Made by a program: the position numbers and the translations under genes
Virus record (IMG/VR): IMGVR_UViG_3300050011_000260
Span: 1 to 49,020 of that record
From: a virus
Length of the DNA stretch: 49,020 nucleotides
Direction: 5' to 3' (one strand)
Shown: positions 1 to 49,020 of the stretch, in pieces
Position numbering within the stretch: position 1 is the first letter of the stretch
Layout of the letters: the number at the start of each line of letters is the position of its first letter
The notes under the pieces: model-generated
What the model saw: only the letters and a program-made list of their open reading frames with translations
Told to the model about the DNA's origin: nothing
Databases searched by the model: none

Positions 1-123
1 GGTTAATCCAACGTCCGATTCAGGCGCGTCGGGCCGACCGAGTGTCAGTTCGCCTTTGTCTTCTTGTATTAGACGCTGAATTACTGCACCCACATCAGGA
101 CCCCCCACTTGCTCACTTCCCAT
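1..123 (-). CDS. Partial hypothetical protein running off the left edge
   Basis: A minus-strand frame opens at an ATG (rc of cat at 121-123) and stays open to base 1, giving 41 residues starting MGSEQVGGPD and continuing outside the window. Composition (acidic, Q/E/R/L mix) looks protein-like. No strong Shine-Dalgarno is seen before this ATG, and GTG codons lie downstream, so the start is uncertain. The tRNA-like element at 142-217 lies just upstream. Function not recognised. Confidence 0.45.
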   Translation of the reverse strand, partial: MGSEQVGGPDVGAVIQRLIQEDKGELTLGRPDAPESDVGLT

Positions 124-141
124 TCAGTTGTTGGGGAAATT

Positions 142-217
142 TGGTGGGAAGGGAGGGATTCGAACCCTCGACCTTCCGCTTGAAAACGGGTGCCGTTCCG
201 CTGGGCGTCACGCTAAA
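142..217 (-). tRNA. Degenerate tRNA-like element, possible tRNA-Glu(TTC)
   Basis: The 3' half is convincing: T arm GAGGG-TTCGAAT-CCCTC, acceptor 3' strand CCTTCCC and encoded ACCA. The anticodon loop reads TTTTCAA (TTC). The 5' half is poor: no GGGAAGG is present to pair with the acceptor, and the anticodon stem is mispaired. It could be a decayed tRNA or need trans-editing. The 5' boundary is approximate. Confidence 0.4.
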
Positions 218-223
218 GAAATT

Positions 224-300
224 TGGTGCCTACGAGGGGATTTGAACCCCACATCTTCGGCTTATGAGACCGCTGCTCTAGCCAATTGAGCTACGCAGGC
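224..300 (-). tRNA. tRNA-Met(CAT)
   Basis: Full cloverleaf on the minus strand: acceptor GCCTGCG/CGTAGGC, anticodon loop CTCATAA, T arm with TTCAAAT, encoded CCA. The acceptor starts with a G1-C72 pair, as in elongator tRNA-Met. tRNA-Ile2 with a modified CAT anticodon cannot be excluded from sequence alone. Confidence 0.9.
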
Positions 301-356
301 ATTGTAGGGAATCGGTGACCGACTCCCCAGTTCCTCCCACACATGGTGGGTGAATC

Positions 357-710
357 TTAAAAATCAGGGAAGAACGCAGTTGCTTTCTTTGCCCTCGGTG
401 CCGCCTCAGCGGTATCTTCCGAAAGCTCGATCTGCCCCTGATCTTTCAAAACTTCATCAAACGGCTTGCCTTTGATTTCCGCAAGCTCCGCTTCAAACCC
501 GCTGTACAGGTCGGTGCCCGATGCCAGCTTGGTGAGATGTTCGACTTCGCGTTCGGCGTCGGCCTTCTCTTCCAGAGTCACTGGGCTCTCGGCCAACCAC
601 ACGTCGATGAACGAAATCTTCTCGCCCTTCTCTGCGGCCTTCTTCCACGGATCAAAGGTCTTTACGTCAACCTTCTCGTGACCTTCCACGCCTACACGAA
701 TCTTCGACAT
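357..710 (-). CDS. Hypothetical acidic protein, 117 aa
   Basis: Starts MSKIRVGVEGHEKVDVKTFD and is rich in Glu, Lys and Asp; no signal peptide or membrane segment. The start is supported by GAGG seven bases upstream of ATG, preceded by a TATAGA -10-like box. A 33-bp inverted repeat (723-755) lies immediately upstream and may be an operator or leader hairpin. Lies between tRNA-Met and tRNA-Pro genes, apparently as a single-gene unit. Family not recognised. Confidence 0.75.
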   Translation of the reverse strand: MSKIRVGVEGHEKVDVKTFDPWKKAAEKGEKISFIDVWLAESPVTLEEKADAEREVEHLTKLASGTDLYSGFEAELAEIKGKPFDEVLKDQGQIELSEDTAEAAPRAKKATAFFPDF

Positions 711-722
711 GCGGACCTCTAT

Positions 723-755
723 CTATAGGGTTTGGTATTTACCAAGTCCCTATAG
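723..755. promoter_or_regulatory. 33-bp inverted repeat upstream of the 357-710 gene
   Basis: CTATAGGG and CCCTATAG are perfect 8-bp arms; inside them TTGGTA and TACCAA form a second nested pair. The element overlaps or abuts the -10-like TATAGA of the downstream gene, so it could be a repressor operator or, in RNA, a hairpin just before the RBS. No U-tract follows, so it is unlikely to be a terminator. Confidence 0.6.
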
Positions 756-811
756 GACGATACTGCTTCCGCTGGAAAAGAGCCACGAGTTTTCTCAAAA
801 ACCCCATAAAA

Positions 812-888
812 TGGTCAGGGTGAGAGGATTTGAACCTCCGACCTCGCGCTCCCGAAGCGTGCACTCTACCAAGCTGAGCTACACCCTG
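812..888 (-). tRNA. tRNA-Pro(CGG)
   Basis: Minus-strand cloverleaf with acceptor CAGGGTG/CACCCTG, anticodon loop TTCGGGA, T loop TTCAAAT, A73 and encoded CCA. The C1-G72 pair and A73 fit bacterial tRNA-Pro. One mismatch is seen in the anticodon stem. Confidence 0.88.
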
Positions 889-1089
889 AAACTCTTACCG
901 CCAGTGAACGCCAGTCGTGCTCCCAATCATCCCCTGCCGGGGACAAATCCGACGTAGCCAACGGTTTCGAGAAGATGGTAACCACCCTGCGTTCGGTATT
1001 GCTCCCACCGCCCTTGCGGGCGACCCTACTGACAAGCTGCCATCTCACGCGGCGGATTGCTCCACCTTACTCGAAAAACTTTTCTTGAA
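889..1089 (-). other. Unassigned 200-nt spacer
   Basis: No convincing gene. On the minus strand there is GC-rich potential structure (CCCGCAAGGGC, CCCCGGCAGGGG). A GTG-started frame (1048 down to 866) runs into tRNA-Pro and is doubted. It may be a leader or spacer RNA of the downstream tRNA. Confidence 0.3.
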
Positions 1090-1605
1090 TCATTCGCTGG
1101 CTGGCACCATATCAAACAACCCAGATAATCCGGGTGGAGCCCCAACCAGTTCGTACAGCACTCGGCGATAGCCAAAATCAGCGGCGAAACGAATCTTTTT
1201 CCTTTGTTTACTCTTCGGCGGCTCCAGTCTAAGATACCCGTTACGACGACCGAGCAGCTTCGGCGGAACCAAGAACAACTGCTGTGTCTTATCCTCGTAT
1301 GCCCCTATGAAATCGACGATATCGACATACGACTCGCCACGGTTGTTCGATGTTTTGAAGATAAAAACACCATCCCGCAAGTACCCAGTTTTCGTCTGGA
1401 TCGAGTAAAACTTCCCAGCAACCTCGATCACCAGATCGTAGGGTCGGTGCTGTCCGAACGGCACCAAAACGCCAGCCACAAAATCAGCCGCCAGCAACAG
1501 CGACAGTACCTTTGCCTCAGCCTTTAAGCCTTTAGCTAAATGATCCTGCCCCTTGAGGCGGTTGTCCACGTCTTTTGCGAGATACTCGAAAAATTCATCA
1601 TCCAT
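1090..1605 (-). CDS. PD-(D/E)XK endonuclease-like protein
   Basis: 171 aa from ATG at 1605 (MDDEFFEYL). The central region has the nuclease-fold pattern: an acidic residue in RPYDLVIEV about residue 67, then FYSIQTKTG about residue 78, i.e. D-x(n)-x-x-Q/E-x-K. It resembles the PF11645-type PD-(D/E)XK endonucleases, a group that includes homing enzymes associated with tRNA genes. The start sits 6 nt after a TATAAT box (1612-1617), suggesting a leaderless mRNA; an in-frame ATG 18 nt further upstream overlaps the -10 box and is less likely. Flanked by tRNA-Pro genes, which fits a mobile element in a tRNA array. Family assignment is by motif only. Confidence 0.65.
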   Translation of the reverse strand: MDDEFFEYLAKDVDNRLKGQDHLAKGLKAEAKVLSLLLAADFVAGVLVPFGQHRPYDLVIEVAGKFYSIQTKTGYLRDGVFIFKTSNNRGESYVDIVDFIGAYEDKTQQLFLVPPKLLGRRNGYLRLEPPKSKQRKKIRFAADFGYRRVLYELVGAPPGLSGLFDMVPASE

Positions 1606-1626
1606 GCAAACATTATACAACAAATT

Positions 1627-1703
1627 TGGTCGGAGAGGCGGGATTTGAACCCGCGACCCCTTGCGCCCAAGGCAAGTGCGCTACCAAGCTGCGCTAATCG
1701 CCG
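1627..1703 (-). tRNA. tRNA-Pro(TGG)
   Basis: Cloverleaf with anticodon stem CTTGC/GCAAG and loop CTTGGGC (TGG), T arm GCGGG-TTCAAAT-CCCGC, C1-G72, A73 and encoded CCA. Two acceptor positions look mispaired. Confidence 0.85.
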
Positions 1704-1781
1704 AAACTCTGGGATGCGGGGAGAGAATTCTGAACCCCCTGTCCACTCCTCGCGGCCTCACAACCGCAAGCATCCACTAAA

Positions 1782-1856
1782 TGGTCGGCGTGGCGAGGAT
1801 CGAACTCGCGACCCCTTGTCCCCCAGACAAGTGCGCTACCGCTGCGCTACACACCG
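1782..1856 (-). tRNA. tRNA-Pro(GGG)
   Basis: Cloverleaf with anticodon stem CTTGT/ACAAG, loop CTGGGGG (GGG), T loop TTCGATC, C1-G72, A73 and encoded CCA. Completes a CGG/TGG/GGG proline set with its neighbours. Confidence 0.88.
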
Positions 1857-1888
1857 AATCTTTATACGGTTTACCGCCTAAAACCACC

Positions 1889-2356
1889 TTAGGCGATTTT
1901 CCGCCTAGCACTTTCCTTCTCGCACCTTTTCACCCAGTTATGGTTGGCGCAGAGAAGCTGGTATTTCAATTGCGGTTCCTCATGCTGCGAAGTCGCTTTA
2001 ATCACTCGAATATACAACGATGGTTGATTATTGCCGAGTGTTCGTTTTTCTTCACTCCCGTCATCGTTGACATGATCTATCTGCAAAGCTCGCGGATCAT
2101 CCCACGTACATCCAGCCCACGAGCACTTGCTTCCTAACAGGGCGAAAGCTTTCATCTTCAAGTTCTGCGTTCGTTGCTGTCGGTATGACGCTAATTCTTC
2201 CTTTCGTACTGCACACCATACTCGATCTAGCGCCCGACGATGTTCTTTAGCTCCGGGTTTATTACGTTCTCTTTGCTTCGAGGCCCGTTTATAACAACGC
2301 GGGCAAAGCTCGACGATGAGCTTTTCAACCTCGTTACCGCAATTGCATATTTCCAT
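1889..2356 (-). CDS. HNH-type endonuclease, probably homing
   Basis: 155 aa. An N-terminal Cys motif (CNCG ... CPRC) is followed by a basic linker, then a C-terminal HNH-like core: CSWAGC, IDHVNDDG (catalytic His region) and LLCANHNWVKR. The Cys pairs probably hold zinc. The ATG follows a GAGG-type RBS and a TATTAG box. It lies inside the tRNA-Pro array, typical of free-standing phage HNH genes. The family call is solid; substrate is unknown. Confidence 0.8.
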   Translation of the reverse strand: MEICNCGNEVEKLIVELCPRCYKRASKQRERNKPGAKEHRRALDRVWCAVRKEELASYRQQRTQNLKMKAFALLGSKCSWAGCTWDDPRALQIDHVNDDGSEEKRTLGNNQPSLYIRVIKATSQHEEPQLKYQLLCANHNWVKRCEKESARRKIA

Positions 2357-2398
2357 TCGACCGTACCTCTATACTAATACGGTCGAAGTCGAAAAATT

Positions 2399-2488
2399 TG
2401 GTCGGCGTAAGAGGATTTGAACCTCTAGGGTCGTATTGACACTCGCATCCGAAGCGAGACGGCTACCGGATTACCGTTCTATACACCG
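2399..2488 (-). tRNA. Class II tRNA with Pro anticodon (CGG)
   Basis: A 90-nt cloverleaf: acceptor CGGTGTA/TACGCCG, 4-nt spacer, D stem ACGG/CCGT, perfect anticodon stem CTCGC/GCGAG with loop TTCGGAT (CGG), then a 15-nt variable arm that can fold as GTC-AATAC-GAC, T arm AGAGG-TTCAAAT-CCTCT, A73 and CCA. Long variable arms normally mark Leu, Ser or Tyr, so a proline anticodon here is unusual. C1-G72 and A73 also fit proline. Aminoacylation identity is uncertain. Confidence 0.75.
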
Positions 2489-2530
2489 AAACAGGCCCGA
2501 TGCTTTCGCAGAGCGGGTACATCTAAATTT

Positions 2531-2617
2531 TGGTCGGGGTGGGGAGATTCGAACTCCCAGTGATCTTATCTCCCGCTTCCAAAGCGGGTCGGCTCCCAAC
2601 TACCGATTTACACCCCG
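2531..2617 (-). tRNA. Class II tRNA with Pro anticodon (TGG)
   Basis: 87-nt cloverleaf built like its neighbour: acceptor CGGGGTG/CACCCCG, 4-nt spacer, D stem TCGG/CCGA, no base between D and anticodon stems, CCCGC/GCGGG with loop TTTGGAA (TGG), 13-nt variable arm (GAT-AAG-ATC), normal T arm, A73 and CCA. Same oddity: class II shape with proline anticodon. Confidence 0.75.
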
Positions 2618-2650
2618 AAATCGCTTGGCAGCGCGGGGTATAAAGCGTTC

Positions 2651-2725
2651 TTACAGAACGTCTCCCCCACGCACCATAGGGTAGATGCACGGTCGAAACA
2701 TCGGTGTTGGTCGCATAGTGTTCAT
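2651..2725 (-). CDS. Possible 24-aa leader-type peptide
   Basis: ATG-started frame (MNTMRPTPMFRPC...) with GGGAGAG about ten bases upstream. Too short for composition to be decisive. It follows the 52-aa frame on the same transcript. Confidence 0.25.
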   Translation of the reverse strand: MNTMRPTPMFRPCIYPMVRGGDVL

Positions 2726-2760
2726 AAAATTGTGGGTCTCTCCCTTAGTCACACCACTCA

Positions 2761-2919
2761 TTAAGCAGGTGTCGCTTCTTGTGTACTGCCACTAGGTATA
2801 GGGTCGAACACTGGCGGGTCCAACTTCAGAACCACGTGGCACTCAATGAGAGATGCCAACCAACCGCGAAGTGTTGAGCAGTATACCTGTCGAAATGGAA
2901 CTTTGTAATAGCCCCGCAT
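2761..2919 (-). CDS. Small hypothetical protein, 52 aa
   Basis: Starts MRGYYKVPFRQVYCSTLRGW, with a hydrophobic middle (WLASLIECHVVLKLD) and a Pro/Ser/Thr-rich tail. GGAAAGG lies 7-8 nt before the ATG, a good RBS. A strong promoter (3046-3077) lies about 130 nt upstream, across a structured leader. No family recognised. The frame is plausible but short. Confidence 0.5.
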   Translation of the reverse strand: MRGYYKVPFRQVYCSTLRGWLASLIECHVVLKLDPPVFDPIPSGSTQEATPA

Positions 2920-3045
2920 TATGGGCCTTTCCAGTCGGCCCGATTCGTGCCCAGAGCCGTAGCTAAACCACGGATGCTCACGAATCGTTATGGTCGGGGC
3001 GCAGTGTCTTAGCTCTGTAATCTGCGCCCGTCCCGATTCTCTACT
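2920..3045 (-). ncRNA. Structured 5' leader RNA
   Basis: Between the promoter and the 52-aa gene the minus-strand RNA can form an 8-bp hairpin (GGGCGCAG/CTGCGCCC) and a 9-bp stem (CGATTCGTG/CACGAATCG) enclosing a second hairpin (CCGT/ACGG). This could be a cis-regulatory leader or a small RNA. No known riboswitch class was recognised. Confidence 0.4.
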
Positions 3046-3077
3046 ATAATACCATGGAAGTTGAAATTTTAGCTAGG
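3046..3077 (-). promoter_or_regulatory. Phage promoter, CCTAGC-N20-TATTAT type
   Basis: Minus strand: an A/T-rich block, TTCCTAGC (3072-3077 core), 20 bp, then GG-TATTAT (3046-3051). The same layout is found at 6287, 7400, 44449 and 45427. Confidence 0.7.
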
Positions 3078-3088
3078 AAAATCGAAAT

Positions 3089-3325
3089 TTATTTCCGAGG
3101 CACAGGTTCACCGCGAACAACTGAACGCATACGTTCCATCAACTCCCGTATCTTGGCGGCGTGGCGGCGGTTCTCTTCGTGGTACTCTCTCCACCACTCG
3201 ATGTCCCACTTGTCCCATTCGGCCACGTTCGCGGCTATCTGAGCCGCGCCGAAGGCACCGCTACTTGCGTGAACATTGCCTCGGCGTTCCGTCCCTAATC
3301 CTTCCGCAATCTTGTCGATACTCAT
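3089..3325 (-). CDS. Hypothetical protein, 78 aa
   Basis: Starts MSIDKIAEGLGTERRG; middle rich in Trp, His, Glu and Arg (WDKWDIEWWREYHEE), predicted largely helical and soluble. The start overlaps the stop of the gene before it by ATGA, so it is the last member of the operon beginning at 4900. No family recognised. Confidence 0.7.
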   Translation of the reverse strand: MSIDKIAEGLGTERRGNVHASSGAFGAAQIAANVAEWDKWDIEWWREYHEENRRHAAKIRELMERMRSVVRGEPVPRK

Positions 3326-3519
3326 TTCGCCTTCTTCGACGCCTTGGCGTCTATCGCGTCGAGCGTCCGCTTCGCGGCGGATAGCACCGCCCGTTCGAAG
3401 TGGAAACTCGGGCTGCCGAAACTGTAGGCCGCGTCCGATTCCTCGGAAGCAATATCCATCAACTTCTCAAAAAGTGCGTCATCAATTCGTTTGTCAAGAT
3501 TCTCAGGTCTTCGGTACAT
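3322..3519 (-). CDS. Hypothetical protein, 65 aa
   Basis: Starts MYRRPENLDKRIDDALFEKL; basic C-terminus (AKASKKAK). GGAGG lies seven bases upstream of the chosen ATG, and the ATG overlaps the upstream stop (TAATG). Predicted helical. Function not recognised. Confidence 0.7.
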   Translation of the reverse strand: MYRRPENLDKRIDDALFEKLMDIASEESDAAYSFGSPSFHFERAVLSAAKRTLDAIDAKASKKAK

Positions 3520-3779
3520 TATCGTCCTCCGTTTGTCCACCAACGAGTGGCATCCTTCTTGGATTTGAAGCCGCCTGTGTTATTGTCGAATCCATAATGC
3601 AACCACCACACTCGACCAGCATGAAATAGCTGGACAGGAAGACCGACAATGGTGCCCTCGTAGTTCGTGTACGTCTGCTGCACATCATCCACAATCAGCG
3701 GCTCCAGCGCACCTCTCAAAACCACGTTTTTTCCACCAGTCCAAATTTCGGCCTTGGCGGATTTCTTCGCTGCCTTCAC
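3519..3779 (-). CDS. Hypothetical protein, 86 aa
   Basis: GTG start (MKAAKKSAKAEIW) preceded by GGAGG and overlapping the stop of the NADAR gene (GTGA). The body has a beta-type, aromatic-rich segment (VWWLHYGFDN) and ends with TRWWTNGGR. No domain recognised. Translationally coupled to both neighbours. Confidence 0.7.
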   Translation of the reverse strand: MKAAKKSAKAEIWTGGKNVVLRGALEPLIVDDVQQTYTNYEGTIVGLPVQLFHAGRVWWLHYGFDNNTGGFKSKKDATRWWTNGGR

Positions 3780-4342
3780 AGTTCATCCTCCACAATTTGC
3801 GGCGAGGCGTTATCAAAGCCGCCCACGCAAAACTCACATTCCTGACGTTTGGTTTTGCCGTGCTTGCACATCGGTTCAACCGTCCCCAAACCATAATACT
3901 GCCGCACTTCCATCAGCAGTCTGCCCAGCCAGTTCTCACCGAGAGGCTCGTGGGGAAAGTCACACTTGCCCATGCACACGCCCCAGAACGTGTCGTGCCA
4001 GTGGTTGCCTTCGATCAATTCTGCTTGGAACGTGCTCAGCAGTTTCCGCTTGGGGATGCTCGGCCTAAACTTCTGCATGAGCAGATCGCGCATGACGCTG
4101 ACCTTGACTTCTTCCCAGTCAGGACGGAGCTTCAAAGATCGTCCCATCTTCTTCGCTCTTCCGGGCGTTACACCCACGTAGCAGAACTTCTCCCGCTGCT
4201 TCGCATCGAGCGTCTTTGCCGCCTGATACGCATGTTCGACTGAGGCATACTTCACCCCATTGAGTTCGACCTCGCTGGGTGCGAAGTTGCTGAGGAAGCC
4301 CCAAGCTCCTGTAAAACTATCGATTTTGGTTGGCAGCTTCAC
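3776..4342 (-). CDS. NADAR-family protein (YbiA-like N-glycosidase)
   Basis: 188 aa. Opens with the family's FTGAWGFLSNFAPSEV segment, followed by VEHAYQAAKT and a later GRAKKMGRSLKLRPDWEEVK region, all conserved NADAR positions (about residues 9-150). Known NADAR proteins act on ADP-ribosylated or riboflavin-pathway compounds, and some reverse DarT-type guanine ADP-ribosylation of DNA. The last ~40 residues add CKHGKTKRQECEFC, a possible zinc knuckle outside the usual domain. The GTG start overlaps the upstream gene by 26 nt. A role in protecting phage DNA or NAD+ metabolism is inference. Confidence 0.8.
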   Translation of the reverse strand: MKLPTKIDSFTGAWGFLSNFAPSEVELNGVKYASVEHAYQAAKTLDAKQREKFCYVGVTPGRAKKMGRSLKLRPDWEEVKVSVMRDLLMQKFRPSIPKRKLLSTFQAELIEGNHWHDTFWGVCMGKCDFPHEPLGENWLGRLLMEVRQYYGLGTVEPMCKHGKTKRQECEFCVGGFDNASPQIVEDEL

Positions 4343-4508
4343 GTATCTTCAATAGTGCCTGTTCAAGGGACTCAACAAATGCCGCACGTGTGCATTCATC
4401 GCAGCCAGCGGGAAACGCCACAGAGGCCAACTTGAGAGCGACTTTCTTATCCAGATGGTTACTACAAACGTAGGAACCGTCCGACATTTCTTGTATTCTA
4501 ACTGGCAT
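4317..4508 (-). CDS. Hypothetical protein, 63 aa
   Basis: Starts MPVRIQEMSDGSYVCSNHL; three Cys (CSNH, CDEC) might bind a metal. GAGGAAG precedes the ATG, which overlaps the stop of the preceding gene. No family recognised. Confidence 0.65.
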   Translation of the reverse strand: MPVRIQEMSDGSYVCSNHLDKKVALKLASVAFPAGCDECTRAAFVESLEQALLKIREAANQNR

Positions 4509-4644
4509 CTTCTTCCTCGCCGCCGCCAGATATCACGCGGCAGTTGTCAGGGCGGCATTCCGTAGCTGCCACGCATTCAGCTTCCAGTTCGCACTCGGCA
4601 TCAACTTCAACCGTACCGCTGTACTCAACCGTGTACTTAGCCAT
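4498..4644 (-). CDS. Small acidic hypothetical protein, 48 aa
   Basis: The preferred start is MAKYTVEYSGTVEV at 4644, just after the stop of the 4637-4900 gene; the longer frame with CRCRWKRTK is unlikely. The protein is strongly acidic with several Cys and a repeated AECE pattern. Function unknown. Confidence 0.6.
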   Translation of the reverse strand: MAKYTVEYSGTVEVDAECELEAECVAATECRPDNCRVISGGGEEEDAS

Positions 4645-4900
4645 TTTCGTCCTCTTCCATCGACATCGGCAATTCTGCCGCACAATCGAGCCAGTCTTGG
4701 CGAGTGGGCTCGTCCATATACTCCCAGTGTTCGTACATGTAGTCCAACGACGCGGCGACCATCGCGTTCTTTTGGCGCACTAATACGTTATACGCCTCGT
4801 TGTCATCACGAGCAAACGCTAGCACCATCGCCCTGACGACAGTCAGCAATGCCGTGTGCCTTTGAGCACAGTTTCGACAGAACGTCTGAATATCGTCCAT
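4637..4900 (-). CDS. Hypothetical protein, 87 aa, first gene of an operon
   Basis: MDDIQTFCRNCAQRHTALL: an N-terminal CxxC, then a helical acidic region ending MEEDENG. A TATTAT box (4905-4910) ends only 4 nt before the ATG, so the mRNA would be leaderless. First of seven coupled genes running to 3089. Confidence 0.75.
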   Translation of the reverse strand: MDDIQTFCRNCAQRHTALLTVVRAMVLAFARDDNEAYNVLVRQKNAMVAASLDYMYEHWEYMDEPTRQDWLDCAAELPMSMEEDENG

Positions 4901-4914
4901 ACAGATAATACTGA

Positions 4915-5244
4915 CTATTCGATTGTGCCGTCTTTATGAACCATCAAAACTTCTTCACTGATGCGATACGCCATGACCACTTCTTGATCGTAATACTTGG
5001 CGGTCATCTGGCAAATATGCTCGATCTGCCGTTTGGTACCGCTAATCTTGACAGGGATCATGCGCTCGGCGATTAAATTGCCGCTGGCTGGATGAATCCA
5101 TTGACCCTTCTCTACGGGTCGAATGGTCAAGCCGCCGCTGATCTCCCTGACCTTGGCGTCCCACTTCTTGTGGAACCCCTTAACGTACTCGGTCTTGTTC
5201 CTGTCGATGGCAGGCACCAGTATTTCCCACAATTCATGTTTCAT
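4915..5244 (-). CDS. Hypothetical protein, 109 aa
   Basis: Start chosen at MKHELWEILVPAIDR (5244) because this ATG overlaps the upstream stop (ATGA). Mixed alpha/beta composition with no membrane segment. Last gene of the 6280 operon; its 3' end carries the next operon's promoter. No family recognised. Confidence 0.7.
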   Translation of the reverse strand: MKHELWEILVPAIDRNKTEYVKGFHKKWDAKVREISGGLTIRPVEKGQWIHPASGNLIAERMIPVKISGTKRQIEHICQMTAKYYDQEVVMAYRISEEVLMVHKDGTIE

Positions 5245-5582
5245 AATTCGTTGAGGAGCTTTTCCAGCCCCGCTATTTCCCCCACCCGCATGAATCCAAT
5301 ATTTATCGGTCGCTCCGTGCCATCTGGGGAAACCGCGTACATCCCCATCGGTCGATCTTTCCGCGTACACTGCGGCCCTCTGTTCTTGTCGGACTTTGAA
5401 TTCCTACCATCGTCGTACTCAATTCTAAACCGCTTTTTCTCGGTCGGCTGCTCTTTACTCACTTCAATCAGCACCTTACGAACTTGATCTGGTGAGAAAA
5501 GGACGGGAACCTTGCCCACGCAGACATCAGGGTGCTGAGCTTTCAACAGGGTGACAACATCCTCGATCTGATTACGGTTCAC
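5241..5582 (-). CDS. Hypothetical protein, 113 aa
   Basis: GTG start at 5582 (VNRNQIEDVVTLLK) overlapping the upstream stop (GTGA). The N-terminal half looks helical; a very basic stretch (about residues 68-82, DDGRNSKSDKNRG) follows. Function not recognised. Confidence 0.7.
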   Translation of the reverse strand: MNRNQIEDVVTLLKAQHPDVCVGKVPVLFSPDQVRKVLIEVSKEQPTEKKRFRIEYDDGRNSKSDKNRGPQCTRKDRPMGMYAVSPDGTERPINIGFMRVGEIAGLEKLLNEL

Positions 5583-5836
5583 AACCGCCCCTTTGTGATG
5601 CAGTCGAACAGATCGTCGTGACACGCGCTCCAAAACCGCGTGCCTTGCCCGTTGTCGTACAGCCACACGTCAGTCGTCAATCCCAAAATGATGAGTTCCC
5701 GGGAGAACGGGCGATGCCACACCCAACGGTGCCAGTGGTCGGCATATCCGAAACGTTTGTCCCGCTTGAAGCCAATCGCCTCAATAGCATCGACGATCTT
5801 GGCGTCAACGTGGCCGTGGAACGGGTTGTATTCCAT
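5579..5836 (-). CDS. Hypothetical protein, 85 aa
   Basis: Starts MEYNPFHGHVDAKIVDAIEA, just after the previous stop. Aromatic and His-rich core (YADHWHRWVWHRP), then a beta segment (LIILGLTTDVWLYDNG). Not recognised. Operon member. Confidence 0.68.
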   Translation of the reverse strand: MEYNPFHGHVDAKIVDAIEAIGFKRDKRFGYADHWHRWVWHRPFSRELIILGLTTDVWLYDNGQGTRFWSACHDDLFDCITKGRL

Positions 5837-5843
5837 CGTCGAA

Positions 5844-6080
5844 CTAGGCAACTGGCTCGGCAATGTCGCTCTCCTTGAGAAGCTGGAACGTCATCTGATA
5901 CGGCAGATGGTTCGAGCCCTCGGCGGCTTCAACTACCGCGTTGTAGGTTTCGACCACTTTCAGCAGGGCGGCTTGGGTCGTTGGGGTGACGGTGACGGTG
6001 GGCAATCCCGCTTCGTCAGTTGTGACGTGGATCGTTTGAAAAACCCCCTCGGGGGTCACTGCGAGTCTTGAGAGTTTCAT
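5844..6080 (-). CDS. Hypothetical protein, 78 aa
   Basis: Start at MKLSRLAVTPEG, whose ATG overlaps the preceding stop (TAATG). Thr/Val-rich beta-type N-terminus, helical C-terminus. Function not recognised. Confidence 0.7.
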   Translation of the reverse strand: MKLSRLAVTPEGVFQTIHVTTDEAGLPTVTVTPTTQAALLKVVETYNAVVEAAEGSNHLPYQMTFQLLKESDIAEPVA

Positions 6081-6280
6081 TAGTCTAGCTCCATTTTGTT
6101 CAACCAGATTTTGAAAAGCGTTAACCGGAGAAGCTCCGGGTTGTTGATCGGGTGCCAACCACGAGCCGTGTTGTCAAGGGAGATCAGCCCACGCTCGTCC
6201 CTGATGATGCACAGGTCCACGGAACACCCCTGCGTGGCAGGGATGTTCCAGCAGTATGCATGGTGTGCGGGCGGGTACAT
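6080..6280 (-). CDS. Hypothetical protein, 66 aa, leaderless first gene
   Basis: MYPPAHHAYCWNIPATQGCS... The ATG lies 6 nt after TAGAAT of the promoter at 6287-6318, so translation probably starts at the mRNA 5' end. Two Cys, His-rich N-terminus, aromatic C-terminal helix. First of five coupled genes. Family not recognised. Confidence 0.7.
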   Translation of the reverse strand: MYPPAHHAYCWNIPATQGCSVDLCIIRDERGLISLDNTARGWHPINNPELLRLTLFKIWLNKMELD

Positions 6281-6286
6281 GCGTCT

Positions 6287-6318
6287 ATTCTACCATGCGG
6301 GGGAGGGATTCGGCTAGG
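6287..6318 (-). promoter_or_regulatory. Phage promoter, CCTAGC-N20-TAGAAT
   Basis: TTCCTAGC (core 6313-6318) and GG-TAGAAT (6287-6292) separated by 20 bp on the minus strand, abutting the end of a tRNA cluster and driving the 6280 gene. Confidence 0.7.
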
Positions 6319-6322
6319 AATT

Positions 6323-6399
6323 TGGTGTCGGGAGGGGATTCGAACCCCCGGGGACGGTGATTTTGAGGCACCGATGTCTGCCAGTTGCATCACCCCGAC
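6323..6399 (-). tRNA. tRNA-Leu(CAA)-like, without a long variable arm
   Basis: Acceptor GTCGGGG/TCCCGAC, D region like the neighbouring tRNA-Leu genes (GGCAGACAT), anticodon loop CTCAAAA (CAA), A73 and CCA. Unlike true tRNA-Leu it has only a short variable region, and its T loop is one base short unless a G-T pair opens. It may be a derived or weakened tRNA-Leu. Confidence 0.65.
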
Positions 6400-6405
6400 G
6401 AAATT

Positions 6406-6489
6406 TGGTGTCCGAAGGGGGACTTGAACCCCCACGCCTTGCGGCACATGGTCCTAAGCCATGCGTGGCTGCCATTACACCATTCGGAC
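6406..6489 (-). tRNA. tRNA-Leu(TAG)
   Basis: Acceptor GTCCGAA/TTCGGAC, anticodon loop CTTAGGA (TAG), variable arm hairpin GCC-GCAA-GGC, normal T arm, A73 and CCA. Confidence 0.92.
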
Positions 6490-6503
6490 ATATTTACAAA
6501 TAT

Positions 6504-6576
6504 TGATGGACGCTGCGGGATTCGAACCCACCCGGAATCAGAGTTTCTGACCCGTATCCCATGCCAGAGGACGCCC
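6504..6576 (-). tRNA. Degenerate tRNA-like element
   Basis: Acceptor strands GGGCGTC/AGCGTCC pair with wobble, and the T arm GTGGG-TTCGAAT-CCCGC is good, but the 3' tail is ATCA rather than ACCA. No proper seven-base anticodon loop can be formed (TCAG-AAACT-CTGA). About three bases short. Could be a decayed or edited tRNA; amino acid not assignable. Confidence 0.4.
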
Positions 6577-6581
6577 AAACT

Positions 6582-6667
6582 TGGTGTCGGAAGAGGGACT
6601 TGAACCCTCATGGCTGTTAACCACCAGTTTTTGAGACTGGCGTGTCTGCCGATTCCACCATTCCGAC
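6582..6667 (-). tRNA. tRNA-Leu(CAA)
   Basis: Acceptor GTCGGAA/TTCCGAC, stem CCAGT/ACTGG with loop CTCAAAA (CAA), variable arm TGG...CCA, T loop TTCAAGT, A73 and CCA. Confidence 0.92.
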
Positions 6668-6672
6668 AAATT

Positions 6673-6758
6673 TGGTGTCCGAGAGGGGACTTGAACCCCT
6701 ATGGCTGTTAACCGTCGCGCTCTGAACGCGGTGTGTCTGCCAATTCCACCACTCGGAC
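6673..6758 (-). tRNA. tRNA-Leu(CAG)
   Basis: Acceptor GTCCGAG/CTCGGAC, anticodon loop TTCAGAG (CAG), long variable arm almost identical to the preceding gene, A73 and CCA. Confidence 0.92.
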
Positions 6759-6766
6759 AAATTTAA

Positions 6767-6916
6767 TGAGCACGTGTGTTTCGGCTTTCTGGAGCGGGAG
6801 TCGAACCCGCACCGCCATCGCCACGCCGAACCGCAGCCCCCGTCAATTCGGGGACGTGGGAATCAGGTCTTGCGGCCTGAACCCGCGTCTGCCAATTCCG
6901 CCATCCATCGTGCTCA
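6767..6916 (-). other. Aberrant 150-nt tRNA-Leu-like RNA
   Basis: Closed by an 8-bp terminal stem (TGAGCACG/CGTGCTCA). Inside are a tRNA-Leu-type D arm (GGCGGAATTGGCAGACGC) and a perfect T arm (GCGGG-TTCGACT-CCCGC), but they are separated by about 75 nt holding extra GC-rich hairpins, and about 20 extra nt lie between the T arm and the terminal stem. No encoded CCA. It may be a tRNA with an insertion, a fused remnant or a new small RNA. Confidence 0.5.
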
Positions 6917-6920
6917 AACT

Positions 6921-7008
6921 TGGTGTGCCCGAGAGGAATCGAACCTCCACCCCCGTAATTAGGGACAGCGTTCTCAACGCTGCGCGGCTGCCGTTACGCC
7001 ACGGACAC
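6921..7008 (-). tRNA. tRNA-Leu(GAG)
   Basis: Acceptor GTGTCCG/CGGGCAC, stem GCAGCG/CGCTG with loop TTGAGAA (GAG), long variable arm (CCC-TAATTAC-GGG), A73 and CCA. Confidence 0.92.
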
Positions 7009-7013
7009 AAACT

Positions 7014-7103
7014 TGGTGGGTGAGACAGGATTCGAACCTGTTAGGCCCGCTAGGGGCCGCTGGGTTACAGCCAGCCACGTCTCTCCAACTACGTCGATCA
7101 CCC
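7014..7103 (-). tRNA. tRNA-Tyr(GTA)
   Basis: Acceptor GGGTGAT/CTCACCC, stem GCTGG/CCAGC with loop CTGTAAC (GTA), long variable arm GGCCC-CTAGC-GGGCC, A73 and CCA. Confidence 0.92.
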
Positions 7104-7109
7104 AAAACT

Positions 7110-7198
7110 TGGTGCCGGGAGCAGGATTTGAACCTGCGTACCTCGCTAGGAGGAACGGTTTTACAGACCGTTGGTTTTAGCCGCTCACCCATCCCGAC
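7110..7198 (-). tRNA. tRNA-Tyr(GTA), second copy
   Basis: Acceptor GTCGGGA/TCCCGGC, anticodon loop CTGTAAA (GTA), long variable arm (CCT-CCTAGCG-AGG), T loop TTCAAAT, A73 and CCA. Clearly diverged from the first tRNA-Tyr. Confidence 0.92.
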
Positions 7199-7210
7199 AC
7201 GTTCACCCGC

Positions 7211-7240
7211 AAAACAATAAAGCCGCCTTTTCAGGCGGCT
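7211..7240 (-). terminator. Rho-independent terminator
   Basis: On the minus strand AGCCGCC-TGAAA-GGCGGCT is followed by TTATTGTTTT. It ends the short transcript from the 7400 promoter and insulates the tRNA cluster. Confidence 0.75.
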
Positions 7241-7263
7241 CGGTGTTTCGGGACTGAATAACG

Positions 7264-7341
7264 TTACCCGTTTAACACACGACCGCCCACCCCGCTAAGC
7301 AGGGTATACAACAGGTCGGACGCTAGGGTAACGTGGGTCAT
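7264..7341 (-). CDS. Possible 25-aa peptide gene
   Basis: The only frame on a ~180-nt transcript bounded by the promoter at 7400 and the terminator at 7211: MTHVTLASDLLYTLLSGVGG... with GAGAAG upstream of ATG. Slightly hydrophobic. Either a micro-protein gene or a small RNA with a chance frame. Confidence 0.4.
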   Translation of the reverse strand: MTHVTLASDLLYTLLSGVGGRVLNG

Positions 7342-7399
7342 AATGACTTCTCTGTGTGGGGATTGCTATTGTTTCCCTTCTTAGGGGTCCCACACCTAC

Positions 7400-7431
7400 A
7401 TAATACCACGGTAGTCTGTTTTTTCGCTAGG
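7400..7431 (-). promoter_or_regulatory. Phage promoter, CCTAGC-N20-TATTAT
   Basis: TTCCTAGC (7426-7431) and GG-TATTAT (7400-7405) with 20-bp spacing, an A/T-rich block further upstream, and CAGACTACCGTGG before the -10 box. Drives the short unit ending at the 7211 terminator. Confidence 0.7.
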
Positions 7432-7447
7432 AAAAGCAAAAATTATT

Positions 7448-7747
7448 TTAGAAAGTACAATCGTCCCGACAATCGTGTGTGAGCGGGAGGCGTCCAAGAG
7501 CCAGAGGGCCGTCCAGCGGAGTGTCACTCGATATCCGCAAAACCGCGTTGATCTTGCCGACACAGTGGTTGCAGAGGTCGTATTCCTTGCCGTAGACATT
7601 CACGTTCTTCCACACCTTGATGCGGGGTGGCGTCTGATTCGTCGCCACGGGTGCGCCCGAGTCTTCACCGTGAACGGTGCTGCACTTGTTTCCGTCAATG
7701 CTGCCGTCCTGAGCGTTACAACCGTCGCAATGCAGTATGTGTGCCAT
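7448..7747 (-). CDS. Hypothetical Cys-rich protein, 99 aa
   Basis: MAHILHCDGCNAQDGS: CxxC near residues 7-10 and CNHC around residue 61, probably a zinc ribbon. Start overlaps the upstream stop (TGATG). Last gene of the operon from about 10.3 kb. Specific family not recognised. Confidence 0.7.
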   Translation of the reverse strand: MAHILHCDGCNAQDGSIDGNKCSTVHGEDSGAPVATNQTPPRIKVWKNVNVYGKEYDLCNHCVGKINAVLRISSDTPLDGPLALGRLPLTHDCRDDCTF

Positions 7748-8244
7748 CAGACCACCAGCCTTAGCCTTTCCATCTCTTTTCGAAGCTGCTTCTGAACCGT
7801 ATCGGTTTGCATGTTCTTGAGGAATTGAGTATCGGCACGCTTCTGTTCACTGTCGATCTTCGCCGCGATTCGGGGGACGCCGAGATGCATCAGCTTATTC
7901 AATGGTGTCCGCCAATCGGGGCAGGACATAGTGATATCGAATTGCTCAACCTCGACCTCTTTAATATCATGATACTTGGCCTTAAACACCAGCCAGCTTT
8001 TGTAGAGGATCGTCACCTCATCGCCGCCAAACATCGTGAAGGACCCCTCGTCCGTGAACGTGAAACCTTCGAACTTGAGTTCCCGAAGCGCATAGTGGTG
8101 GGACGAATGCGTCTCCTGCTGAAGCACCGTGCCCTTCGCGGTTAGCAGCTTGTGGACGAAGCCGATTACCTTCTCGACATACCGCTGCCGCTGTGCGATC
8201 ATTTTCTTTCCCACAGTTAATCCCACAGTTAATGCGGTGCTCAT
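7747..8244 (-). CDS. Hypothetical protein, 165 aa
   Basis: Starts MSTALTVGLTVGKKMIAQRQ; middle beta-rich (FEGFTFTDEGSFTMFGGDEVTIL), C-terminus a long charged helix (AKIDSEQKRADTQFL). No signal peptide. Overlaps both neighbours by 4 nt or less. Not recognised. Confidence 0.7.
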   Translation of the reverse strand: MSTALTVGLTVGKKMIAQRQRYVEKVIGFVHKLLTAKGTVLQQETHSSHHYALRELKFEGFTFTDEGSFTMFGGDEVTILYKSWLVFKAKYHDIKEVEVEQFDITMSCPDWRTPLNKLMHLGVPRIAAKIDSEQKRADTQFLKNMQTDTVQKQLRKEMERLRLVV

Positions 8245-8411
8245 AGCAATTCCTCGCCCTTCGGCAGCTTATCAACTGTGCCCCACTTGAGCATGGACGC
8301 TGGGATCGGACCCATAACTTCGGTCAAGCGGGCGATAGCCGCCTTCTTGTCCTCGGCCTCGATGTAAACGGTGTCGCCTTCAGCTTCGACTCTGAAAATG
8401 TGCTTCTTCAT
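8241..8411 (-). CDS. Small hypothetical protein, 56 aa
   Basis: Start set at MKKHIFRVEAEGDTVYIEAE (8411), the ATG nearest the previous stop; the longer N-terminus in this frame lies over the upstream gene. Beta-strand then helix (DKKAAIARLTEVMG), resembling small DNA- or RNA-binding folds, without a recognised family. Confidence 0.65.
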   Translation of the reverse strand: MKKHIFRVEAEGDTVYIEAEDKKAAIARLTEVMGPIPASMLKWGTVDKLPKGEELL

Positions 8412-8422
8412 TATGCCCCCGA

Positions 8423-8767
8423 TTAGTAAACCGCATCTTTCGTTAACCCGTTCTCCACTCTCCACGCTTCCCACGATGGGTCGATCATCTTGAAATAGGT
8501 CCAAAGCAATACATCGGGTTTCGGAGTGAATGACTTCTTGCGCTTGCTACACCGCTCACAGAGTTGAGGTAGCCGTGCGTGCGTCAGCAGATGTTCGTAA
8601 CAGAAGTAAAGGCCGCATCCGCGCTCTCCCCCGTACATATCCCCGCCGCACACGTAAGACAGGCCGCGATGAATCTCTTCCCCGCAGACGGGATGGTCAC
8701 AGAGAGCGACCACGCCATAACCAACATCGCGTTGCCATCTTTCGTCGAAACCGATTGCCCAACTCAC
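8423..8767 (-). CDS. Hypothetical zinc-binding protein, 114 aa
   Basis: GTG start (MSWAIGFDERWQRD). Cys/His pairs CDHPVC, YVCGG, GCGLYFCYEH and LCERC suggest two zinc sites between residues 23 and 75. Coupled to the 51-aa gene upstream by GTGA. Function unknown. Confidence 0.7.
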   Translation of the reverse strand: MSWAIGFDERWQRDVGYGVVALCDHPVCGEEIHRGLSYVCGGDMYGGERGCGLYFCYEHLLTHARLPQLCERCSKRKKSFTPKPDVLLWTYFKMIDPSWEAWRVENGLTKDAVY

Positions 8768-8919
8768 AGTCGTTGCTTCCTTCTCACCCGACGTGCCGCA
8801 TGTTTACAGAGTGTGCAAATGCACTGACAGTTGTGTGGATCATGGCAGAAAAGATGTGCTTTATCTTGGTTCGAATGTTGCGTAGCATCACGCTCCCCCG
8901 AACGGCTGTTGCGGAACAC
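8764..8919 (-). CDS. Small Cys-rich zinc-finger-like protein, 51 aa
   Basis: A frame inside the gap 8768-8887, starting at GTG within the end of the 346-aa gene and ending in a GTGA overlap with the next start. The C-terminal half has CHDPHNCQCICTLCKH followed by a very basic tail (RRVRRKQRL), a compact metal-binding and nucleic-acid-binding look. A 34-aa ATG frame competes in the same gap, but the Cys pattern favours this one. Confidence 0.5.
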   Translation of the reverse strand: MFRNSRSGERDATQHSNQDKAHLFCHDPHNCQCICTLCKHAARRVRRKQRL

Positions 8920-9928
8920 TTTCCACTTCATCTGTTAGCTCCTTGATTCTAGCACCTTCATACAGTTCGAGTACAGGATAAACCGTTTTAAGGCGCTCGA
9001 AAGTTTTCTTGATGTGATCCCCATCCACCGCCGTCACCACCAGCACGGAATTCATACGCGGTATCATGATGCAGGTTTCTTTGGTGATGTCGAAATCACG
9101 GAAGACTTCGTACATGATCTTGCGAGAGAACAGGACTTCGTTGAGAATGCTACCGTCCGATCTCGAATGAAACGGATACCCAGTGATTCCCTCAGCCTTA
9201 AACATGGCTCCATCGGGATATGGGGACACTCCTTCGGGGCACTCGATCATGTGAGTCGTCATTTTGGGAGTCGTACCCGGTTGCCACACAATGTAGAACG
9301 GTTTGAGATGGGGGAATACCCGCAGGTACTTGTCGCCGCCGACGCCGATCATGCTGAGGTTGCGGCTATCCGCAAAGGCGGGCGTGCTGCCCTTGGGACT
9401 CACTCTGAAGCTCACCTGCCCGTCGAACTGGGCGATCAGGTTGACCGCACGCACGCGGCTGATGAGGTTGTTGAATTTCTGCTCATCCGTGGTCTTGGCT
9501 TCCTTGATCTTTTTGGCTTTGGGTGCAAATGGGTCGAGTTTTGGGTGCTTCCAGTTTTCCTTAAGACCCGTCAGTTCTTTCTGAGCATCGCCAACGGCGT
9601 ACTGCATTCCCGTGTAGCCCTGAAGGTTCAGGAGCACTTGTGTGAAGAGGTTGTAGTCCAGCAGGGGGTGAGCGAGTTTCAGGATTTGCAGTTTGTCGTA
9701 GCCCGTGGGATCGGACTTGACTTCCGGGCCGGCTTCGAGCCATGCGGCTTTGAGAATTCCCCAAATGATGCCCGCCCAGTAGTCAGTGCGGGTGAATTCG
9801 ACGCCCGTTGGAGTCTTCTTCATCTGAGCGGCTATGTCTTTGAAATGCTCTTCGGGCTTGAACTGAAACTCGGGGACGACGAAGAACCGCTTAAACTCGG
9901 CCTCAAGGGAGGCTTCGGACTCGAACAC
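8888..9928 (-). CDS. Hypothetical protein, 346 aa
   Basis: GTG start (MFESEASLEAEFKRFF). The N-terminal ~110 residues are helical and include WAGIIWGILKAAWL; a Lys-rich linker follows (about 135-155); the C-terminal half is mixed with IMIPRMNSVLVVTAVDGDHI. No signal peptide or known motif. Upstream neighbour ends 29 nt away. Not recognised. Confidence 0.75.
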   Translation of the reverse strand: MFESEASLEAEFKRFFVVPEFQFKPEEHFKDIAAQMKKTPTGVEFTRTDYWAGIIWGILKAAWLEAGPEVKSDPTGYDKLQILKLAHPLLDYNLFTQVLLNLQGYTGMQYAVGDAQKELTGLKENWKHPKLDPFAPKAKKIKEAKTTDEQKFNNLISRVRAVNLIAQFDGQVSFRVSPKGSTPAFADSRNLSMIGVGGDKYLRVFPHLKPFYIVWQPGTTPKMTTHMIECPEGVSPYPDGAMFKAEGITGYPFHSRSDGSILNEVLFSRKIMYEVFRDFDITKETCIMIPRMNSVLVVTAVDGDHIKKTFERLKTVYPVLELYEGARIKELTDEVESVPQQPFGGA

Positions 9929-9957
9929 CGAATTGATCCTAGCCGCAAAATTCTCGG

Positions 9958-10314
9958 CTACGCGCTGTTAGATTTCTTGCACTGCTTCTGAACCTCCACA
10001 GCCAAGGTGACGAGGATATGGAAAAATCCGTTGGTGTCAACGCTTGGGTGTTCGATCACGCATTGCTGGGAATAATTGATACCGTCAAGAACCTCTTGGT
10101 ACAAGTCCATGTAGGGGTCTCGACCGTTAAATGCCTTGAGGCGGGTGCCGTACTTGCGTTCACCGAGACGGATACGGGCTTCGATGTCCTCTGCAATTTC
10201 GTTAAGGCCCATTTCTTTGAGCCGTTCGGCTGCGACAACGGCGACATCAACACCATCGCCAGTGGGTGTGGGTTGCGGGGCTGCCGCATCGTAAGGTTTG
10301 GTTTCGGTAGACAT
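9958..10314 (-). CDS. Hypothetical protein, possibly MazG-like, 118 aa
   Basis: Start MSTETKPYDAAAPQ at 10314 with GAGAGGA seven bases upstream. After a Pro/Ala-rich N-terminus the protein has ARIRLGERKYGTRLKAFNGRD and YQEVLDGINYSQQ, a pattern seen in phage all-alpha nucleotide pyrophosphohydrolase-like proteins. The acidic E-E-x-x-E motif is incomplete, so the assignment is weak. The leader TATTA-GACATGA-AGGA is nearly repeated before the HU-like gene. Confidence 0.6.
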   Translation of the reverse strand: MSTETKPYDAAAPQPTPTGDGVDVAVVAAERLKEMGLNEIAEDIEARIRLGERKYGTRLKAFNGRDPYMDLYQEVLDGINYSQQCVIEHPSVDTNGFFHILVTLAVEVQKQCKKSNSA

Positions 10315-10344
10315 GAGAATTCCTCTCATGTCTAATACCCGATT

Positions 10345-10674
10345 TTAGATGTCTTCGGAGAGGATTTGAATGTATTGCGGTGGGATGGGAGTGGTCACAA
10401 CGATCTCATAGCTGGCGTGGTCGTCCCCCTGTTCATTGAGTCGCTTCTGGGCTTCGGGAGGAAGCTCTACCCCCAACAAAGTCAGGGGTACATCATCTTC
10501 TTCGAATTCTTCGCCGAGCCAATTGGAAAGGGCGTTCTCGACCCCCTCCATCGTTTTGAACAGATAGATACCGTCCTCGGACTCCATCTGGACGGATCGA
10601 GGGCCTCGTTGGGGGACGAGCCCCTCGCTCATGATGCGGGACACGTTCTCAGTTGGTGTGACATGATAGTACAT
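10345..10674 (-). CDS. Small ADP-ribosyltransferase-fold-like protein, 109 aa
   Basis: Start MYYHVTPTENVSRIMSEGLVP at 10674, with AGAGGAG upstream and a TAATG overlap with the phosphoesterase stop. The YHVT...N...I...GL.P opening followed by GIYLF resembles the NAD-binding start of KptA/RES/ART-type folds. The rest is acidic and ends with PPQYIQILSEDI. This is a fold resemblance, not a confirmed family. Confidence 0.5.
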   Translation of the reverse strand: MYYHVTPTENVSRIMSEGLVPQRGPRSVQMESEDGIYLFKTMEGVENALSNWLGEEFEEDDVPLTLLGVELPPEAQKRLNEQGDDHASYEIVVTTPIPPQYIQILSEDI

Positions 10675-11480
10675 TAGAAATCCATCTCCTCTTGCAGGCT
10701 TGCACGCCACGCCTTCCACGCCTCAATCTTGGGCTTCATCTTCTCGATGACTTGCTCAAGGGAAGGGGGATAGAAGTCCCAGCAATCCACGCCCACATCA
10801 AACGAAAGCATGTTGCTCAACACCCTATTCTTCCAGTTCTCCAACTGGCTGTGAGAGTGCCCGTACAGGTGCCACACGCCCTTGTTGGAGCCGTGCCACG
10901 TCAGGTGAGCATAGTGACTCAGCATGATCTTGTGCTTGGTCTGGTTAGCGTCCATGATGCCCTGAGGAATCACGACATCAATGCGCTTCCGATCCTTAAC
11001 CCAAATCCACGCCCCGTGCTTCGCCATCTGCACGGCGATGCTGTCGTGGTTGCCCTCAAGCAGGAAATTCTGTCCGATGAGGCGCTTCTGCCAAGCCAAC
11101 GCCTGCTCCAGCGTGCAGTTCAGGAACACGTCGCCCAGATTGTAGACGCGGGAACTCTTCTTGACCACGGAGTTACGACGCTCGATGATCGCCTCGTTCA
11201 TCTCGGCAATCCCGATAGCTTCCAGCGCCTTCAGGTCGTGCTTTAGGGCTGCTTCCTTTTCGGCTAGAAGCTTTACCGATTCCTCACTAATCCCTCCCTG
11301 CTTCAGGGCGGCTTTGGCAGCGTACAGGCGGTTCTCGGCGGCGGACCATTTCCTACCCAATTCCATGAGTTGGGCTTGCGGGCCAAACGGGCGTCCCTTC
11401 CCGAGCCACAGGATTTTGCCGTGGTTCAGGTGATAATCGGACGTGAAGAAAATATCAGAGAGTAGGTTGAGGTTCGCCAT
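10674..11480 (-). CDS. Calcineurin-like metallophosphoesterase, 268 aa
   Basis: Metal-binding motifs in order: FTSDYHLNH (D-x-H, about residue 14), VYNLGDVF (GD, about 113), LLEGNHDS (GNHD, about 139), MLSHYAH (H) and YGHSHS (GHxH). A ~45-residue helical insertion (residues 45-95, Ala/Lys/Glu-rich) separates the first two. The family includes nucleases, phosphatases and cyclic-nucleotide hydrolases; substrate unknown. A TATGATA box lies ~11 nt before the ATG, inside the preceding 58-aa frame. Confidence 0.85.
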   Translation of the reverse strand: MANLNLLSDIFFTSDYHLNHGKILWLGKGRPFGPQAQLMELGRKWSAAENRLYAAKAALKQGGISEESVKLLAEKEAALKHDLKALEAIGIAEMNEAIIERRNSVVKKSSRVYNLGDVFLNCTLEQALAWQKRLIGQNFLLEGNHDSIAVQMAKHGAWIWVKDRKRIDVVIPQGIMDANQTKHKIMLSHYAHLTWHGSNKGVWHLYGHSHSQLENWKNRVLSNMLSFDVGVDCWDFYPPSLEQVIEKMKPKIEAWKAWRASLQEEMDF

Positions 11481-11631
11481 TTTTCATTACTATCATACCA
11501 CAGTAGTCAAGCTGCACCTTGTTGAGGCATTCTTTGCCGCAGACCAACGCTTTGCTCAGGGGTTCTCGCCACGCACGTTGGTAGGACATCGGTCTCGCGC
11601 AACCCGCACAGAAAAGTTCGAAGTCCCGCAT
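11455..11631 (-). CDS. Small zinc-ribbon-like protein, 58 aa
   Basis: ATG overlaps the stop of the release-factor gene (TAATG). MRDFELFCAGCARPM and LVCGKECLNK give CxxC and CxxxC pairs about 20 residues apart, typical of a small zinc ribbon. The end overlaps the first residues of the phosphoesterase gene in another frame. Too short to classify further. Confidence 0.6.
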   Translation of the reverse strand: MRDFELFCAGCARPMSYQRAWREPLSKALVCGKECLNKVQLDYCGMIVMKNGEPQPTL

Positions 11632-11969
11632 TAGTATTCCAGTTCCTCAATCTTTAGGTTATGCGCTTGCATCTGCTCATCCACCTTGCGGTCAATATCG
11701 CCAAGCTGCCCCAAACGCCGAGCTACCTCGGCCCTGTGCCATTTCAAAAACACATCGTTCTTCGCGAGTTTCTCGAACGCTTTCTTTTTGTTCGCGGCTT
11801 GATCCCGCCCGTCGCGGTGCTCTGCCCGTGCGCCCGATACCGTATGGATGATGCGGACGCCGTTCTGCTTCGCGTTTTTATGCTGCCCGCCCGGTCCACC
11901 CGTGCAGAAAGTCTGCACCAGAAAATCTTTCTTGGTCAGGCTGAACAGCAGCTTCATTACTTTTGCCAT
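11631..11969 (-). CDS. Stand-alone GGQ peptide-release-factor domain protein, 112 aa
   Basis: Contains CTGGPGGQHKNAKQNGVRI at about residues 22-40, the catalytic GGQ loop of class I release factors and ArfB/ICT1-type peptidyl-tRNA hydrolases, followed by the conserved R-x-H-T and AEHRDGRDQAANKKKA region. It lacks the codon-recognition domains of RF1/RF2 and the long basic tail of ArfB, ending NLKIEELEY. It probably hydrolyses peptidyl-tRNA on ribosomes or large subunits, for example in rescue. GGTGGA RBS; start and stop overlap both neighbours (TAATG). Confidence 0.85.
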   Translation of the reverse strand: MAKVMKLLFSLTKKDFLVQTFCTGGPGGQHKNAKQNGVRIIHTVSGARAEHRDGRDQAANKKKAFEKLAKNDVFLKWHRAEVARRLGQLGDIDRKVDEQMQAHNLKIEELEY

Positions 11970-12331
11970 TATTTTCCACCGAAATCGTGACGTTGTGGAT
12001 TAGCGTAATTAACGTGAATTTGCGAGTTCGACGGTAGTCCACAAACATCGTCCGCACCAATTGGTACTTGGCACTCCTCTGGGTCACCGATGAGAGCATC
12101 CCATTCGGGGGTGCACCGATAGACCTTACTCTTTTCAAACCCAACGTTTTCAAGAGCCACAAGACACCGCCGCAACGCAGCGGCAAACATGGTCTGATCG
12201 TCCGTCACGAATGCCTTGTACGCCAGCATCGTATAGAGCATGGGCGGTTGCATGTTGTACGCGATGTCCGCCATCCCAAAATGGGCGAACAACTTCATTT
12301 CCTTTTCTGAATAGCTTGCGTCCCCTAGCAT
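11969..12331 (-). CDS. Hypothetical protein, 120 aa
   Basis: MLGDASYSEKEMKLFAHFGM; helical N-terminal half rich in Met, Ala and Tyr, then a Cys-containing C-terminal part (CQVPIGADDVCGLP). AAGGAG RBS about seven bases before the ATG and TATTAT at 12349-12354. First gene of the operon carrying the GGQ protein. Not recognised. Confidence 0.72.
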   Translation of the reverse strand: MLGDASYSEKEMKLFAHFGMADIAYNMQPPMLYTMLAYKAFVTDDQTMFAAALRRCLVALENVGFEKSKVYRCTPEWDALIGDPEECQVPIGADDVCGLPSNSQIHVNYANPQRHDFGGK

Positions 12332-12357
12332 GGAAATCTCCTTACCCTATAATACCA

Positions 12358-12597
12358 TTATTTGCCGTTTAAGCGGTAGAGTATGCGTTGAAACAGGGTG
12401 GGTCTGTCGAGCGCATCGCATATCGCGGCGTCAATGTGGAAGGCGACTAGCCCAATAGCGAGACCCTTTCGTAGCCTGTGAACAAGTTTGGTCTTAGGCT
12501 TGTAGTCGAAAAGCTCGTAAATGCCAATGGTAGCAATTCCAACATGCCAGAGTGACTTGATGGCACGTTCATCTTTACGTTCAGCTTTGGGAGTCAT
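12358..12597 (-). CDS. Hypothetical protein with hydrophobic segment, 79 aa
   Basis: MTPKAERKDERAIKSLWHVG followed by ATIGIYELF and GLAIGLVAFHIDAAI, two moderately hydrophobic stretches separated by a basic loop; perhaps membrane-associated. The start lies inside the end of the preceding gene with GAAGAG as RBS. Not recognised. Confidence 0.65.
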   Translation of the reverse strand: MTPKAERKDERAIKSLWHVGIATIGIYELFDYKPKTKLVHRLRKGLAIGLVAFHIDAAICDALDRPTLFQRILYRLNGK

Positions 12598-12838
12598 CTT
12601 CTCTCTTTGGAATCGGCAAGAGGTACGCTGCCAACTTCACGAGCCACGCAGGGAACTTTTTAGGTTCATTCCACTTGGGCAGATCAGGCCAAACGCCCAA
12701 CGGGTATTCCATTCGAACCTGCTGGTACACCCGAACCTCTCGGGAGTGTCTCGACATCTTGTAACCAGCCCAACCAACCCCCACAATTGAAATCGCCCCC
12801 ACCGTCACAATCACTGCGTCGTAGGGGGCGATGTGCAT
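12581..12838 (-). CDS. Small membrane protein, 85 aa
   Basis: An N-terminal transmembrane helix (VIVTVGAISIVGVGWAGY, residues 8-25) is followed by a basic cytoplasmic-type region (KMSRHSREVR) and a Trp/Pro-rich tail. Downstream of the SbcD-like gene and coupled to the next gene. Function unknown. Confidence 0.68.
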   Translation of the reverse strand: MHIAPYDAVIVTVGAISIVGVGWAGYKMSRHSREVRVYQQVRMEYPLGVWPDLPKWNEPKKFPAWLVKLAAYLLPIPKREDDSQS

Positions 12839-12850
12839 ATATTGACTCTA

Positions 12851-13873
12851 TCATGAGCAGTTGCAAAGTTCAAGGAATAGCTGTAGCAATTTTAGATCAT
12901 CACCGCAAAGCTGTTTTGCGATGTCACGAGCCTCAGAAACTTCGATCCCATCGACCGCTTCGTCCAACTGCGAAAAGAAATCCAGAACGTTAGCGGCCTT
13001 CCCCGCTCGCTCGACGCCCTTGTCGGCGTGCACGAAAACCACTTCCAGTGGCTTGACTGGAATGTCTTTCTCCTTGTAACGAATCCCGTCCTGAGCGAAG
13101 GAGAGGATAGCGGCGACTACGGGGCGATCCTTCTCGTCATAGGAGAACGCCGCCCGTGCCATGGAGCCGAGGTTTACGTGGGTGATGTTGCCGACAGTCT
13201 CCGTCTCCTTGCGGCTGTGGTCGTGCCCCCAGAGCAGGAAATCGAAATCCAAGTGAGCCACTTGGTTGTAGCCGATTTTTGGCTCCCCGTAGAGGGTGCC
13301 GCCGTTACCGGGTTCGCCATAAGCATGAACAACGCCCACCCGATACTTGGCTTCGGGGTGACGCGGCGGGGCATTCAGCAGGGCTTGGAGCGTCTTGTCT
13401 CCCGTGGCATAGGGGAAGGTCTCGACGCTAACGCTCACGGTGTTGTCGTTGTTGGTGAACAGAACGGGCTCGCGGTTCAAGTCTCGATAGCAGCCAGCAG
13501 CAATCAGCAGCCCTAGCGGTTGAGAAGGGAGAGAATCCATGCGGTCGGCAAAGAGGTCATGGTTTCCAACCGCTCCCCAGACCCTACCGAGCGGGTAAGA
13601 GCCGAATACCCGAATAAGGCGTTCAATCGTTGCTAAAGAATTTCCGGGGGACTTCGCCACTTTATTGTGAAACACGTCCCCGCCGACCAAACATACCCCA
13701 TTTAGTTTTTCTGTCAGGTCTAGAACGAACCGAAGCTTATCAAATATCGCCCCCGCATAGTCGTCCCCCCTTCGTCCGGGCGGAATCGCAGACATGTGGA
13801 GGTCGGTGATCCAGACTAAATTTACTCGTGGATGGGGAAGTTTTACAACTTCCAAACCCCTATCATAGGACAT
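12851..13873 (-). CDS. SbcD/Mre11-like metallophosphoesterase nuclease, 340 aa
   Basis: Motifs of the Mre11/SbcD/T4 gp47 family in order: WITDLHMS (D24, H26), VGGDVFHNK (D66), GAVGNHDLF (about 104), GVVHAYG and LWGHDHS. Acts with an SbcC/Rad50-type ATPase on DNA ends and hairpins during recombination-dependent replication. Start taken at MSYDRGLE (13873), because the longer TTG start would overlap the divergent GIY-YIG gene. The partner ATPase candidate lies 2 kb upstream at 15963-17117, which supports the role. Confidence 0.85.
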   Translation of the reverse strand: MSYDRGLEVVKLPHPRVNLVWITDLHMSAIPPGRRGDDYAGAIFDKLRFVLDLTEKLNGVCLVGGDVFHNKVAKSPGNSLATIERLIRVFGSYPLGRVWGAVGNHDLFADRMDSLPSQPLGLLIAAGCYRDLNREPVLFTNNDNTVSVSVETFPYATGDKTLQALLNAPPRHPEAKYRVGVVHAYGEPGNGGTLYGEPKIGYNQVAHLDFDFLLWGHDHSRKETETVGNITHVNLGSMARAAFSYDEKDRPVVAAILSFAQDGIRYKEKDIPVKPLEVVFVHADKGVERAGKAANVLDFFSQLDEAVDGIEVSEARDIAKQLCGDDLKLLQLFLELCNCS

Positions 13874-13876
13874 ATC

Positions 13877-14557
13877 ATGACTCAATTTTGGACTGTATAT
13901 CGAACCACCTGTTTAGTTAATACTCATTTTTACATTGGCAGGCACAAAACAACGAACGTGAACGACGGGTATCTTGGGTCGGGTACGGTACTACGGAAAG
14001 CCGTAAAGAAGCATGGACGAGAAAAATTCATCAAAGAAGTGTTGTTTGTATTCGGCACCAAAGAAGCCGCCGATCTCAAGGAAATTGAACTCGTGTACGA
14101 AGAACGAGACAACCCTAAATGCTACAATATCGCCAAAGGCGGTGAGGCTGGCTGGGACTACGTAAACGAAGCTGGTGTTGTATCACGACATTGGCGTGAT
14201 AATCGAGAAAGTCGAAGAGAGGCCATACGTAGGGCGGTTCAAAAGAAGTGGAATGAGCCCGAACACCATGCGACCCACGCGGCGGCTAACGGGAGCCCGA
14301 ATGCCAAGGCAAAACAAAGCTTAAGTCACATTAAACAGTGGGAGAATCTAACTCCAGAAAAGCTAAAGGAGATCAAAGCGAATCGTTCGGAAATGTGGAA
14401 AGACCCGAAGAGAAAACAGGCCCAAGCGAACAAGGTCGCAAAAAGTTGGACTCCAGAACGTTTAGATGCCCAGAAACAAATAGCGATTCGAGTGAATCAC
14501 ACCCGCTGGCACCAAGCTAAAGGAATCGTAGATGTGGGTTGCGAGTTGTGTCACTAG
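13877..14557 (+). CDS. GIY-YIG homing endonuclease, 226 aa, plus strand
   Basis: Start MTQFWTVYRTTCLVNTHFYIG: the GIY-YIG core is VYRTTC...HFYIGRHKT, then DGYLGSGTVLRKAVKKHGREKF and an E in the LKEIELVYEE helix. The C-terminus has several basic repeats (KEIKANRSEMWKDPKRKQAQ) like NUMOD-type DNA-binding modules. Divergent from SbcD with 3 bp between starts, and one of few plus-strand genes, consistent with insertion as a mobile element. TATCAT lies about ten bases before the ATG. Confidence 0.88.
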   Translation: MTQFWTVYRTTCLVNTHFYIGRHKTTNVNDGYLGSGTVLRKAVKKHGREKFIKEVLFVFGTKEAADLKEIELVYEERDNPKCYNIAKGGEAGWDYVNEAGVVSRHWRDNRESRREAIRRAVQKKWNEPEHHATHAAANGSPNAKAKQSLSHIKQWENLTPEKLKEIKANRSEMWKDPKRKQAQANKVAKSWTPERLDAQKQIAIRVNHTRWHQAKGIVDVGCELCH

Positions 14558-14965
14558 CTACTCCCGCATCCAGCGGTTTTGACGCAGGCCGCTCGGCTGG
14601 ACGGGGAGGGCGGCAAATGCGCCTTTCCAGTAATCTTCGAGCAGGCATTGTTGGGCGGCGGCGATGACGAGATCGAGAGCGTTGCTGCCATCGACTCCCT
14701 CTTGTGGCGTCTGCGACCAGCAGTGACCCATGCGGATTTGGTGTCCGCGAATTGTGATCGTGTAGTCCGTGTTGCCGTAGGCATACGCATAGTCCCAGCA
14801 GCCGTTGGGACAGTTAGAATACGATTCGCAGAGGGTGCCCTCAGAGATGTCGCGGTAACCGTCTTTGAGACGACAACCGCAAATGGGGCATTGAGCGTAG
14901 CCGAACCGCAGTGGTGCGGATAGGCCATACGGGAAACCGAAACTAACGGGCTGAAGCTGACTCAC
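14558..14965 (-). CDS. Hypothetical zinc-binding protein, 135 aa
   Basis: GTG start (VSQLQPVSFGFPYG) inside the end of the deoxyribosyltransferase gene. Contains CPICGCRLK and CESYSNCPNGC, probably one or two zinc sites, followed by YAYGNTDYTITIRGHQIRMGHCW, which looks like the short acceptor segment often seen in phage DUF2591-type proteins. That resemblance is uncertain. Convergent with the GIY-YIG gene. Confidence 0.65.
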   Translation of the reverse strand: MSQLQPVSFGFPYGLSAPLRFGYAQCPICGCRLKDGYRDISEGTLCESYSNCPNGCWDYAYAYGNTDYTITIRGHQIRMGHCWSQTPQEGVDGSNALDLVIAAAQQCLLEDYWKGAFAALPVQPSGLRQNRWMRE

Positions 14966-15425
14966 TGGACGCCTCACGCTTGTTCAACAGAATGATCTCC
15001 GTGACCTTGAGGGCATCGTCCAGATTGTCTACTCGGAATGGGACAGTTTGCCGCACCATCGGGTGGTCGTGAGGATTGCCCTCTTTTTCGATGACCAGAA
15101 TCGCGGGCTTTCGAGCGGCATCGCACCAGCCCATCTCAATCATCGTGCCGATGGAAATTCGCTGTGCACCCAGCAGGTAGAAAACCACCAAGTCGGAGCC
15201 CATGCAATCGTAGCGATCTCGCGTGGTCAAACCCTGATCTGTAGATAGGGGGAACCCCGCGTAGGACTGTTCCAGTACCCCCAGATCGGCTAGGTAGTCC
15301 TTGCCGCGCAACGGGGAATAGGCTTTGATGCGGGAGTCAACGCGGCGTGTAAATTCGTTTCGCCACTCCTGCGCTCCGTCAAAGGTCAATCCAGAAATCG
15401 GACCAGCTAAGTAGACTTTGAACAT
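14943..15425 (-). CDS. Nucleoside 2-deoxyribosyltransferase-like protein, 160 aa
   Basis: VYLAGPISG at residues 4-12 and CMGSDLVVFYLLGAQRISIGTMIEMGWC around 93-120 match the family (substrate-binding start, then D...G...E helix). Such enzymes exchange or remove nucleobases of deoxynucleosides or their monophosphates. AAGGAG RBS and TATTGT box upstream of the ATG. Could serve nucleotide salvage or base modification; substrate not predictable. Confidence 0.78.
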   Translation of the reverse strand: MFKVYLAGPISGLTFDGAQEWRNEFTRRVDSRIKAYSPLRGKDYLADLGVLEQSYAGFPLSTDQGLTTRDRYDCMGSDLVVFYLLGAQRISIGTMIEMGWCDAARKPAILVIEKEGNPHDHPMVRQTVPFRVDNLDDALKVTEIILLNKREASSESASAR

Positions 15426-15466
15426 GGTAATCTCCTTATCCTCTACAATACTGCGTTTTTGGGAAA

Positions 15467-15766
15467 TTACCCCTGTTGAAGCTCCCGATATTGCTCCATC
15501 AGGTCCTCACCCTGTTCCAACTGGGTATTCAGAGCCGTAAGCTGTTCGGTGAGGTTGGCTTCCAAGCTGGTTGCGAGGGCCTGCAACTCCTTGGCTGTCA
15601 TGGCTTCGGGATTCTCAATCCCGAGTTCCCGCAGTTTTCGGTAGGCTTCTTCCAGCTTGCCCTGTTCGAGACCCTTCTGTTGATTGATTTGATCGCGACC
15701 GCTCTGGAGGGCGGTCACCCGGGCTTTAAGCTGTTTCAATCGTTCCTGTGTCTGTTCAAGCTCCAT
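15467..15766 (-). CDS. Coiled-coil protein, 99 aa
   Basis: MELEQTQERLKQLKARVTAL: heptad-like leucines over nearly the whole length, broken around GIENPEAMTAKE. Possibly an accessory of the SbcC-like ATPase encoded just upstream, since that ATPase lacks the second half of its coiled coil. That link is inference from gene order only. Confidence 0.7.
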   Translation of the reverse strand: MELEQTQERLKQLKARVTALQSGRDQINQQKGLEQGKLEEAYRKLRELGIENPEAMTAKELQALATSLEANLTEQLTALNTQLEQGEDLMEQYRELQQG

Positions 15767-15966
15767 TATGCCCCCTGCTCCACGGGCTTTCCGATTTGAA
15801 CGTATGCCCGCTTCCAGCCGTCAGGCAACTTGTCGTAGCATGACGAGCAGAGTATGGCTTGCGGCGGGGGCGGCAGCACCCCAACTGCGGTACTTGGGGA
15901 TATACACAACCAATCAGCAGGATTCCTGCAATCACAAAAAATTCCAGCTACCATCGGATTTGTCAT
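15766..15966 (-). CDS. Small Cys-rich protein, 66 aa
   Basis: Start MTNPMVAGIFCDCRNPADW at 15966, ATGA overlap with the SbcC-like stop. CDC, WLC and LCSSC provide a likely zinc site. Ends in an overlap with the coiled-coil gene. Function not recognised. Confidence 0.65.
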   Translation of the reverse strand: MTNPMVAGIFCDCRNPADWLCISPSTAVGVLPPPPQAILCSSCYDKLPDGWKRAYVQIGKPVEQGA

Positions 15967-17117
15967 ACGCAAAGATGCTCCACGGGCTTTCCGCATTTCG
16001 GGCAAAGCCCCTTCTTCAACTCTTCTTGAGCTTCAGTCAATTTTGAGTCAATTTCAGTCAACTCGGTTGTCTTGGCCTTCAGGCTACGGCGAAGCTCGAT
16101 CACCTGCCCTATGGTCTTAATACTGGAGTAGAGACCGACCAGCGCCGAGTATTGCGCCCCTGTATCGCTGATGTCTGGGAACTCACGGCGGCTGGCAAGC
16201 AGGTCCCGCAGGGTCTCCACCGCTACCAGCTTCCGCCAAATCGGTAGGACGGGCACCCATGCCTCGGAACTGCTGTCTATTACCGTGGTAACCTTACCCA
16301 ACCATTTACTCAGGATGCGGGATTCCGCCGCCTGTATTGCGTAGGCGATTTGCTGGGTCAGATGCTCAACCGTGGTCGTATTTGGCACCGCCAGAGCGTT
16401 CTGGAGCCGTTCTAGGGGCTTCAGGCGGGCTAGGCGGCTGGTAGCCTCCCCAACCCATACAGCCTTGGCGTCCAGCAGCCTGATGCGGAGTTCAAGCTCA
16501 TGCAGGGTGCTTTGGAGGCAGTCACCATTGGCGCTCAGCACCATGAGCTTGTCCTTCCGCTCCTCGGCGTTGCGAATCTCCTCGGCTAGGGTCTTAGCCT
16601 CGCCGTTCTTGTCGCTTATCCGCGAGCCCGCTTCCTTCTTGCCAGCTTCCAGCTTCTCTGTGCCGCCAAAGGCACCGAGAATGGCGTTCAGGTCGGCTGG
16701 TTTATAGGCTCGCTTGTCGAGCAGGAATTGGGGGTCGTTCTGTACCGCGAAAATGGGGTCAAAGTCGAAGTCCCCAACAGTGATCTCCCCGCAGAGCAGG
16801 TCTTTGACTGGCGGCGGGATATGACCGTCCAAACTCGTATAAGCGTTCTTCTCGTCGCCGTTGAGGACGTACTTGACCTTGCCTGCCTTGTTGCGGGTTG
16901 CCTTGATCGTCGTCCCGTTGATTTCGAGGGTGAGTTCGAGGGGTTCCTTCTTTGGGTCACGAATGAACGCGGCGTCGAGTTCGTTGCGGAGGATGCCTCT
17001 GAGAGCGCGGGACAGGCTAGACTTTCCTTTGTTGGAGGGACCTGTGAGAACGGTGAGCCCACCAATTTCTAGCTCGAAGTCCGCCCACGGTTGGAAGTTT
17101 TTGCCTGAGAGTCTCAC
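15963..17117 (-). CDS. SbcC/Rad50-like ATPase, N-terminal half only, 384 aa
   Basis: Walker A GPSNKGKSS at about residues 26-34 in an AAA_23-type N-lobe (LSGKNFQPWADFELEIGGLTVLTG), then two long helical segments, ending CPKCGKPVEHLCV, a zinc-hook-like CxxC at the extreme C-terminus. The second coiled coil and the C-lobe with signature, Walker B and D-loop are absent, so the protein is about half the usual length. GTG start sits 5 nt after TATTAG (leaderless). Probably works with the SbcD-like nuclease. Confidence 0.8.
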   Translation of the reverse strand: MRLSGKNFQPWADFELEIGGLTVLTGPSNKGKSSLSRALRGILRNELDAAFIRDPKKEPLELTLEINGTTIKATRNKAGKVKYVLNGDEKNAYTSLDGHIPPPVKDLLCGEITVGDFDFDPIFAVQNDPQFLLDKRAYKPADLNAILGAFGGTEKLEAGKKEAGSRISDKNGEAKTLAEEIRNAEERKDKLMVLSANGDCLQSTLHELELRIRLLDAKAVWVGEATSRLARLKPLERLQNALAVPNTTTVEHLTQQIAYAIQAAESRILSKWLGKVTTVIDSSSEAWVPVLPIWRKLVAVETLRDLLASRREFPDISDTGAQYSALVGLYSSIKTIGQVIELRRSLKAKTTELTEIDSKLTEAQEELKKGLCPKCGKPVEHLCV

Positions 17118-17141
17118 TCATACTAATACTGTGGTGGACAG

Positions 17142-17498
17142 CTATTTCTGCTTCCAGCTTACGATGTCGAAATCCACATCTACAGCCTTGGGCTCTCCGT
17201 CCCTACCAATGTACCCAGAGTACGTGACATAGGTCACCCCGTTTGTATTGACCTCAATCCAGTTCTTCTTGCTCCTGTCGGGATTAAACTCAGGAATGGA
17301 CTGCCCCGGCCTATAATCAAGAGGGCAGATTTTTGGTGTAAAACCCGTTTCATAGGTAGTCCATCCGAGACACTTGGCGCGAATCACGGTGTCTCCCTGC
17401 TCGAACGTGTAGATGCCGTGGTCGAGGGACACGAACTTGACCTGTGCTTGTGCAAAGCTGGCTGCTAGAACGATTACGAACAGTACGATGCGTTTCAT
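17142..17498 (-). CDS. Secreted hypothetical protein, 118 aa
   Basis: Signal peptide MKRIVLFVIVLAASFAQA with a likely cleavage after AQA. The mature part is beta-rich with two Cys (AKCLGW, KICPLD) that may form a disulphide. GGAGG RBS nine bases upstream. Second gene after the small membrane protein at 17513. Role in the host periplasm unknown. Confidence 0.72.
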   Translation of the reverse strand: MKRIVLFVIVLAASFAQAQVKFVSLDHGIYTFEQGDTVIRAKCLGWTTYETGFTPKICPLDYRPGQSIPEFNPDRSKKNWIEVNTNGVTYVTYSGYIGRDGEPKAVDVDFDIVSWKQK

Positions 17499-17512
17499 TA
17501 TTTCGCCTCCGA

Positions 17513-17731
17513 TTATTTTGAGCGGACTGGATGCCCATTGATCGACTTAGTACCATCCGCCGCAACGATCACGCCGCAATTGTCGTGAGCGGCGCAGTAC
17601 GCCTGTGCTTCTGCTTGTCTGGCTTTAGCCGGAGCACCAGCGTATTCGTATGTGCCTACGCCGTAAAATCCGAGAGTTCCGATGAGGATAAGACCAGTCA
17701 AAAGAGCCATCGCTATTAGAAATGTTTTCAT
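17513..17731 (-). CDS. Small membrane or secreted protein, 72 aa
   Basis: MKTFLIAMALLTGLILIGTLGFYGVG: one N-terminal membrane helix or signal anchor, then an Ala/Gln-rich stretch and two Cys (YCAAHDNCG). GGAGG RBS; TATAAT of the 17749-17780 promoter 17 nt before ATG. Confidence 0.72.
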   Translation of the reverse strand: MKTFLIAMALLTGLILIGTLGFYGVGTYEYAGAPAKARQAEAQAYCAAHDNCGVIVAADGTKSINGHPVRSK

Positions 17732-17748
17732 GTGTTCCCTCCGTTACC

Positions 17749-17780
17749 ATTATACCCAAAACGGAGGCGGAATCGATAGA
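17749..17780 (-). promoter_or_regulatory. Phage promoter, TCTATC-N20-TATAAT variant
   Basis: Minus strand TCTATCGATTCCG, then GTTTTGGG-TATAAT (17749-17754), 20 bp between TCTATC and TATAAT. Near-identical copies at 30641 and 35026. Confidence 0.7.
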
Positions 17781-17895
17781 TTTTGAGGGTATCTTTGGTA
17801 ACCACGGCGGAGAATTCCCTGTTCTCCTGCGGTGTTGAGGACAAGGACTTTACGAAGACGACGGTATCACTAAAGCGGTATCAGTAGCAGATCAG

Positions 17896-18234
17896 TTAAC
17901 GGACAGTTGCCCGCCCATGCCCATGCTTTGCGTCCCAGACCGCCATTTCAACGAGTTGTTCTCGTGACAGCCAGTCGAGTTCCTTGGAGCATTCTTGGAT
18001 AGCTTCCACGGCTTCGGGCAGGGGGAGCCTCAATGCCATCTCAAGGGACTTAATGATCTCTCTGGCTGAGTCTACCACATGAGCCCTTACTTCATCGGGC
18101 TCTTTCGCGGCCTCCTGTCTGTTCTTTCCACAGATGGAGCAAAGGTGGGAGGTAGCGCGGCACGCGCTGTCGCATTGCTGTTCGTCGGTGCCACAGTGCA
18201 TGAAGTTGTGCTCGTGGTTTTTAGAAGTCGCCAT
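17896..18234 (-). CDS. Hypothetical His/Cys-rich protein, 112 aa
   Basis: Start MATSKNHEHNFMHCGTDEQQC overlaps the preceding gene. N-terminal Cys/His cluster (HCG, CDSAC, LCSICGKN, residues 10-40) suggests one or two zinc sites; the remainder is helical. Spacer 17781-17895 downstream holds no gene. Confidence 0.68.
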   Translation of the reverse strand: MATSKNHEHNFMHCGTDEQQCDSACRATSHLCSICGKNRQEAAKEPDEVRAHVVDSAREIIKSLEMALRLPLPEAVEAIQECSKELDWLSREQLVEMAVWDAKHGHGRATVR

Positions 18235-18565
18235 TGCCGCCATCCCGTGTCTTCATCTTCCCGTGGGCTGGGCGGATGCAGGCCCAACTGCCTTCCTCGT
18301 CGTAACAAGCCGCACACTCAGGCTCTTTTCTTCCGAGGAGTTCGGCGACACGCTTTATCCGTTCTTTTTCGAGATCGCCTTGACCGTAGTTTCCGTCAGG
18401 TCCGGGACCGAGCGGCATATCGCGCCATTCAGTCTGCTGGAGCCGACCTTCAAGCTCCGCAAGCTTGGCGAGAACATGCACTTGGAACTGCTCGGGAAAA
18501 TAACCAGTGTTCCCGTTCGCATTCAGATCACCGCAGAATGGACAGGTTGTCGGATCATGCGCCAT
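18221..18565 (-). CDS. Hypothetical zinc-binding protein, 114 aa
   Basis: MAHDPTTCPFCGDLNANG gives an N-terminal CxxC; ECAACYDEEGSWACIRPAH supplies a second pair near the C-terminus, flanking a helical acidic middle. The ATG lies 6 nt after TATTAA, so probably leaderless; the promoter lies inside the 3' end of the GIY-YIG gene. Confidence 0.7.
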   Translation of the reverse strand: MAHDPTTCPFCGDLNANGNTGYFPEQFQVHVLAKLAELEGRLQQTEWRDMPLGPGPDGNYGQGDLEKERIKRVAELLGRKEPECAACYDEEGSWACIRPAHGKMKTRDGGNGDF

Positions 18566-19233
18566 ATTGATTTAATACTCGACTCGTCTGGTGTCAGGGT
18601 GACAAATCTTTTATTCATAAACTTCGCTGGTCGAGTACGACCACGAACCCAGCCTTGTTGGAGGTGCTGATTCAATTCCGCCATTTTGATTTTCTTCTCA
18701 ACTCCGTTGAGTTGAATCCAACAAGTCCCGAATTGTGAATTTTGTGGTCTGTCTTTAAGCTTTTCACGTGTCCCATCGGTCATGAACCGCAGTCCGTTCC
18801 GATTGAGGTTAGCCAGTTGTTTTTCAGTTCTTGGGGTTGCTTTCATTCTGGCTATGGCGTCAGGGGTATGCTTTCGCCCTAATAAGGTCGTCTGTATTTT
18901 CTTTCGTGTTTTAGAGGAATGATGTCCAGTAAACCCCTCACCGCCTCTGCAAACGTTGTAGCCGTACTCGGGGTCTTGGGAACGAAGGAAAGCGATGAAG
19001 TCCCGCTCGTACTGATTTAACTCGGCATGGGTTTGAACGTCAGACAGAAGGGCGTGAATAGACCAATCGCAAGGGAGCGGATGCTTACGCATGGAGTTGA
19101 ACAGATGGGAAGACCCATGGACATGCCGCGCCTTAGAAAACTTCTTCTGGAAATACAGCTTCAAGTTGTCGCCTTTGTGCTGGCCGACATAATACTTCCC
19201 CGTGATGTGGTTGACGATCAGGTAAATGAACAT
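18523..19233 (-). CDS. GIY-YIG homing endonuclease, 236 aa
   Basis: MFIYLIVNHITGKYYVGQHKG carries the IYL...YYVGQ core, followed by HLFNSMRKHPLPCDWSIHAL and E in ELNQYERDFIAFL. After GYNVCRGGEGFTGHHSS come KTRKKIQTTLLGRKHTPDAI repeats (NUMOD3-like) and a C-terminal DNA-binding tail. Located directly behind recA and its terminator, whose hairpin also supplies the RBS (AAGGGGG). A truncated relative exists at 30763. Confidence 0.88.
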   Translation of the reverse strand: MFIYLIVNHITGKYYVGQHKGDNLKLYFQKKFSKARHVHGSSHLFNSMRKHPLPCDWSIHALLSDVQTHAELNQYERDFIAFLRSQDPEYGYNVCRGGEGFTGHHSSKTRKKIQTTLLGRKHTPDAIARMKATPRTEKQLANLNRNGLRFMTDGTREKLKDRPQNSQFGTCWIQLNGVEKKIKMAELNQHLQQGWVRGRTRPAKFMNKRFVTLTPDESSIKSIWRMIRQPVHSAVI

Positions 19234-19260
19234 GAAAAGACCCCCTTATTAAGAGGGTCT
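19234..19260 (-). terminator. Terminator downstream of the recombinase gene
   Basis: AGACCCTCTT-AATA-AGGGGGTCT followed by TTTC on the minus strand. The 3' arm overlaps the RBS of the GIY-YIG gene, so hairpin formation could limit its translation. Confidence 0.6.
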
Positions 19261-19293
19261 GAAAGTCGTTTAATTTCAACTACCTTTCTCGAT

Positions 19294-20571
19294 TCAATCC
19301 TCCTCAACCTCAAAGGCCGCACGTGCGGGCAACTCAACGCCGTCGTCGTCCAAGCCCGTCATGTACCGCTCGGTATCCGCGTCAACTTCCATGAGATGGC
19401 GTCCCGTTTCGTCGTTACGGACAGCTTCCTTGACAAGCACTCGCAGCTTGGCGAGCACTTCGGGATTCTGCCTGATGACGAGATCGTCGATAGCGGCGTC
19501 CTGATCGGGGTAAGTAGCGATGGCCTCTTCAGCCGACTTGCCGACAAACCACTTTTTGCCCACGTTGCTGATGAAGCCGTAGTCACGAGCAAGGTCTCGG
19601 ACGGTAACGTTATCGTCGAAGCCGATACCCTTACGCAGGTACATCGAGCCCTCGCGGTAGCCGCCGCCGTTGGTCTTGTTCTTCAGGATGCGAACCTTGA
19701 TTCGGGTCGCGGCGAAGTCCTGCAAATCGCCCTTGACGCCAGTGCCGGGTTCGAGCAGGAAGGCGTCTTCCTGTTCGCTGCCAGCACGAATGGCTTTGTG
19801 CGTCATCGTCTCGATCATCACGCTAGGCGTGAAACGGCAGGTCTTGCCGCCCGGGAGGATGTACGGCAGGTTGGTGAAAGACGGGTACTTGATGGCGTAC
19901 TGAGCATCCTTCGTGGATTCGATACGTGCACGGGGCTGGTTGACCATAAGGAACACGCAATCGTAGCGGGCCGCTGGGGTCAACATGTTTTTGAAGAAGC
20001 ATTCCATCGCACGGGCGTGTTCACCCGGCGTAGTCTTGTGGGACTTCTTGACATCCATGACGATCTTGCGCTCAACTTCTTCGCGCATACGGACGATGGA
20101 ATCGAATACGAACAGGCGGACGCCGCCTTCCATGAATTCGAGGGTGCGCTTTTCAGCGTCCTGAATGCTGTCAGGCATGATAAGTTCGCAACCGTCGTCA
20201 TCAACACCGATCTTGTGGAGGTAGTTCCAGTCACCAGTGCGCTCAAAGTCGAAGATAACCGCAGGCTCACCAGTGAACTTCTGATAAGCGGAGACAATGC
20301 CATAGGTCAAGGTAGACTTGCCACTGTGTTCGTTCCCGTGGATTTCGATGACACGGCCACGGCGAGGCATACCGTTCAAGCCGCAAACGTCGTCAAGGGT
20401 GACGAATCCATACGGAATCCGCTCTTCCGCCACGTTGGGATCAACAACCCGATAGTCCTTCTTGTTGCCCGCACGGGCCTTGGCGAACAGGTCTTGTCGC
20501 TGTTTCGCGGTTAACGACCGTACCGCTTGAAAATCCACGCCCTTTACTTCAGCTTTTGCTTTCTTTGGCAC
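19294..20571 (-). CDS. RecA/UvsX-like recombinase, 425 aa
   Basis: GTG start at 20571 with GGGAGGA RBS (a longer frame to 20601 is possible). Walker A HGNEHSGKSTL at about residues 80-90, IFDFERTGD, Walker B LFVFDSIV about residue 155, then an L2-like VFLMVNQPRAR. A ~60-residue N-terminal extension is basic and the C-terminus is acidic (FEVEED). Catalyses strand exchange in recombination-dependent replication. Preceded by the RuvC-like gene, followed by a terminator. Confidence 0.88.
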   Translation of the reverse strand: MPKKAKAEVKGVDFQAVRSLTAKQRQDLFAKARAGNKKDYRVVDPNVAEERIPYGFVTLDDVCGLNGMPRRGRVIEIHGNEHSGKSTLTYGIVSAYQKFTGEPAVIFDFERTGDWNYLHKIGVDDDGCELIMPDSIQDAEKRTLEFMEGGVRLFVFDSIVRMREEVERKIVMDVKKSHKTTPGEHARAMECFFKNMLTPAARYDCVFLMVNQPRARIESTKDAQYAIKYPSFTNLPYILPGGKTCRFTPSVMIETMTHKAIRAGSEQEDAFLLEPGTGVKGDLQDFAATRIKVRILKNKTNGGGYREGSMYLRKGIGFDDNVTVRDLARDYGFISNVGKKWFVGKSAEEAIATYPDQDAAIDDLVIRQNPEVLAKLRVLVKEAVRNDETGRHLMEVDADTERYMTGLDDDGVELPARAAFEVEED

Positions 20572-20584
20572 GTTTCCTCCCGAA

Positions 20585-21421
20585 CTAGACAACAAACTCA
20601 ACTCGGCTCAACGTCTTCTTAGGAATGGTTGCATCCTTGACTGCAACATCGTAGCCCTGACGCTGGTACATATACCAATACTCATTTCGATGGAAAATTC
20701 CTTTGGTTACGACGCGGGTTCGGACTCCTTTACCCTTTGTTTCTTTCGTCGCATTGCATAGGGAATTCAAGAAATTCTGAGGGACCTCACTTGGGGACCC
20801 CATCACGACGGATGCCACGTGCCGAGCAACCATAGCCACAAGGACGGCATCGCAAGAGTCTGGGTCCAACTCAGGGTATACTTCCTTGCTGATGAAATCG
20901 TAAGCGCGGGCGATGTTCTCAGCCTTGTTCTTCGGCCCGCGTTGGGTCAACTTCATGAGCGACCGCAATGTGCTTGCATTAACATACAGGATGTAAATTT
21001 GCCCGAAATTATCGGCAAGGAAGCTCCCCTCAAAGAGGGTCGTGTGGATGGCGCGGTGGATCGAAGCAAGGTAGTCGTTTTGGGGCGGCGGGGCTTCGAG
21101 GGCGACAATCAGCCCGATCTTCTTAGTATCGACCCCATCAGTCTGCCACTTAACGATCTGATTCTCGAATATCTTACGTAGGTATAGGGCGATGAGCTTG
21201 CACCTAATCCAAATCGTGGTTTGCGGGCTCATGTTCTCGATGGCGTCAGGCTTAATGGAACCAGCCCCGACCCATGAGGCTACGGTGCCTTTAACTTCGG
21301 CGGGGACGACCCGCATCAAAGAATATCCAGTTCGACTAAGAGAGGGGTCGAGTCCGAGGATGACCCACTCCTTAATCTCTTGAATTGGCCCGGGAATCTG
21401 GAGAGGAATCTCTTTCGGCAT
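20585..21421 (-). CDS. RuvC-like Holliday junction resolvase, 278 aa
   Basis: RNase H-fold acidic residues: ILGLDPSLSRTGY (D about residue 25), IVALEAPPPQ (E about 108), and DPDSCDAVLVAM (D near residue 190). These match RuvC and phage RuvC-like resolvases; ~100 extra C-terminal residues end in a basic tail (TIPKKTLSRVEFVV). Start overlaps nothing but follows the previous stop directly (TAAATG). Adjacent to recA, supporting a role in resolving branched DNA before packaging. Confidence 0.8.
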   Translation of the reverse strand: MPKEIPLQIPGPIQEIKEWVILGLDPSLSRTGYSLMRVVPAEVKGTVASWVGAGSIKPDAIENMSPQTTIWIRCKLIALYLRKIFENQIVKWQTDGVDTKKIGLIVALEAPPPQNDYLASIHRAIHTTLFEGSFLADNFGQIYILYVNASTLRSLMKLTQRGPKNKAENIARAYDFISKEVYPELDPDSCDAVLVAMVARHVASVVMGSPSEVPQNFLNSLCNATKETKGKGVRTRVVTKGIFHRNEYWYMYQRQGYDVAVKDATIPKKTLSRVEFVV

Positions 21422-21709
21422 TTAGGCTCCGAATCCAGTGCACATGGGCTTGAAGAGAGGATCGAACTTTTTGCAGCCGCAGGGCTTGGTCAGGGCGGGC
21501 CGTACATCACCACGTTCCTTGGCTTCGTCAATCAGTTTCCTGATCTCTTCGATGCTCAAGTTGAGCGATATTTCCCCGTGGCATTTGCCGCGACCAGAAT
21601 AGAAGCCGCCACTTACTTCGGCGACGATTTGAGCCGCAAAGTCTTCTTCGTGGAGACTCTCGGGACAACCGCACTTGCACAGATTGAAATGTTCACGTCC
21701 AACACACAT
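21422..21709 (-). CDS. Hypothetical Cys-rich protein, 95 aa
   Basis: MCVGREHFNLCKCGCPES... Cys/His clusters at residues 11-15 and CGCKKF near the C-terminus, likely zinc binding. TATTAG 5 nt before the ATG (leaderless). First gene of the RuvC-recA operon. Confidence 0.7.
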   Translation of the reverse strand: MCVGREHFNLCKCGCPESLHEEDFAAQIVAEVSGGFYSGRGKCHGEISLNLSIEEIRKLIDEAKERGDVRPALTKPCGCKKFDPLFKPMCTGFGA

Positions 21710-21730
21710 ACTACCTAATACCGCAAAAAT

Positions 21731-21760
21731 AAAAAGCAGAGCCCGAAGACTCTGCTTTTT
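21731..21760 (-). terminator. Rho-independent terminator
   Basis: AGCAGAGTC-TTCGG-GCTCTGCT followed by TTTTATTTTT on the minus strand, ending the envelope operon (21777-24925). Confidence 0.85.
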
Positions 21761-21776
21761 ACCGTCACGGTAGAGA

Positions 21777-23459
21777 TTACTGTTTGCTGTTGGGAGGAGC
21801 CTGTTGTGTTTCCCGTTGAATATTGACCACCACGGGTTTATTGCCCTTCATGTCCATCGACCCACTTTCATCCTTGGACTGGCTGCCGCTCTGGGCCTCT
21901 TCTATTTCGGAATCATCGTACTCGCCCGTGCGTTCTTTGGGCGGGGAAACTTGCTTACGCTTGTCGAATTTGCCCCCGTCCGACGACTGAATCCACCACC
22001 GTTTAGAACCTTCGGTGTAGGAAATAGCGTATGGCTTATCTTCGATGAACTTGTTGGAGCCAGTGCCCACAATGCCGTTGACTTCATCACCGTTCTCGAA
22101 TTCGAACGAAAGTTTCTTGGTGTTATCGTTGTAGAGCACCTTTGCTTCCGTGTTGCCAGCGAAGATGCCCTTGGGACGATAGTATTCAATCACCTGCCCG
22201 GGAGAAGCCTCGTAGCGTTCACCAGCCTTGGTGTATTCCTTGGCGATGTACTCGATCCCCATGAACATGCTGTGAGCATGAGCGGAATCGGGATACCCCG
22301 GATTGTTCGGGTCAATCTTCGGGCGCTTAAACTTGATGCGGACGTTGTAATTGTCACCCACCATGGTCACGTACTTGAAGGGCACGATCCAACCATTCGC
22401 GTCGGGCGATTTCTCCGATTGATCGATGGGCTGATCCACCTTGCTGATCTCGATCTTGAACAAATTGCGAATCGGCAGAACCCGCTTCTCGCTCTTCTTT
22501 TCTTGGAAGAGAGTCGCCAGCAGGGTGCCGTTGTCTATGACATCCTTCACATTCTCTAAGCTTAAGGTGGCTTCAAGGATATCGGGAACGCCGAAACCTG
22601 CTTCGCCTTCGCGATCAGTGTCAATCAAAACGACTGCACCTTCGCCGCCAGGGGGGAAGAAGATTTTCAAGGCAGGCTTGGACTCCTGCTTGCCATCGAT
22701 TACACGGTAGCCCTCGATGTAGTTACCCGTGTTGTCCTGCGGCTTATCCTCAGTGACGATCTTATAGTTCGTCAGGCGAATACTCATCTTCGCTGATTTC
22801 CAGATGAATTCGTTCTCGTCGTCGGGGTGCTTAGGATCGCTCGCCTTGTGATCGTAGGGGGTGGTGTACTGTAATTCCAAGGATTCGATTTCCTTCAAAG
22901 ACCCATCGGTCTTCGCGCCTTCGATCTGACTAGCCTTGAAGGGAAACGCTTCCGATACGTCCTTCACCAAGAAAATCTTACGGATATTGTACCCGCCAGC
23001 CATCTGTGCTTCTGGGCCGTATTCGGGGCGATCACCCATCTTCTGCTCAAATTGGTTCTCCAGATCGGCAGCGTGAACGCGGGCGTACTGCGCCTTGGTG
23101 ATCTGCTCCTCATGCGTCAAGTCCGCACGCAATTTGAATGTATCGAGGTACTGCACCATTTCGGCATTGGTCGGATCGAGAGACTGATCCAAATCCTTCA
23201 AGACAGTCTCAATCTGCGAGGCGACCTTGGCGGTCGGCACCTTGCCATAGACGATGACGTACTGGTTGCTGCCTTCTACCACTTCACGAGCCCACCAGAT
23301 ACGGTCGGCGTAGGCGAACGCGGCGAGGGTCTGCTTCTTCGTCCAGTGCTTTTCTTTTCCAGCGTTGTCGAACTCCGCACGGTATGGCGGTACGCAGCCC
23401 ACCAACAGGAGTACGAACATCAGGGCAACTGCGGCGATTAGAGAACGAAGTGTTTTCAT
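21777..23459 (-). CDS. Lipoprotein, 560 aa, function unknown
   Basis: MKTLRSLIAAVALMFVLLLVGCVPP: signal sequence with lipobox LVGC at residues 19-22, so probably anchored in the host membrane. A large mixed alpha/beta body without recognised motifs; a low-complexity Glu/Ser/Gln tail begins about residue 510. ATGA overlap with the metalloprotease gene upstream, so the two are co-translated. Possibly a superinfection-exclusion or envelope-modifying factor (inference). Confidence 0.75.
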   Translation of the reverse strand: MKTLRSLIAAVALMFVLLLVGCVPPYRAEFDNAGKEKHWTKKQTLAAFAYADRIWWAREVVEGSNQYVIVYGKVPTAKVASQIETVLKDLDQSLDPTNAEMVQYLDTFKLRADLTHEEQITKAQYARVHAADLENQFEQKMGDRPEYGPEAQMAGGYNIRKIFLVKDVSEAFPFKASQIEGAKTDGSLKEIESLELQYTTPYDHKASDPKHPDDENEFIWKSAKMSIRLTNYKIVTEDKPQDNTGNYIEGYRVIDGKQESKPALKIFFPPGGEGAVVLIDTDREGEAGFGVPDILEATLSLENVKDVIDNGTLLATLFQEKKSEKRVLPIRNLFKIEISKVDQPIDQSEKSPDANGWIVPFKYVTMVGDNYNVRIKFKRPKIDPNNPGYPDSAHAHSMFMGIEYIAKEYTKAGERYEASPGQVIEYYRPKGIFAGNTEAKVLYNDNTKKLSFEFENGDEVNGIVGTGSNKFIEDKPYAISYTEGSKRWWIQSSDGGKFDKRKQVSPPKERTGEYDDSEIEEAQSGSQSKDESGSMDMKGNKPVVVNIQRETQQAPPNSKQ

Positions 23460-24925
23460 TGCGTCACCTTCTTGGAAGTCTTGAACGTGCCGAGGAGTTG
23501 AAGTGCTTCTGTTGGAGACATCTTCTGGATTTCAGCCAGCTTCTCGGGATGGTTGGTAAAATACGTCTCGATGTTCTTGCGTTCATCGGTTGTGAATGCA
23601 CGGTTATATTGATCCACGATGTACGGTGGGATACCCATCGCCATGCCGCCCTTGCTGCCCGCCAGACCCTTCTCAAAGGCTCGCTGAGCGATTTCCTTGA
23701 TCTCTTCGCTGTGGGCGGCAAGCCATTCCATCGTTGGCTTTCCACCGCCGAGGAGCGTCGGATTGTAATGTAAGGCGTAAGTCATACGGAAGATCGAGTT
23801 GTCATCACCACGAATGTTGTTCACCGCACCCCACCACATCGGGTCCGAATAGAACTCAGGAATGGTGACGTTCATGAAGAACGTAAGCATATCAGCTTTG
23901 ATCGTCTCGATCTGCTTGTGGTAGTACAGAAAATTCGAATCGTCAAACGACAAGTTTCCCTCGAAGTTAAACTTAACCGTATCCTTCTCGTACTGATCCC
24001 AATCGAATCCGTAGTAGATTTCGGCCAATTCACGGAGGTCCTTAGTGTACCCATGGGACGGCAGGTCGGTCGTGTCTTCGGGAGCCAACACGGACGGCAT
24101 ATCAGCCATCAGTTCCACGTCGAACGCTTCGCTCATGGGGAACTTCTCGAAGTTGATGTTACCGTGCACCATCTCGTGTTGCATGATGTACGGAATGGTG
24201 TGGACGTAATCCGTCATCCAAGCTTCTGGGTTGTAGTAGATGACGCCAGTGTTAAGCCACGTAACGCCGAGAATGCCGCCGAGGGGCGGGTTGTAGCCAA
24301 GGTGTAACTCGCGGGGAATGAAATCGCTAGCCTTGCTAGGCTTCGGCAGGCGGTGCAACTCACGGAATGTAACGCCGTAACCCGGAACCTGTTCATCAAG
24401 TTGAGCAACTAGCTCTTCCTTCTTGATTCCGAGTTTCGTGGCTCGAACCTCGATGGAACGCTCGGCAACCTTCTGGTAAAATGCATTGTCGCGCTCAGCG
24501 GCGATGACGGTAAGCTTCGTAAGGGTACCCACGACTAGCTTCATCTGAGCTTCGGTGACAAAAAATTGGTCGCATAGGGACGTATAACGGTACGTGCCGT
24601 CAGGCTGTTTGTAGGCGTGGTCGATAACGATCTTCAGCTTGGCGGGGTTCTCGGTGACACTGCTCGTGCTCACCACATCCGTCACGACAGAATAGCTGTC
24701 CGAGCCCGGATCGAGAGTCTTCATCTCACTAATGCCTTGATTACAGACCCATGTAGCTTGGAAAAGATGCTCGTATTCCTGATGCTGTTTGATTGGGTCG
24801 GTGGCGTACTGTTGAATGCCCTTCGGGAAGAAGAAAGGCTGTTCGGTCGGTGTGTTTTGGCCGAAGGCGGACACGGACAGAAGGAGAAACGGTACTACAA
24901 GTTGAAGAACTTTGTTAAATTTCAT
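23456..24925 (-). CDS. Secreted HExxH metalloprotease-like protein, 489 aa
   Basis: Start MKFNKVLQLVVPFLLLSVSAFGQN at 24925 (GCGAGGGG RBS); signal peptide cleaved near AFG/Q. IMQHEMVHGN at about residues 250-256 is a zincin HExxH, with candidate third ligand E in FDVELMAD about 17 residues later. Flanking regions are unrelated to families I can name. Expressed from the TTGCAA/TATTGT promoter at 24965 together with the lipoprotein. Could process host envelope proteins; substrate unknown. Confidence 0.72.
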   Translation of the reverse strand: MKFNKVLQLVVPFLLLSVSAFGQNTPTEQPFFFPKGIQQYATDPIKQHQEYEHLFQATWVCNQGISEMKTLDPGSDSYSVVTDVVSTSSVTENPAKLKIVIDHAYKQPDGTYRYTSLCDQFFVTEAQMKLVVGTLTKLTVIAAERDNAFYQKVAERSIEVRATKLGIKKEELVAQLDEQVPGYGVTFRELHRLPKPSKASDFIPRELHLGYNPPLGGILGVTWLNTGVIYYNPEAWMTDYVHTIPYIMQHEMVHGNINFEKFPMSEAFDVELMADMPSVLAPEDTTDLPSHGYTKDLRELAEIYYGFDWDQYEKDTVKFNFEGNLSFDDSNFLYYHKQIETIKADMLTFFMNVTIPEFYSDPMWWGAVNNIRGDDNSIFRMTYALHYNPTLLGGGKPTMEWLAAHSEEIKEIAQRAFEKGLAGSKGGMAMGIPPYIVDQYNRAFTTDERKNIETYFTNHPEKLAEIQKMSPTEALQLLGTFKTSKKVTQ

Positions 24926-24964
24926 TGACCCCTCGCAACCTAATGACATGAGGCACGTATTACT

Positions 24965-24993
24965 ACAATACTGATGTTGGCAGAAGTTTGCAA
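24965..24993 (-). promoter_or_regulatory. Sigma70-like promoter, TTGCAA-N17-TATTGT
   Basis: TTGCAA (24988-24993) and TATTGT (24965-24970), 17-bp spacer, upstream of the metalloprotease-lipoprotein operon. Same hexamers recur at 42463-42491. Confidence 0.7.
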
Positions 24994-25020
24994 CAAAATC
25001 ACTAACTATTTTGCCACTAT

Positions 25021-25746
25021 TCATTTGATTACTTCAATCGAAAAACCAGCAGCCGCGCATTCTTCCCGCTCTTGCTCAACAAAAAGTTCCTTCATTTCCC
25101 TGAACCACATCACGAACTTACCATCTTTGTATTCAGCATGATAGGCACGTTTCTTAGCAAGCTCGTTGTTGTTGAAAGTCACCAATGCCTTCACGATCAC
25201 CATCGGGCTTCGAGCCAGTTCCAGCACCTTATCCAGTGGGTATTGATCGAGGAGCGTCAACATGCTGACTGTATCGAACACCGCTCGATGGGGAAACGGG
25301 TTCGGATAAAGCCTATGATCTACTGGCATGTAAGGCAGCTTCCGAGAAAACCCCTTAGGAAGAGGTAGATCGGTCATCGTGTCAATCCAGAGCTTACTGG
25401 GGTCGGACTCGAAGTTGTAACGTTCGGCCCACGCCTCCTCGAAGCCCTTGTCGAACTTGATGCCGTTATGGGCACAAACGACTTCCGCCGCTTGATACCA
25501 AAGGAAGAACTGCTTAGCACCCTTGAGATCATCCACGCCGTACTTAGCGGATAATTCGAGTGCCTTGGGGAATTTTTCGAGGACTTCGGCTTCCCATATA
25601 GCGGCAAGTCCGGGGTTAACTGGATACCCCATGATCTTTACGGGTTGACGCAAGTCGGTGTCCCACGTCGCCATTCCGACTTCAGTGATGCTGTGGACTT
25701 TGGGGTCCCCGCCTGTGGTTTCAAAATCTAGGCCGAGAATCAACAT
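25021..25746 (-). CDS. DnaQ-like DEDD 3'-5' exonuclease, 241 aa
   Basis: ILGLDFETTGGDP (DxE, residues 7-9), CAHNGIKFDKGF (second D about 99) and HRAVFDTVSML (H-x4-D, about 154-159) give a DEDDh set. No polymerase domain is attached, so it may be a stand-alone proofreading or RNase T-like exonuclease. Start overlaps the MazG-like stop (TGATG). Confidence 0.82.
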   Translation of the reverse strand: MLILGLDFETTGGDPKVHSITEVGMATWDTDLRQPVKIMGYPVNPGLAAIWEAEVLEKFPKALELSAKYGVDDLKGAKQFFLWYQAAEVVCAHNGIKFDKGFEEAWAERYNFESDPSKLWIDTMTDLPLPKGFSRKLPYMPVDHRLYPNPFPHRAVFDTVSMLTLLDQYPLDKVLELARSPMVIVKALVTFNNNELAKKRAYHAEYKDGKFVMWFREMKELFVEQEREECAAAGFSIEVIK

Positions 25747-26132
25747 CAGAGCGTGTCCAGTGCCAGCCCTAAATTCTTCTTTTGCCGAGTCTTCGCAAAA
25801 TAGTGCTCGTCGGGCTTCGCACGATTCTTCGTCATCTTCTCATCTAAGCACGCCTGTGCATCAAGCCCACGCTCTTCGGCATAGGCAAATAAGCAGAGGT
25901 AAACGTCACCGACTTCCCCCTCATCGGATTCCAACGGTTCCCCAGCGGCTACGCGGGAGTTGTGCTTGCTTACGACCATATTAACTGCGGTTTGAGCGTC
26001 TTCGGGAGTGAGACCAGCGACGAGGGCTAATTCAGTGACTTCTTCAACGAGAGCCAGAGCACGACCGCGTGTTCCCTTCCATTCGGGAAACACCCGCTTG
26101 ATCCACGTGTGCACTGACTTTTGAGTTTCCAT
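25746..26132 (-). CDS. MazG-like nucleotide pyrophosphohydrolase, 128 aa
   Basis: ALALVEEVTELALVAG (E-E-x-x-E) at about residues 26-41 and ESDEGEVGDVYLCLF (E-x-x-D) at about 68-82 form the MazG metal site; DEKMTKNRAKPDEHYF matches the family's C-terminus. Such enzymes hydrolyse (d)NTPs or (p)ppGpp. The ATG is 5 nt from TACAAT (leaderless). Operon with the exonuclease. Confidence 0.8.
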   Translation of the reverse strand: METQKSVHTWIKRVFPEWKGTRGRALALVEEVTELALVAGLTPEDAQTAVNMVVSKHNSRVAAGEPLESDEGEVGDVYLCLFAYAEERGLDAQACLDEKMTKNRAKPDEHYFAKTRQKKNLGLALDTL

Positions 26133-26146
26133 GTCTCATTGTACCA

Positions 26147-26214
26147 TAGAACCTGCCCCGCTATCACCTACGTGCTGTAATGTTCGCGGTAGCTATTGTG
26201 AGCCGCAGGTTCTA
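26147..26214. repeat. 10-bp inverted repeat enclosing 48 bp
   Basis: TAGAACCTGC and GCAGGTTCTA flank a 48-bp segment between the probable SSB gene and the MazG-like gene, next to its TACAAT box. May be an operator pair or the closing stem of a small RNA. Confidence 0.5.
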
Positions 26215-26219
26215 CGATT

Positions 26220-27182
26220 TTACAAATCTTCTACATCGTCGAGGCGGGCTTCTTCGGCACCAGCCGCCACGCCCGACAGCAAGGCTTTCCACTCTTGGAG
26301 GGTCAGCTTCTTGCCGAGACGCCCCTTGAGAATCTTGCCGTCTTCTTTGGTGAACTTCTCAGCGGCTTGCTTGACTTCCTCGACCAACTGAGGGTTCTGC
26401 TTCCAACGAGCCTTTTGGGAGATGCGCTGGAACTGATAGCCGAATGCACGGTCTGGATCGTGCTTCATCACGATGTCGATATCGTACACGCTGACGTTCG
26501 AGTTGTCTTCAACCATCTCGTCAATCAAGTGCGAGACCGCACGGTAATTGGAGCGGGTCAAATCAACGTACTGGACTTCCCACTCGATAATCGCACCCTT
26601 TTCATAACCACCCGTCTTGATGTCGGCGTTGAGGTAGCGGAGCACCAATGCGGCCACGTGCAGTTCGCCGTCCTTGCCTAGCTTAGCGCAACAATAGCCT
26701 GCGTCGGGAGAATTGGCGGGGGTCAAACAACGGGCGGTCAACTTCTTGCCCGGGAGTTCGACGAAGTGGTTCAAAGCACTCTTCGGCTTGATGAAGGGTA
26801 GCAACGCGAAACGAACTGACTTGCCCTTATCGGGACGGCAGCGGTTCAGCATGTTCGGACGTGTGGCGAGCTTGTCGTCGCCGAATTCTACGTCGAGATC
26901 GTCCTCGTCGGCGGCTGCGGCGGGAGCGTTACCCTTGGTGCCCTTGTGTCCACCTGCGGCGGCAGCCTTCGGGGTCGGCTCGTCGAGTTCGTCTTCGACA
27001 ACAGGTTTCGTCTTCGCGGGCGCGGTTGCGGTCGCGGCTTGTGGTTGTGTGTCTTGTGGCACAGCGGCCTCGGCGTCCGCGAGTGCTTTTGCGGCGGCGA
27101 GTGCGGCGGCTCTGGCCCTTACAACAGCATCGGATACAACAGGTTTTACATCTGCTAGTTCGTCTTCGGTGAATTGATTCAC
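26220..27182 (-). CDS. Probable single-stranded DNA-binding protein, 320 aa
   Basis: GTG start (MNQFTEDELADVKPVV) after GAGAGGA. The Ala/Pro-rich, acidic N-terminal ~105 residues are low complexity. The core (about 108-280) begins MLNRCRPDKGKSVRFALLPF and contains DAGYCCAKLG, QYVDLTRSNYRAV and aromatic-basic residues suited to ssDNA. The end is acidic (ARLDDVEDL), as in many SSBs. Assigned from composition, acidic tail and neighbours; no signature motif proves it. Confidence 0.55.
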   Translation of the reverse strand: MNQFTEDELADVKPVVSDAVVRARAAALAAAKALADAEAAVPQDTQPQAATATAPAKTKPVVEDELDEPTPKAAAAGGHKGTKGNAPAAAADEDDLDVEFGDDKLATRPNMLNRCRPDKGKSVRFALLPFIKPKSALNHFVELPGKKLTARCLTPANSPDAGYCCAKLGKDGELHVAALVLRYLNADIKTGGYEKGAIIEWEVQYVDLTRSNYRAVSHLIDEMVEDNSNVSVYDIDIVMKHDPDRAFGYQFQRISQKARWKQNPQLVEEVKQAAEKFTKEDGKILKGRLGKKLTLQEWKALLSGVAAGAEEARLDDVEDL

Positions 27183-27222
27183 GGTGTTTATTCCTCTCAG
27201 GTCGATTTTTATTTGCTTGTTC

Positions 27223-27540
27223 TTACTTTACAACTTCCTGCTTACGCAGGTCCCCGAGCGTGATGAATTTGACTTTACGTTTGTCGTTTGTCATTTTGAT
27301 TTCGCCCGTAAAAGGTATCTTTCGTCTAATACCCGATTTGTGGCGAATGGAAAACTTACCGAAAGAATTTAGTTTCAGTTGGAATCCATTCACTGCAAGA
27401 TTATTCAACAGGGTGTGCTCCAGTTCAGCGACCACCACGTTGATGGTGTTTTCGGCTTCTTTTTTGGTCGGGAGATTCAACGCCTGTTGAACCCGTACTG
27501 TTAACTCGTCGCGGCCAGCTTTTGATTTGCCTGTAGACAT
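27223..27540 (-). CDS. HU/IHF-like DNA-bending protein, 105 aa
   Basis: Preferred start MSTGKSKAGRDELTVRVQQAL (27540; GAAGAGGA RBS). Helical N-terminus with EAENTINVVVAELEHTLLNN, then LNSFGKFSIRHKSGIRRKIPFTGE, the HU beta-arm region, and a basic C-terminus. About 90 residues is usual; the extra N-terminal residues are basic. Likely compacts phage DNA or aids replication. Confidence 0.8.
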   Translation of the reverse strand: MSTGKSKAGRDELTVRVQQALNLPTKKEAENTINVVVAELEHTLLNNLAVNGFQLKLNSFGKFSIRHKSGIRRKIPFTGEIKMTNDKRKVKFITLGDLRKQEVVK

Positions 27541-27589
27541 GCGAGAAATCCTCTTCATGTCTTAATACTGGATTTCAGGGTTTTATTGG

Positions 27590-27621
27590 GAAAAAAGAAA
27601 AGCCGCCCAGAACGGGCGGCT
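27590..27621 (-). terminator. Rho-independent terminator
   Basis: GAGCCGCCCGTTCTGGGCGGCT followed by TTTCTTTTTT on the minus strand, downstream of the outer-membrane-like gene. Confidence 0.85.
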
Positions 27622-27647
27622 CTCTGACTTACAGGATCGAGCGATCC

Positions 27648-28298
27648 TTAGAACACCAGCTTAAGACCAACGGAACCGTTTCCGCCGCTGATGCGGGCGG
27701 AACCGATGGCTGGTAACGATGCAATGGACGAATTCAACGAAAGCTGTTGAGTCAGACGAAGATGACCCGTCTTTGTCAGGTAGATTTCGTTGTTCAAATC
27801 CACGGTACGCTGGTTGGTTGCCGAGCGGCCCGGAAGTTCGTACAGAGCCGTAATACGGTCGCGACTAAACTGGAAGCCGCCGCCGACGAGAGGAGCAAAC
27901 GTGGTCGTCTGAAGATTCGGAATCAAGCTACGATAGTTGCCGTTAATGACCTGATCCTTGTAGAAAGCACCAGTGCCGACCAACAGCTTACCGAACTTCA
28001 AATAGCCCGTGCCCGTGACTGTTGCGGCGAAGGCGTTTGAATTGACCTTGCCGAAAGCTCGGAAATCTGCGCTCTGGAAGTTTGCATCCAGATTCAGAAG
28101 TAGGTGCTTGGTGCTGGACTCGATACCAGCGCCGACGATGTAGTTGGGGTTGTGAGCGGTGACTGTGCCCGAACCGTTGAAAGTGGACGAGGCACCGATG
28201 CCCGCGTCAACGTAGGGAGCAAACGCTCCGTTTTGAGCAAATGCAGAACTGACCATCAGAGCCAGTGCCGCAAGGACTAATAGGATTGACTTCTTCAT
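27648..28298 (-). CDS. Outer-membrane beta-barrel-like protein, 216 aa
   Basis: Signal peptide MKKSILLVLAALALMVSSAFAQ, then alternating amphipathic strands (YVDAGIGASS, HLLLNLDANF, GYLKFGKLLVG) and a C-terminal Phe in GSVGLKLVF, the usual signature for outer-membrane insertion. Own GAGGAG RBS and terminator, so a single-gene unit. Phage-encoded barrels can block superinfection (lambda Lom-type precedent); that role here is inference. Confidence 0.75.
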   Translation of the reverse strand: MKKSILLVLAALALMVSSAFAQNGAFAPYVDAGIGASSTFNGSGTVTAHNPNYIVGAGIESSTKHLLLNLDANFQSADFRAFGKVNSNAFAATVTGTGYLKFGKLLVGTGAFYKDQVINGNYRSLIPNLQTTTFAPLVGGGFQFSRDRITALYELPGRSATNQRTVDLNNEIYLTKTGHLRLTQQLSLNSSIASLPAIGSARISGGNGSVGLKLVF

Positions 28299-28343
28299 GT
28301 TTTACTTTTCTCCTCGGGGGACTGTATCCCCACATTCACTATA

Positions 28344-29201
28344 CTACTGTGTTTCCCAGATTTTGGCAAGCTTGAGAGCACAGATGTATGGGTCACCCTT
28401 ATGCATCCTCCATCTGGAAAGCTCAACAATACTGTCAAAAACGCACCCTATGGGGAGCCGTAATTTTTTCAACATATTAAATTCTCGGGGCTTAAACTTG
28501 CCTATTTTCCGGGCTGCATACTCATCCCCCTCGCGAGCAAAGACGTAAACCACCAATTCCTTGTACAGGGAGTTGAGACGCAAACTGGGGTTCATCCCAC
28601 GAGGAAACCACGTCAAATGGTTATTCCATGGGTGAGACCAAAACTTGAACGGTGGAGGTTCTGGGCCTGTCAGTAACCACGCAGCAGCCCAGATAGCCGC
28701 ATAAACGTCGTCCACTTCTTTGTGGACACTCAGGTCGCTCATCATCTTGACCATCGCATCGCTGAACTTCTCCACCGAAGCACGGGCAGGCCGCTCCAGT
28801 TCGAGTAGTTCTGCGGCATAGCGAACGATGGCGTTAGCCCCATCGCTGCCTTTGGTGATCGGGGCGAGAGCCCAGATGCCTACGTTTGCTTTTACATTGG
28901 AGGATAGGTCGATTTGACGGGAACGGTCAACTCGAAGCAATGACGGTTCGTCCTTACCCAACACCATCTCATCTTGGACGGACTCGACTTCAACGCACTT
29001 AAGTTTGAAATGGTTCGCTTCTTCACAGCCGTTTAGGCAGAAATGTGCGTGGGATAGATAGTGCTCCGCAAAGCGGATTTGTGCCGGATCGTCCCCGACA
29101 AGAATGTTGTGCTGTTTGGGGGTCGGCTTTTCGAGAAGTAAAGGGGTTGAGGGATCGCCAGACACCCTAACCCCTGTTCTTAGTTTTCCTTGTGAAGACA
29201 C
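28344..29201 (-). CDS. Hypothetical protein, 285 aa
   Basis: GTG start (MSSQGKLRTGVRVSG) 6 nt after TATTAT, leaderless. One Cys/His stretch (HFCLNGCEEANHFKLKC, about residues 53-69); later helical and Trp-rich regions (AAIWAAAWLLTGPEPPPFKFW). No membrane anchor evident. Family not recognised. Confidence 0.72.
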   Translation of the reverse strand: MSSQGKLRTGVRVSGDPSTPLLLEKPTPKQHNILVGDDPAQIRFAEHYLSHAHFCLNGCEEANHFKLKCVEVESVQDEMVLGKDEPSLLRVDRSRQIDLSSNVKANVGIWALAPITKGSDGANAIVRYAAELLELERPARASVEKFSDAMVKMMSDLSVHKEVDDVYAAIWAAAWLLTGPEPPPFKFWSHPWNNHLTWFPRGMNPSLRLNSLYKELVVYVFAREGDEYAARKIGKFKPREFNMLKKLRLPIGCVFDSIVELSRWRMHKGDPYICALKLAKIWETQ

Positions 29202-29219
29202 AAGGCTATAATACCACAG

Positions 29220-29399
29220 TTACAGCTTCTTGACTGCGGCTGCGGCGGCGGCTTCGAGCTTTGCAATATCGGCGGCGGCTTTCTTTTCCGCACCGACAAG
29301 CTTCGACCAAATCTTGTGGATCGTTCCACCACCGATAGCGGCGGCGACAGAGTACCAAGTTGCAAAGTCTTTCGCGATTTGTGTGATGTTGATGGACAT
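29220..29399 (-). CDS. Small membrane-active protein, 59 aa
   Basis: MSINITQIAKDFATWYSVAAAIGGG with a weakly hydrophobic helix, then an Ala/Lys coiled-coil-like tail (AEKKAAADIAKLEAAA). GAGGAG RBS nine bases before ATG. Follows the two-helix membrane protein gene at 29422. Composition recalls small phage holins or spanin-like accessory proteins, but no family match is claimed. Confidence 0.7.
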   Translation of the reverse strand: MSINITQIAKDFATWYSVAAAIGGGTIHKIWSKLVGAEKKAAADIAKLEAAAAAAVKKL

Positions 29400-29421
29400 G
29401 GTTAAGTCTCCTCAAATAGGA

Positions 29422-29733
29422 TCAGGAAGTCTGTTTTGTGGACGGGTCTGGGTAGCTCCAATACCTGTAGACGAGTAACAGAACCACCGAGGTTGCTATG
29501 GTTTGAGTCACATACCAGCCGACGAGAAACGGGGCATGTTCTGAACGTGCCAGCACGCCGTTATTGACCTGAATGAGGAAGTTGAGCCAGCAGGTGCTTT
29601 TGCAGAAATCCCGCGTGTGTTTGCGGCGGATCATGCGGCGGTACAGGACGGCATACATCCAGATCGCCATGACCATCGAGATCGAAATGCAGATCGTCTT
29701 ATCCGAGAATCCCGAAGGTAGAATCCCTATCAA
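29422..29733 (-). CDS. Two-helix membrane protein, 103 aa
   Basis: Hydrophobic segments ICISISMVMAIWMYAVLY (about 14-31) and WYVTQTIATSVVLLLVYRYW (about 73-92), with a basic loop RRMIRRKHTRDF between. The TTG start overlaps the deoxyribosyltransferase-like gene by 35 nt; a shorter start is possible. Holin-like topology; function unproven. Confidence 0.62.
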   Translation of the reverse strand: MIGILPSGFSDKTICISISMVMAIWMYAVLYRRMIRRKHTRDFCKSTCWLNFLIQVNNGVLARSEHAPFLVGWYVTQTIATSVVLLLVYRYWSYPDPSTKQTS

Positions 29734-30217
29734 TGTATTCTCCCCGTGCGACCAGTGTGCCGATGAACTCGTCCCACGTGTTGTAGTGCTGTACAGGCTT
29801 TATTCCCTCTTGTCGCAGGTCTGGTGGCAGGTCCTTGAGAAACACGAAGATCGTGTCGATGTTTGCCCGCATCGCTGGGTCTTCGGGACCAATCACCACA
29901 CACTGGCGACCCGAGAGCAACGCCCCTCCGAACTCAGCCAATCGGGTGTTACGGATGATCGCGGTGCCCGAACTAAACAGGACGAGGGTGTCGGCAAGTA
30001 GGATGTCTCGAATGTCGCGGATGGCACAGCCAAATGCGAATAGCTCGCGACTCAGGTCTGTTGACCCGTCTTTGTTGGTGAGGTTTGTAGCGCCCGTAGT
30101 AGACTGCTCGTCATGCCAGCGGGACGTGACGGTCTTGCCGATAACACGCAGTTCTTTGGCGTGCTCTCGAATCTTTTCGAGCCAGTCAAACGTCGCGGCT
30201 AGGTAGATTTTCTGCAA
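29699..30217 (-). CDS. Nucleoside 2-deoxyribosyltransferase-like protein, 172 aa
   Basis: TTG start (MQKIYLAATFD). IYLAATF opening, SRWHDEQ, then RDIRDILLADTLVLFSS and GGALLSGRQCVVIG fit the fold of the 14943-15425 protein (D...E/G...), though sequence identity looks low. A 10-bp hairpin lies just before the start. Possibly nucleotide or NAD-related hydrolase. Confidence 0.62.
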   Translation of the reverse strand: MQKIYLAATFDWLEKIREHAKELRVIGKTVTSRWHDEQSTTGATNLTNKDGSTDLSRELFAFGCAIRDIRDILLADTLVLFSSGTAIIRNTRLAEFGGALLSGRQCVVIGPEDPAMRANIDTIFVFLKDLPPDLRQEGIKPVQHYNTWDEFIGTLVARGEYIDRDSTFGILG

Positions 30218-30221
30218 AGAG

Positions 30222-30246
30222 AAACCCCATGAGGAAAGTCCTCATG
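30222..30246 (-). terminator. Hairpin between promoter-like box and gene start
   Basis: CCCCATGAGG-ACTTT-CCTCATGGGG followed by TTTCTCTTT on the minus strand, directly before the TTG at 30217. Either ends the upstream transcript or acts as an attenuator or leader. Confidence 0.6.
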
Positions 30247-30272
30247 GGGTATGATACTGGATTTTTGAGAAT

Positions 30273-30635
30273 TTATATGTTATCGGAAGCATACGCCCAC
30301 ACGCTCAACGCCGATAAGAGAATCCCTAAACCGATCCCCGAGTAGATTCCTATTGCCACGATGGCATCCGACGGCCCACCAGTTCCCTTGCCGTCTGAGA
30401 CTACTGCCGCAACGCCAATTATGGCAACCGCTAGAACAAGCCCCGCAATTACGCTAAGCATAATAAAGCCGATCATGTTGCCGAAGAGGCTTTGTCCAAC
30501 GCCCGGGCTCCATGGTTCAACTGATAAAACCTGCGACCCCGGTACTCCGCTGCCATCGGTGTATAGCCTAACCCTAACTTTACCGTCCCCTTGGGCGAGC
30601 ATTGCTGTCATGAGATCGTTGGTTTGATTTTCCAT
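30273..30635 (-). CDS. Membrane protein, 120 aa
   Basis: Soluble N-terminal ~50 residues, then helices MIGFIMLSVIAGLVLAVAII (about 54-73) and IGIYSGIGLGILLSALSVWA (about 96-115). Expressed from the GTTTTGGG-TATAAT promoter at 30641. Function unknown. Confidence 0.72.
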   Translation of the reverse strand: MENQTNDLMTAMLAQGDGKVRVRLYTDGSGVPGSQVLSVEPWSPGVGQSLFGNMIGFIMLSVIAGLVLAVAIIGVAAVVSDGKGTGGPSDAIVAIGIYSGIGLGILLSALSVWAYASDNI

Positions 30636-30640
30636 ACTCC

Positions 30641-30672
30641 ATTATACCCAAAACGAAGGCAAAATCGATAGT
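30641..30672 (-). promoter_or_regulatory. Phage promoter, ACTATC-N20-TATAAT variant
   Basis: ACTATCGATT and GTTTTGGG-TATAAT (30641-30646), 20-bp spacing; close copy of the 17749 and 35026 promoters. TSS would fall just upstream of the 30635 ATG. Confidence 0.7.
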
Positions 30673-30762
30673 AATTTTGGATTATATTTGGTTTGTTTTC
30701 AACGGTTTGCGTCCTACCGGACGACCATTGATCCTACTTTGCCGTTTCTTCCGCTTCACTCT

Positions 30763-30804
30763 TTACCTTCCCGTGGTGTGGTTGACGATGAGATAAATGT
30801 TCAT
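30763..30804 (-). pseudogene. GIY-YIG endonuclease gene relic
   Basis: MNIYLIVNHTTGR then a stop: 11 of 13 codons match the start of the GIY-YIG gene at 19233 (MFIYLIVNHITGK), and the DNA around it is also similar. The following ~110 bp (to about 30660) encodes only a basic fragment in another frame. Its ATG overlaps the stop of the 30801 gene. Confidence 0.7.
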
Positions 30805-31484
30805 GACATGCTCAACTTTGGCTTGGTAGTTTGGAAGCGAACATGGGCCTTGCCCATCTCCTGAACGAACCGCTGCGCGTCTACCATGTGCAGGAAAACA
30901 CGCTTACCGAGCGGCGTCAGAGCGATGCCACCCTTCGCCGCCGACACGACGCCATACTGCGTACTCACAGCGATGATGGCGTCCGCCAGATCGGTGCAGA
31001 CTTGTCGCTTGATGGCTTGCTCTTTTCCGGGAGCGGCTTTGGACGTTATCGTCAAACTTTTCTCCATGGGCTCCACGAGATATTTGTGACGCGGGTGATT
31101 GAGTTCGTCGAGCAGGAGCAGAAGCATGTGCCGCAACACGGGCTCAAGATGTGGCTGCATTCGTTTCAGTTCTTCAACGATGAGTCCGCCAACAAGAATC
31201 GCAACGCCGAATGTTGCTCCCCACTTCGTACCGTTCATCAAGGCATCGGGCTCCGCACTCATTTCGCTCATGGTTGGATAGTTGGCGTACTTCGTGAGAA
31301 GCTTACGCTCCTCGACGATAAACTCTAGTGCAGCCTTGGGGTTGCCCATGCTGTCCGTGGCGATGGAAAGCATTTCATTCTTTGCTCTGTCGGTCACGGT
31401 CTTTTGGATGAAAAGAATTTTCTTCAAATCATCCATGCTGTTGATCGGCACTAGCGGTCTGTCGGATTGAATTCTGCTGTTCAT
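30801..31484 (-). CDS. Hypothetical protein, 227 aa
   Basis: MNSRIQSDRPLVPINSMDDL with AGAGG RBS. One hydrophobic stretch (WGATFGVAILVGGLIVEEL, about 87-105) within an otherwise helical, basic protein; C-terminal GIALTPLGKRVFLHM resembles a winged-helix recognition region. Role unknown; not recognised. Confidence 0.7.
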   Translation of the reverse strand: MNSRIQSDRPLVPINSMDDLKKILFIQKTVTDRAKNEMLSIATDSMGNPKAALEFIVEERKLLTKYANYPTMSEMSAEPDALMNGTKWGATFGVAILVGGLIVEELKRMQPHLEPVLRHMLLLLLDELNHPRHKYLVEPMEKSLTITSKAAPGKEQAIKRQVCTDLADAIIAVSTQYGVVSAAKGGIALTPLGKRVFLHMVDAQRFVQEMGKAHVRFQTTKPKLSMS

Positions 31485-31576
31485 GTTGACCTCTAAGTAC
31501 GGATACGATAACTAACGAAACTTTTGTTTTTACCCAACCCTCTTATGAATGACAATCTAGAAATCGAGGTAACGCC

Positions 31577-31693
31577 ATGACGGACTTGAGGATGCAGTTT
31601 TGGATCATTTTGCACCGTCTGTTCGGCAGGGCGGAAAGTTTTTGTCTTAGAATGGCGATCCGAACCAAGCTACGCCCCCAACATACGCCGTAA
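31577..31693 (+). CDS. Possible 38-aa plus-strand peptide
   Basis: MTDLRMQFWIILHRLFGRAES... with GAGG six to seven bases upstream of ATG; amphipathic N-terminal helix and basic C-terminus. Fills the 185-bp gap between minus-strand genes and overlaps the end of the 31670 gene by 24 bp. Unconfirmed. Confidence 0.35.
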   Translation: MTDLRMQFWIILHRLFGRAESFCLRMAIRTKLRPQHTP

Positions 31694-31954
31694 ATAATTC
31701 ACAGTCGATGGGATGGACTTGCAGATTTCAGGCGAACGGTCCCCAACTGTGATGACATAATGCGATCCCGCATACACGTCCACAAACCACGTAAGCCCCT
31801 GAGTCTGGCTTTGTAGCCTGTAATTCGGCACGTTGTTCACCGAGTATCGCCAGCCCTCTTGAATCTCTGAATCCATTGGGATCGTGTTCACCAACACAGT
31901 CTTGACTAGGCCGAGGTCTCGTGGATGAGGGAAGCGGGGACGACCTTTTCTCAT
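31670..31954 (-). CDS. Hypothetical protein, 94 aa
   Basis: Basic N-terminus MRKGRPRFPHPRDLG, then beta-type VNNVPNYRLQSQTQGLTWFVDVYAGSHYVITVG. End of a three-gene operon starting at 32547. Not recognised. Confidence 0.68.
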   Translation of the reverse strand: MRKGRPRFPHPRDLGLVKTVLVNTIPMDSEIQEGWRYSVNNVPNYRLQSQTQGLTWFVDVYAGSHYVITVGDRSPEICKSIPSTVNYLRRMLGA

Positions 31955-31957
31955 ACC

Positions 31958-32347
31958 TTAATTCCTGACGTAGTTGACCAGCGCGGGGTCAAGGTCATCA
32001 ATGCTTGTCTGCCTCGCCCGCTTTGGCGGACGATAGATCAGTGGAAATGGGGCCTTACCGTTGTACTGGCGTACCGTCCAATCGATGACCACGCCTTCCA
32101 CGTAGTTCACGTAGTGCCCCTCGAAGATGATGTTGGGGTACCACTCGGGGCACAGGTATTGGTCGTGATCCTTGTCCAACACAATCTCCCACGTGGTGCA
32201 CTTGAGACCGTCCTCAATCGCCAACCAGCGAAAGGCACCACTGGCTTCCGCGCAGCGACCATGGGCCGATTTGTGGTCCGCCAGCGACGGATTCTCTTCT
32301 TTGAAATTCTCGATGAGTTTAAGCAGCCGTTTACTGAGCTTCTTCAT
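31958..32347 (-). CDS. Hypothetical protein, 129 aa
   Basis: MKKLSKRLLKLIENFKEENP; contains CAEASGAFRWLAIEDG and YCPEWYPNIIFEGHYVNYVEGVVIDWT-type segments (the latter at residues ~67-95), reminiscent of small phage proteins that carry an amidase- or protease-like His/Asp, but no motif is conclusive. ATGA overlap with the upstream gene. Confidence 0.65.
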   Translation of the reverse strand: MKKLSKRLLKLIENFKEENPSLADHKSAHGRCAEASGAFRWLAIEDGLKCTTWEIVLDKDHDQYLCPEWYPNIIFEGHYVNYVEGVVIDWTVRQYNGKAPFPLIYRPPKRARQTSIDDLDPALVNYVRN

Positions 32348-32547
32348 GGATTACGCTCCGAATACGTGCAAGGATCGGGGTAAAACTCTTTGCGTCCACC
32401 CGGCCAAATGGCGAATTTCCCGTGGTACATCGGCAGTCGTACCCACATCTTGCGACCCGAATCTTTGCAGAGCGCGACTGCCGCATCTGCGGTAAGCATC
32501 TTACGCGGACGCTGACGACTACCGTACCTCTTCTCGTCGGGGGTCAT
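32344..32547 (-). CDS. Hypothetical protein, 67 aa, leaderless
   Basis: Start MTPDEKRYGSRQRPRK at 32547, 5 nt after TATTAT. Basic N-terminus, then MLTADAAVALCKDSG and aromatic-rich YHGKFAIWPGGRKEFYP. First gene of the operon. Not recognised. Confidence 0.68.
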   Translation of the reverse strand: MTPDEKRYGSRQRPRKMLTADAAVALCKDSGRKMWVRLPMYHGKFAIWPGGRKEFYPDPCTYSERNP

Positions 32548-32592
32548 ACCAGATAATACCATGATTACCTGTTTCTCTGGTAGGAGGGTCCT

Positions 32593-33132
32593 ATGTTTTC
32601 ATATTGCCCCGGTTACCAAAACGTTTTCGCTCGCTTTCTCGATAACTTTTTCATTCATACACCAGAAGAGCTTTGGATGCGCTGGCTCTGCCGTATCATC
32701 CCCAGCAGTAAGGGGATCATCAACTGCACCAATGTCTCGGATGCGGTCTTGCAAGACGCTTGGAAGCAAGCACAGCAAGGTCTGGCGACCGCTGGATTCC
32801 CTCTTAGCCTCAATAGTGCGGCCCTGACCCCAGCCGACCCTCGGGCGCTGACCATCCAGCCCAAGAACTTGACGGTGGTAGGCGTGCCCGACATGCCTAT
32901 AGCCGATCTCGTGAAGATTGACCCTGCGTGGGCGAAGGACAAAGACCCTTCGGGGACAATCGTCTTCGTAGGCAGCGGTGGGCTCTTGGACTATGTGACT
33001 TGTCACGGCTTTACTTGTCCGTGGGCTCGTCCTCGCGTTTACGGGGCAAACAGCGTGCTCGCTGCCGTGTGCGTGTACGAGTTCCAGAACGTTATCTTGA
33101 ACATGCTTAGCTACGACGTTTCGAATCGTTAA
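32593..33132 (+). CDS. Hypothetical protein, 179 aa, plus strand
   Basis: MFSYCPGYQNVFARFLDNFF with a strong AGGAGGG RBS. Central ALTPADPRALTIQPKNLTVVG and a Gly-rich GTIVFVGSGGLLDYVTCHGF. One of few plus-strand genes; converges with the 49-aa gene. The opposite-strand frame (32599-33225) is Arg/His-rich and rejected as a shadow. Possibly a virion protein; unproven. Confidence 0.72.
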   Translation: MFSYCPGYQNVFARFLDNFFIHTPEELWMRWLCRIIPSSKGIINCTNVSDAVLQDAWKQAQQGLATAGFPLSLNSAALTPADPRALTIQPKNLTVVGVPDMPIADLVKIDPAWAKDKDPSGTIVFVGSGGLLDYVTCHGFTCPWARPRVYGANSVLAAVCVYEFQNVILNMLSYDVSNR

Positions 33133-33278
33133 GCGGCGGCTGCCATCGCCTTTGGCTTCTCTTTGGGCACGCCCATCAACTCGGGGTCGTGCTTCCGCAG
33201 GGCATTGTACGTGATCGTCGTGCACTGGTCGATAAATCCAAAACGCTCTCTACTGCGGCGATCCCCTGTCAGCGGCAT
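33129..33278 (-). CDS. Small basic protein, 49 aa
   Basis: MPLTGDRRSRERFGFIDQCT... ending KEKPKAMAAAA. AAGGGGG RBS nine bases before the ATG, ten bases after the helicase stop. Stop codons of this gene and the plus-strand gene overlap. Function unknown. Confidence 0.62.
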   Translation of the reverse strand: MPLTGDRRSRERFGFIDQCTTITYNALRKHDPELMGVPKEKPKAMAAAA

Positions 33279-33288
33279 AGTGTCCCCC

Positions 33289-35010
33289 TTAGAAACTGCT
33301 TGCAAAATCAGGTGCTTCCAGCCCGATGATCGAATCCGTCCACCACTTCGACAACTGGATGCTCGTTGAAGTCGTGCACTGATTCTTGTTGTAGAAATCG
33401 CGAAACCCTTCGTCCAGAATGTAGGTGTGCGCCTTGTCCGTATTGCTGCGGACCACGCGGCCTGTCGCCTGCTCTAGAACCAGAGCCGTCAACCATTGGT
33501 ACCACGCGGGGTCGCGATCCATGCGAGCCTTCACGTATGGGTCCATGAACGGGTACGGCACCTTCGTGACGACGCAGAATCGAGCCAAGTCTTCTTTCAA
33601 GTCCAGACCTTCCGTCATACTTGGAGAGAAGAGGACGGTCGGTTCTGGGCTTGAAATGTGCTCCATTACTGCACGGTCGCGTGAGCCTTTCGAGTTGTCG
33701 TGGGTGATGATGCGATACCCGAATTCGGCTCTCAGGAAATCCACAAAGAAACGGTTGTTCTCGTAGCTGTGCGTGTGGATGATGCCCTTCTTGGTCGCAT
33801 ATTTCCGAAGAATTTTCGCCATAAAATCCGCCATCCTCGGCATGGTGTTCTTCTTAAAACGGAAGCCCATGTTGCCGCACGGCTTGAAGAAAATTGGACG
33901 ATTTTCTAACGGAAACTCGGAGTCAACGGCGAGGCACGCGGCCTGAGATGGGTCGATGCCCAGATTCCTCATGAACGTCGGGAAGTCCAGAATCGTCGCG
34001 CTCATGAGCAGAACTTTATCGGCCTTGCTGAACAGGATATCGTTGGCGAACAGGGTAGCGGTTAACGGCTTGATGGCGAGATCGGTCGTGCCCTTGCGCT
34101 TCTCCGCATCCCAATCGCTCCACGCCAGCCAGTCGCGGCGGTCGGCGGCGTTCAGGAAGAAATTGATTTTGCCCATGAACCGCTCGGCTGCCTGCACTTT
34201 CTTGAGCAGCTTTACGGAGAGTTCCTTGTCGCCAGTCTCTTTGGCAACGCTGATCTGCGTCTTGAGGTTGCGCTTGTGGCTCTCGTAAGCGGGAACGAAG
34301 TCGGCGTGCAGCCAGTTCGCCACGTCCTCGTTGTAGCCAGCTTCGAAGATCGGCAAGCCGCCGACCACACCGTACTCTTCGCATTTCCGCTTGTCGATCA
34401 CGGTATCGGTGAAGCCAAGAATCTTGCCCTCGCAGTTGTGTGCTTCATCGAGTACCAGCATGTTGCGGTTCTTCAACTGTCCAGCGTGCATGGTCTCGTT
34501 CAAGTAGTAGTCGAAATTGGTGACGCCCATCGGGGTCGATTGGAAGATGCGCTTCGCTGGTTTGTAGCCAGTGCAGGTCTCGACGTTGTGCTCTTCTTCG
34601 TAGAGCATCCCAGCGGTCTCGCAGTCGATTTCCATGCCAGCCTGTTCGGTGAAGTTATGGCAGGTGTAGTTCGCCTGACCCTTGAGTTCCACGAGGCCGA
34701 GCGGTGCAAAGTCATCGACGTACTGCTTGGTGAGAACTTTCTGCGGAGAGAGGATGTAGCCGCCCTTTTCGTAAACTTCGGTGCTGTGGGTGTTCAGGGT
34801 CTTAGCCCAAGAGCAAGCGGCGATGCCGACGCCTGATTTACCGAAGCCAGTTGGACCTTCAAGCACGTAGAACTTTTTGTTGTCGTCGCTGAAAGCTGAC
34901 TGGACGCCCGTCATGGCTTGAGTCTGGGTTGCACGCTGAGATGGGAACGGAAAGTGAGCGGTTATGTCCGTCGAAAATTCGTGATTCAGATTTTTATTTA
35001 CGGTTGGCAT
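33289..35010 (-). CDS. DinG/XPD-like Fe-S helicase, 573 aa
   Basis: Walker A VLEGPTGFGKSG about residues 49-60; DEAH box MLVLDEAHNCEG about 190; between them the Cys of YTCHNF, IDCETAG and VETCTGY could hold a 4Fe-4S cluster as in XPD/DinG. C-terminal motifs include GIIHTHSYEN, LFSPSMTEGLDL and LEQATGRVVRS (motif VI). A 5'-3' superfamily 2 DNA helicase for replication or repair. GGAGAG RBS; promoter at 35026. Confidence 0.85.
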   Translation of the reverse strand: MPTVNKNLNHEFSTDITAHFPFPSQRATQTQAMTGVQSAFSDDNKKFYVLEGPTGFGKSGVGIAACSWAKTLNTHSTEVYEKGGYILSPQKVLTKQYVDDFAPLGLVELKGQANYTCHNFTEQAGMEIDCETAGMLYEEEHNVETCTGYKPAKRIFQSTPMGVTNFDYYLNETMHAGQLKNRNMLVLDEAHNCEGKILGFTDTVIDKRKCEEYGVVGGLPIFEAGYNEDVANWLHADFVPAYESHKRNLKTQISVAKETGDKELSVKLLKKVQAAERFMGKINFFLNAADRRDWLAWSDWDAEKRKGTTDLAIKPLTATLFANDILFSKADKVLLMSATILDFPTFMRNLGIDPSQAACLAVDSEFPLENRPIFFKPCGNMGFRFKKNTMPRMADFMAKILRKYATKKGIIHTHSYENNRFFVDFLRAEFGYRIITHDNSKGSRDRAVMEHISSPEPTVLFSPSMTEGLDLKEDLARFCVVTKVPYPFMDPYVKARMDRDPAWYQWLTALVLEQATGRVVRSNTDKAHTYILDEGFRDFYNKNQCTTSTSIQLSKWWTDSIIGLEAPDFASSF

Positions 35011-35025
35011 CTTCTCTCCACCACC

Positions 35026-35057
35026 ATTATACCCAAAACTTGGTCGGAATCGATACG
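35026..35057 (-). promoter_or_regulatory. Phage promoter, GTATC-N20-TATAAT variant
   Basis: CGTATCGATTCCG then GTTTTGGG-TATAAT (35026-35031), 20-bp spacing, upstream of the helicase gene. Confidence 0.7.
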
Positions 35058-35091
35058 ATTTTGTAACTTTATTACCTTTATTATCAACAAC

Positions 35092-35757
35092 TTACGGTAT
35101 GAATATGCGGAAGCAGTCGGACGTACATTGGAAATCGGCGATTTGCCCTTTGTCACAGATGCCCCGCTCGTTGTCAGGTAGAAAATTGCGGATGTTGTCG
35201 CGGATGTCTTCGATCTGGGCTCGGAAAAACGTATCCGCCACTTTTCCCGGGTACGTTGCCATGAGGCCCCGTACTTTCTGCATGTAATGCTGGCACACGT
35301 CCGTTGGCAGGTAGCTGGCGGTCGCGCATTTACGCAGGAACAACAACGCCTCGCCCATGCGTTGTTGCGGATCGTCCAGATGATTATACAGGCAGTTAAG
35401 TTTGGCCCATAACTTCTGGGGGTCGGACAGTTCTCCCCACCGTGGCGCTAGTTTTGAGCCGAGCACCAGAATCACATCATCGTACATCTCTTCAGCCCGC
35501 AGATATCGCTCACAGGCTTTGAACTCCGCTTCGTCCATGGCGAGAAATCGTTCGCGTCTGCTAGCCTTCTCCTGCTGAACGAGAACGATTGGGCAGACGG
35601 CATCGCCCGCGTTACCCATTGCCGCGAGGTGTAGTTGGTGATAGGGAAGGAGGTGTAGGGAGGTCTCATCGAACTTTTTGTCCTGTTCGATGAGGTCACT
35701 GCGAAGATCGTAGAAATCTCGCCGTGCTGCCCCGTATGATTCGACATCAATCCTCAT
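35092..35757 (-). CDS. Hypothetical protein, 221 aa, leaderless
   Basis: MRIDVESYGAARRDFYDLRS, 5 nt after TATTAT. Mostly helical with conserved-looking KCATASYLPTDVCQHYMQ and CDKGQIADFQCTSDC at the end; four C-terminal Cys may bind metal. Sits between helicase and fibre genes; function not recognised. Confidence 0.7.
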   Translation of the reverse strand: MRIDVESYGAARRDFYDLRSDLIEQDKKFDETSLHLLPYHQLHLAAMGNAGDAVCPIVLVQQEKASRRERFLAMDEAEFKACERYLRAEEMYDDVILVLGSKLAPRWGELSDPQKLWAKLNCLYNHLDDPQQRMGEALLFLRKCATASYLPTDVCQHYMQKVRGLMATYPGKVADTFFRAQIEDIRDNIRNFLPDNERGICDKGQIADFQCTSDCFRIFIP

Positions 35758-35774
35758 ACGGGATAATACCGCAA

Positions 35775-37778
35775 TTAGTCGTGGATTGCCGTGACGTTGA
35801 TGGTCACGTTTGTGTGCGGAATAGAATCGTTATTTTCAATCCATACGATCACGCCATTACCCGGTGTCGCCTGATAATTGATGCAGGTGATAAGAAGTGC
35901 TGGTGACGCCGCAATGGTTGGAGTGCCGGGTGCTTCGCCACAAGTCACTGAGCATTGTACTGTGTAATTTCCATCTGCAAACGGTGTTGTGAAGTTGACC
36001 GTCCACGGTCCCGTTACTGGATTTCCTTGATTCACGGTGCCAATGTTCAAACGCACGGTCTGCGAAACAGAAGTGCCGCTGGGTGGTAAGGGAGCAGCCG
36101 AGAACAATCCTGTGCTTGCACTGTAGCCCGTGAGATATTCGAATTCGGGAGGCGACCCCGCTGGTGTTGGGGTGAACGTCTGCGGTAGAACTGGGGTCTG
36201 CCATGCGGGTATGCCGCCGACTACCGTCAACACTTGACCCGTTGTGCCGATTGGCAAACGTAATGGGCCGAGCACTGGAGGGGAACCAACAGTCAGCCCC
36301 TCGTAGATCATGTCCCCATTGGTGGTCATGGGGTTGACGAAGATGCTGCTGAGCACACCCCCCAAAGAAATGCCCGAATCCAGCGTGTTGCCGAACGTGT
36401 CAAAGGTGACGATATCACCAGCAGTGATAGTACCGCCAGCCCCCGCTGGAACTGTGACGGCTGTTGCGGCTGGGATCGAGACTGCCCCATCACCGCCGCC
36501 CACAGCAAGTGCGCGACCCGACAAGATGCCGCCGCCTAACGTAATAGACCCATAAGCAAGGATACTGCCGACCATCGTGCTGGGAGCAACCGATGTGAAA
36601 TCACTGCCGACTACCCAGACCACATTCGCTGCTTGGGCACCATTGACCAAAAGAACATCCGAGCCGCTTTCGAGCGTTACGGTGGAAGCTGCAATAAATA
36701 CAAATACTGCACCCGCATCCCCCTGAGCATCGAGAGTGATGCTCGTCGGGATATCCAAAGCCCCGCCTGAGAATACGCCAGCGTAGTAGACACCCGCTCC
36801 CCCGCCACCGTCGTTGGCGCTGAGGTCTGCGAGACCCGACTGAGTTGGGGTCAAACCACTATAGTAGAGAAATGCGGTCTGACCATCAGTACGTGCTGCT
36901 GGGGCATCCGCATTGTCCACTGTTGCAGTAGGTGGATTAAACCCAGTGATGCTCATGGTCGGGGCTGAACCGATAACACCACCCGCTATTGAGGTTGCTG
37001 GATCGGCGTTTGTGATTCCACTGTACGCCAATAAAGCATAATTAGCTGACGATCCCAATTCCGTAGTGACGGGCGATGGAGGCGATACAACCCCAGTTAA
37101 TTGAACAAAAGCCCCTGTACCCTGAACACTGCACAATTGAGTGGTGGCGAGGCAGCCTGAGATGCGGGAAAAATCGTTAAAGCCTGCAAGAAATATCGCC
37201 GTCACAACATTTGGAGCGGTGAAAGCCACGACGTACCCAACGGTCTGATCGAGACTAGGACTTGATGGTCGAGTGAGAGTGATGCCGCCCGGGGTCACGG
37301 ACGATAAGTAAACTTCCTGACCGACACTGCTGAGAGAAAATTCGCTGTTTGGATCGATGTAGGTAAAAAGTCCACTGAATGCAATAGTACCGGGATGCCC
37401 AGCGTCGATAGGGGATGTTAGGAAACCTTGAGCGGACAAGGATGGGGTCGGCGGTGACCCACCGCCAGCATCGGCATACTCTGCCGTCAGAACACCGCCG
37501 ACACTGTAGAGGTGAACAAGCGGGGCACCTAACTGAAGGTTTACACCAGCAGTAGCGGTTGCACCTGTATTTAGCAACGATGAGTCGATGACGCCGTTCG
37601 GGTTGAGAACTACAGGCACGCCATACGATGCGGCTCCAAGCGAAGGCACGGTCACACCATCACAAGCCGTCACAATGTCAATCAGATTCGATCCCGTCTG
37701 ATTAGGCACGATGGGAGGCGCGGGCTGTTGGTTTGCCTTGACGTTAAAAACGCACACGCGGGTGGGTCCGTTCCCCAT
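35775..37778 (-). CDS. Fibre-like virion protein with DUF3494 ice-binding domain, 667 aa
   Basis: Residues ~240-445 match the DUF3494 (type I ice-binding, beta-solenoid) family: ANYALLAYSGITN, GGVIGSAPTMSITGF, GVFSGGALDIP, SITLDAQGDAGAVFVF, NGAQAANVVWVVGSDFTS and GSILAYGSITL...GRALA in the expected order. No signal peptide. The N-terminal ~235 residues are Gly/Ser/Thr/Pro-rich; residues ~480-530 (NPMTTNGDMIYEG, RLPIGTTGQVLTVVGG) are typical of phage fibre linker repeats. A downstream virion-type gene (38352) and an HNH insertion surround it. Likely binds ice, glycans or a surface. Confidence 0.82.
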   Translation of the reverse strand: MGNGPTRVCVFNVKANQQPAPPIVPNQTGSNLIDIVTACDGVTVPSLGAASYGVPVVLNPNGVIDSSLLNTGATATAGVNLQLGAPLVHLYSVGGVLTAEYADAGGGSPPTPSLSAQGFLTSPIDAGHPGTIAFSGLFTYIDPNSEFSLSSVGQEVYLSSVTPGGITLTRPSSPSLDQTVGYVVAFTAPNVVTAIFLAGFNDFSRISGCLATTQLCSVQGTGAFVQLTGVVSPPSPVTTELGSSANYALLAYSGITNADPATSIAGGVIGSAPTMSITGFNPPTATVDNADAPAARTDGQTAFLYYSGLTPTQSGLADLSANDGGGGAGVYYAGVFSGGALDIPTSITLDAQGDAGAVFVFIAASTVTLESGSDVLLVNGAQAANVVWVVGSDFTSVAPSTMVGSILAYGSITLGGGILSGRALAVGGGDGAVSIPAATAVTVPAGAGGTITAGDIVTFDTFGNTLDSGISLGGVLSSIFVNPMTTNGDMIYEGLTVGSPPVLGPLRLPIGTTGQVLTVVGGIPAWQTPVLPQTFTPTPAGSPPEFEYLTGYSASTGLFSAAPLPPSGTSVSQTVRLNIGTVNQGNPVTGPWTVNFTTPFADGNYTVQCSVTCGEAPGTPTIAASPALLITCINYQATPGNGVIVWIENNDSIPHTNVTINVTAIHD

Positions 37779-38348
37779 TTATCTCGCCTCCGCAAAACTC
37801 AACTTGTTTGCTCTAAACTGCTTCAACGCCGCTGTCATGCAAACCCACTCTTCGTAGGTGTAAATGTCCAATTTGCTGTGATTACAATCCCCGCAACAAA
37901 CGACAAGGTTGCCTTTGGTGTATCCTAGTTTGCTGTCTTTACGGTCGAGATGGTATCTTCCGTAAGTTTGTCTATTGCTGTAAGGAGCCCATGCTATGAA
38001 AGCTCCACAATAATGGCATTCGTCAATTTCCGTAAACCTCAAAAACCCTTCGTATGATAAATCAACGGGTATTTCTCTTTTGCCCGCACGGTAAATGATG
38101 ACATTGTAGATGTGCTCGAACGGACGGAAAGCCCTGCGTTTGGCTTCCGAAGCACGCTCTCGCTGCAAGCACCCACAGCTTTCAGTATTGGGTCGTGTCC
38201 CCTTTCTCCCTAAGTTAGTCCCAAAAACCTCAGTCAGGGTTCCACAAGCACATTCACATGAGTATTTAGCGGGCTCCCACTTACCCGATACCCGAGCAAG
38301 CACTTTCAGCCTGCCGAACGTCTCTCCAATTTTGGTATCTATTTTCAT
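37779..38348 (-). CDS. HNH homing endonuclease, 189 aa
   Basis: N-terminal zinc-type motifs YSCECACGTL and SCGCLQRERASEAKR resemble the DNA-binding module found before phage HNH domains; the HNH core is CHYCGAF...YHLDRKDSKLGYTKGNLVVCCGDCNHSK. Stop and next start nearly overlap (TAAATG), so it is inserted between two co-transcribed genes, splitting them with no loss. Confidence 0.85.
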   Translation of the reverse strand: MKIDTKIGETFGRLKVLARVSGKWEPAKYSCECACGTLTEVFGTNLGRKGTRPNTESCGCLQRERASEAKRRAFRPFEHIYNVIIYRAGKREIPVDLSYEGFLRFTEIDECHYCGAFIAWAPYSNRQTYGRYHLDRKDSKLGYTKGNLVVCCGDCNHSKLDIYTYEEWVCMTAALKQFRANKLSFAEAR

Positions 38349-38351
38349 GTT

Positions 38352-39017
38352 TTATCTATTCCTCTGCGGCCACTCGACCCGCTTATGCTTGATCTCCGCT
38401 AACTCAGGAAATTCTTCTTCCGCTTCGTAGTCTTGTGCCACGGCGACGGGGTTCGGTGGAGTGTGTTCAAATTTAGGAGAGTTTCCCAGATCGTCCTGCG
38501 CTTTATCGTTTCCGCTGGTGCCGCCCTGCTCGTGGACTTCCCCGCTAACATCGTATCCGTAAGCTAGTTTTTCTCGGGACCCACGTTTCTTGTTGGCGTC
38601 CAGAGTCAGGGTGTCCAGCACGCGGTGGAGCTTCATCGCAGAATATGATTGATACACTGTGCCCATCCCAAAATCACCTGCCCGCCCATACGACTGAGCG
38701 ACATCAGCGTCGTGACCAGCGTTCGTTACATCGCGAAGAATATCCCTTCGAGTAGAGAGTTCTTTGGAGACACCCCCCAAACCGACGAGGAGTTCGCGAA
38801 GGAGAGGTTCCGTTGCTTGAAACAACTCGGCGTCCTGTGCGGGGTCTTTCAATCGATCCCAGAGAGCGTAAATTTCCATGTACGTATCTCTTAGGTAATT
38901 CACATCCTGCGGCCACGTTACCCCCGATTGAAGCAGGTCGTTCGTGAAACGTGGAGAGGTTTGCAGCGGGGCTACCGCTGAAGCAGCGAGCTTGGAGATT
39001 GGGAGGCGTATCGGCAT
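38352..39017 (-). CDS. Hypothetical protein, possibly virion-associated, 221 aa
   Basis: MPIRLPISKLAASAVAPLQT; helical, acidic C-terminus (AEEEFPELAEIKHKRVEWP). A 6-bp hairpin (GGGCTC/GAGCCC) lies immediately before the ATG, overlapping where the RBS should be. Position next to the fibre gene suggests a structural role; family not recognised. Confidence 0.65.
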   Translation of the reverse strand: MPIRLPISKLAASAVAPLQTSPRFTNDLLQSGVTWPQDVNYLRDTYMEIYALWDRLKDPAQDAELFQATEPLLRELLVGLGGVSKELSTRRDILRDVTNAGHDADVAQSYGRAGDFGMGTVYQSYSAMKLHRVLDTLTLDANKKRGSREKLAYGYDVSGEVHEQGGTSGNDKAQDDLGNSPKFEHTPPNPVAVAQDYEAEEEFPELAEIKHKRVEWPQRNR

Positions 39018-39037
39018 AGGGGCTCATTAAAAGAGCC

Positions 39038-39469
39038 CTAAAGTCTTTCTAGGTAGGCGACTAGCTGTCGAAGCTCATCGAGTGAAGCGTCACTCTTCAA
39101 CCTGTTGGCTTTATTGGAGATGACCCGCACGTTGCCCCGCACATACCCAAGTTCCGGTTTGTTTCGGTCAAGACTAGGTGCCCAATCGTGGGAAGACCGC
39201 GTTCCGCGCTCTAGTTTGTGCCCGAAAACGGGGCAAATTTCTGGGATTACTATATCTTCGAAGGATATCGTGCATGGGGCAACCGCTCTTTTTGCTCTAC
39301 GCCGAGCGGATTGGAGCATATCCTTGGAACGATTTTCACGCACCCAATTCATGTGTTGATCGACCTCACATTGACGACAGCGCCAACGAAAGCCCCTCCC
39401 AGTGGAATTGATGCGGAAATATTTTTCGGTTAACTCTTTTGGTTGGTCACAAACGCGACAGGTTCGCAT
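39038..39469 (-). CDS. HNH endonuclease (phage VII-type pattern), 143 aa
   Basis: CRVCDQPKEL and CRQCEVDQH form an N-terminal zinc knuckle, followed by CPVFGHKLE and WAPSLDRNKPELGYVRGNVRVIS-type HNH core with N and final K (NKANRLKSD). Found between the glycosylase and virion-type genes, likely mobile. Confidence 0.82.
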   Translation of the reverse strand: MRTCRVCDQPKELTEKYFRINSTGRGFRWRCRQCEVDQHMNWVRENRSKDMLQSARRRAKRAVAPCTISFEDIVIPEICPVFGHKLERGTRSSHDWAPSLDRNKPELGYVRGNVRVISNKANRLKSDASLDELRQLVAYLERL

Positions 39470-39502
39470 GGCTTATGTCTCCTAACATAAGCCTTTGAAA
39501 GT

Positions 39503-40135
39503 CTAGGAAATGGGATTGGCGAGGACTGGATTGTCGGTAAAGACCGGATTTGCGGTGTAAGACTGCCAAATTTCTGTGTCAAGCTCGCGGGAGGTCTTGC
39601 CGAGCTTCTTCGCTTCGGCGATAAACGCTTGCTCCAGTTGAAGATACCGTTTGCCTGCCTGTGGTGTACTCTTGGGGGCGTCATACCCCTTTAGCCGAAG
39701 CCATTTCAGGATGTGCGTATCGAGGACTGCGACCTCGCCAGCCGTGTCGGGAAACCCATACATTGCGGTCATGCGGGCAGTTTTGGGACCGATGCCCGGG
39801 ACTTTTTCGAGGGCTTCGACGGAGATGTTGTCGAGGTCGATGTTGACGGCGGCTTCGAAGGCTTTGTTGAACAGGGCGTACTTACCCATTCTGACGTGCT
39901 TCAGAGCAACCATGAGCTTCTTGTGACGGATCATGAACCGCACCCGCTCGAACGGCGACATGGGCTGGTTGCTCCCCATGTTGGTATATGGAAACTCCAT
40001 GAAGGCTTGAACCTTCTTCTCGGTGCCCTTTGCGCTTTTGCCCGCCACACAGATACCAAAAAGAATCCACCACTCAAGCTGCGGGCGGCTCATCCGTTTT
40101 GGCAAGTTGGTCGGGTCCACCGCCGCTGATGTCAT
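39503..40135 (-). CDS. HhH-GPD DNA glycosylase, EndoIII-like, 210 aa
   Basis: Helix-hairpin-helix ALEKVPGIGPKTARMTA, then GEVAVLDTHILKWLR with the conserved catalytic Asp (VxDTH). No C-terminal Fe-S Cys cluster is present, unlike classical endonuclease III. Removes damaged or mismatched bases. Start at 40135 (GGAG upstream) or 40093 (MSRPQLEWW); both overlap the upstream gene. Confidence 0.78.
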   Translation of the reverse strand: MTSAAVDPTNLPKRMSRPQLEWWILFGICVAGKSAKGTEKKVQAFMEFPYTNMGSNQPMSPFERVRFMIRHKKLMVALKHVRMGKYALFNKAFEAAVNIDLDNISVEALEKVPGIGPKTARMTAMYGFPDTAGEVAVLDTHILKWLRLKGYDAPKSTPQAGKRYLQLEQAFIAEAKKLGKTSRELDTEIWQSYTANPVFTDNPVLANPIS

Positions 40136-40349
40136 CTTTAATCTCGCTCCATGTTCCTTGAACAACCTTGTTGAGAAAAACTCTGAACTTGAAACCCTTG
40201 CGCTCAAAATCGGGCTCAACTTGAATCTGGGCGTGCGGCCCCAATTCCTGAATTGCTTGCTCAGGAATGAAGACCTCCCAGCCGCCGTCGATCTTTTGAC
40301 CGAACTTGCGGATAAGCAACCCCAACGCCGCTAGGGGGTCCTGTTGCAT
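40074..40349 (-). CDS. Hypothetical protein, 91 aa
   Basis: Start MQQDPLAALGLLIRKFGQ at 40349, TGATG overlap with the previous stop. Beta-rich middle (GWEVFIPEQAIQELG, GFKFRVFLNK), acidic Gly/Pro tail. Not recognised. Confidence 0.65.
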   Translation of the reverse strand: MQQDPLAALGLLIRKFGQKIDGGWEVFIPEQAIQELGPHAQIQVEPDFERKGFKFRVFLNKVVQGTWSEIKDDISGGGPDQLAKTDEPPAA

Positions 40350-40510
40350 CAGTGTCCGAACTCCTCGACGATGCCGAGAACTTCGGCACCGATCAGCCAA
40401 GCAACCGCAAAGAAAATGGCGGGATGATGACCGACAAAGAAGAGGCAGGCGTACCCAGCGATGCGGATGCCGCTCTTGAGATAGCTAATCTTTGCATGTT
40501 CACTTGGCAT
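40349..40510 (-). CDS. Small membrane protein, 53 aa
   Basis: Start MPSEHAKISYLKSG at 40510, with an ideal AGGAGG RBS; a longer frame to 40660 lacks an RBS. Hydrophobic IRIAGYACLFFVGHHPAIFFAVAWLIGA spans one or two helices. First gene of the glycosylase operon. Confidence 0.68.
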   Translation of the reverse strand: MPSEHAKISYLKSGIRIAGYACLFFVGHHPAIFFAVAWLIGAEVLGIVEEFGH

Positions 40511-40689
40511 TGGCTTCCTCCTGTTTTTCTTTGCACCTCTTGCGGCGTCCCGGTGACGAGGTAAATCAGTAATGGCACACATTGTCCACAAGTGTTCCTG
40601 CGGAGCCGTCATCTCTTCGATGATCGTCTGCTTTAGCGATATCTCGTCGTCCACGACCATTACGGAGCTACAGGCCCAAACTTAAACCT

Positions 40690-40764
40690 TGGAGCGAGTG
40701 GTGGGATTCGAACCCACGACCTGATGGTTGGGAACCATCCATTCTACCGCTGAACTACACCCGC
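40690..40764 (-). tRNA. tRNA-Gly(CCC)
   Basis: Acceptor GCGGGTG/CACTCGC, stem GATGG/CCATC with loop TTCCCAA (CCC), T73 and encoded CCA. Confidence 0.92.
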
Positions 40765-40819
40765 AAAAATATCGTGTGAGGAAACAGCCCACTGAAACGT
40801 AATACATGTGGAGGACCTC

Positions 40820-40906
40820 ATGTCAGAAACCACATTGCTGCTTCTCATTCTCTTTGCGATCATCGAACTTACGATCAAGCTCTCTCTTCGTGATCGTGAT
40901 CGCTAA
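40820..40906 (+). CDS. Small membrane peptide, 28 aa, plus strand
   Basis: MSETTLLLLILFAIIELTIK followed by a charged tail (LSLRDRDR): a single transmembrane helix. GGAGG lies five bases before the ATG. It sits between two minus-strand tRNA-Gly genes on the opposite strand. Possibly a toxin-like or signalling peptide. Confidence 0.6.
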   Translation: MSETTLLLLILFAIIELTIKLSLRDRDR

Positions 40907-40910
40907 AACT

Positions 40911-40985
40911 TGGAGCGGAATGCGGGGCTCGAACCCGCGACCTCTTCCTTGGCAAGGAAATGTTCTACCACTGAACTAATTCCGC
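40911..40985 (-). tRNA. tRNA-Gly(GCC)
   Basis: Acceptor GCGGAAT/ATTCCGC, loop TTGCCAA (GCC), T arm GCGGG-TTCGAGC-CCCGC, T73 and CCA. Confidence 0.93.
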
Positions 40986-40992
40986 ATTATTT

Positions 40993-41051
40993 GGGGAGGA
41001 TGGGCGTTACTCCAGTTTTGACCTCCGTCCAACAACGAAGCCTCCCCTAAT
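40993..41051 (-). other. Structured spacer RNA between tRNA-Gly genes
   Basis: GGGGAGG and CCTCCCC pair across about 45 nt in the minus-strand transcript. Not a tRNA. Could be a small RNA or a processing structure. Confidence 0.3.
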
Positions 41052-41053
41052 CT

Positions 41054-41128
41054 TGGAGCGAGTGGCAGGAATCGAACCTGTCTCTGTGGCTTGGAGGGCC
41101 ACGGCACCGCCAGTTATACCTCACTCGC
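41054..41128 (-). tRNA. tRNA-Gly(TCC) with atypical anticodon loop
   Basis: Acceptor GCGAGTG/CACTCGC, stem GTGGC/GCCAC, loop CCTCCAA giving TCC but with C at position 33, where U is near-universal. T73 and CCA encoded. Confidence 0.82.
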
Positions 41129-41136
41129 TTGTAAAC

Positions 41137-41529
41137 TTTTGCGTCAGCCCTGTAAGCGGGGTTCTGTGAGCATTGCTGCCCGACGATCATTCCTCTAGGC
41201 GTTGAGTTACCCCAACGCTCAAGCACTCTACCCGCTGATTGATAACGACCCGAACAGAGTCTCTCAGCCTATTTGAGCTTGCACCGCGTAGAGGTTGCCC
41301 GTTTCACCCGAACTAAATCGGTTCGTCACTGTTGCCCTATTCGTCAACCTTCCATCGGGGGACATGGTTGGGCTTTCGCGCTTCCATGCACACCCGGCTA
41401 CCTCGGTTGCTCGGTTTCTCTCCGATACGCTGTTCTATGGTGCCCCGACTTTCCTCCCCTGCTGGCGTCTCTCCCACTTAGAGGCGGGCAACTACCAGTC
41501 AGCGGCAATCGTCTGGCACTGACACAAAA
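41137..41529 (-). ncRNA. rnpB: RNase P RNA, bacterial type
   Basis: About 393 nt. The ends pair as an 11-bp P1 (TTTTGTGTCAG with CTGACGCAAAA). From 5' to 3' the RNA carries GCCAGACGATTGCCGC, GGGGAGGAAAGTC (P4 5' strand), CCATAGAACAG, GGTGCAAGCTCAAATAGG (P10/P11), TTGAGCGTTGGGGTAAC, CTAGAGGAATGATCGTC (J5/15) and ACAGAACCCCGCTTACAG (P4 3' strand), all in the order of bacterial type A RNase P RNA. It processes 5' leaders of pre-tRNAs. It is embedded in the tRNA array between tRNA-Gly and tRNA-Cys. No RNase P protein gene is seen in the window, so it would use the host protein or act alone. Confidence 0.92.
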
Positions 41530-41612
41530 CTTAAATTTTCAAAGAACAACTAATATACGAGGCAAAAGTCTTCTTTCACCCTCGAACACCCAATAGACTA
41601 GGCGTTCAATCT

Positions 41613-41690
41613 TGGAGCACGGGGTGGGAATCGAACCCACTGTCTACGGCTTTGCAGGCCGAGCCTTTCATGCCATTCAGGTTCCCGCGC
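41613..41690 (-). tRNA. tRNA-Cys(GCA)
   Basis: Acceptor GCGCGGG/CCCGTGC, stem TCGGC/GCCG with loop CTGCAAA (GCA), T arm GTGGG-TTCGATT-CCCAC, T73 (a Cys identity base) and CCA. Confidence 0.9.
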
Positions 41691-41695
41691 AATCT

Positions 41696-41770
41696 TGGCG
41701 GTGACGAGGGGAGTTGAACCCCCACCTTTTCCCGTGACAGGGGAATGCTCTGCCATTAAGCTACGTCACC
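41696..41770 (-). tRNA. tRNA-Asp(GTC)
   Basis: Acceptor GGTGACG/CGTCACC, stem TTCCC/GGGAA with loop CTGTCAC (GTC), G73 and CCA, as expected for Asp. Confidence 0.93.
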
Positions 41771-41781
41771 GAACTAAAATT

Positions 41782-41856
41782 TGGAAGCGGCGGCGAGAAT
41801 CGAACTCGCGAATAAAGACTTTGCAGGTCTCGACCTTACCACTTGGCTACACCGCT
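41782..41856 (-). tRNA. tRNA-Cys(GCA), second copy
   Basis: Acceptor AGCGGTG/CGCCGCT, stem AGAC/GTCT with loop CTGCAAA (GCA), T73 and CCA. Diverged from the first copy. Confidence 0.88.
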
Positions 41857-41867
41857 GTACATAAAAT

Positions 41868-41942
41868 TGGTGGACACGGGGAGATTCGAACTCCTTCTTT
41901 CTCATTGCAAGTGAGAGGCATTCCCAGTTATGCTACCGGCCC
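41868..41942 (-). tRNA. tRNA-Ala(TGC)-like with weak acceptor stem
   Basis: Perfect anticodon stem TCTCA/TGAGA with loop CTTGCAA (TGC) and a good T arm, A73 and CCA, but the acceptor strands GGGCCGG/CGTGTCC have two mismatches. The 5' end overlaps the stop region of the 41933 CDS. Confidence 0.65.
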
Positions 41943-42160
41943 ATTTTTGCTGGTTTTGCGACACTCTTCAACGTGCCGTGTACCAGATCAAACTCAAGTT
42001 GCCGAACTACCATCTTGTCCATCTTGAACAAGGCTTCATCCTCGGTGTCGGCGGATGCAACCAAACCCAACGTCGGGTGATTCACCTGATATCCCCAATC
42101 GTGCTTCTCGATCTCCACGGTCGTGACCAGCTTGACGATGCGTTGTCTGTCGCGTTTCAT
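41933..42160 (-). CDS. Hypothetical protein, 75 aa
   Basis: Start MKRDRQRIVKLVTTVEIEKH (42160; GAGAGAG just upstream). A beta-strand/helix layout ending KMDKMVVRQLEFDLVHGT. Lies between tRNA-Val and tRNA-Ala and shares its last ten bases with the tRNA 5' end, so processing would trim the mRNA. Not recognised. Confidence 0.65.
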   Translation of the reverse strand: MKRDRQRIVKLVTTVEIEKHDWGYQVNHPTLGLVASADTEDEALFKMDKMVVRQLEFDLVHGTLKSVAKPAKMGR

Positions 42161-42175
42161 ATTCTCTCTCAATCT

Positions 42176-42251
42176 TGGTGCACCGTGAGGGACTCGAACC
42201 CCCGATAGTCGTCTTGTAAGGGCGATGATTTAGCCGCTAATCTAACAGTGC
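42176..42251 (-). tRNA. tRNA-Val(TAC)
   Basis: Acceptor GCACTGT/ACGGTGC, anticodon loop CTTACAA (TAC), T loop TTCGAGT, A73 and CCA. One mismatch in the anticodon stem. Confidence 0.8.
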
Positions 42252-42257
42252 GCTGTA

Positions 42258-42289
42258 AAAACAAAAAGGACGCCTTTTAAGGGCGTCCT
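42258..42289 (-). terminator. Rho-independent terminator
   Basis: AGGACGCCCTT-AAAAGGCGTCCT followed by TTTTGTTTTT on the minus strand, 25 bp after the 44-aa gene. Confidence 0.85.
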
Positions 42290-42314
42290 CGGAAACTCTT
42301 GATTGGACTAGCTT

Positions 42315-42449
42315 TTAGCCGCCCCAACCCTCCGAGGACACCATATCTCCTACCGCCGCCGCGTCAACGGCGACAGTACCGTGTTCGGCTGCACACACAC
42401 CGACCCTGACGGTCACGACAACACCTACGTTTTGGAGAATGGAGTTCAT
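42315..42449 (-). CDS. Small protein, 44 aa
   Basis: MNSILQNVGVVVTVRVGVCA... Val/Ala/Gly-rich, ending SSEGWGG. Bounded by its own promoter (42463-42491) and terminator (42258), which makes it a dedicated unit. AGAGA precedes the ATG. Possibly a small membrane or beta peptide; family not recognised. Confidence 0.6.
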   Translation of the reverse strand: MNSILQNVGVVVTVRVGVCAAEHGTVAVDAAAVGDMVSSEGWGG

Positions 42450-42462
42450 AGCGTCTCTATTT

Positions 42463-42491
42463 ACAATACTCGGTATTCAGGAAACTTGCAA
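42463..42491 (-). promoter_or_regulatory. Sigma70-like promoter, TTGCAA-N17-TATTGT
   Basis: TTGCAA (42486-42491) and TATTGT (42463-42468) with a 17-bp spacer, upstream of the 44-aa gene. Confidence 0.75.
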
Positions 42492-42850
42492 CAACTATTT
42501 TTGTCGGGAGAGATTCCCGTCGCGTAGACTCTGACAATGGGCTACTGCCCACCAGTGGCGCGGCGTGGACTCCGAAGGTCGCTCAGCCCCTCCCGATCTT
42601 ATGTGCAGTAGGCTCTTCGCCAATAACCGCTATCCGTTCTTCGCCTCAGCTTCACGTCTTACGGCGGTTTACCCTGCACAGCGAAATAAAATCGGCTACA
42701 GTAACCCTGCTACGTTTGCGTACCAGCCAGAGTTTGGGCCGTTGTCACCGTCGCCCCTGTGGGACTTCGGATTATGCGGGTCATGACTCCCGTGACAGTG
42801 GGGTTTAGCCCTAGCCAGCCGTGCACAGTGTGCAGCCGAATCTCTCAAAA
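42492..42850 (-). other. 359-nt region without gene, probably structured RNA
   Basis: No convincing ORF. On the minus strand it offers many local hairpins (TGCACA-C-TGTGCA, GACGGGA...TCCCGAC, GGGCTAAACCCC) and a longer pairing TGTCAC/GTGACA. It follows tRNA-Ala on the transcript from the 43108 promoter. Searched for tmRNA (tRNA-like ends, tag frame) without finding them. Confidence 0.4.
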
Positions 42851-42852
42851 CT

Positions 42853-42927
42853 TGGTGGACCTAGAGGGAATTGAACCCCCGACATCAGCCTTGCAAAGGC
42901 TGCGTTCTCCCGCTGAACTATAGGCCC
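42853..42927 (-). tRNA. tRNA-Ala(TGC)
   Basis: Acceptor GGGCCTA/TAGGTCC, stem CAGCC/GGCTG with loop TTTGCAA (TGC), T arm GGGGG-TTCAATT-CCCTC, A73 and CCA. Confidence 0.92.
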
Positions 42928-43107
42928 GAAACCTTAGTCGCCAAGGGGATCACTTGCATGATCCCCAAGCTAAAAGGTTGTCCCCTCCTGCGATCCTCAG
43001 GCCCGTGACAGGGCGATTGAAGACGGGGGCTGCGATGCATACTCTAGAACTGTCACGTCCTATTGCCTTCACGACAAAGCAGAGGCAGAACGCAGGCTCA
43101 CAGTAGA
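42928..43107 (-). other. Leader between promoter and tRNA-Ala
   Basis: The transcript from the 43108 promoter runs ~170 nt before tRNA-Ala. It contains a perfect hairpin GGGGATCA-TGCAAG-TGATCCCC and a GGAGGGG tract. A 40-aa frame runs into the tRNA and is not believed. Confidence 0.35.
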
Positions 43108-43136
43108 ATAATACCGTAGTCTGAGCATTTTTACAA
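43108..43136 (-). promoter_or_regulatory. Promoter TTGTAA-N17-TATTAT
   Basis: TTGTAA (43131-43136), 17 bp ending CAGACTACGG, then TATTAT (43108-43113). The CAGACTACGG-TATT segment recurs at 43545. Confidence 0.7.
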
Positions 43137-43149
43137 CGACAATCAACCT

Positions 43150-43539
43150 CTACGGAGTGTAAACGTCAGAAGTCCAAGACTCGCTAACACCGAGAACGGC
43201 GCTAACTGCCGTTCCGAATGCCTCAGCGTCGTTGACAGCATTCAAAAAGTCGTTTTGTAGGGCTATGAATCCGTCCCCGCTTGCGATACCGCTCAGACCC
43301 GTGTTTGAAACCCATACACCAGTCGCCAAGTTTAGATCGATAACTACCGTTGGAACCGCAGTGCTGGGTGTAAATGTACCTTGCGGTGGCGAACCGCCAT
43401 TCACACCATTCCCAACTTTGTAGAAAAGCCGAACCGATGTTGGAAAACTGAGTTCAAGATAAAAAAGTGTGGCATGAGCATCGAGTTCGTTAATCGCTCC
43501 GGGTACGAAGAGCGTTGCTGCCGATGTGAGTGTAATCAT
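43150..43539 (-). CDS. Hypothetical protein, possibly virion-associated, 129 aa, leaderless
   Basis: Start MITLTSAATLFVPGAINELD at 43539, 5 nt after TATTGT; the longer frame to 43623 crosses the promoter. Composition is beta-rich with Gly/Thr/Pro and few charged residues (GGSPPQGTFTPSTAVPTVVID), like small phage structural or surface proteins. No domain recognised. Confidence 0.68.
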   Translation of the reverse strand: MITLTSAATLFVPGAINELDAHATLFYLELSFPTSVRLFYKVGNGVNGGSPPQGTFTPSTAVPTVVIDLNLATGVWVSNTGLSGIASGDGFIALQNDFLNAVNDAEAFGTAVSAVLGVSESWTSDVYTP

Positions 43540-43674
43540 ACAATACAATACCGTAGTCTGAAGAAACTTTGGGGCGAAGGGCCGAAGCCCCTCGGCGTGA
43601 GTCCCCCGCCGACCGCGAATCAAACTTTGGGGCAGGCTGTTCCAAACCTGTCACGCATCCCCGCCAAATCGTTT
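43540..43674 (-). other. Promoter and spacer region
   Basis: Holds the TATTGT box (43545-43550) of the gene above with CAGACTACGG upstream. The rest is GC-rich (GGGGCTTCGGCCC hairpin near 43575) with no gene. Confidence 0.4.
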
Positions 43675-43869
43675 TTAGCCCATCCTACCGCCGATTCCAA
43701 TTTCGTAGTTGATGATGGCCTGAGTCATGTCGGTGCGCTTGCGTCCATCTGCCCAATCGGTGGGTCCGCCGTACTCCCGCTTAACCCGCCAAAACAGCTT
43801 GCGGAGTTTGCGGAAGGGCATCTGCATTAGTTCTTCTCGTCGTTGCCCGATGGTCGGATTCGGATTCAT
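43675..43869 (-). CDS. Hypothetical basic protein, 64 aa
   Basis: Start MNPNPTIGQRREELMQMPFR (43869), GGAGA nine bases upstream. Basic helical middle (KLRKLFWRVKREYGG) suggests nucleic-acid binding. Not recognised. Confidence 0.65.
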   Translation of the reverse strand: MNPNPTIGQRREELMQMPFRKLRKLFWRVKREYGGPTDWADGRKRTDMTQAIINYEIGIGGRMG

Positions 43870-43886
43870 AGATCGATCTCCACTAA

Positions 43887-44033
43887 TCAAACTATTTCTA
43901 CCTCAACAATCTCAATCGGCTCTCCCGTAGTCAGCATCTCTTCGGAGATTATTTCCCGCACGTAAGCGGTGGCTTCTTCTACGGTATTGACATCCTCCCT
44001 GTTAAAGGAGAGGGTTACTTGAAACTGCGCCAT
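43887..44033 (-). CDS. Hypothetical acidic protein, 48 aa
   Basis: Start MAQFQVTLSFNREDVNTVEE (44033; AGAGG RBS). Beta-alpha-beta-like and acidic, ending EIVEVEIV. Paired with the basic 64-aa gene downstream. Not recognised. Confidence 0.62.
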   Translation of the reverse strand: MAQFQVTLSFNREDVNTVEEATAYVREIISEEMLTTGEPIEIVEVEIV

Positions 44034-44243
44034 AGGAACCTCTTGGGGAGGGCGGGGCGCATGACCTCTGCGCCCCACGATCTTATGCCCTCATCGAATC
44101 CCGATGCGATGAAAGTCTAGTCCAGACTAACGGATTACTCGTCTGGCTTTCAGGTCCTTGCGTCCCTGAGGGCAAAATTTGCGGGTCGGTTGATTGCCGA
44201 CCAATTAGCGTTGTTTCCGAGGCCGTAGCCTATTGAAGTTAAG
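44034..44243 (-). other. 210-nt leader with hairpins
   Basis: The minus-strand RNA can form GGGGCGCA/TGCGCCCC close to the 48-aa gene's RBS, GGTCGG/CCGACC and CAGAC/GTCTG. No gene seen. May regulate the two small genes or be a small RNA. Confidence 0.35.
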
Positions 44244-44325
44244 TCTCGGGGTGGTCGGGAATCGAACCTAACTTCCTTCCTACGCAACTCTGTAGGTGTG
44301 CTTCCGTTACACCATCACTCCCGAG
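44244..44325 (-). tRNA. Degenerate tRNA-like element
   Basis: Ends pair (CTCGGG/CCCGAG) and a TTCGATT T loop is present, but the T stem is weak, the anticodon loop is 8 nt without U33 (CCTAC-AGAGTTGC-GTAGG) and no CCA follows. First element on the transcript from the 44449 promoter. Confidence 0.4.
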
Positions 44326-44448
44326 ATTTAATGCCGAGTCGTTCAGTTCGTGCCCATAATGTCTTACCTCGCAGATGGTTACGCTGCCGCCTATGTCGGT
44401 ATTTCACAAGCCGTGCGGCACCGCGCCTGTTACGCTATCAACGATTCC

Positions 44449-44480
44449 ATTATACCAAAGACCGAGGAGGAATAGCTAGG
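44449..44480 (-). promoter_or_regulatory. Phage promoter, CCTAGC-N20-TATAAT
   Basis: TTCCTAGC (44475-44480), 20 bp, GG-TATAAT (44449-44454), with AAATAATTTT upstream. Drives the tRNA-like element and small genes down to 43675. Confidence 0.72.
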
Positions 44481-44490
44481 AATCTGAAAA

Positions 44491-45420
44491 TTATTTCAGA
44501 ACCGTGCCGTCCATCAGGGGGCGCAGCACCCACTTCTCGACCAGCGCCTCGTGAGACTCGATGTCGGTCTTGAGCAGCCTGATGTTCGACTCGGTGCGAT
44601 AAATCGCGCTCTCGCGAATCTCTTCGTACTCGCGGGTGCCCTTGGCAAACGTCTCGGTGAACGATACGACCTTGCCGCCTTCAAACTTATCCCGCGTGCG
44701 GTCCAGCGTCAACATGGTGCTCGCCTTCAAGTTTTTCAAAGACTCCCGATTCGCCACAAGCTGCGGGCGAAGAACCCGCGCCAACCACTGCTTGTTGCCT
44801 TCGCAAGAGAACTCATACGGCAGGAATCCGCACCCGAAGCAGCTACCGATGCGATAGCCAGCGTGGTTGTATTCCGACATCTGGTAGCCGTGGTGGAACA
44901 TCTTCTGTTCGGCGGTGAGTTTCTGACGGTTCAGGCAGATGGTGCAGATGCCAGTGTTCGCGATCTCGGCGGCAACCTCTTCCGGCGTCTTGTTGGTGAC
45001 GTTCGGCTTACGGCCCTTCTCGATGTAGTTCTTCACTTCCTTGATGACCGCGCCGATCTGCACCAGTTCCCGCAGATACTCCATGTACTCCAGAATGATC
45101 GGGTTGGCGTAGCCGTTCTTCTTTTCGAGGTTGCGGAGCAGCTTGGGGGCGCTGATGTAGGTCATGTAGCCGCTGATGTCGTAGCGCGGGTCGTTGTGGC
45201 TGTAGCCGTGGTCATTGTTAGCGCGACGTTCAACGTAGTACGGTTCCGCCGCAACCGACATCGCTCGATCCATGGCGCTGCTCAGACTGTCCTTAGCGTT
45301 CTGAAAATCCACGTTCCAGATGTGGTGCTCTTTGACGCCCAGTTCGAGGACCGCGAGGGCGGCTTGAAAACGCTCGGCATACACTGGCCCGAGTGCGGCG
45401 ATGATTTTGTTCGTCTTCAT
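44491..45420 (-). CDS. Hypothetical zinc-binding protein, 309 aa, leaderless
   Basis: MKTNKIIAALGPVYAERFQA... Helical N-terminal ~160 residues; GICTICLNRQ (about 157-166) and SCFGCGFLPYEFSC (about 193-206) form a likely zinc site; the C-terminal ~90 residues are helical and charged. The ATG is 6 nt after TATAAT of the 45427-45458 promoter. Family not recognised. Confidence 0.75.
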   Translation of the reverse strand: MKTNKIIAALGPVYAERFQAALAVLELGVKEHHIWNVDFQNAKDSLSSAMDRAMSVAAEPYYVERRANNDHGYSHNDPRYDISGYMTYISAPKLLRNLEKKNGYANPIILEYMEYLRELVQIGAVIKEVKNYIEKGRKPNVTNKTPEEVAAEIANTGICTICLNRQKLTAEQKMFHHGYQMSEYNHAGYRIGSCFGCGFLPYEFSCEGNKQWLARVLRPQLVANRESLKNLKASTMLTLDRTRDKFEGGKVVSFTETFAKGTREYEEIRESAIYRTESNIRLLKTDIESHEALVEKWVLRPLMDGTVLK

Positions 45421-45426
45421 GTCTCT

Positions 45427-45458
45427 ATTATACCATGAAACTCATTGAAATCGCTAGG
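45427..45458 (-). promoter_or_regulatory. Phage promoter, CCTAGC-N20-TATAAT
   Basis: TTCCTAGC (45453-45458), 20 bp, GG-TATAAT (45427-45432). Overlaps a divergent plus-strand promoter (TTGAAA at 45445, TATTAT at 45467). Confidence 0.72.
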
Positions 45459-45472
45459 AATTGCGGTATTAT
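45445..45472 (+). promoter_or_regulatory. Plus-strand promoter TTGAAA-N16-TATTAT
   Basis: TTGAAA (45445-45450) and GCGG-TATTAT (45467-45472) read into the plus-strand gene 5 nt away. It shares sequence with the minus-strand promoter, so the two may compete. Confidence 0.6.
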
Positions 45473-45477
45473 CTGGT

Positions 45478-45825
45478 ATGGATGAAGCATCAGCTGACCA
45501 ACGCAAGGAACACGCTTTACGGCTCGAAGCCATTGAAAACAAGGTGTTTGAAGTCGTAAAAAAGGTAACCGACCGTACTGACCCTGAGATGTTACTAAAG
45601 ATTGGGTGCCCGAGTGACGAGTACGACCCGATTTCACGGCAAATTGCCGAGGGTTGGGTGCGCGAAGGGCGAGGGCGGGTAGGTGAGACTGGGTTGGCAC
45701 ACATTGTCGCCCTGCAATGGCACTATTCGTTCGGCGATTGGACGAAGCCTGTACCGTTTTTCTCTGTGTATTTCGAGATGGCTAAGGAAATGCTCTCGCT
45801 AATGTCGTGGGACACCCTCTCTTAG
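45478..45825 (+). CDS. Hypothetical protein, 115 aa, plus strand, leaderless
   Basis: Start MDEASADQRKEHALRLEAIE at 45478, 5 nt after TATTAT; the TTG-started longer frame lies over the promoter. Helical acidic N-terminus, then WVREGRGRVGETGLAHIVAL and an amphipathic end. Stop overlaps the convergent 60-aa gene by 4 bp. Not recognised. Confidence 0.7.
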   Translation: MDEASADQRKEHALRLEAIENKVFEVVKKVTDRTDPEMLLKIGCPSDEYDPISRQIAEGWVREGRGRVGETGLAHIVALQWHYSFGDWTKPVPFFSVYFEMAKEMLSLMSWDTLS

Positions 45826-46004
45826 TTGCAAGACGCTGGAGCCCCCGCACCATCCACGGGCGGGGCATCACACCACGCCGAAGGGTCGTTTATCGCCTGC
45901 GGGAATTTTGCTGGGGTAGTCTTGGCAAAGAGAAAGTAGTATGTCCCGACCAGCACGATAATCCAAAGAACCCACTCCAGACTTCCTTGATTTGACTTGA
46001 ACAT
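45822..46004 (-). CDS. Small membrane protein, 60 aa
   Basis: One transmembrane helix WVLWIIVLVGTYYFLFA (about 11-27), then a Pro/Ala-rich tail with two Cys (WCDAPP, ASCN) that would face the periplasm. Follows the 97-aa gene by two bases. Function unknown. Confidence 0.65.
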   Translation of the reverse strand: MFKSNQGSLEWVLWIIVLVGTYYFLFAKTTPAKFPQAINDPSAWCDAPPVDGAGAPASCN

Positions 46005-46006
46005 GG

Positions 46007-46300
46007 CTACCCCGCGATCAGTCCGCCGCGTGACGCTGGCGGCACATCAAGAGCGTTCGCTATCAGGACGGACGGCAACTCGCACTCTACGAACATGATT
46101 TGGCTTGGGCATAGCAGGATGTAATGATCGGGTTTTGGTTGGCGAAGCATTCCCACCTGAGTGTATTGGTTGAACATTTTCATCATCAACAACAATTTCT
46201 GTTGATCGACTGGCACTTCGGGATGGGCTGGGGCGGTGATGTCTTGGGTTTCTACCTCACCATCGACTCTGGTGATGGCGAATGTCAGTTTGATTTCCAT
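46007..46300 (-). CDS. Hypothetical protein, 97 aa
   Basis: MEIKLTFAITRVDGEVETQD with AGAGG RBS seven bases upstream; beta-type N-terminus, helical QQKLLLMMKMFNQYTQ, beta C-terminus. In operon with the ribonucleotide reductase gene. Not recognised. Confidence 0.68.
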   Translation of the reverse strand: MEIKLTFAITRVDGEVETQDITAPAHPEVPVDQQKLLLMMKMFNQYTQVGMLRQPKPDHYILLCPSQIMFVECELPSVLIANALDVPPASRGGLIAG

Positions 46301-46307
46301 AAAACCT

Positions 46308-48233
46308 CTAGTTCATGCTAAGTTCACAGGCCCCTCCTGAGCAGGCGGGTTCGTGTGTGCCCGTAGTCATGTCTTCTACTTCGTAGCTCGGAAGAAGCGC
46401 CCAGTCGAGGACGGGCATTTTCTCCCTATGCGTCTGATACTCAGTTTCGGTGATTTCCGTGTTCGGGGCCTGCTTGTAAATGTGATCGGAATGCGGTAAG
46501 AAGCTCACACCACCCATCACATCAAAATGCTTATAGACCCAAGCGCACACGTCTATCCACTCGTGCTGCCTCACATAAATTGTACATGAGGGGTTATGCT
46601 CTGTCCAGTGCTGTTTGTACGTGAGGTACAGTTCGAGTTGCTGAATTGCATTGAGATCGTTTCGGCATAGAGTTGAAGCCGGGGCTTCCAGCGGAAAGTA
46701 GAAAACGTCCACATCGTTTGGTTTGTCTCTTTCTGGCTCGTTGAAAATTCCCATCGCCTTCAAGAAGGCACCTACGGGATTCTTCCTGTCTTCACGCACG
46801 CCACGCCAAATGTAACGCGAATAACGAGTGTGAATTCCGGGTGAGCAATCAACAAGCTGACTTACTGTGCCACTAGGTTTGACGCACGTGATTGCCGCAG
46901 GCACGGGGATGCCAAGTTTACCCGCCCATTCTGTGGCGACCTCAATGGCGTATAGACGAAGCTCATCGAGCAGTGTTTCCAATGCGGGACCGTTCGTGGA
47001 CATCGTTTTATTGTCCATGATGCCTGTCAAGCTAACGCCAAGGAGCCGCTCTTCTTCAGCGTTCTTCTGCCATTCTTTGCGTAAGTAACGGAATCCAGTC
47101 AGTGTGGACTGGAGGCAGCCAAGAATGACAGCCCTGCGAATCTTTTGCTTGATAGTTGCTCTGGTATCTTCAGGACGAACAACCACCTCGGTCAGATTGC
47201 AGAAGCCTTTGGGGCGCAGGAGAATTTCAGCACAAGGGTTCAATCCGAAATCGTAGTAATTCCCTTTCTCATCTTTGATCGCACGGCGACCATTCTTCGC
47301 CACGTGCTTGCGGGCACCCTCGCGGTTGAACAGACCCCGCTCACCAGACTTCGATTCGACCAAAGTGAGAAATTCCTTCATGAAAACCTCAACATCAGGC
47401 TTTTCCGTGTAGGCAACGGAGTTGTTTGCCAGCCGACGCCATGGGGTTGCGTCGTCGTCGTACCAGCGCCCGTTCTTGGCGTTACGCATACGGTCATCGC
47501 TCAGATTTGAGAGCGAGATCATGGCTGACCGCCTCACACCGCCGCAGACCACCACATCGGCAATCATACACATTAAATCATGACACTCCAACGAGTTAAG
47601 CTTACGCCCAGCAGCGTTCTGAAATAGCTTTACGGTGAATTTGAAGAGTCGGTCGAGGGGCTCTGGGCCGCTTGCTCGCCCACCAAAAGTCTTCAGGACA
47701 CTACCTGCGGGGCGCACGACGGATAGGTCCCATGAGGGAATCAGTCCACCGTACAGCAAACTGATGAGTTGGCGTAGCGATGACGCCCAGCCGATCTTGG
47801 AGTCCTTGACCTTGATGATGGTCTCAGTCGGATAAAACGCCTCGGCAATCTCCGGCATTTTGTTGACATGTTGGCGCTCAACGCTAAAGCCGACGCCAGT
47901 GCCGCACATACTGATGTACATCGCTTCGTCAAAAGCTCTAGGATCATCGACGTTGATATAGGAGCAATTGTAACCAGCACAATTGTCTTTCTCCAGAGCC
48001 TCGCCTGCGGTCATGAGGGCTCGCATGGACGGCATGACTTCCATGCTGAGGATGGCCTGTTCTAGTTCTGCGGCGGTCACTTCCCGATCAGCTTTGGGGA
48101 TGCGAGGTGTGAAGAAGTTGATGTAACGATGGACGGTTTCGTCCCAGTTTTCCCTTCGGTTGAGTTCTGGTATCCAGCGGGCGTAGCGAGACTTATGAAT
48201 ATATTGTTGATACGGGGACATCTTGCGTGTCAT
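46308..48233 (-). CDS. nrdJ: Class II (B12-dependent) ribonucleotide reductase, monomeric type, 641 aa
   Basis: NCSYINVDDP near residue 90 and SMCGTGVGFSVER (about 110) form the substrate and first-cysteine region; LNPCAEILL (about 329-337) is the finger-loop N-x-C-x-E; IMDNKTMSTNG and VKPSGTVSQLVDCSPGIH follow. The end HEPACSGGACELS has the CxxxxC pair that re-reduces the active site in Lactobacillus-type RTPR. No NrdB partner is needed; adenosylcobalamin comes from the host. Reduces ribonucleotides for phage DNA synthesis. ATG overlaps a short upstream frame (TAATG). Confidence 0.92.
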   Translation of the reverse strand: MTRKMSPYQQYIHKSRYARWIPELNRRENWDETVHRYINFFTPRIPKADREVTAAELEQAILSMEVMPSMRALMTAGEALEKDNCAGYNCSYINVDDPRAFDEAMYISMCGTGVGFSVERQHVNKMPEIAEAFYPTETIIKVKDSKIGWASSLRQLISLLYGGLIPSWDLSVVRPAGSVLKTFGGRASGPEPLDRLFKFTVKLFQNAAGRKLNSLECHDLMCMIADVVVCGGVRRSAMISLSNLSDDRMRNAKNGRWYDDDATPWRRLANNSVAYTEKPDVEVFMKEFLTLVESKSGERGLFNREGARKHVAKNGRRAIKDEKGNYYDFGLNPCAEILLRPKGFCNLTEVVVRPEDTRATIKQKIRRAVILGCLQSTLTGFRYLRKEWQKNAEEERLLGVSLTGIMDNKTMSTNGPALETLLDELRLYAIEVATEWAGKLGIPVPAAITCVKPSGTVSQLVDCSPGIHTRYSRYIWRGVREDRKNPVGAFLKAMGIFNEPERDKPNDVDVFYFPLEAPASTLCRNDLNAIQQLELYLTYKQHWTEHNPSCTIYVRQHEWIDVCAWVYKHFDVMGGVSFLPHSDHIYKQAPNTEITETEYQTHREKMPVLDWALLPSYEVEDMTTGTHEPACSGGACELSMN

Positions 48234-48390
48234 TATGATTCCTTACGAGGTCGGCTGCGGTTAAAATTGTTTGCTCGATGTATTAGCTTTCGAGATTGGG
48301 TGAATGGTTTCACAGGTGTTTTTTCATTTCGCCTGTGTTGATGGGTTTTTCGTTAAGGCGTTTTTTCATTTTCGCAGTGTTGTTGGGAAA
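48234..48390 (-). other. Spacer with repeat and two possible micro-ORFs
   Basis: Two imperfect tandem copies of a ~33-bp unit (GTTTTTTCATTT.CGC.GTGTTG.TGGG) lie at about 48315-48390. Two chained frames, 19 aa (48310-48369, MKKRLNEKPINTGE...) and 26 aa (48233-48313, very basic), overlap by GTGA and reach the RNR start by TAATG. Either leader peptides or chance. Confidence 0.35.
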
Positions 48391-49020
48391 TTATTCTTGA
48401 GGCTGTCCGAACTCCCAGAAGTGCGGTGTGGTCAGGTCTTCGATGCGGCGGAAAGTCCCTTCGAGGTACTGGCTTTTATCGTCCAAACCTGCCTTGGTCA
48501 TGTTGCCGGCGATGACGAGTTGCCCACCATGTTTGTACATCGCGTTGATGAGGTTGTACATCTCACCCATGCGGAACACGGACTTCTTGACTTTCTCAAA
48601 CTCATCCAAGAACAGGTGGGTAGTGAAGCCGTACCGCTGTTTGAGAATCTCGATCTTCTCTGCGGTTATCAACGGGCTTTCGATCTTGCCAAGTTTCCAG
48701 TCTTGAATCATATCCATCAGGGTGATGGCATCCATCATAACCACGGGGTGATAGTTGCCAATCCAAGCGCCTGTGTTCAGGATGATCTCGGAGCCACAAG
48801 CGTTGAGGGCTTCCCGATAAAGGGCACACATGAAAGTGGATTTAGACCAACCACTGGGAGCACAAAAACAGTAACCGCTCAGCGGGGCAGCGCGGAGCTT
48901 CTTAATGATCGCTCGTTGCTTATCCAAAGGCATGTGGGACACATCATTTGGCTCCAGAGTGCTGAGGTCCACGTTTCGGTAACGCTCGGGAACATTACGT
49001 TGCCAGATTCTTTGAATCCC
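48391..49020 (-). CDS. DnaC/IstB-like helicase-loader ATPase, partial at right edge
   Basis: The frame stays open through 49020, so the start lies outside the window; an internal GTG at 48972 is not the start. Upstream residues VPERYRNVDLSTL fit the DnaC-type NIPxRY entry motif. Walker A-like CAPSGWSKSTF and Walker B HLFLDEFEK, then sensor-type VIAGNMTKAGLDDK. Loads replicative helicase onto DNA. The P-loop has Ser where the second Gly is expected. Confidence 0.75.
   Translation of the reverse strand, partial: GIQRIWQRNVPERYRNVDLSTLEPNDVSHMPLDKQRAIIKKLRAAPLSGYCFCAPSGWSKSTFMCALYREALNACGSEIILNTGAWIGNYHPVVMMDAITLMDMIQDWKLGKIESPLITAEKIEILKQRYGFTTHLFLDEFEKVKKSVFRMGEMYNLINAMYKHGGQLVIAGNMTKAGLDDKSQYLEGTFRRIEDLTTPHFWEFGQPQE

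What the first reader, a model, noticed from the sequence alone, without database searches (positions are those of the whole stretch)
2399..2617. Two class II tRNAs carrying proline anticodons
Both have variable arms able to form hairpins, a 4-nt acceptor-to-D spacer and no base 26, yet anticodons CGG and TGG and C1-G72/A73 of tRNA-Pro. Three normal tRNA-Pro genes sit beside them. They may decode proline codons with another amino acid, escape cleavage by host anticodon nucleases, or be unusual substrates of ProRS.
Basis: seen in the sequence. Interest (0 to 1): 0.72.

Follow-up and report, generated by a model that had tools for sequence, protein, structure and literature searches.

The report
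Phage proline tRNAs with extra arm
Large phages carry working-looking proline tRNAs that have grown the long extra arm normally reserved for leucine, serine and tyrosine tRNAs, a body plan that I found in dozens of phage contigs but in cellular genomes only on two phage- or plasmid-like contigs.

Summary
In detail: 2399-2488 (-) and 2531-2617 (-) are two tRNA genes with proline anticodons (CGG, TGG), C1-G72, A73, encoded CCA and a 13-15 nt variable region that forms a 3-bp arm. It is not chance: pattern scans and a structural parse gave 58 distinct tRNAs of this kind, nearly all in IMG/VR phage contigs, and the arm covaries (middle pair Watson-Crick in 40 of 40 of the window's type, all four pair types). 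Most members have A37 instead of the G37 of cellular tRNA-Pro. With the discriminator left free, all kept A73 and 56 of 58 C1-G72, so ProRS charging is likeliest. Recoding is not supported: conserved prolines in the phage's ribonucleotide reductase use CCA and CCG. In 24 of 50 records no class I tRNA-Pro was found. Of 84,980 cellular species genomes only two contigs, one phage-like and one a plasmid-like tRNA array, carried one. I read them as genuine prolyl-tRNAs rebuilt to be independent of m1G37 and perhaps of host tRNA-targeting factors; that last step is inference.

The parts
2399..2488 (-). class II tRNA-Pro(CGG): acceptor 2482-2488/2403-2409, linker and D-arm 2459-2481, anticodon arm 2442-2458, anticodon CGG 2449-2451, A37 at 2448, variable region 2427-2441, T-arm 2410-2426, A73 at 2402, CCA 2399-2401
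2531..2617 (-). class II tRNA-Pro(TGG): acceptor 2611-2617/2535-2541, linker and D-arm 2589-2610, anticodon arm 2572-2588, anticodon TGG 2579-2581, A37 at 2578, variable region 2559-2571, T-arm 2542-2558, A73 at 2534, CCA 2531-2533; identical in L120, L122 and L123
2427..2441 (-). 15-nt variable region of the CGG gene, 3-bp hairpin U(GUC)AAUAC(GAC)CCU
   Evidence: covariation; fold contains it
2559..2571 (-). 13-nt variable region of the TGG gene, 3-bp hairpin A(GAU)AAG(AUC)ACU
   Evidence: covariation; not in the single-sequence minimum-energy fold
812..888 (-). ordinary class I tRNA-Pro(CGG), G37, 9-nt D-loop
1627..1703 (-). class I tRNA-Pro(TGG), G37, two acceptor-stem mismatches in this window (the same gene in L120 is fully paired)
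1782..1856 (-). ordinary class I tRNA-Pro(GGG)

Best explanation
They are real prolyl-tRNAs with a class II body. Shown: two genes with intact stems, a covarying variable arm, a re-spaced D-arm, A37, proline anticodons and the C1-G72/A73 end of bacterial tRNA-Pro; many phage relatives; in about half of the carrier records, no other tRNA-Pro was found. Inferred: phage transcripts are processed, host ProRS charges them with proline, and they read CCA/CCG (and wobble partners) as proline during infection. Inferred, and less sure: the rebuilt core and A37 free the tRNA from host dependencies. A37 removes the need for TrmD's m1G37, and the arm and altered D-arm change the face that host modification enzymes, EF-P or tRNA-cutting defences recognise, so that proline decoding continues when the host's own tRNA-Pro is depleted, cut or under-modified.
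For: ARAGORN and the structural parse. 58 distinct sequences; with a free discriminator all have A73, 56 C1-G72 and 2 A1-U72. Covariation in the variable arm and D-stem. No class I match in 24 of 50 carrier records, including records of 252, 160, 135, 109 and 99 kb. The TGG gene is identical in contigs whose marker protein is only 80-84% identical, which suggests selection or recent exchange. CCA and CCG at conserved prolines. ProRS identity elements in PMC9976931. A37 tRNAs escape m1G37 deficiency in evolved E. coli trmD strains, PMC8643618. Types with an ordinary Pro D-arm plus an inserted hairpin (L177, L181, L197, L005, L071) look like tRNA-Pro that gained the arm. RNA ligases (T4 Rnl1-like or RtcB) occur in 8 of 39 carrier records, and a kinase-phosphatase-ligase lies beside the Variovorax array.
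Against: No expression, charging or modification data. The window's two tRNAs lack the G15-C48 Levitt pair and m1G37, which help E. coli ProRS, so charging could be slow. The phage still carries three class I tRNA-Pro genes, so these two could be spares here. A37 also occurs in class I phage tRNA-Pro (13 of 45), so it is not tied to the arm. RNA ligases are common in large phages (general knowledge) and no background rate was measured. No host defence acting on tRNA-Pro was identified.
Confidence: 0.72

Rival explanations
1. Recoding tRNAs: a synthetase that likes long variable arms (LeuRS, SerRS, TyrRS) charges them, so some proline codons are read as another amino acid.
For: Long variable arm with A73, as in tRNA-Leu and tRNA-Tyr; the arm-base geometry (1 nt 5', 3 nt 3') matches phage tRNA-Tyr.
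Against: C1-G72 in 56 of 58, whereas phage Tyr and Ser and most Leu tRNAs have G1-C72; geometry unlike Ser (1,1) and Leu (0,1 or 1,2); conserved prolines at CCA/CCG in RNR; in 24 of 50 records they are the only tRNA-Pro found.
Confidence: 0.05
2. Defence decoys or spares: they are made mainly to absorb or survive a host tRNA nuclease and carry little of the decoding load.
For: Duplicate anticodons beside class I genes in the window; phage tRNAs with altered anticodon loops are reported to evade tRNA-targeting defences (PMC10264068); RNA-repair genes in some carriers.
Against: Many carriers have no other tRNA-Pro and otherwise broad tRNA sets; charging and pairing features are conserved; no matching nuclease is known.
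Confidence: 0.12
3. Drift only: phage tRNAs tolerate odd shapes, and the arm has no purpose beyond ordinary codon supply.
For: Other class I isotypes (Ile, Asn, Thr, Met, Gln, Lys, Trp, Cys) sporadically carry long arms in phages; other tRNAs in the window look degenerate.
Against: Covariation of the arm, an invariant U13.G22 and fixed arm-base spacing show constraint; the arm occurs on at least two different D-arm backgrounds.
Confidence: 0.2
4. Re-anticodoned tRNA-Leu or tRNA-Tyr that evolved into a tRNA-Pro, so the arm is inherited rather than gained (a rival about origin, not about function).
For: tRNA-Leu already has A73 and needs one anticodon change (UAG to UGG); Tyr-like arm base; Leu and Tyr are frequent D-arm neighbours of the window type.
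Against: The 5' half is closest to tRNA-Pro (230 of 400 nearest neighbours against 15 Leu), though some library entries were mis-trimmed relatives; types with a plain Pro D-arm exist.
Confidence: 0.25

Closest known systems
Bacterial class I tRNA-Pro (including phage tRNA-Pro such as that of phiKZ)
   Same: Proline anticodon, C1-G72, A73, CCA, reads CCN
   Different: The new ones add a 12-19 nt variable arm; the window type also has a 5-nt linker, U13.G22 instead of a G-C pair, and A37 instead of G37
Class II tRNAs (Ser, Leu, Tyr; Sec)
   Same: Long variable arm with hairpin; A37 as in Ser, Tyr and many Leu; arm-base spacing as in phage Tyr
   Different: Proline anticodon and acceptor end; 5-nt linker before the D-stem
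Naturally occurring non-canonical tRNAs reviewed in PMC7609411 (Sec, Pyl and others)
   Same: Natural departures from the textbook cloverleaf
   Different: These keep a 7/5 acceptor/T arm and a sense anticodon; the review mentions neither proline nor phages
Phage tRNAs that evade tRNA-targeting defences (PMC10264068)
   Same: Phage tRNA clusters with changed anticodon-loop positions
   Different: Here the change is in the body plan; that paper does not mention proline or variable arms; evasion is not shown here

Membership tests
Bacterial tRNA-Pro | NGG anticodon (G35, G36) | tested here: met
   CGG and TGG
Bacterial tRNA-Pro | C1-G72 and A73 | tested here: met
Bacterial tRNA-Pro | G15-C48 Levitt pair | tested here: not met
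   A15-U48 (CGG) and G15.U48 (TGG); G15-C48 in only 3 of 40 of this type
Bacterial tRNA-Pro | G37 (site of m1G37) | tested here: not met
   A37 in both; in 150 Pseudomonadota genomes every listed match was a G37 tRNA-Pro(UGG) read one base out of register (ends TCCCA), none ended TCCAA or TCCGA as A37 would
Bacterial tRNA-Pro | Short (4-5 nt) variable loop | tested here: not met
   15 and 13 nt
Bacterial tRNA-Pro | Charged with proline by ProRS | not testable with these tools
   needs aminoacylation assay
EF-P-responsive tRNA-Pro | 9-nt D-loop closed by a 4-bp D-stem with G-C at 12/23 and 13/22 (PMC4890201) | tested here: not met
   U13.G22 in 40 of 40; D-loop 9 nt in half and 8 nt in half; the response itself was not tested
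Class II tRNA | Variable region of 10 nt or more forming an arm | tested here: met
Class II tRNA | Isotype Ser, Leu, Tyr or Sec | tested here: not met
   proline anticodon and acceptor end
Recoding tRNA | Codon read as a non-cognate amino acid | tested here: not met
   5 CCA/CCG codons at conserved RNR prolines; one protein only
Defence-evading phage tRNA | Resistance to a named tRNA-cutting defence | not testable with these tools
   no nuclease identified

The most novel reading that the evidence does not exclude
Large phages systematically convert class I tRNAs, proline above all but also Asn, Ile, Met, Thr, Gln, Trp, Lys and Cys, into class II tRNAs as a general way to build a translation-ready tRNA set that host modification needs and tRNA-targeting defences do not control.
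Probability: 0.3. Interest if true: 0.85.

Novelty: new variant of a known kind. Interest (0 to 1): 0.66.

Why it matters
The long variable arm is one of the oldest dividing lines among tRNAs and a main identity signal for SerRS, LeuRS and bacterial TyrRS. A phage-carried family of prolyl-tRNAs that crosses it, with A37 in place of the usually essential m1G37 site and a D-arm predicted to be poorly recognised by EF-P, gives a natural test of which tRNA-Pro features translation really needs, and a concrete handle on why large phages carry their own tRNAs.

Tried and rejected
Codon reassignment: rejected on conserved prolines at CCA/CCG in RNR; the helicase had no PDB match to repeat the check. 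Chance folding: rejected by covariation. Single-sequence folding is not decisive: the variable arm is in the minimum-energy fold of the CGG gene but not of the TGG gene. Presence in named phages: blastn with six representatives against 50,697 records gave no match or, in the five records I looked at, only class I tRNA-Pro; the nearest named relative by helicase, Tunturi_5 (43% identity), shows only class I tRNA-Pro. Cellular origin: 35 pattern matches in 84,980 species genomes; only L131 and L147 parse as real. L147's contig has a family B DNA polymerase and helicase of phage families; L131 lies in a tRNA array near secretion and RNA-repair genes. The other matches that I inspected were pseudo-tRNA repeats, masked sequence or unrelated. 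Origin by nearest-isotype comparison was inconclusive for the D-arm alone. A first A37 census pattern slipped one base; its result was read from the matched letters instead. The 10 literature searches found no report of class II tRNA-Pro, but the library lacks most subscription papers (a 2017 paper on novel tRNA cloverleaves was not held).

Full report
WHAT IS THERE. The window is a 49,020-base IMG/VR virus record. Its proteins are phage-like: ribonucleotide reductase, helicase, UvsX-like recombinase. It holds 23 tRNA genes. The two genes of the finding lie on the minus strand at 2399-2488 and 2531-2617. ARAGORN calls both tRNA-Pro. Read 5'-3' they are CGGTGTA-TAGAACGGTAATCCGGTAGCCGT-CTCGC-TTCGGAT-GCGAG-TGTCAATACGACCCT-AGAGG-TTCAAAT-CCTCT-TACGCCG-A-CCA and CGGGGTG-TAAATCGGTAGTTGGGAGCCGA-CCCGC-TTTGGAA-GCGGG-AGATAAGATCACT-GGGAG-TTCGAAT-CTCCC-CACCCCG-A-CCA. 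Acceptor, anticodon and T stems are complete.

A FAMILY, NOT AN ODDITY. A pattern for 'tRNA-Pro end + long variable region + NGG anticodon' was run on viral contigs, followed by a sharper one and one that left the acceptor and discriminator free. Structural parsing gave 58 distinct class II tRNA-Pro sequences (one further hit is a chance match). With the discriminator free, all 58 have A73; 56 have C1-G72 and two A1-U72. They fall into types: the window's type (40 sequences: 5-nt linker, U13.G22, A37); an ordinary Pro D-arm with A37 and a 16-17 nt arm; an ordinary Pro D-arm with G37 and a 12-14 nt arm; a smaller group with an extended linker and G37; and single oddities. The second and third types look like ordinary tRNA-Pro with a hairpin inserted in the variable loop. 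Records reach 463 kb.

STRUCTURE BY COVARIATION. In the 40 sequences of the window's type the D-stem pairs 10-25 and 11-24 are always Watson-Crick and use all four pair types; 12-23 is always G-C and 13-22 always U.G. The variable-arm pairs are Watson-Crick in 38, 40 and 36 of 40, the middle one with all four types (shuffle mean 11). Over all 58, a Watson-Crick hairpin of 3 bp or more is present in 46 against 19 expected. The arm has 1 nt on its 5' side and 3 nt on its 3' side in 38 of 56 Pro; phage Tyr is mostly the same, while Ser (1,1) and Leu (0,1 or 1,2) differ.

POSITION 37. The window's two genes and most of the family (47 of the 58 sequences) have A37. In 150 Pseudomonadota genomes no match with A37 and a UGG or CGG anticodon was seen; every match ended TCCCA, which is a G37 tRNA read one base out of register. 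A37 also appears in 13 of 45 class I phage tRNA-Pro (some loci were fetched with an A37 pattern), so it is a phage habit rather than a mark of the arm. In E. coli, m1G37 supports both frame keeping and prolylation, and A37-bearing tRNAs escape loss of TrmD (PMC8643618; PMC9976931).

WHO CARRIES THEM. In 50 carrier records, 24 gave no class I tRNA-Pro match, among them records of 252, 160, 135, 109 and 99 kb. In L122/L123 the class II gene is the only TGG reader found, and it is identical to the window's although the marker protein is 80% identical. In 84,980 cellular species genomes 35 stretches matched; two parse as real. One (L147, Treponema MAG) lies on a contig with phage-family DNA polymerase and helicase. 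The other (L131, Variovorax sp. WDL1) lies in an array of at least 27 tRNAs on a 245-kb contig that also encodes a kinase-phosphatase-RNA ligase. Blast of six members against 50,697 phage records found none. These absences hold only for the patterns used, which require an encoded CCA.

WHAT THEY DO. Proline decoding is the best reading. The E. coli ProRS determinants G72, A73, G35 and G36 are kept; G15-C48 and G37 are not. The phage's RNR uses CCA at residues 22 and 190 and CCG at 68, 580 and 590 where the solved ribonucleoside triphosphate reductase 1l1l has proline. EF-P needs a 9-nt D-loop closed by G-C pairs at 12/23 and 13/22 (PMC4890201); with U13.G22 the window type should be a weak EF-P partner, which is a testable prediction. 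Why the body was rebuilt is not shown. Independence from m1G37 follows directly from A37. Evasion of tRNA-cutting host systems is in line with known phage tRNA biology (PMC10264068; VapC52 cuts even a variable loop, PMC13273310), and RNA ligases occur in 8 of 39 carrier records, but no control rate was taken and no nuclease is named.

WIDER PATTERN. The same parse found 22 long-armed tRNA copies (some near-identical) of other class I isotypes in phage loci: Ile, Asn, Thr, Met, Gln, Lys, Trp and Cys; 18 of the 22 form a Watson-Crick hairpin of 3 bp or more, against 8.8 expected. ARAGORN calls several at the same places. In L262 a class II Pro, Asn and Met tRNA sit in one array of 29. This suggests that class switching in phages is not limited to proline.

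LIMITS. No expression, charging or modification data; records are often fragments; loci were chosen by a proline pattern, so the relative frequency of proline is inflated; the literature check covers open-licence papers only.

Noticed in passing
window 41140-41522 (-): Bacterial class A RNase P RNA (151 bits) encoded in a phage contig next to a tRNA cluster.
   Followed up: no
window 6323-6399 (-): tRNA-Leu(CAA) call with a short variable loop and weakened stems; the mirror image of the proline case or a decaying gene.
   Followed up: partly
window 1627-1703 (-): Class I tRNA-Pro(TGG) has two acceptor mismatches here but is fully paired in L120, while the class II TGG gene is unchanged.
   Followed up: partly
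window 153-206 (-): tRNA-like stretch (25.8 bits) matching model positions 10-63 only, without acceptor stem.
   Followed up: no
window 44247-44321 (-): tRNA-like gene for which ARAGORN reports a 4-base anticodon (agtt).
   Followed up: no
window 1090-1623 (-): PD-(D/E)XK endonuclease (PF11645) inside the proline tRNA cluster, perhaps a free-standing homing nuclease.
   Followed up: no
window 35775-37778 (-): 667-aa protein with an ice-binding-like domain (PF11999).
   Followed up: no
L214 1552-1638, L223 7965-8051, L262 1096-1183 and 4104-4192, L055 6007-6094, L003 4555: Long-armed tRNAs of other class I isotypes (Asn, Met, Gln, Thr) in phage contigs.
   Followed up: partly
L276 8801-11095 (-), L131: Variovorax sp. 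WDL1 contig with an array of at least 27 tRNAs and a kinase-phosphatase-RNA ligase nearby.
   Followed up: partly
L146 4437-4670: Tandem truncated tRNA-Pro repeats after a complete tRNA-Pro gene in Alishewanella; similar matches in Arsukibacterium.
   Followed up: no
L114 7888-7964 and 8409-8483: Two tRNAs with CTA anticodon (ARAGORN: Pyl) and a tmRNA in one phage tRNA array.
   Followed up: no

Follow-up and report, generated by a model that had tools for sequence, protein, structure and literature searches.

A gene on the minus strand of a 49-kb virus record (hereafter the window, meaning the whole 49020-nucleotide stretch of DNA analysed) encodes a 667-aa protein with one domain of the type I ice-binding family, DUF3494/PF11999, and is the only PF11999 gene of that record. 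Taken as a whole, we think it fairly probable that this is a fibre-like virion protein in which the DUF3494 solenoid acts as an accessory surface-binding module, spread among large tailed phages. The domain itself is very probably a mobile virion-surface binding module, an analogue of the phage Ig-like domains, because it is mobile, optional and, in a relative, inserted in the tail sheath.

To establish the identity of the domain, the protein was compared with Pfam, with PDB sequences and, as a model, with PDB structures. PF11999 was the sole Pfam family found, matching residues 249-426 with an E-value of 3e-27 and 96.1 bits (cut-off 28.7) and covering model positions 2-197 of 208. A phmmer search of PDB sequences returned 23 chains, the best being the Antarctic ice-binding proteins 6eio (4.9e-15), 7bwx and 5uyt. 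An AlphaFold2 model of residues 233-450, computed from an input of 23 phage sequences, reached a mean pLDDT of 93.2 and showed a triangular beta-solenoid with a long supporting alpha-helix (domain residues 60-75), the fold spanning residues 233-445 approximately. In Foldseek, 31 of 31 PDB matches with E <= 0.001 were DUF3494 ice-binding proteins or mutants of them, with 7bwx and 6eio as the best (TM about 0.8). The earlier note's placing of a type I ice-binding domain at residues 240-445 was thus borne out by both profile search and structure prediction, and a chance match or misannotation was ruled out by the four methods together. The phage domain shares its fold with the cellular proteins AnpIBP (7bwx), EfcIBP (6eio), a Flavobacteriaceae protein (5uyt) and FfIBP (4nu2), and has in common with them the Pfam family, and a Ser/Thr pair and Thr column on the so-called B-face; its sequence identity to the best two is 32-33%. 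Unlike the cellular proteins, it has no secretion signal, is fused into fibre, sheath and tail proteins and forms a clade of its own. A simple hydropathy test found no signal-peptide-like start on the window protein, as the earlier note had said, so that it lacks the secretion feature of ice-binding proteins; by the same simple test such an N-terminus was present in four of 72 viral carriers compared with 64 of 98 cellular homologues.

The gene starts with an ATG at position 37778, immediately after the stop of the HNH gene upstream, and is preceded by a Shine-Dalgarno sequence, GGAGG, at 37791-37787. Its layout is summarized in Table 1.

Table 1. Features of the 667-aa protein gene and the adjoining endonuclease gene in the window
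Feature	Position	Strand	Basis
667-aa fibre-like protein, one PF11999 (DUF3494) domain	35775..37778	-	ORF call and Pfam match
N-terminal module, residues 1-69	37572..37778	-	conserved in three relatives with differing C-terminal ends
Linker/shaft-like block, residues 70-232	37083..37571	-	relative alignment; low-confidence model
Ice-binding-type beta-solenoid, residues 233-450 (Pfam core 249-426)	36429..37082	-	Pfam, phmmer, model, Foldseek
Fibre-type linker, residues 476-530 (TTNGDMIYEG...LPIGTTGQVLTV)	36189..36353	-	common to L012/G004 614-aa protein
C-terminal module, residues 565-667	35778..36086	-	homology to G002 479-aa protein
HNH homing-type endonuclease, directly upstream of 667-aa gene	37779..38348	-	PHROG HNH/endonuclease VII, E about 1e-12

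The N-terminal module was 83, 82 and 58% identical in aligned blocks to three relatives (L001, L002 and L044 respectively). A constant N-terminus with differing C-terminal ends is, at the level of sequence, what is seen in fibres whose attachment end stays constant, and residues 1-69 are likely to be that end. Most of the following block (residues 70-190 or so) is absent from a 1066-aa homologue in the related record G002. Behind the solenoid, the linker (about residues 470-535) recurs in a 614-aa protein of record G004 whose N-terminus matches PHROG tail fibres, and the C-terminal module, a probable fibre tip, is 45% identical to the C-terminus of a 479-aa G002 protein that matches four PHROG tail-fibre families. 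PHROG profiles gave no match to the window protein as a whole, hence no direct tail-fibre hit, and the full-length model had a mean pLDDT of 48.7, with flanks that fold with low confidence as a monomer. For these two reasons we infer its location from the shared modules, by which it is likely to sit on the virion. The fibre-type character that the earlier note gave to the flanks therefore stands indirectly, through the linker and the C-terminal module, which recur in tail-fibre-matching proteins, and lacks a PHROG match of the protein itself. The gene is flanked directly by helicase and HNH nuclease genes and not by structural ones. Searching with the flanks of the protein gave marginal matches at most, of which the best was to a Sinorhizobium jumbo phage (E 0.01).

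The window has 35 ORFs with homologues in G002, an IMG/VR record of 223.5 kb, and most of these are collinear with G002 19-69 kb at roughly 80-90% identity. The G002 gene set includes PHROG portal, DNA polymerase, tail sheath, baseplate wedge and lysin, and the collinearity with a record carrying genes for portal, sheath and baseplate places the window in a large myophage lineage. Bacterial contamination of the contig was ruled out by this collinearity and by a main domain clade that is viral only. Three tblastn queries of 50697 phage records gave no isolated-phage relative; domains closely related to this one were found in about 50 IMG/VR contigs, known from environmental DNA alone. Several other features of the window were observed. 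The gene at the position of the G002 ribonucleotide reductase (46308-48233) is 31% identical to its G002 counterpart amid neighbours of about 70-81%, suggesting a replaced reductase gene. ARAGORN predicted 23 tRNA genes in the 49 kb, in two clusters (224-7198 and 40690-44321) with runs of Pro, Leu, Gly and Cys/Ala types. Signal-peptide-like starts, an unusual cargo for a phage, were seen on three genes (21777-23459, 23456-25024 and 27648-28298), whose products are respectively a lipoprotein-like protein of 560 aa, a 522-aa protein with an HExxH motif (QHEMVHGN) and a protein with a weak outer-membrane beta-barrel match; the first two have close homologues in G002.

The strongest link between the domain and the virion came from record G007, which encodes a tail sheath of 1421 aa (L011; PHROG tail sheath at residues 1086-1417, E 7.7e-24) with PF11999 at residues 269-459 (E 3.1e-28). 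Residues 1-248 are 67-69% identical to the sheaths of G002 and G004, residues 478-1421 (944 residues) are 88 and 86% identical to them respectively, and the 229 residues between (249-477) are absent from both. Consistent with this, the sheath open frames measure 1220-1225 aa in four related records versus 1447 in G007. Judged by these alignments, this is a clean domain insertion into a protein that must be present in many copies in the virion. The domain is thus found in a proven virion protein class, through a relative's tail sheath and not through the window gene. A second clean case, on the head side, is locus L168, where the gene of a 120-aa protein lies two genes downstream of that for the major head protein; the 335-aa neighbour is 54% identical to this paralogue over the aligned stretch, and its domain starts where the homology stops. 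With L193 and L205, a domain-bearing gene follows the major head protein gene at three loci. At L193:2085-4719 and L205:3018-4964 an endonuclease-like ORF appears to interrupt or follow the gene for the major head protein, as would be seen with an intron or a split gene.

The carriers as a whole differed widely. When the domain was masked, 72 distinct viral carrier proteins fell into at least 11 unrelated groups (15 with stricter settings). G002 has six PF11999 copies, G004 (186 kb) five and the other records one to three; all 47 viral records checked exceeded the Pfam cut-off, as expected from their selection for PF11999. A 2070-aa G002 protein (L003:5418-11630), whose gene lies in the tail region close to those for lysin and baseplate wedge, combines seven He_PIG Ig-like domains with one ice-binding-type domain in a single chain. 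Elsewhere the domain is joined to fn3 and a weak PKD match (L019), to a weak pectate-lyase-like, tailspike-like match (L054) or to a tail-fibre-type N-terminus (L012). The domain therefore occurs in several unrelated structural carriers and is optional between close relatives. In sum, the phage surface module proposed in the earlier note is backed by the sheath insertion, the Ig-like, fn3 and tailspike-type fusions and the at least 11 carriers, and the ice or host-glycan ligand proposed with it stays putative.

In a tree of the domain, 54 of the 59 distinct viral domains formed one clade (SH-aLRT 99) that contained none of the 58 cellular representatives, a set biased towards close relatives by the phage-derived patterns used to retrieve it; the remaining five viral domains fell among the cellular ones. 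Within the main clade the domains of the G007 sheath, a G003 fibre-like protein and a G004 824-aa protein were sisters despite their unrelated carriers, and 22 changes among 14 carrier states were counted on the tree. A homing-type endonuclease gene adjoins 18 of 66 domain genes compared with 9.1 expected from the local density, the cases being non-independent, which is suggestive of a role for these endonucleases in helping the modules to move. Such genes lie directly beside domain genes at 37779-38348 of the window, L005:8843-9607, L193:5129-5728 and L205:5048-5686.

We then considered what the module may bind. AnpIBP binds ice through its B-face, and the substitutions S153Y and T156Y reduced its activity to 17% (PMC7277481). 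In a pairwise alignment these residues correspond to Ser392 and Thr395 of the window protein, two positions that hardly vary among the phage domains. With the B-face assigned via alignment and secondary structure rather than coordinates, its outward columns 1, 2 and 4 consisted in the 59 viral domains of 42% Thr and 29% Ser, and 96% T/S/A/G/V in all, with 0.3% aromatic and 0.3% charged residues. The median entropy of the face in these domains was 0.72 bits versus 1.54 elsewhere (p 0.003) and lay below the prediction from cellular homologues (p 0.002), both p-values being descriptive, and inflated by the close relationship of the viral rows. An aromatic or charged residue anywhere on the face was seen in six of 54 phage-clade domains versus 44 of 83 cellular ones. 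The window domain has the small, Thr and Ser columns and the equivalents of AnpIBP S153 and T156, with the caveat that it is one of those six, carrying Asp393 where its relatives have Ser. Part of the Thr conservation may be structural. A conserved, Thr/Ser-rich and charge-free face favours an ice-type or other flat, unvarying ligand over a diversified host-receptor site, and its preservation suggests that the phage domain has kept the ligand of its relatives. The likeliest ligand would thus be ice or some other flat ordered surface; that ice is the physiological one is a tentative assignment, with the balance slightly against it.

The main rival to ice binding is that the same virion module was re-used in a lectin-like manner, to bind host or environmental glycans (capsule, LPS, cellulose or chitin), with ice irrelevant. 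We regard this as unlikely, with real points in its favour: the domain is found in the same proteins as Ig-like, fn3/PKD and tailspike-like modules, and a crystalline polysaccharide such as cellulose would suit a flat face. Domains added to sheaths are usually Ig-like, and weak binding to cell-surface carbohydrates has been proposed for them (PMC9230969); DUF3494 proteins, which are also found in habitats free of ice and as binders of substrates, have been termed substrate-binding and surface-adhesion domains besides ice binders (PMC12337378). However, the aromatic and charged residues usual for glycan sites are nearly absent from the B-face (0.3% each), and the face is more conserved than the rest of the domain, whereas host-range determinants normally diversify. 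The same conservation, exceeding that in the cellular homologues, is unexpected for a rigid, protease-resistant spacer or stabilizer spread by recombination with no specific ligand; we consider such a filler improbable, even though many carriers are tolerated, carriers changed repeatedly (22 changes among the 14 states) and added sheath domains have been suggested to stabilize tails (PMC9230969).

Least probable by far, in our judgement, is an auxiliary product that guards the infected host cell against freezing and is no part of the virion. PF11999 in Arctic viral contigs was read in this way (PMC11515562), and the window gene lies near DNA-metabolism genes. Against it, the window protein has no signal peptide, signal-peptide-like starts are rare in viral carriers relative to cellular homologues (4/72 versus 64/98), and the domain sits in a tail sheath and is fused to fibre modules.

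For the surface-binding module, we propose that a phage lineage acquired the domain from a cellular ice-binding protein, and that it then spread within large tailed phages as a mobile decoration in the manner of Ig-like domains, reaching the tail sheath as an insert, a small protein beside the capsid gene as an appendage, and fibres, spikes and tail-region proteins. The signal peptide would have been dispensed with because the virion displays the domain. The B-face would work as in ice-binding proteins, giving multivalent docking to ice, the ice-water interface or another flat ordered surface. Such docking would retain particles in frost-affected soil water or in ice veins where cells concentrate; alternatively, the benefit may be protection of the particle during freeze-thaw. 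In its fullest form, in which a large soil-phage lineage coats its sheath, fibres and probable capsid-side proteins with active ice-binding domains, so that the particles are held at many points on ice or at its interface with water and thereby persist through or exploit freeze-thaw, the proposal is somewhat less likely than not.

The standard example of a mobile and optional phage decoration is the Ig-like domain. Like the DUF3494 domain, Ig-like domains are optional, mobile and multi-copy in sheath, Hoc and fibres, and occur in unrelated structural proteins including sheath insertions (PMC9230969). Their fold is unrelated to that of phage DUF3494, a triangular beta-solenoid with a conserved flat Thr/Ser face. 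One report lists PF11999 as a possible host cryoprotection gene in three Arctic surface-microlayer viral contigs; these are probably phage contigs, as here, and virion context, module swapping and sheath insertion are not described in the available text (PMC11515562). Among viral entries of the structure libraries, only DUF3494 proteins of Hyperionvirus (BFVD) matched with E <= 0.001. Hyperionvirus, a soil giant virus of eukaryotes, likewise encodes the DUF3494 fold but is not a phage. Our literature search found no earlier report of DUF3494 as a phage particle module; as far as could be searched, a known domain family and a known type of role had not previously been joined.

The module would be a second phage decoration domain, structurally unrelated to the Ig-like one, and the solved structures and mutants of its relatives give strong prior grounds for naming a ligand. 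Should virions bind ice, this would provide a concrete mechanism of retention and survival for phages of frozen soils, snow and permafrost, with ice as a physical rather than biological adhesion target. It would also shift the reading of PF11999 in viral contigs from a host-helping gene to a component of the particle.

What the first reader, a model, noticed from the sequence alone, without database searches (positions are those of the whole stretch)
41137..41529. A phage-borne RNase P RNA inside a tRNA array
The minus strand holds a full-length bacterial-type RNase P RNA with P1, both P4 strands, the P10/P11 segment and J5/15 in correct order, located between tRNA genes of what is otherwise phage DNA. 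A virus carrying its own ribozyme for 5' maturation of its own unusual tRNAs is rare. P1 is fully paired, which argues for function.
Basis: partly seen in the sequence, partly recalled or inferred. Interest (0 to 1): 0.88.

Follow-up and report, generated by a model that had tools for sequence, protein, structure and literature searches.

The report
RNase P ribozyme in huge-phage tRNA arrays
A bacterial virus carries its own copy of the catalytic RNA that trims transfer RNAs, wedged among its many tRNA genes; the same arrangement recurs in dozens of huge phages, and I found no earlier report of it.

Summary
Window 41140-41522 (-) matches Rfam RF00010 (bacterial class A RNase P RNA) over its full length (151 bits, E 6.6e-47), between tRNA-Cys and tRNA-Gly in a one-strand tRNA array of a phage contig. 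It is neither contamination nor a one-off: the window's RNR clade of huge phages (up to 463 kb; 49-69 tRNAs in the largest) carries it in 16 of 19 members, two others being short fragments. At least 16 further array-borne copies occur outside that clade, several in terminase-confirmed phages, with other flanking tRNAs. Across 18 divergent copies, 66 of 88 helical pairs show compensatory changes, including five of eight in the near-universal P4; L15 GGGU never varies. None of 59 carrier records encodes the protein subunit RnpA. In 22 of 30 arrays a same-strand tRNA lies within 10 nt; in bacteria 0 of 50. Best reading: a working RNase P RNA that borrows host RnpA, matures the phage tRNAs, and often gains its own 3' end when the adjoining tRNA's leader is cut. 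Activity and expression are untested. No convincing case turned up in INPHARED or the open literature.

The parts
41137..41529 (-). RNase P RNA, class A, P13/P14 absent
   Evidence: RF00010 151.4 bits over the full model at 41140-41522; ends extended by the 11-bp P1 visible in the sequence
41519..41529 (-). P1 5' strand (UUUUGUGUCAG), pairs with 41137-41147
   Evidence: sequence; P1 covaries across 18 phage RNAs
41443..41452 (-). P4 5' strand (AAAGUCGGGG, with bulged U)
   Evidence: P4 paired in 100% of cells, five of eight pairs with compensatory changes
41268..41275 (-). CAAAUAGG core motif (J11/12-J12/11 side)
   Evidence: AAUAGG invariant in 18 of 18 phage RNAs
41230..41233 (-). L15 GGGU, expected to pair with the tRNA 3' CCA
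   Evidence: invariant in 18 of 18
41154..41161 (-). P4 3' strand (CCCCGCUU)
41137..41147 (-). P1 3' strand (CUGACGCAAAA)
   Evidence: sequence
41129..41136 (-). 8-nt tail/leader between P1 and tRNA-Gly; inferred self-release site at 41129|41128
   Evidence: sequence; same short spacing in relatives; cleavage is inferred
41054..41128 (-). tRNA-Gly(tcc), adjoining downstream, encoded CCA
40911..40985 (-). tRNA-Gly(gcc), downstream, encoded CCA
40690..40764 (-). tRNA-Gly(ccc), downstream, encoded CCA
41613..41690 (-). tRNA-Cys(gca), upstream neighbour, encoded CCA
   Evidence: Cys-RNase P-Gly order conserved in much of the clade
41552..41579 (-). weak sigma-70-like promoter match just upstream of the RNase P RNA
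   Evidence: 9 of 12 consensus; consensus match only
46308..48233 (-). phage class II ribonucleotide reductase, used to define the clade
   Evidence: phrog_367 E 4.5e-170; tree

Best explanation
This is a working, phage-encoded class A RNase P RNA. Transcribed within the phage's tRNA array, it folds, most likely borrows the host's small protein RnpA, and removes 5' leaders from the phage's tRNAs, supplying processing capacity for a burst of tRNA precursors. Because a tRNA gene begins within 10 nt of its 3' end in about half of the arrays, RNase P cleavage of that tRNA's leader would also create the ribozyme's own 3' end, so the array is probably partly self-processing. Shown: the gene, its phage context, structure under purifying selection, conserved core, spacing, no RnpA found. 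Inferred: expression, use of host RnpA, catalysis, self-release.
For: Full-length RF00010 match. 22 of 42 RNR-relative records carry it, up to 463 kb; on the RNR tree the carriers form one 100*-supported clade of 19 rows (16 with, 2 short fragments, 1 without). 66 of 88 pairs have changes on both sides, covariation score 0.605 against 0.09-0.11 for slid structures, P4 100% paired with compensation. L15 GGGU and many core residues invariant at 43% mean column identity. The RNA is on the same strand as the tRNAs in every array; 22 of 30 deduplicated arrays have a tRNA within 10 nt, 16 of 30 downstream, against 0 of 50 bacterial rnpB loci within 50 nt. tRNAs mostly encode CCA: 271 of 321, 18 of 18 checked in the window. 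No terminator-like hairpin between the RNA and tRNA-Gly. No RnpA.
Against: No activity, expression or host data. Absence of RnpA could also mean use of an unrelated phage protein. Most copies of the window clade lack P13/P14, which may lower activity, though such loss is known in bacteria (PMC8172020). In the window the RNA has a weak promoter-like match about 22 nt upstream of its own 5' end and an 88-nt gap to tRNA-Cys, so co-transcription with upstream tRNAs is not certain. Thermodynamic folding alone is unremarkable (z -1.4). Six window-clade copies (one subgroup) have no tRNA within 1.5 kb.
Confidence: 0.8

Rival explanations
1. Decoy: the phage RNA sequesters host RnpA and so shuts down host RNase P, without being a catalyst for phage tRNAs.
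For: No phage RnpA; titration of host factors is a common phage strategy (general knowledge).
Against: A decoy needs only the protein-binding part, yet P4, L15 GGGU (tRNA CCA contact) and the T-loop-binding side AAUAGG are invariant or compensated. It would also starve the phage's own 49-69 tRNAs of processing.
Confidence: 0.08
2. The phage RNA takes over the host RnpA pool mainly to change substrate choice (tmRNA, host or phage mRNAs) rather than for tRNA supply.
For: One subgroup has the gene near a tmRNA and away from tRNAs (L080, L083, L085). RNase P has such other substrates (PMC11143913).
Against: In most lineages the gene sits inside tRNA arrays, with different tRNAs on each side.
Confidence: 0.06
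3. Passenger: a host rnpB captured with tRNA genes and not yet lost, without function.
For: Some phage copies sit close to bacterial sequences in the RNA tree, e.g. L276 among actinobacterial ones.
Against: Retained across a whole clade with deep divergence and pervasive compensatory change.
Confidence: 0.04
4. Assembly chimera or host contamination at this spot.
For: IMG/VR does hold rnpB hits without tRNA arrays, many probably host flanks, and some phage-labelled GenBank records look bacterial.
Against: The same order recurs in independent metagenomes (L096, L095). Four large window-clade records and 16 of 27 other carrier records have a terminase; 0 of 38 carrier records have 16S rRNA.
Confidence: 0.02

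Closest known systems
Bacterial class A RNase P RNA (rnpB, Rfam RF00010)
   Same: Full-length fold, P4 with bulged U, L15 GGU, conserved core, covarying helices
   Different: Carried by phages, embedded in tRNA arrays, no rnpA found in the carrier, P13/P14 missing in most of this clade
Yeast mitochondrial RPM1, transcribed as fMet-RPM1-Pro (PMC3797045)
   Same: RNase P RNA gene inside a tRNA transcription unit; RNA encoded apart from its nuclear-encoded protein (general knowledge)
   Different: Organellar; mature RPM1 is in fragments; different origin
Translation gene sets of huge phages (PMC7162821)
   Same: Huge phages with up to 67 tRNAs, synthetases, CCA-adding and tRNA-modifying enzymes
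   Different: RNase P is not mentioned in the main text; the RNA genes were called with tRNAscan-SE and ARAGORN, which do not detect RNase P RNA
Two ~0.5-Mb megaphages screened with all Rfam models (PMC8172020)
   Same: Huge phages with many tRNAs (74 in the example) and a tmRNA
   Different: Only tRNAs and a tmRNA were detected there, so RNase P RNA is not universal in megaphages

Membership tests
Bacterial class A RNase P RNA (RF00010) | Full-length match above the curated gathering score | tested here: met
   151.4 bits vs 100, model 1-367
Bacterial class A RNase P RNA (RF00010) | P4 helix with bulged U | tested here: met
   100% of cells paired in 18 RNAs, five of eight pairs with compensation
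Bacterial class A RNase P RNA (RF00010) | Consensus helices supported by covariation | tested here: met
   66 of 88 pairs with double change; 0 of 500 shuffles as high
Bacterial class A RNase P RNA (RF00010) | L15 GGU for the tRNA 3' CCA | tested here: met
   GGGU invariant in 18 of 18; window tRNAs encode CCA
Bacterial class A RNase P RNA (RF00010) | P13/P14 helices (common but not required) | tested here: not met
   Absent in the window and most of the clade, present in L076 and L077; losing them is 'not unusual' in bacteria (PMC8172020), so this does not exclude membership
Bacterial RNase P holoenzyme, complete in the phage | RnpA protein encoded with it | tested here: not met
   0 of 59 records above the PF00825 cut-off, control positive in 10 of 14 genomes
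Bacterial RNase P holoenzyme, complete in the phage | Cleaves pre-tRNA at +1 | not testable with these tools
   needs in vitro cleavage
Bacterial RNase P holoenzyme, complete in the phage | Expressed in the infected cell | not testable with these tools
   no transcriptome of an infection

The most novel reading that the evidence does not exclude
The phage tRNA array is a self-processing polycistronic RNA: its embedded RNase P RNA, with a borrowed or different protein partner, cuts the array's tRNAs and thereby frees itself, an arrangement that arose several times in unrelated huge phages and makes their tRNA supply independent of host rnpB RNA.
Probability: 0.5. Interest if true: 0.88.

Novelty: new variant of a known kind. 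Interest (0 to 1): 0.82.

Why it matters
RNase P RNA is one of the few nearly universal ribozymes and is regarded as a cellular and organellar gene. Its spread in huge phages extends their known takeover of translation to tRNA maturation by a catalytic RNA, and offers natural divergent ribozymes, including compensated changes in P4, the near-invariant catalytic helix. It makes testable why huge phages keep 60-70 tRNA genes and whether host RNase P is limiting, or attacked, during infection. Pipelines that look only for tRNA and tmRNA in viral genomes miss it.

Tried and rejected
Catalogued phages: blastn of six phage RNase P RNAs against 50,697 INPHARED records gave only weak or host-derived hits. 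'Acinetobacter phage MD-2021a' is a prophage flank whose match lies among host genes. 'Microcystis phage MaAM05' holds fliM, fabI, engB and glyS around its match and looks like a bacterial chromosome piece. The human-faecal 'Bacteriophage sp.' records are unannotated, unverified scaffolds (one opened) and were not resolved; BLAST may also miss divergent copies. Papers: nine searches for phage RNase P RNA or context found none that reports one; the tenth was for MaAM05. RNase P phylogeny is low-signal: it suggests several transfers but no reliable hosts. Plain MFE folding is uninformative. Host assignment was not achieved: a phage contig lies in a Cytophagales MAG beside a different host rnpB, but binning is weak evidence.

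Full report
The thing itself. Rfam's covariance models place a full-length class A RNase P RNA at 41140-41522 on the minus strand, 151.4 bits, E 6.6e-47, the best match in its clan. All 23 tRNAs of the window are on the same strand. Downstream of the RNA there are 8 nt, then tRNA-Gly(tcc); upstream an 88-nt gap (counted from the model's end), then tRNA-Cys. The CM alignment shows P4, L15, the AAAUAGG and ACAGNRA segments in order, expanded P3 and P9, and no P13/P14.

Not chance, not a chimera. The window is a whole 49-kb IMG/VR record with phage RNR, UvsX, helicase, exonuclease and resolvase genes. Starting from its RNR protein, 74 IMG/VR loci were fetched and 42 of their records scanned: 22 carry RF00010 above the cut-off, among them contigs of 463, 456, 332, 317 and 265 kb. 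On the RNR tree the carriers are one clade with 100* support, 16 of 19 rows positive, two short fragments and one 127-kb record negative; the more distant RNR relatives scanned in that set are all negative. The two largest carry 69 and 64 tRNAs. Terminase genes are found in G002, G005, G014 and G010, and no carrier record tested has a 16S rRNA gene.

Other lineages. Two exact-pattern scans of IMG/VR and a CM scan of 50 of the hits separate two kinds of hit: rnpB without nearby tRNAs, many probably host flanks or prophage ends, and RNase P RNAs inside dense one-strand tRNA arrays. Three large terminase-bearing contigs (G047, G055, G067) carry the RNA with no tRNA within 1.5 kb. Sixteen of 27 further carrier records have a terminase. 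Most lack the window's RNR family. The terminases of three window-clade phages are 55-59% identical to each other but at best marginally similar (E 0.004) to those of G062, G063, G064, G066 and G068, which are 25-38% identical among themselves. Flanking tRNAs differ by lineage: mostly Cys/Gly in the window's clade; Leu/Arg, Asp/Ser, Val/Arg, Ala/Met elsewhere. So the trait was gained, or exchanged between phages, more than once. One case looks like exchange: L284 (G086) has an RNA almost identical to L096 and the same Cys/Gly neighbours, yet its RNR is only 34% identical to the window's.

Selection on structure. In a MAFFT alignment of 18 window-clade RNAs (mean column identity 43%), the RF00010 structure plus P4 was counted: 90.4% of cells pair, 66 of 88 pairs show changes on both sides, covariation score 0.605 against 0.21 in shuffles and 0.09-0.11 in slid structures. 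P4 is paired in all cells with five of eight pairs compensated. The structure was taken from one member, so the slid control leans in its favour, and cells count sequences, not events; but the margin is large. Invariant residues include the L15 GGGU and the AAUAGG motif.

Spacing. In 30 deduplicated array-borne copies, a same-strand tRNA lies within 10 nt on at least one side in 22, downstream in 16, upstream in 14; no neighbouring tRNA is on the opposite strand. In 50 bacterial rnpB loci none has a tRNA within 50 nt; those controls are mostly Bacteroidota, actinobacteria and clostridia. In G065/G069 tRNA-Leu ends where the model match begins and tRNA-Arg begins inside its last four, unpaired, positions. 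The simplest inference is co-transcription and release of the RNA's 3' end by RNase P's own cut at the following tRNA. In the window no terminator-like hairpin separates the RNA from tRNA-Gly; a weak promoter-like match sits just upstream, so the RNA may also start a transcript of its own.

Protein. PF00825 (RnpA) is absent from all 23 records and reaches the cut-off in none of 36 (one sub-threshold match with four stops), while the control hits 10 of 14 genomes. Incomplete records limit this, but the 463- and 456-kb contigs are included. The likely partner is host RnpA; bacterial RNase P RNA can also act without protein at high Mg2+ (established knowledge).

What is known. The survey of huge-phage genomes (PMC7162821) does not mention RNase P in its main text; two ~0.5-Mb megaphages screened with all Rfam models had only tRNAs and a tmRNA (PMC8172020). 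No paper in the searched open library reports a phage RNase P RNA; most subscription-journal papers and all bioRxiv preprints were not searchable, so priority is not proven. A parallel is yeast mitochondrial RPM1, transcribed with tRNA-fMet and tRNA-Pro (PMC3797045).

Verdict. Observation confirmed; interpretation supported, with the corrections that it is a lineage trait, that no RnpA is carried, and that unusual tRNAs were not shown. Function is strongly implied by conservation but not demonstrated.

Noticed in passing
L080:688-1045, L083:2243-2596, L085:2756-3107: A tmRNA gene (RF00023, 117-135 bits) lies near the RNase P RNA in the subgroup that has few or no tRNAs beside it.
   Followed up: partly
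L284 (G086) and L096 (G001): Nearly identical RNase P RNAs with the same Cys/Gly neighbours in phages whose RNRs differ widely; suggests exchange of the array between phages.
   Followed up: partly
window 44247-44321 (-): tRNA-like gene with a four-base anticodon (agtt) by ARAGORN; possible frameshift suppressor or miscall.
   Followed up: no
window 35775-37778 (-): 667-aa protein with an ice-binding-like domain (PF11999, E 3e-27) in a phage.
   Followed up: no
window tRNA genes, e.g. 41613, 41696, 6582: Many tRNAs are followed directly after CCA by a similar trailer, A(G/A)NTT(G/T), perhaps a processing signal.
   Followed up: partly
window 42290-42266 (-): Terminator-like hairpin (9 bp, T tail) just upstream of tRNA-Val within the array.
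   Followed up: no
GenBank MW495066.1 (L351): 'Microcystis phage MaAM05, complete genome' carries fliM, fabI, engB, glyS and an rnpB-like match; it looks like a bacterial chromosome fragment.
   Followed up: partly
LNEN01000305.1 = IMGVR_UViG_2623620416_000002: A 147-kb terminase-bearing phage contig with RNase P RNA is binned in a Cytophagales MAG that also has its own different rnpB.
   Followed up: partly
L276 (G057): One phage RNase P RNA falls among actinobacterial (mostly Acidimicrobiaceae) sequences, suggesting capture from an actinobacterial host.
   Followed up: partly
L103/L261 (IMGVR_UViG_3300045837_000152): 7-kb contig with 27 tRNAs and an RNase P RNA; origin (phage or other) unresolved.
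   Followed up: no
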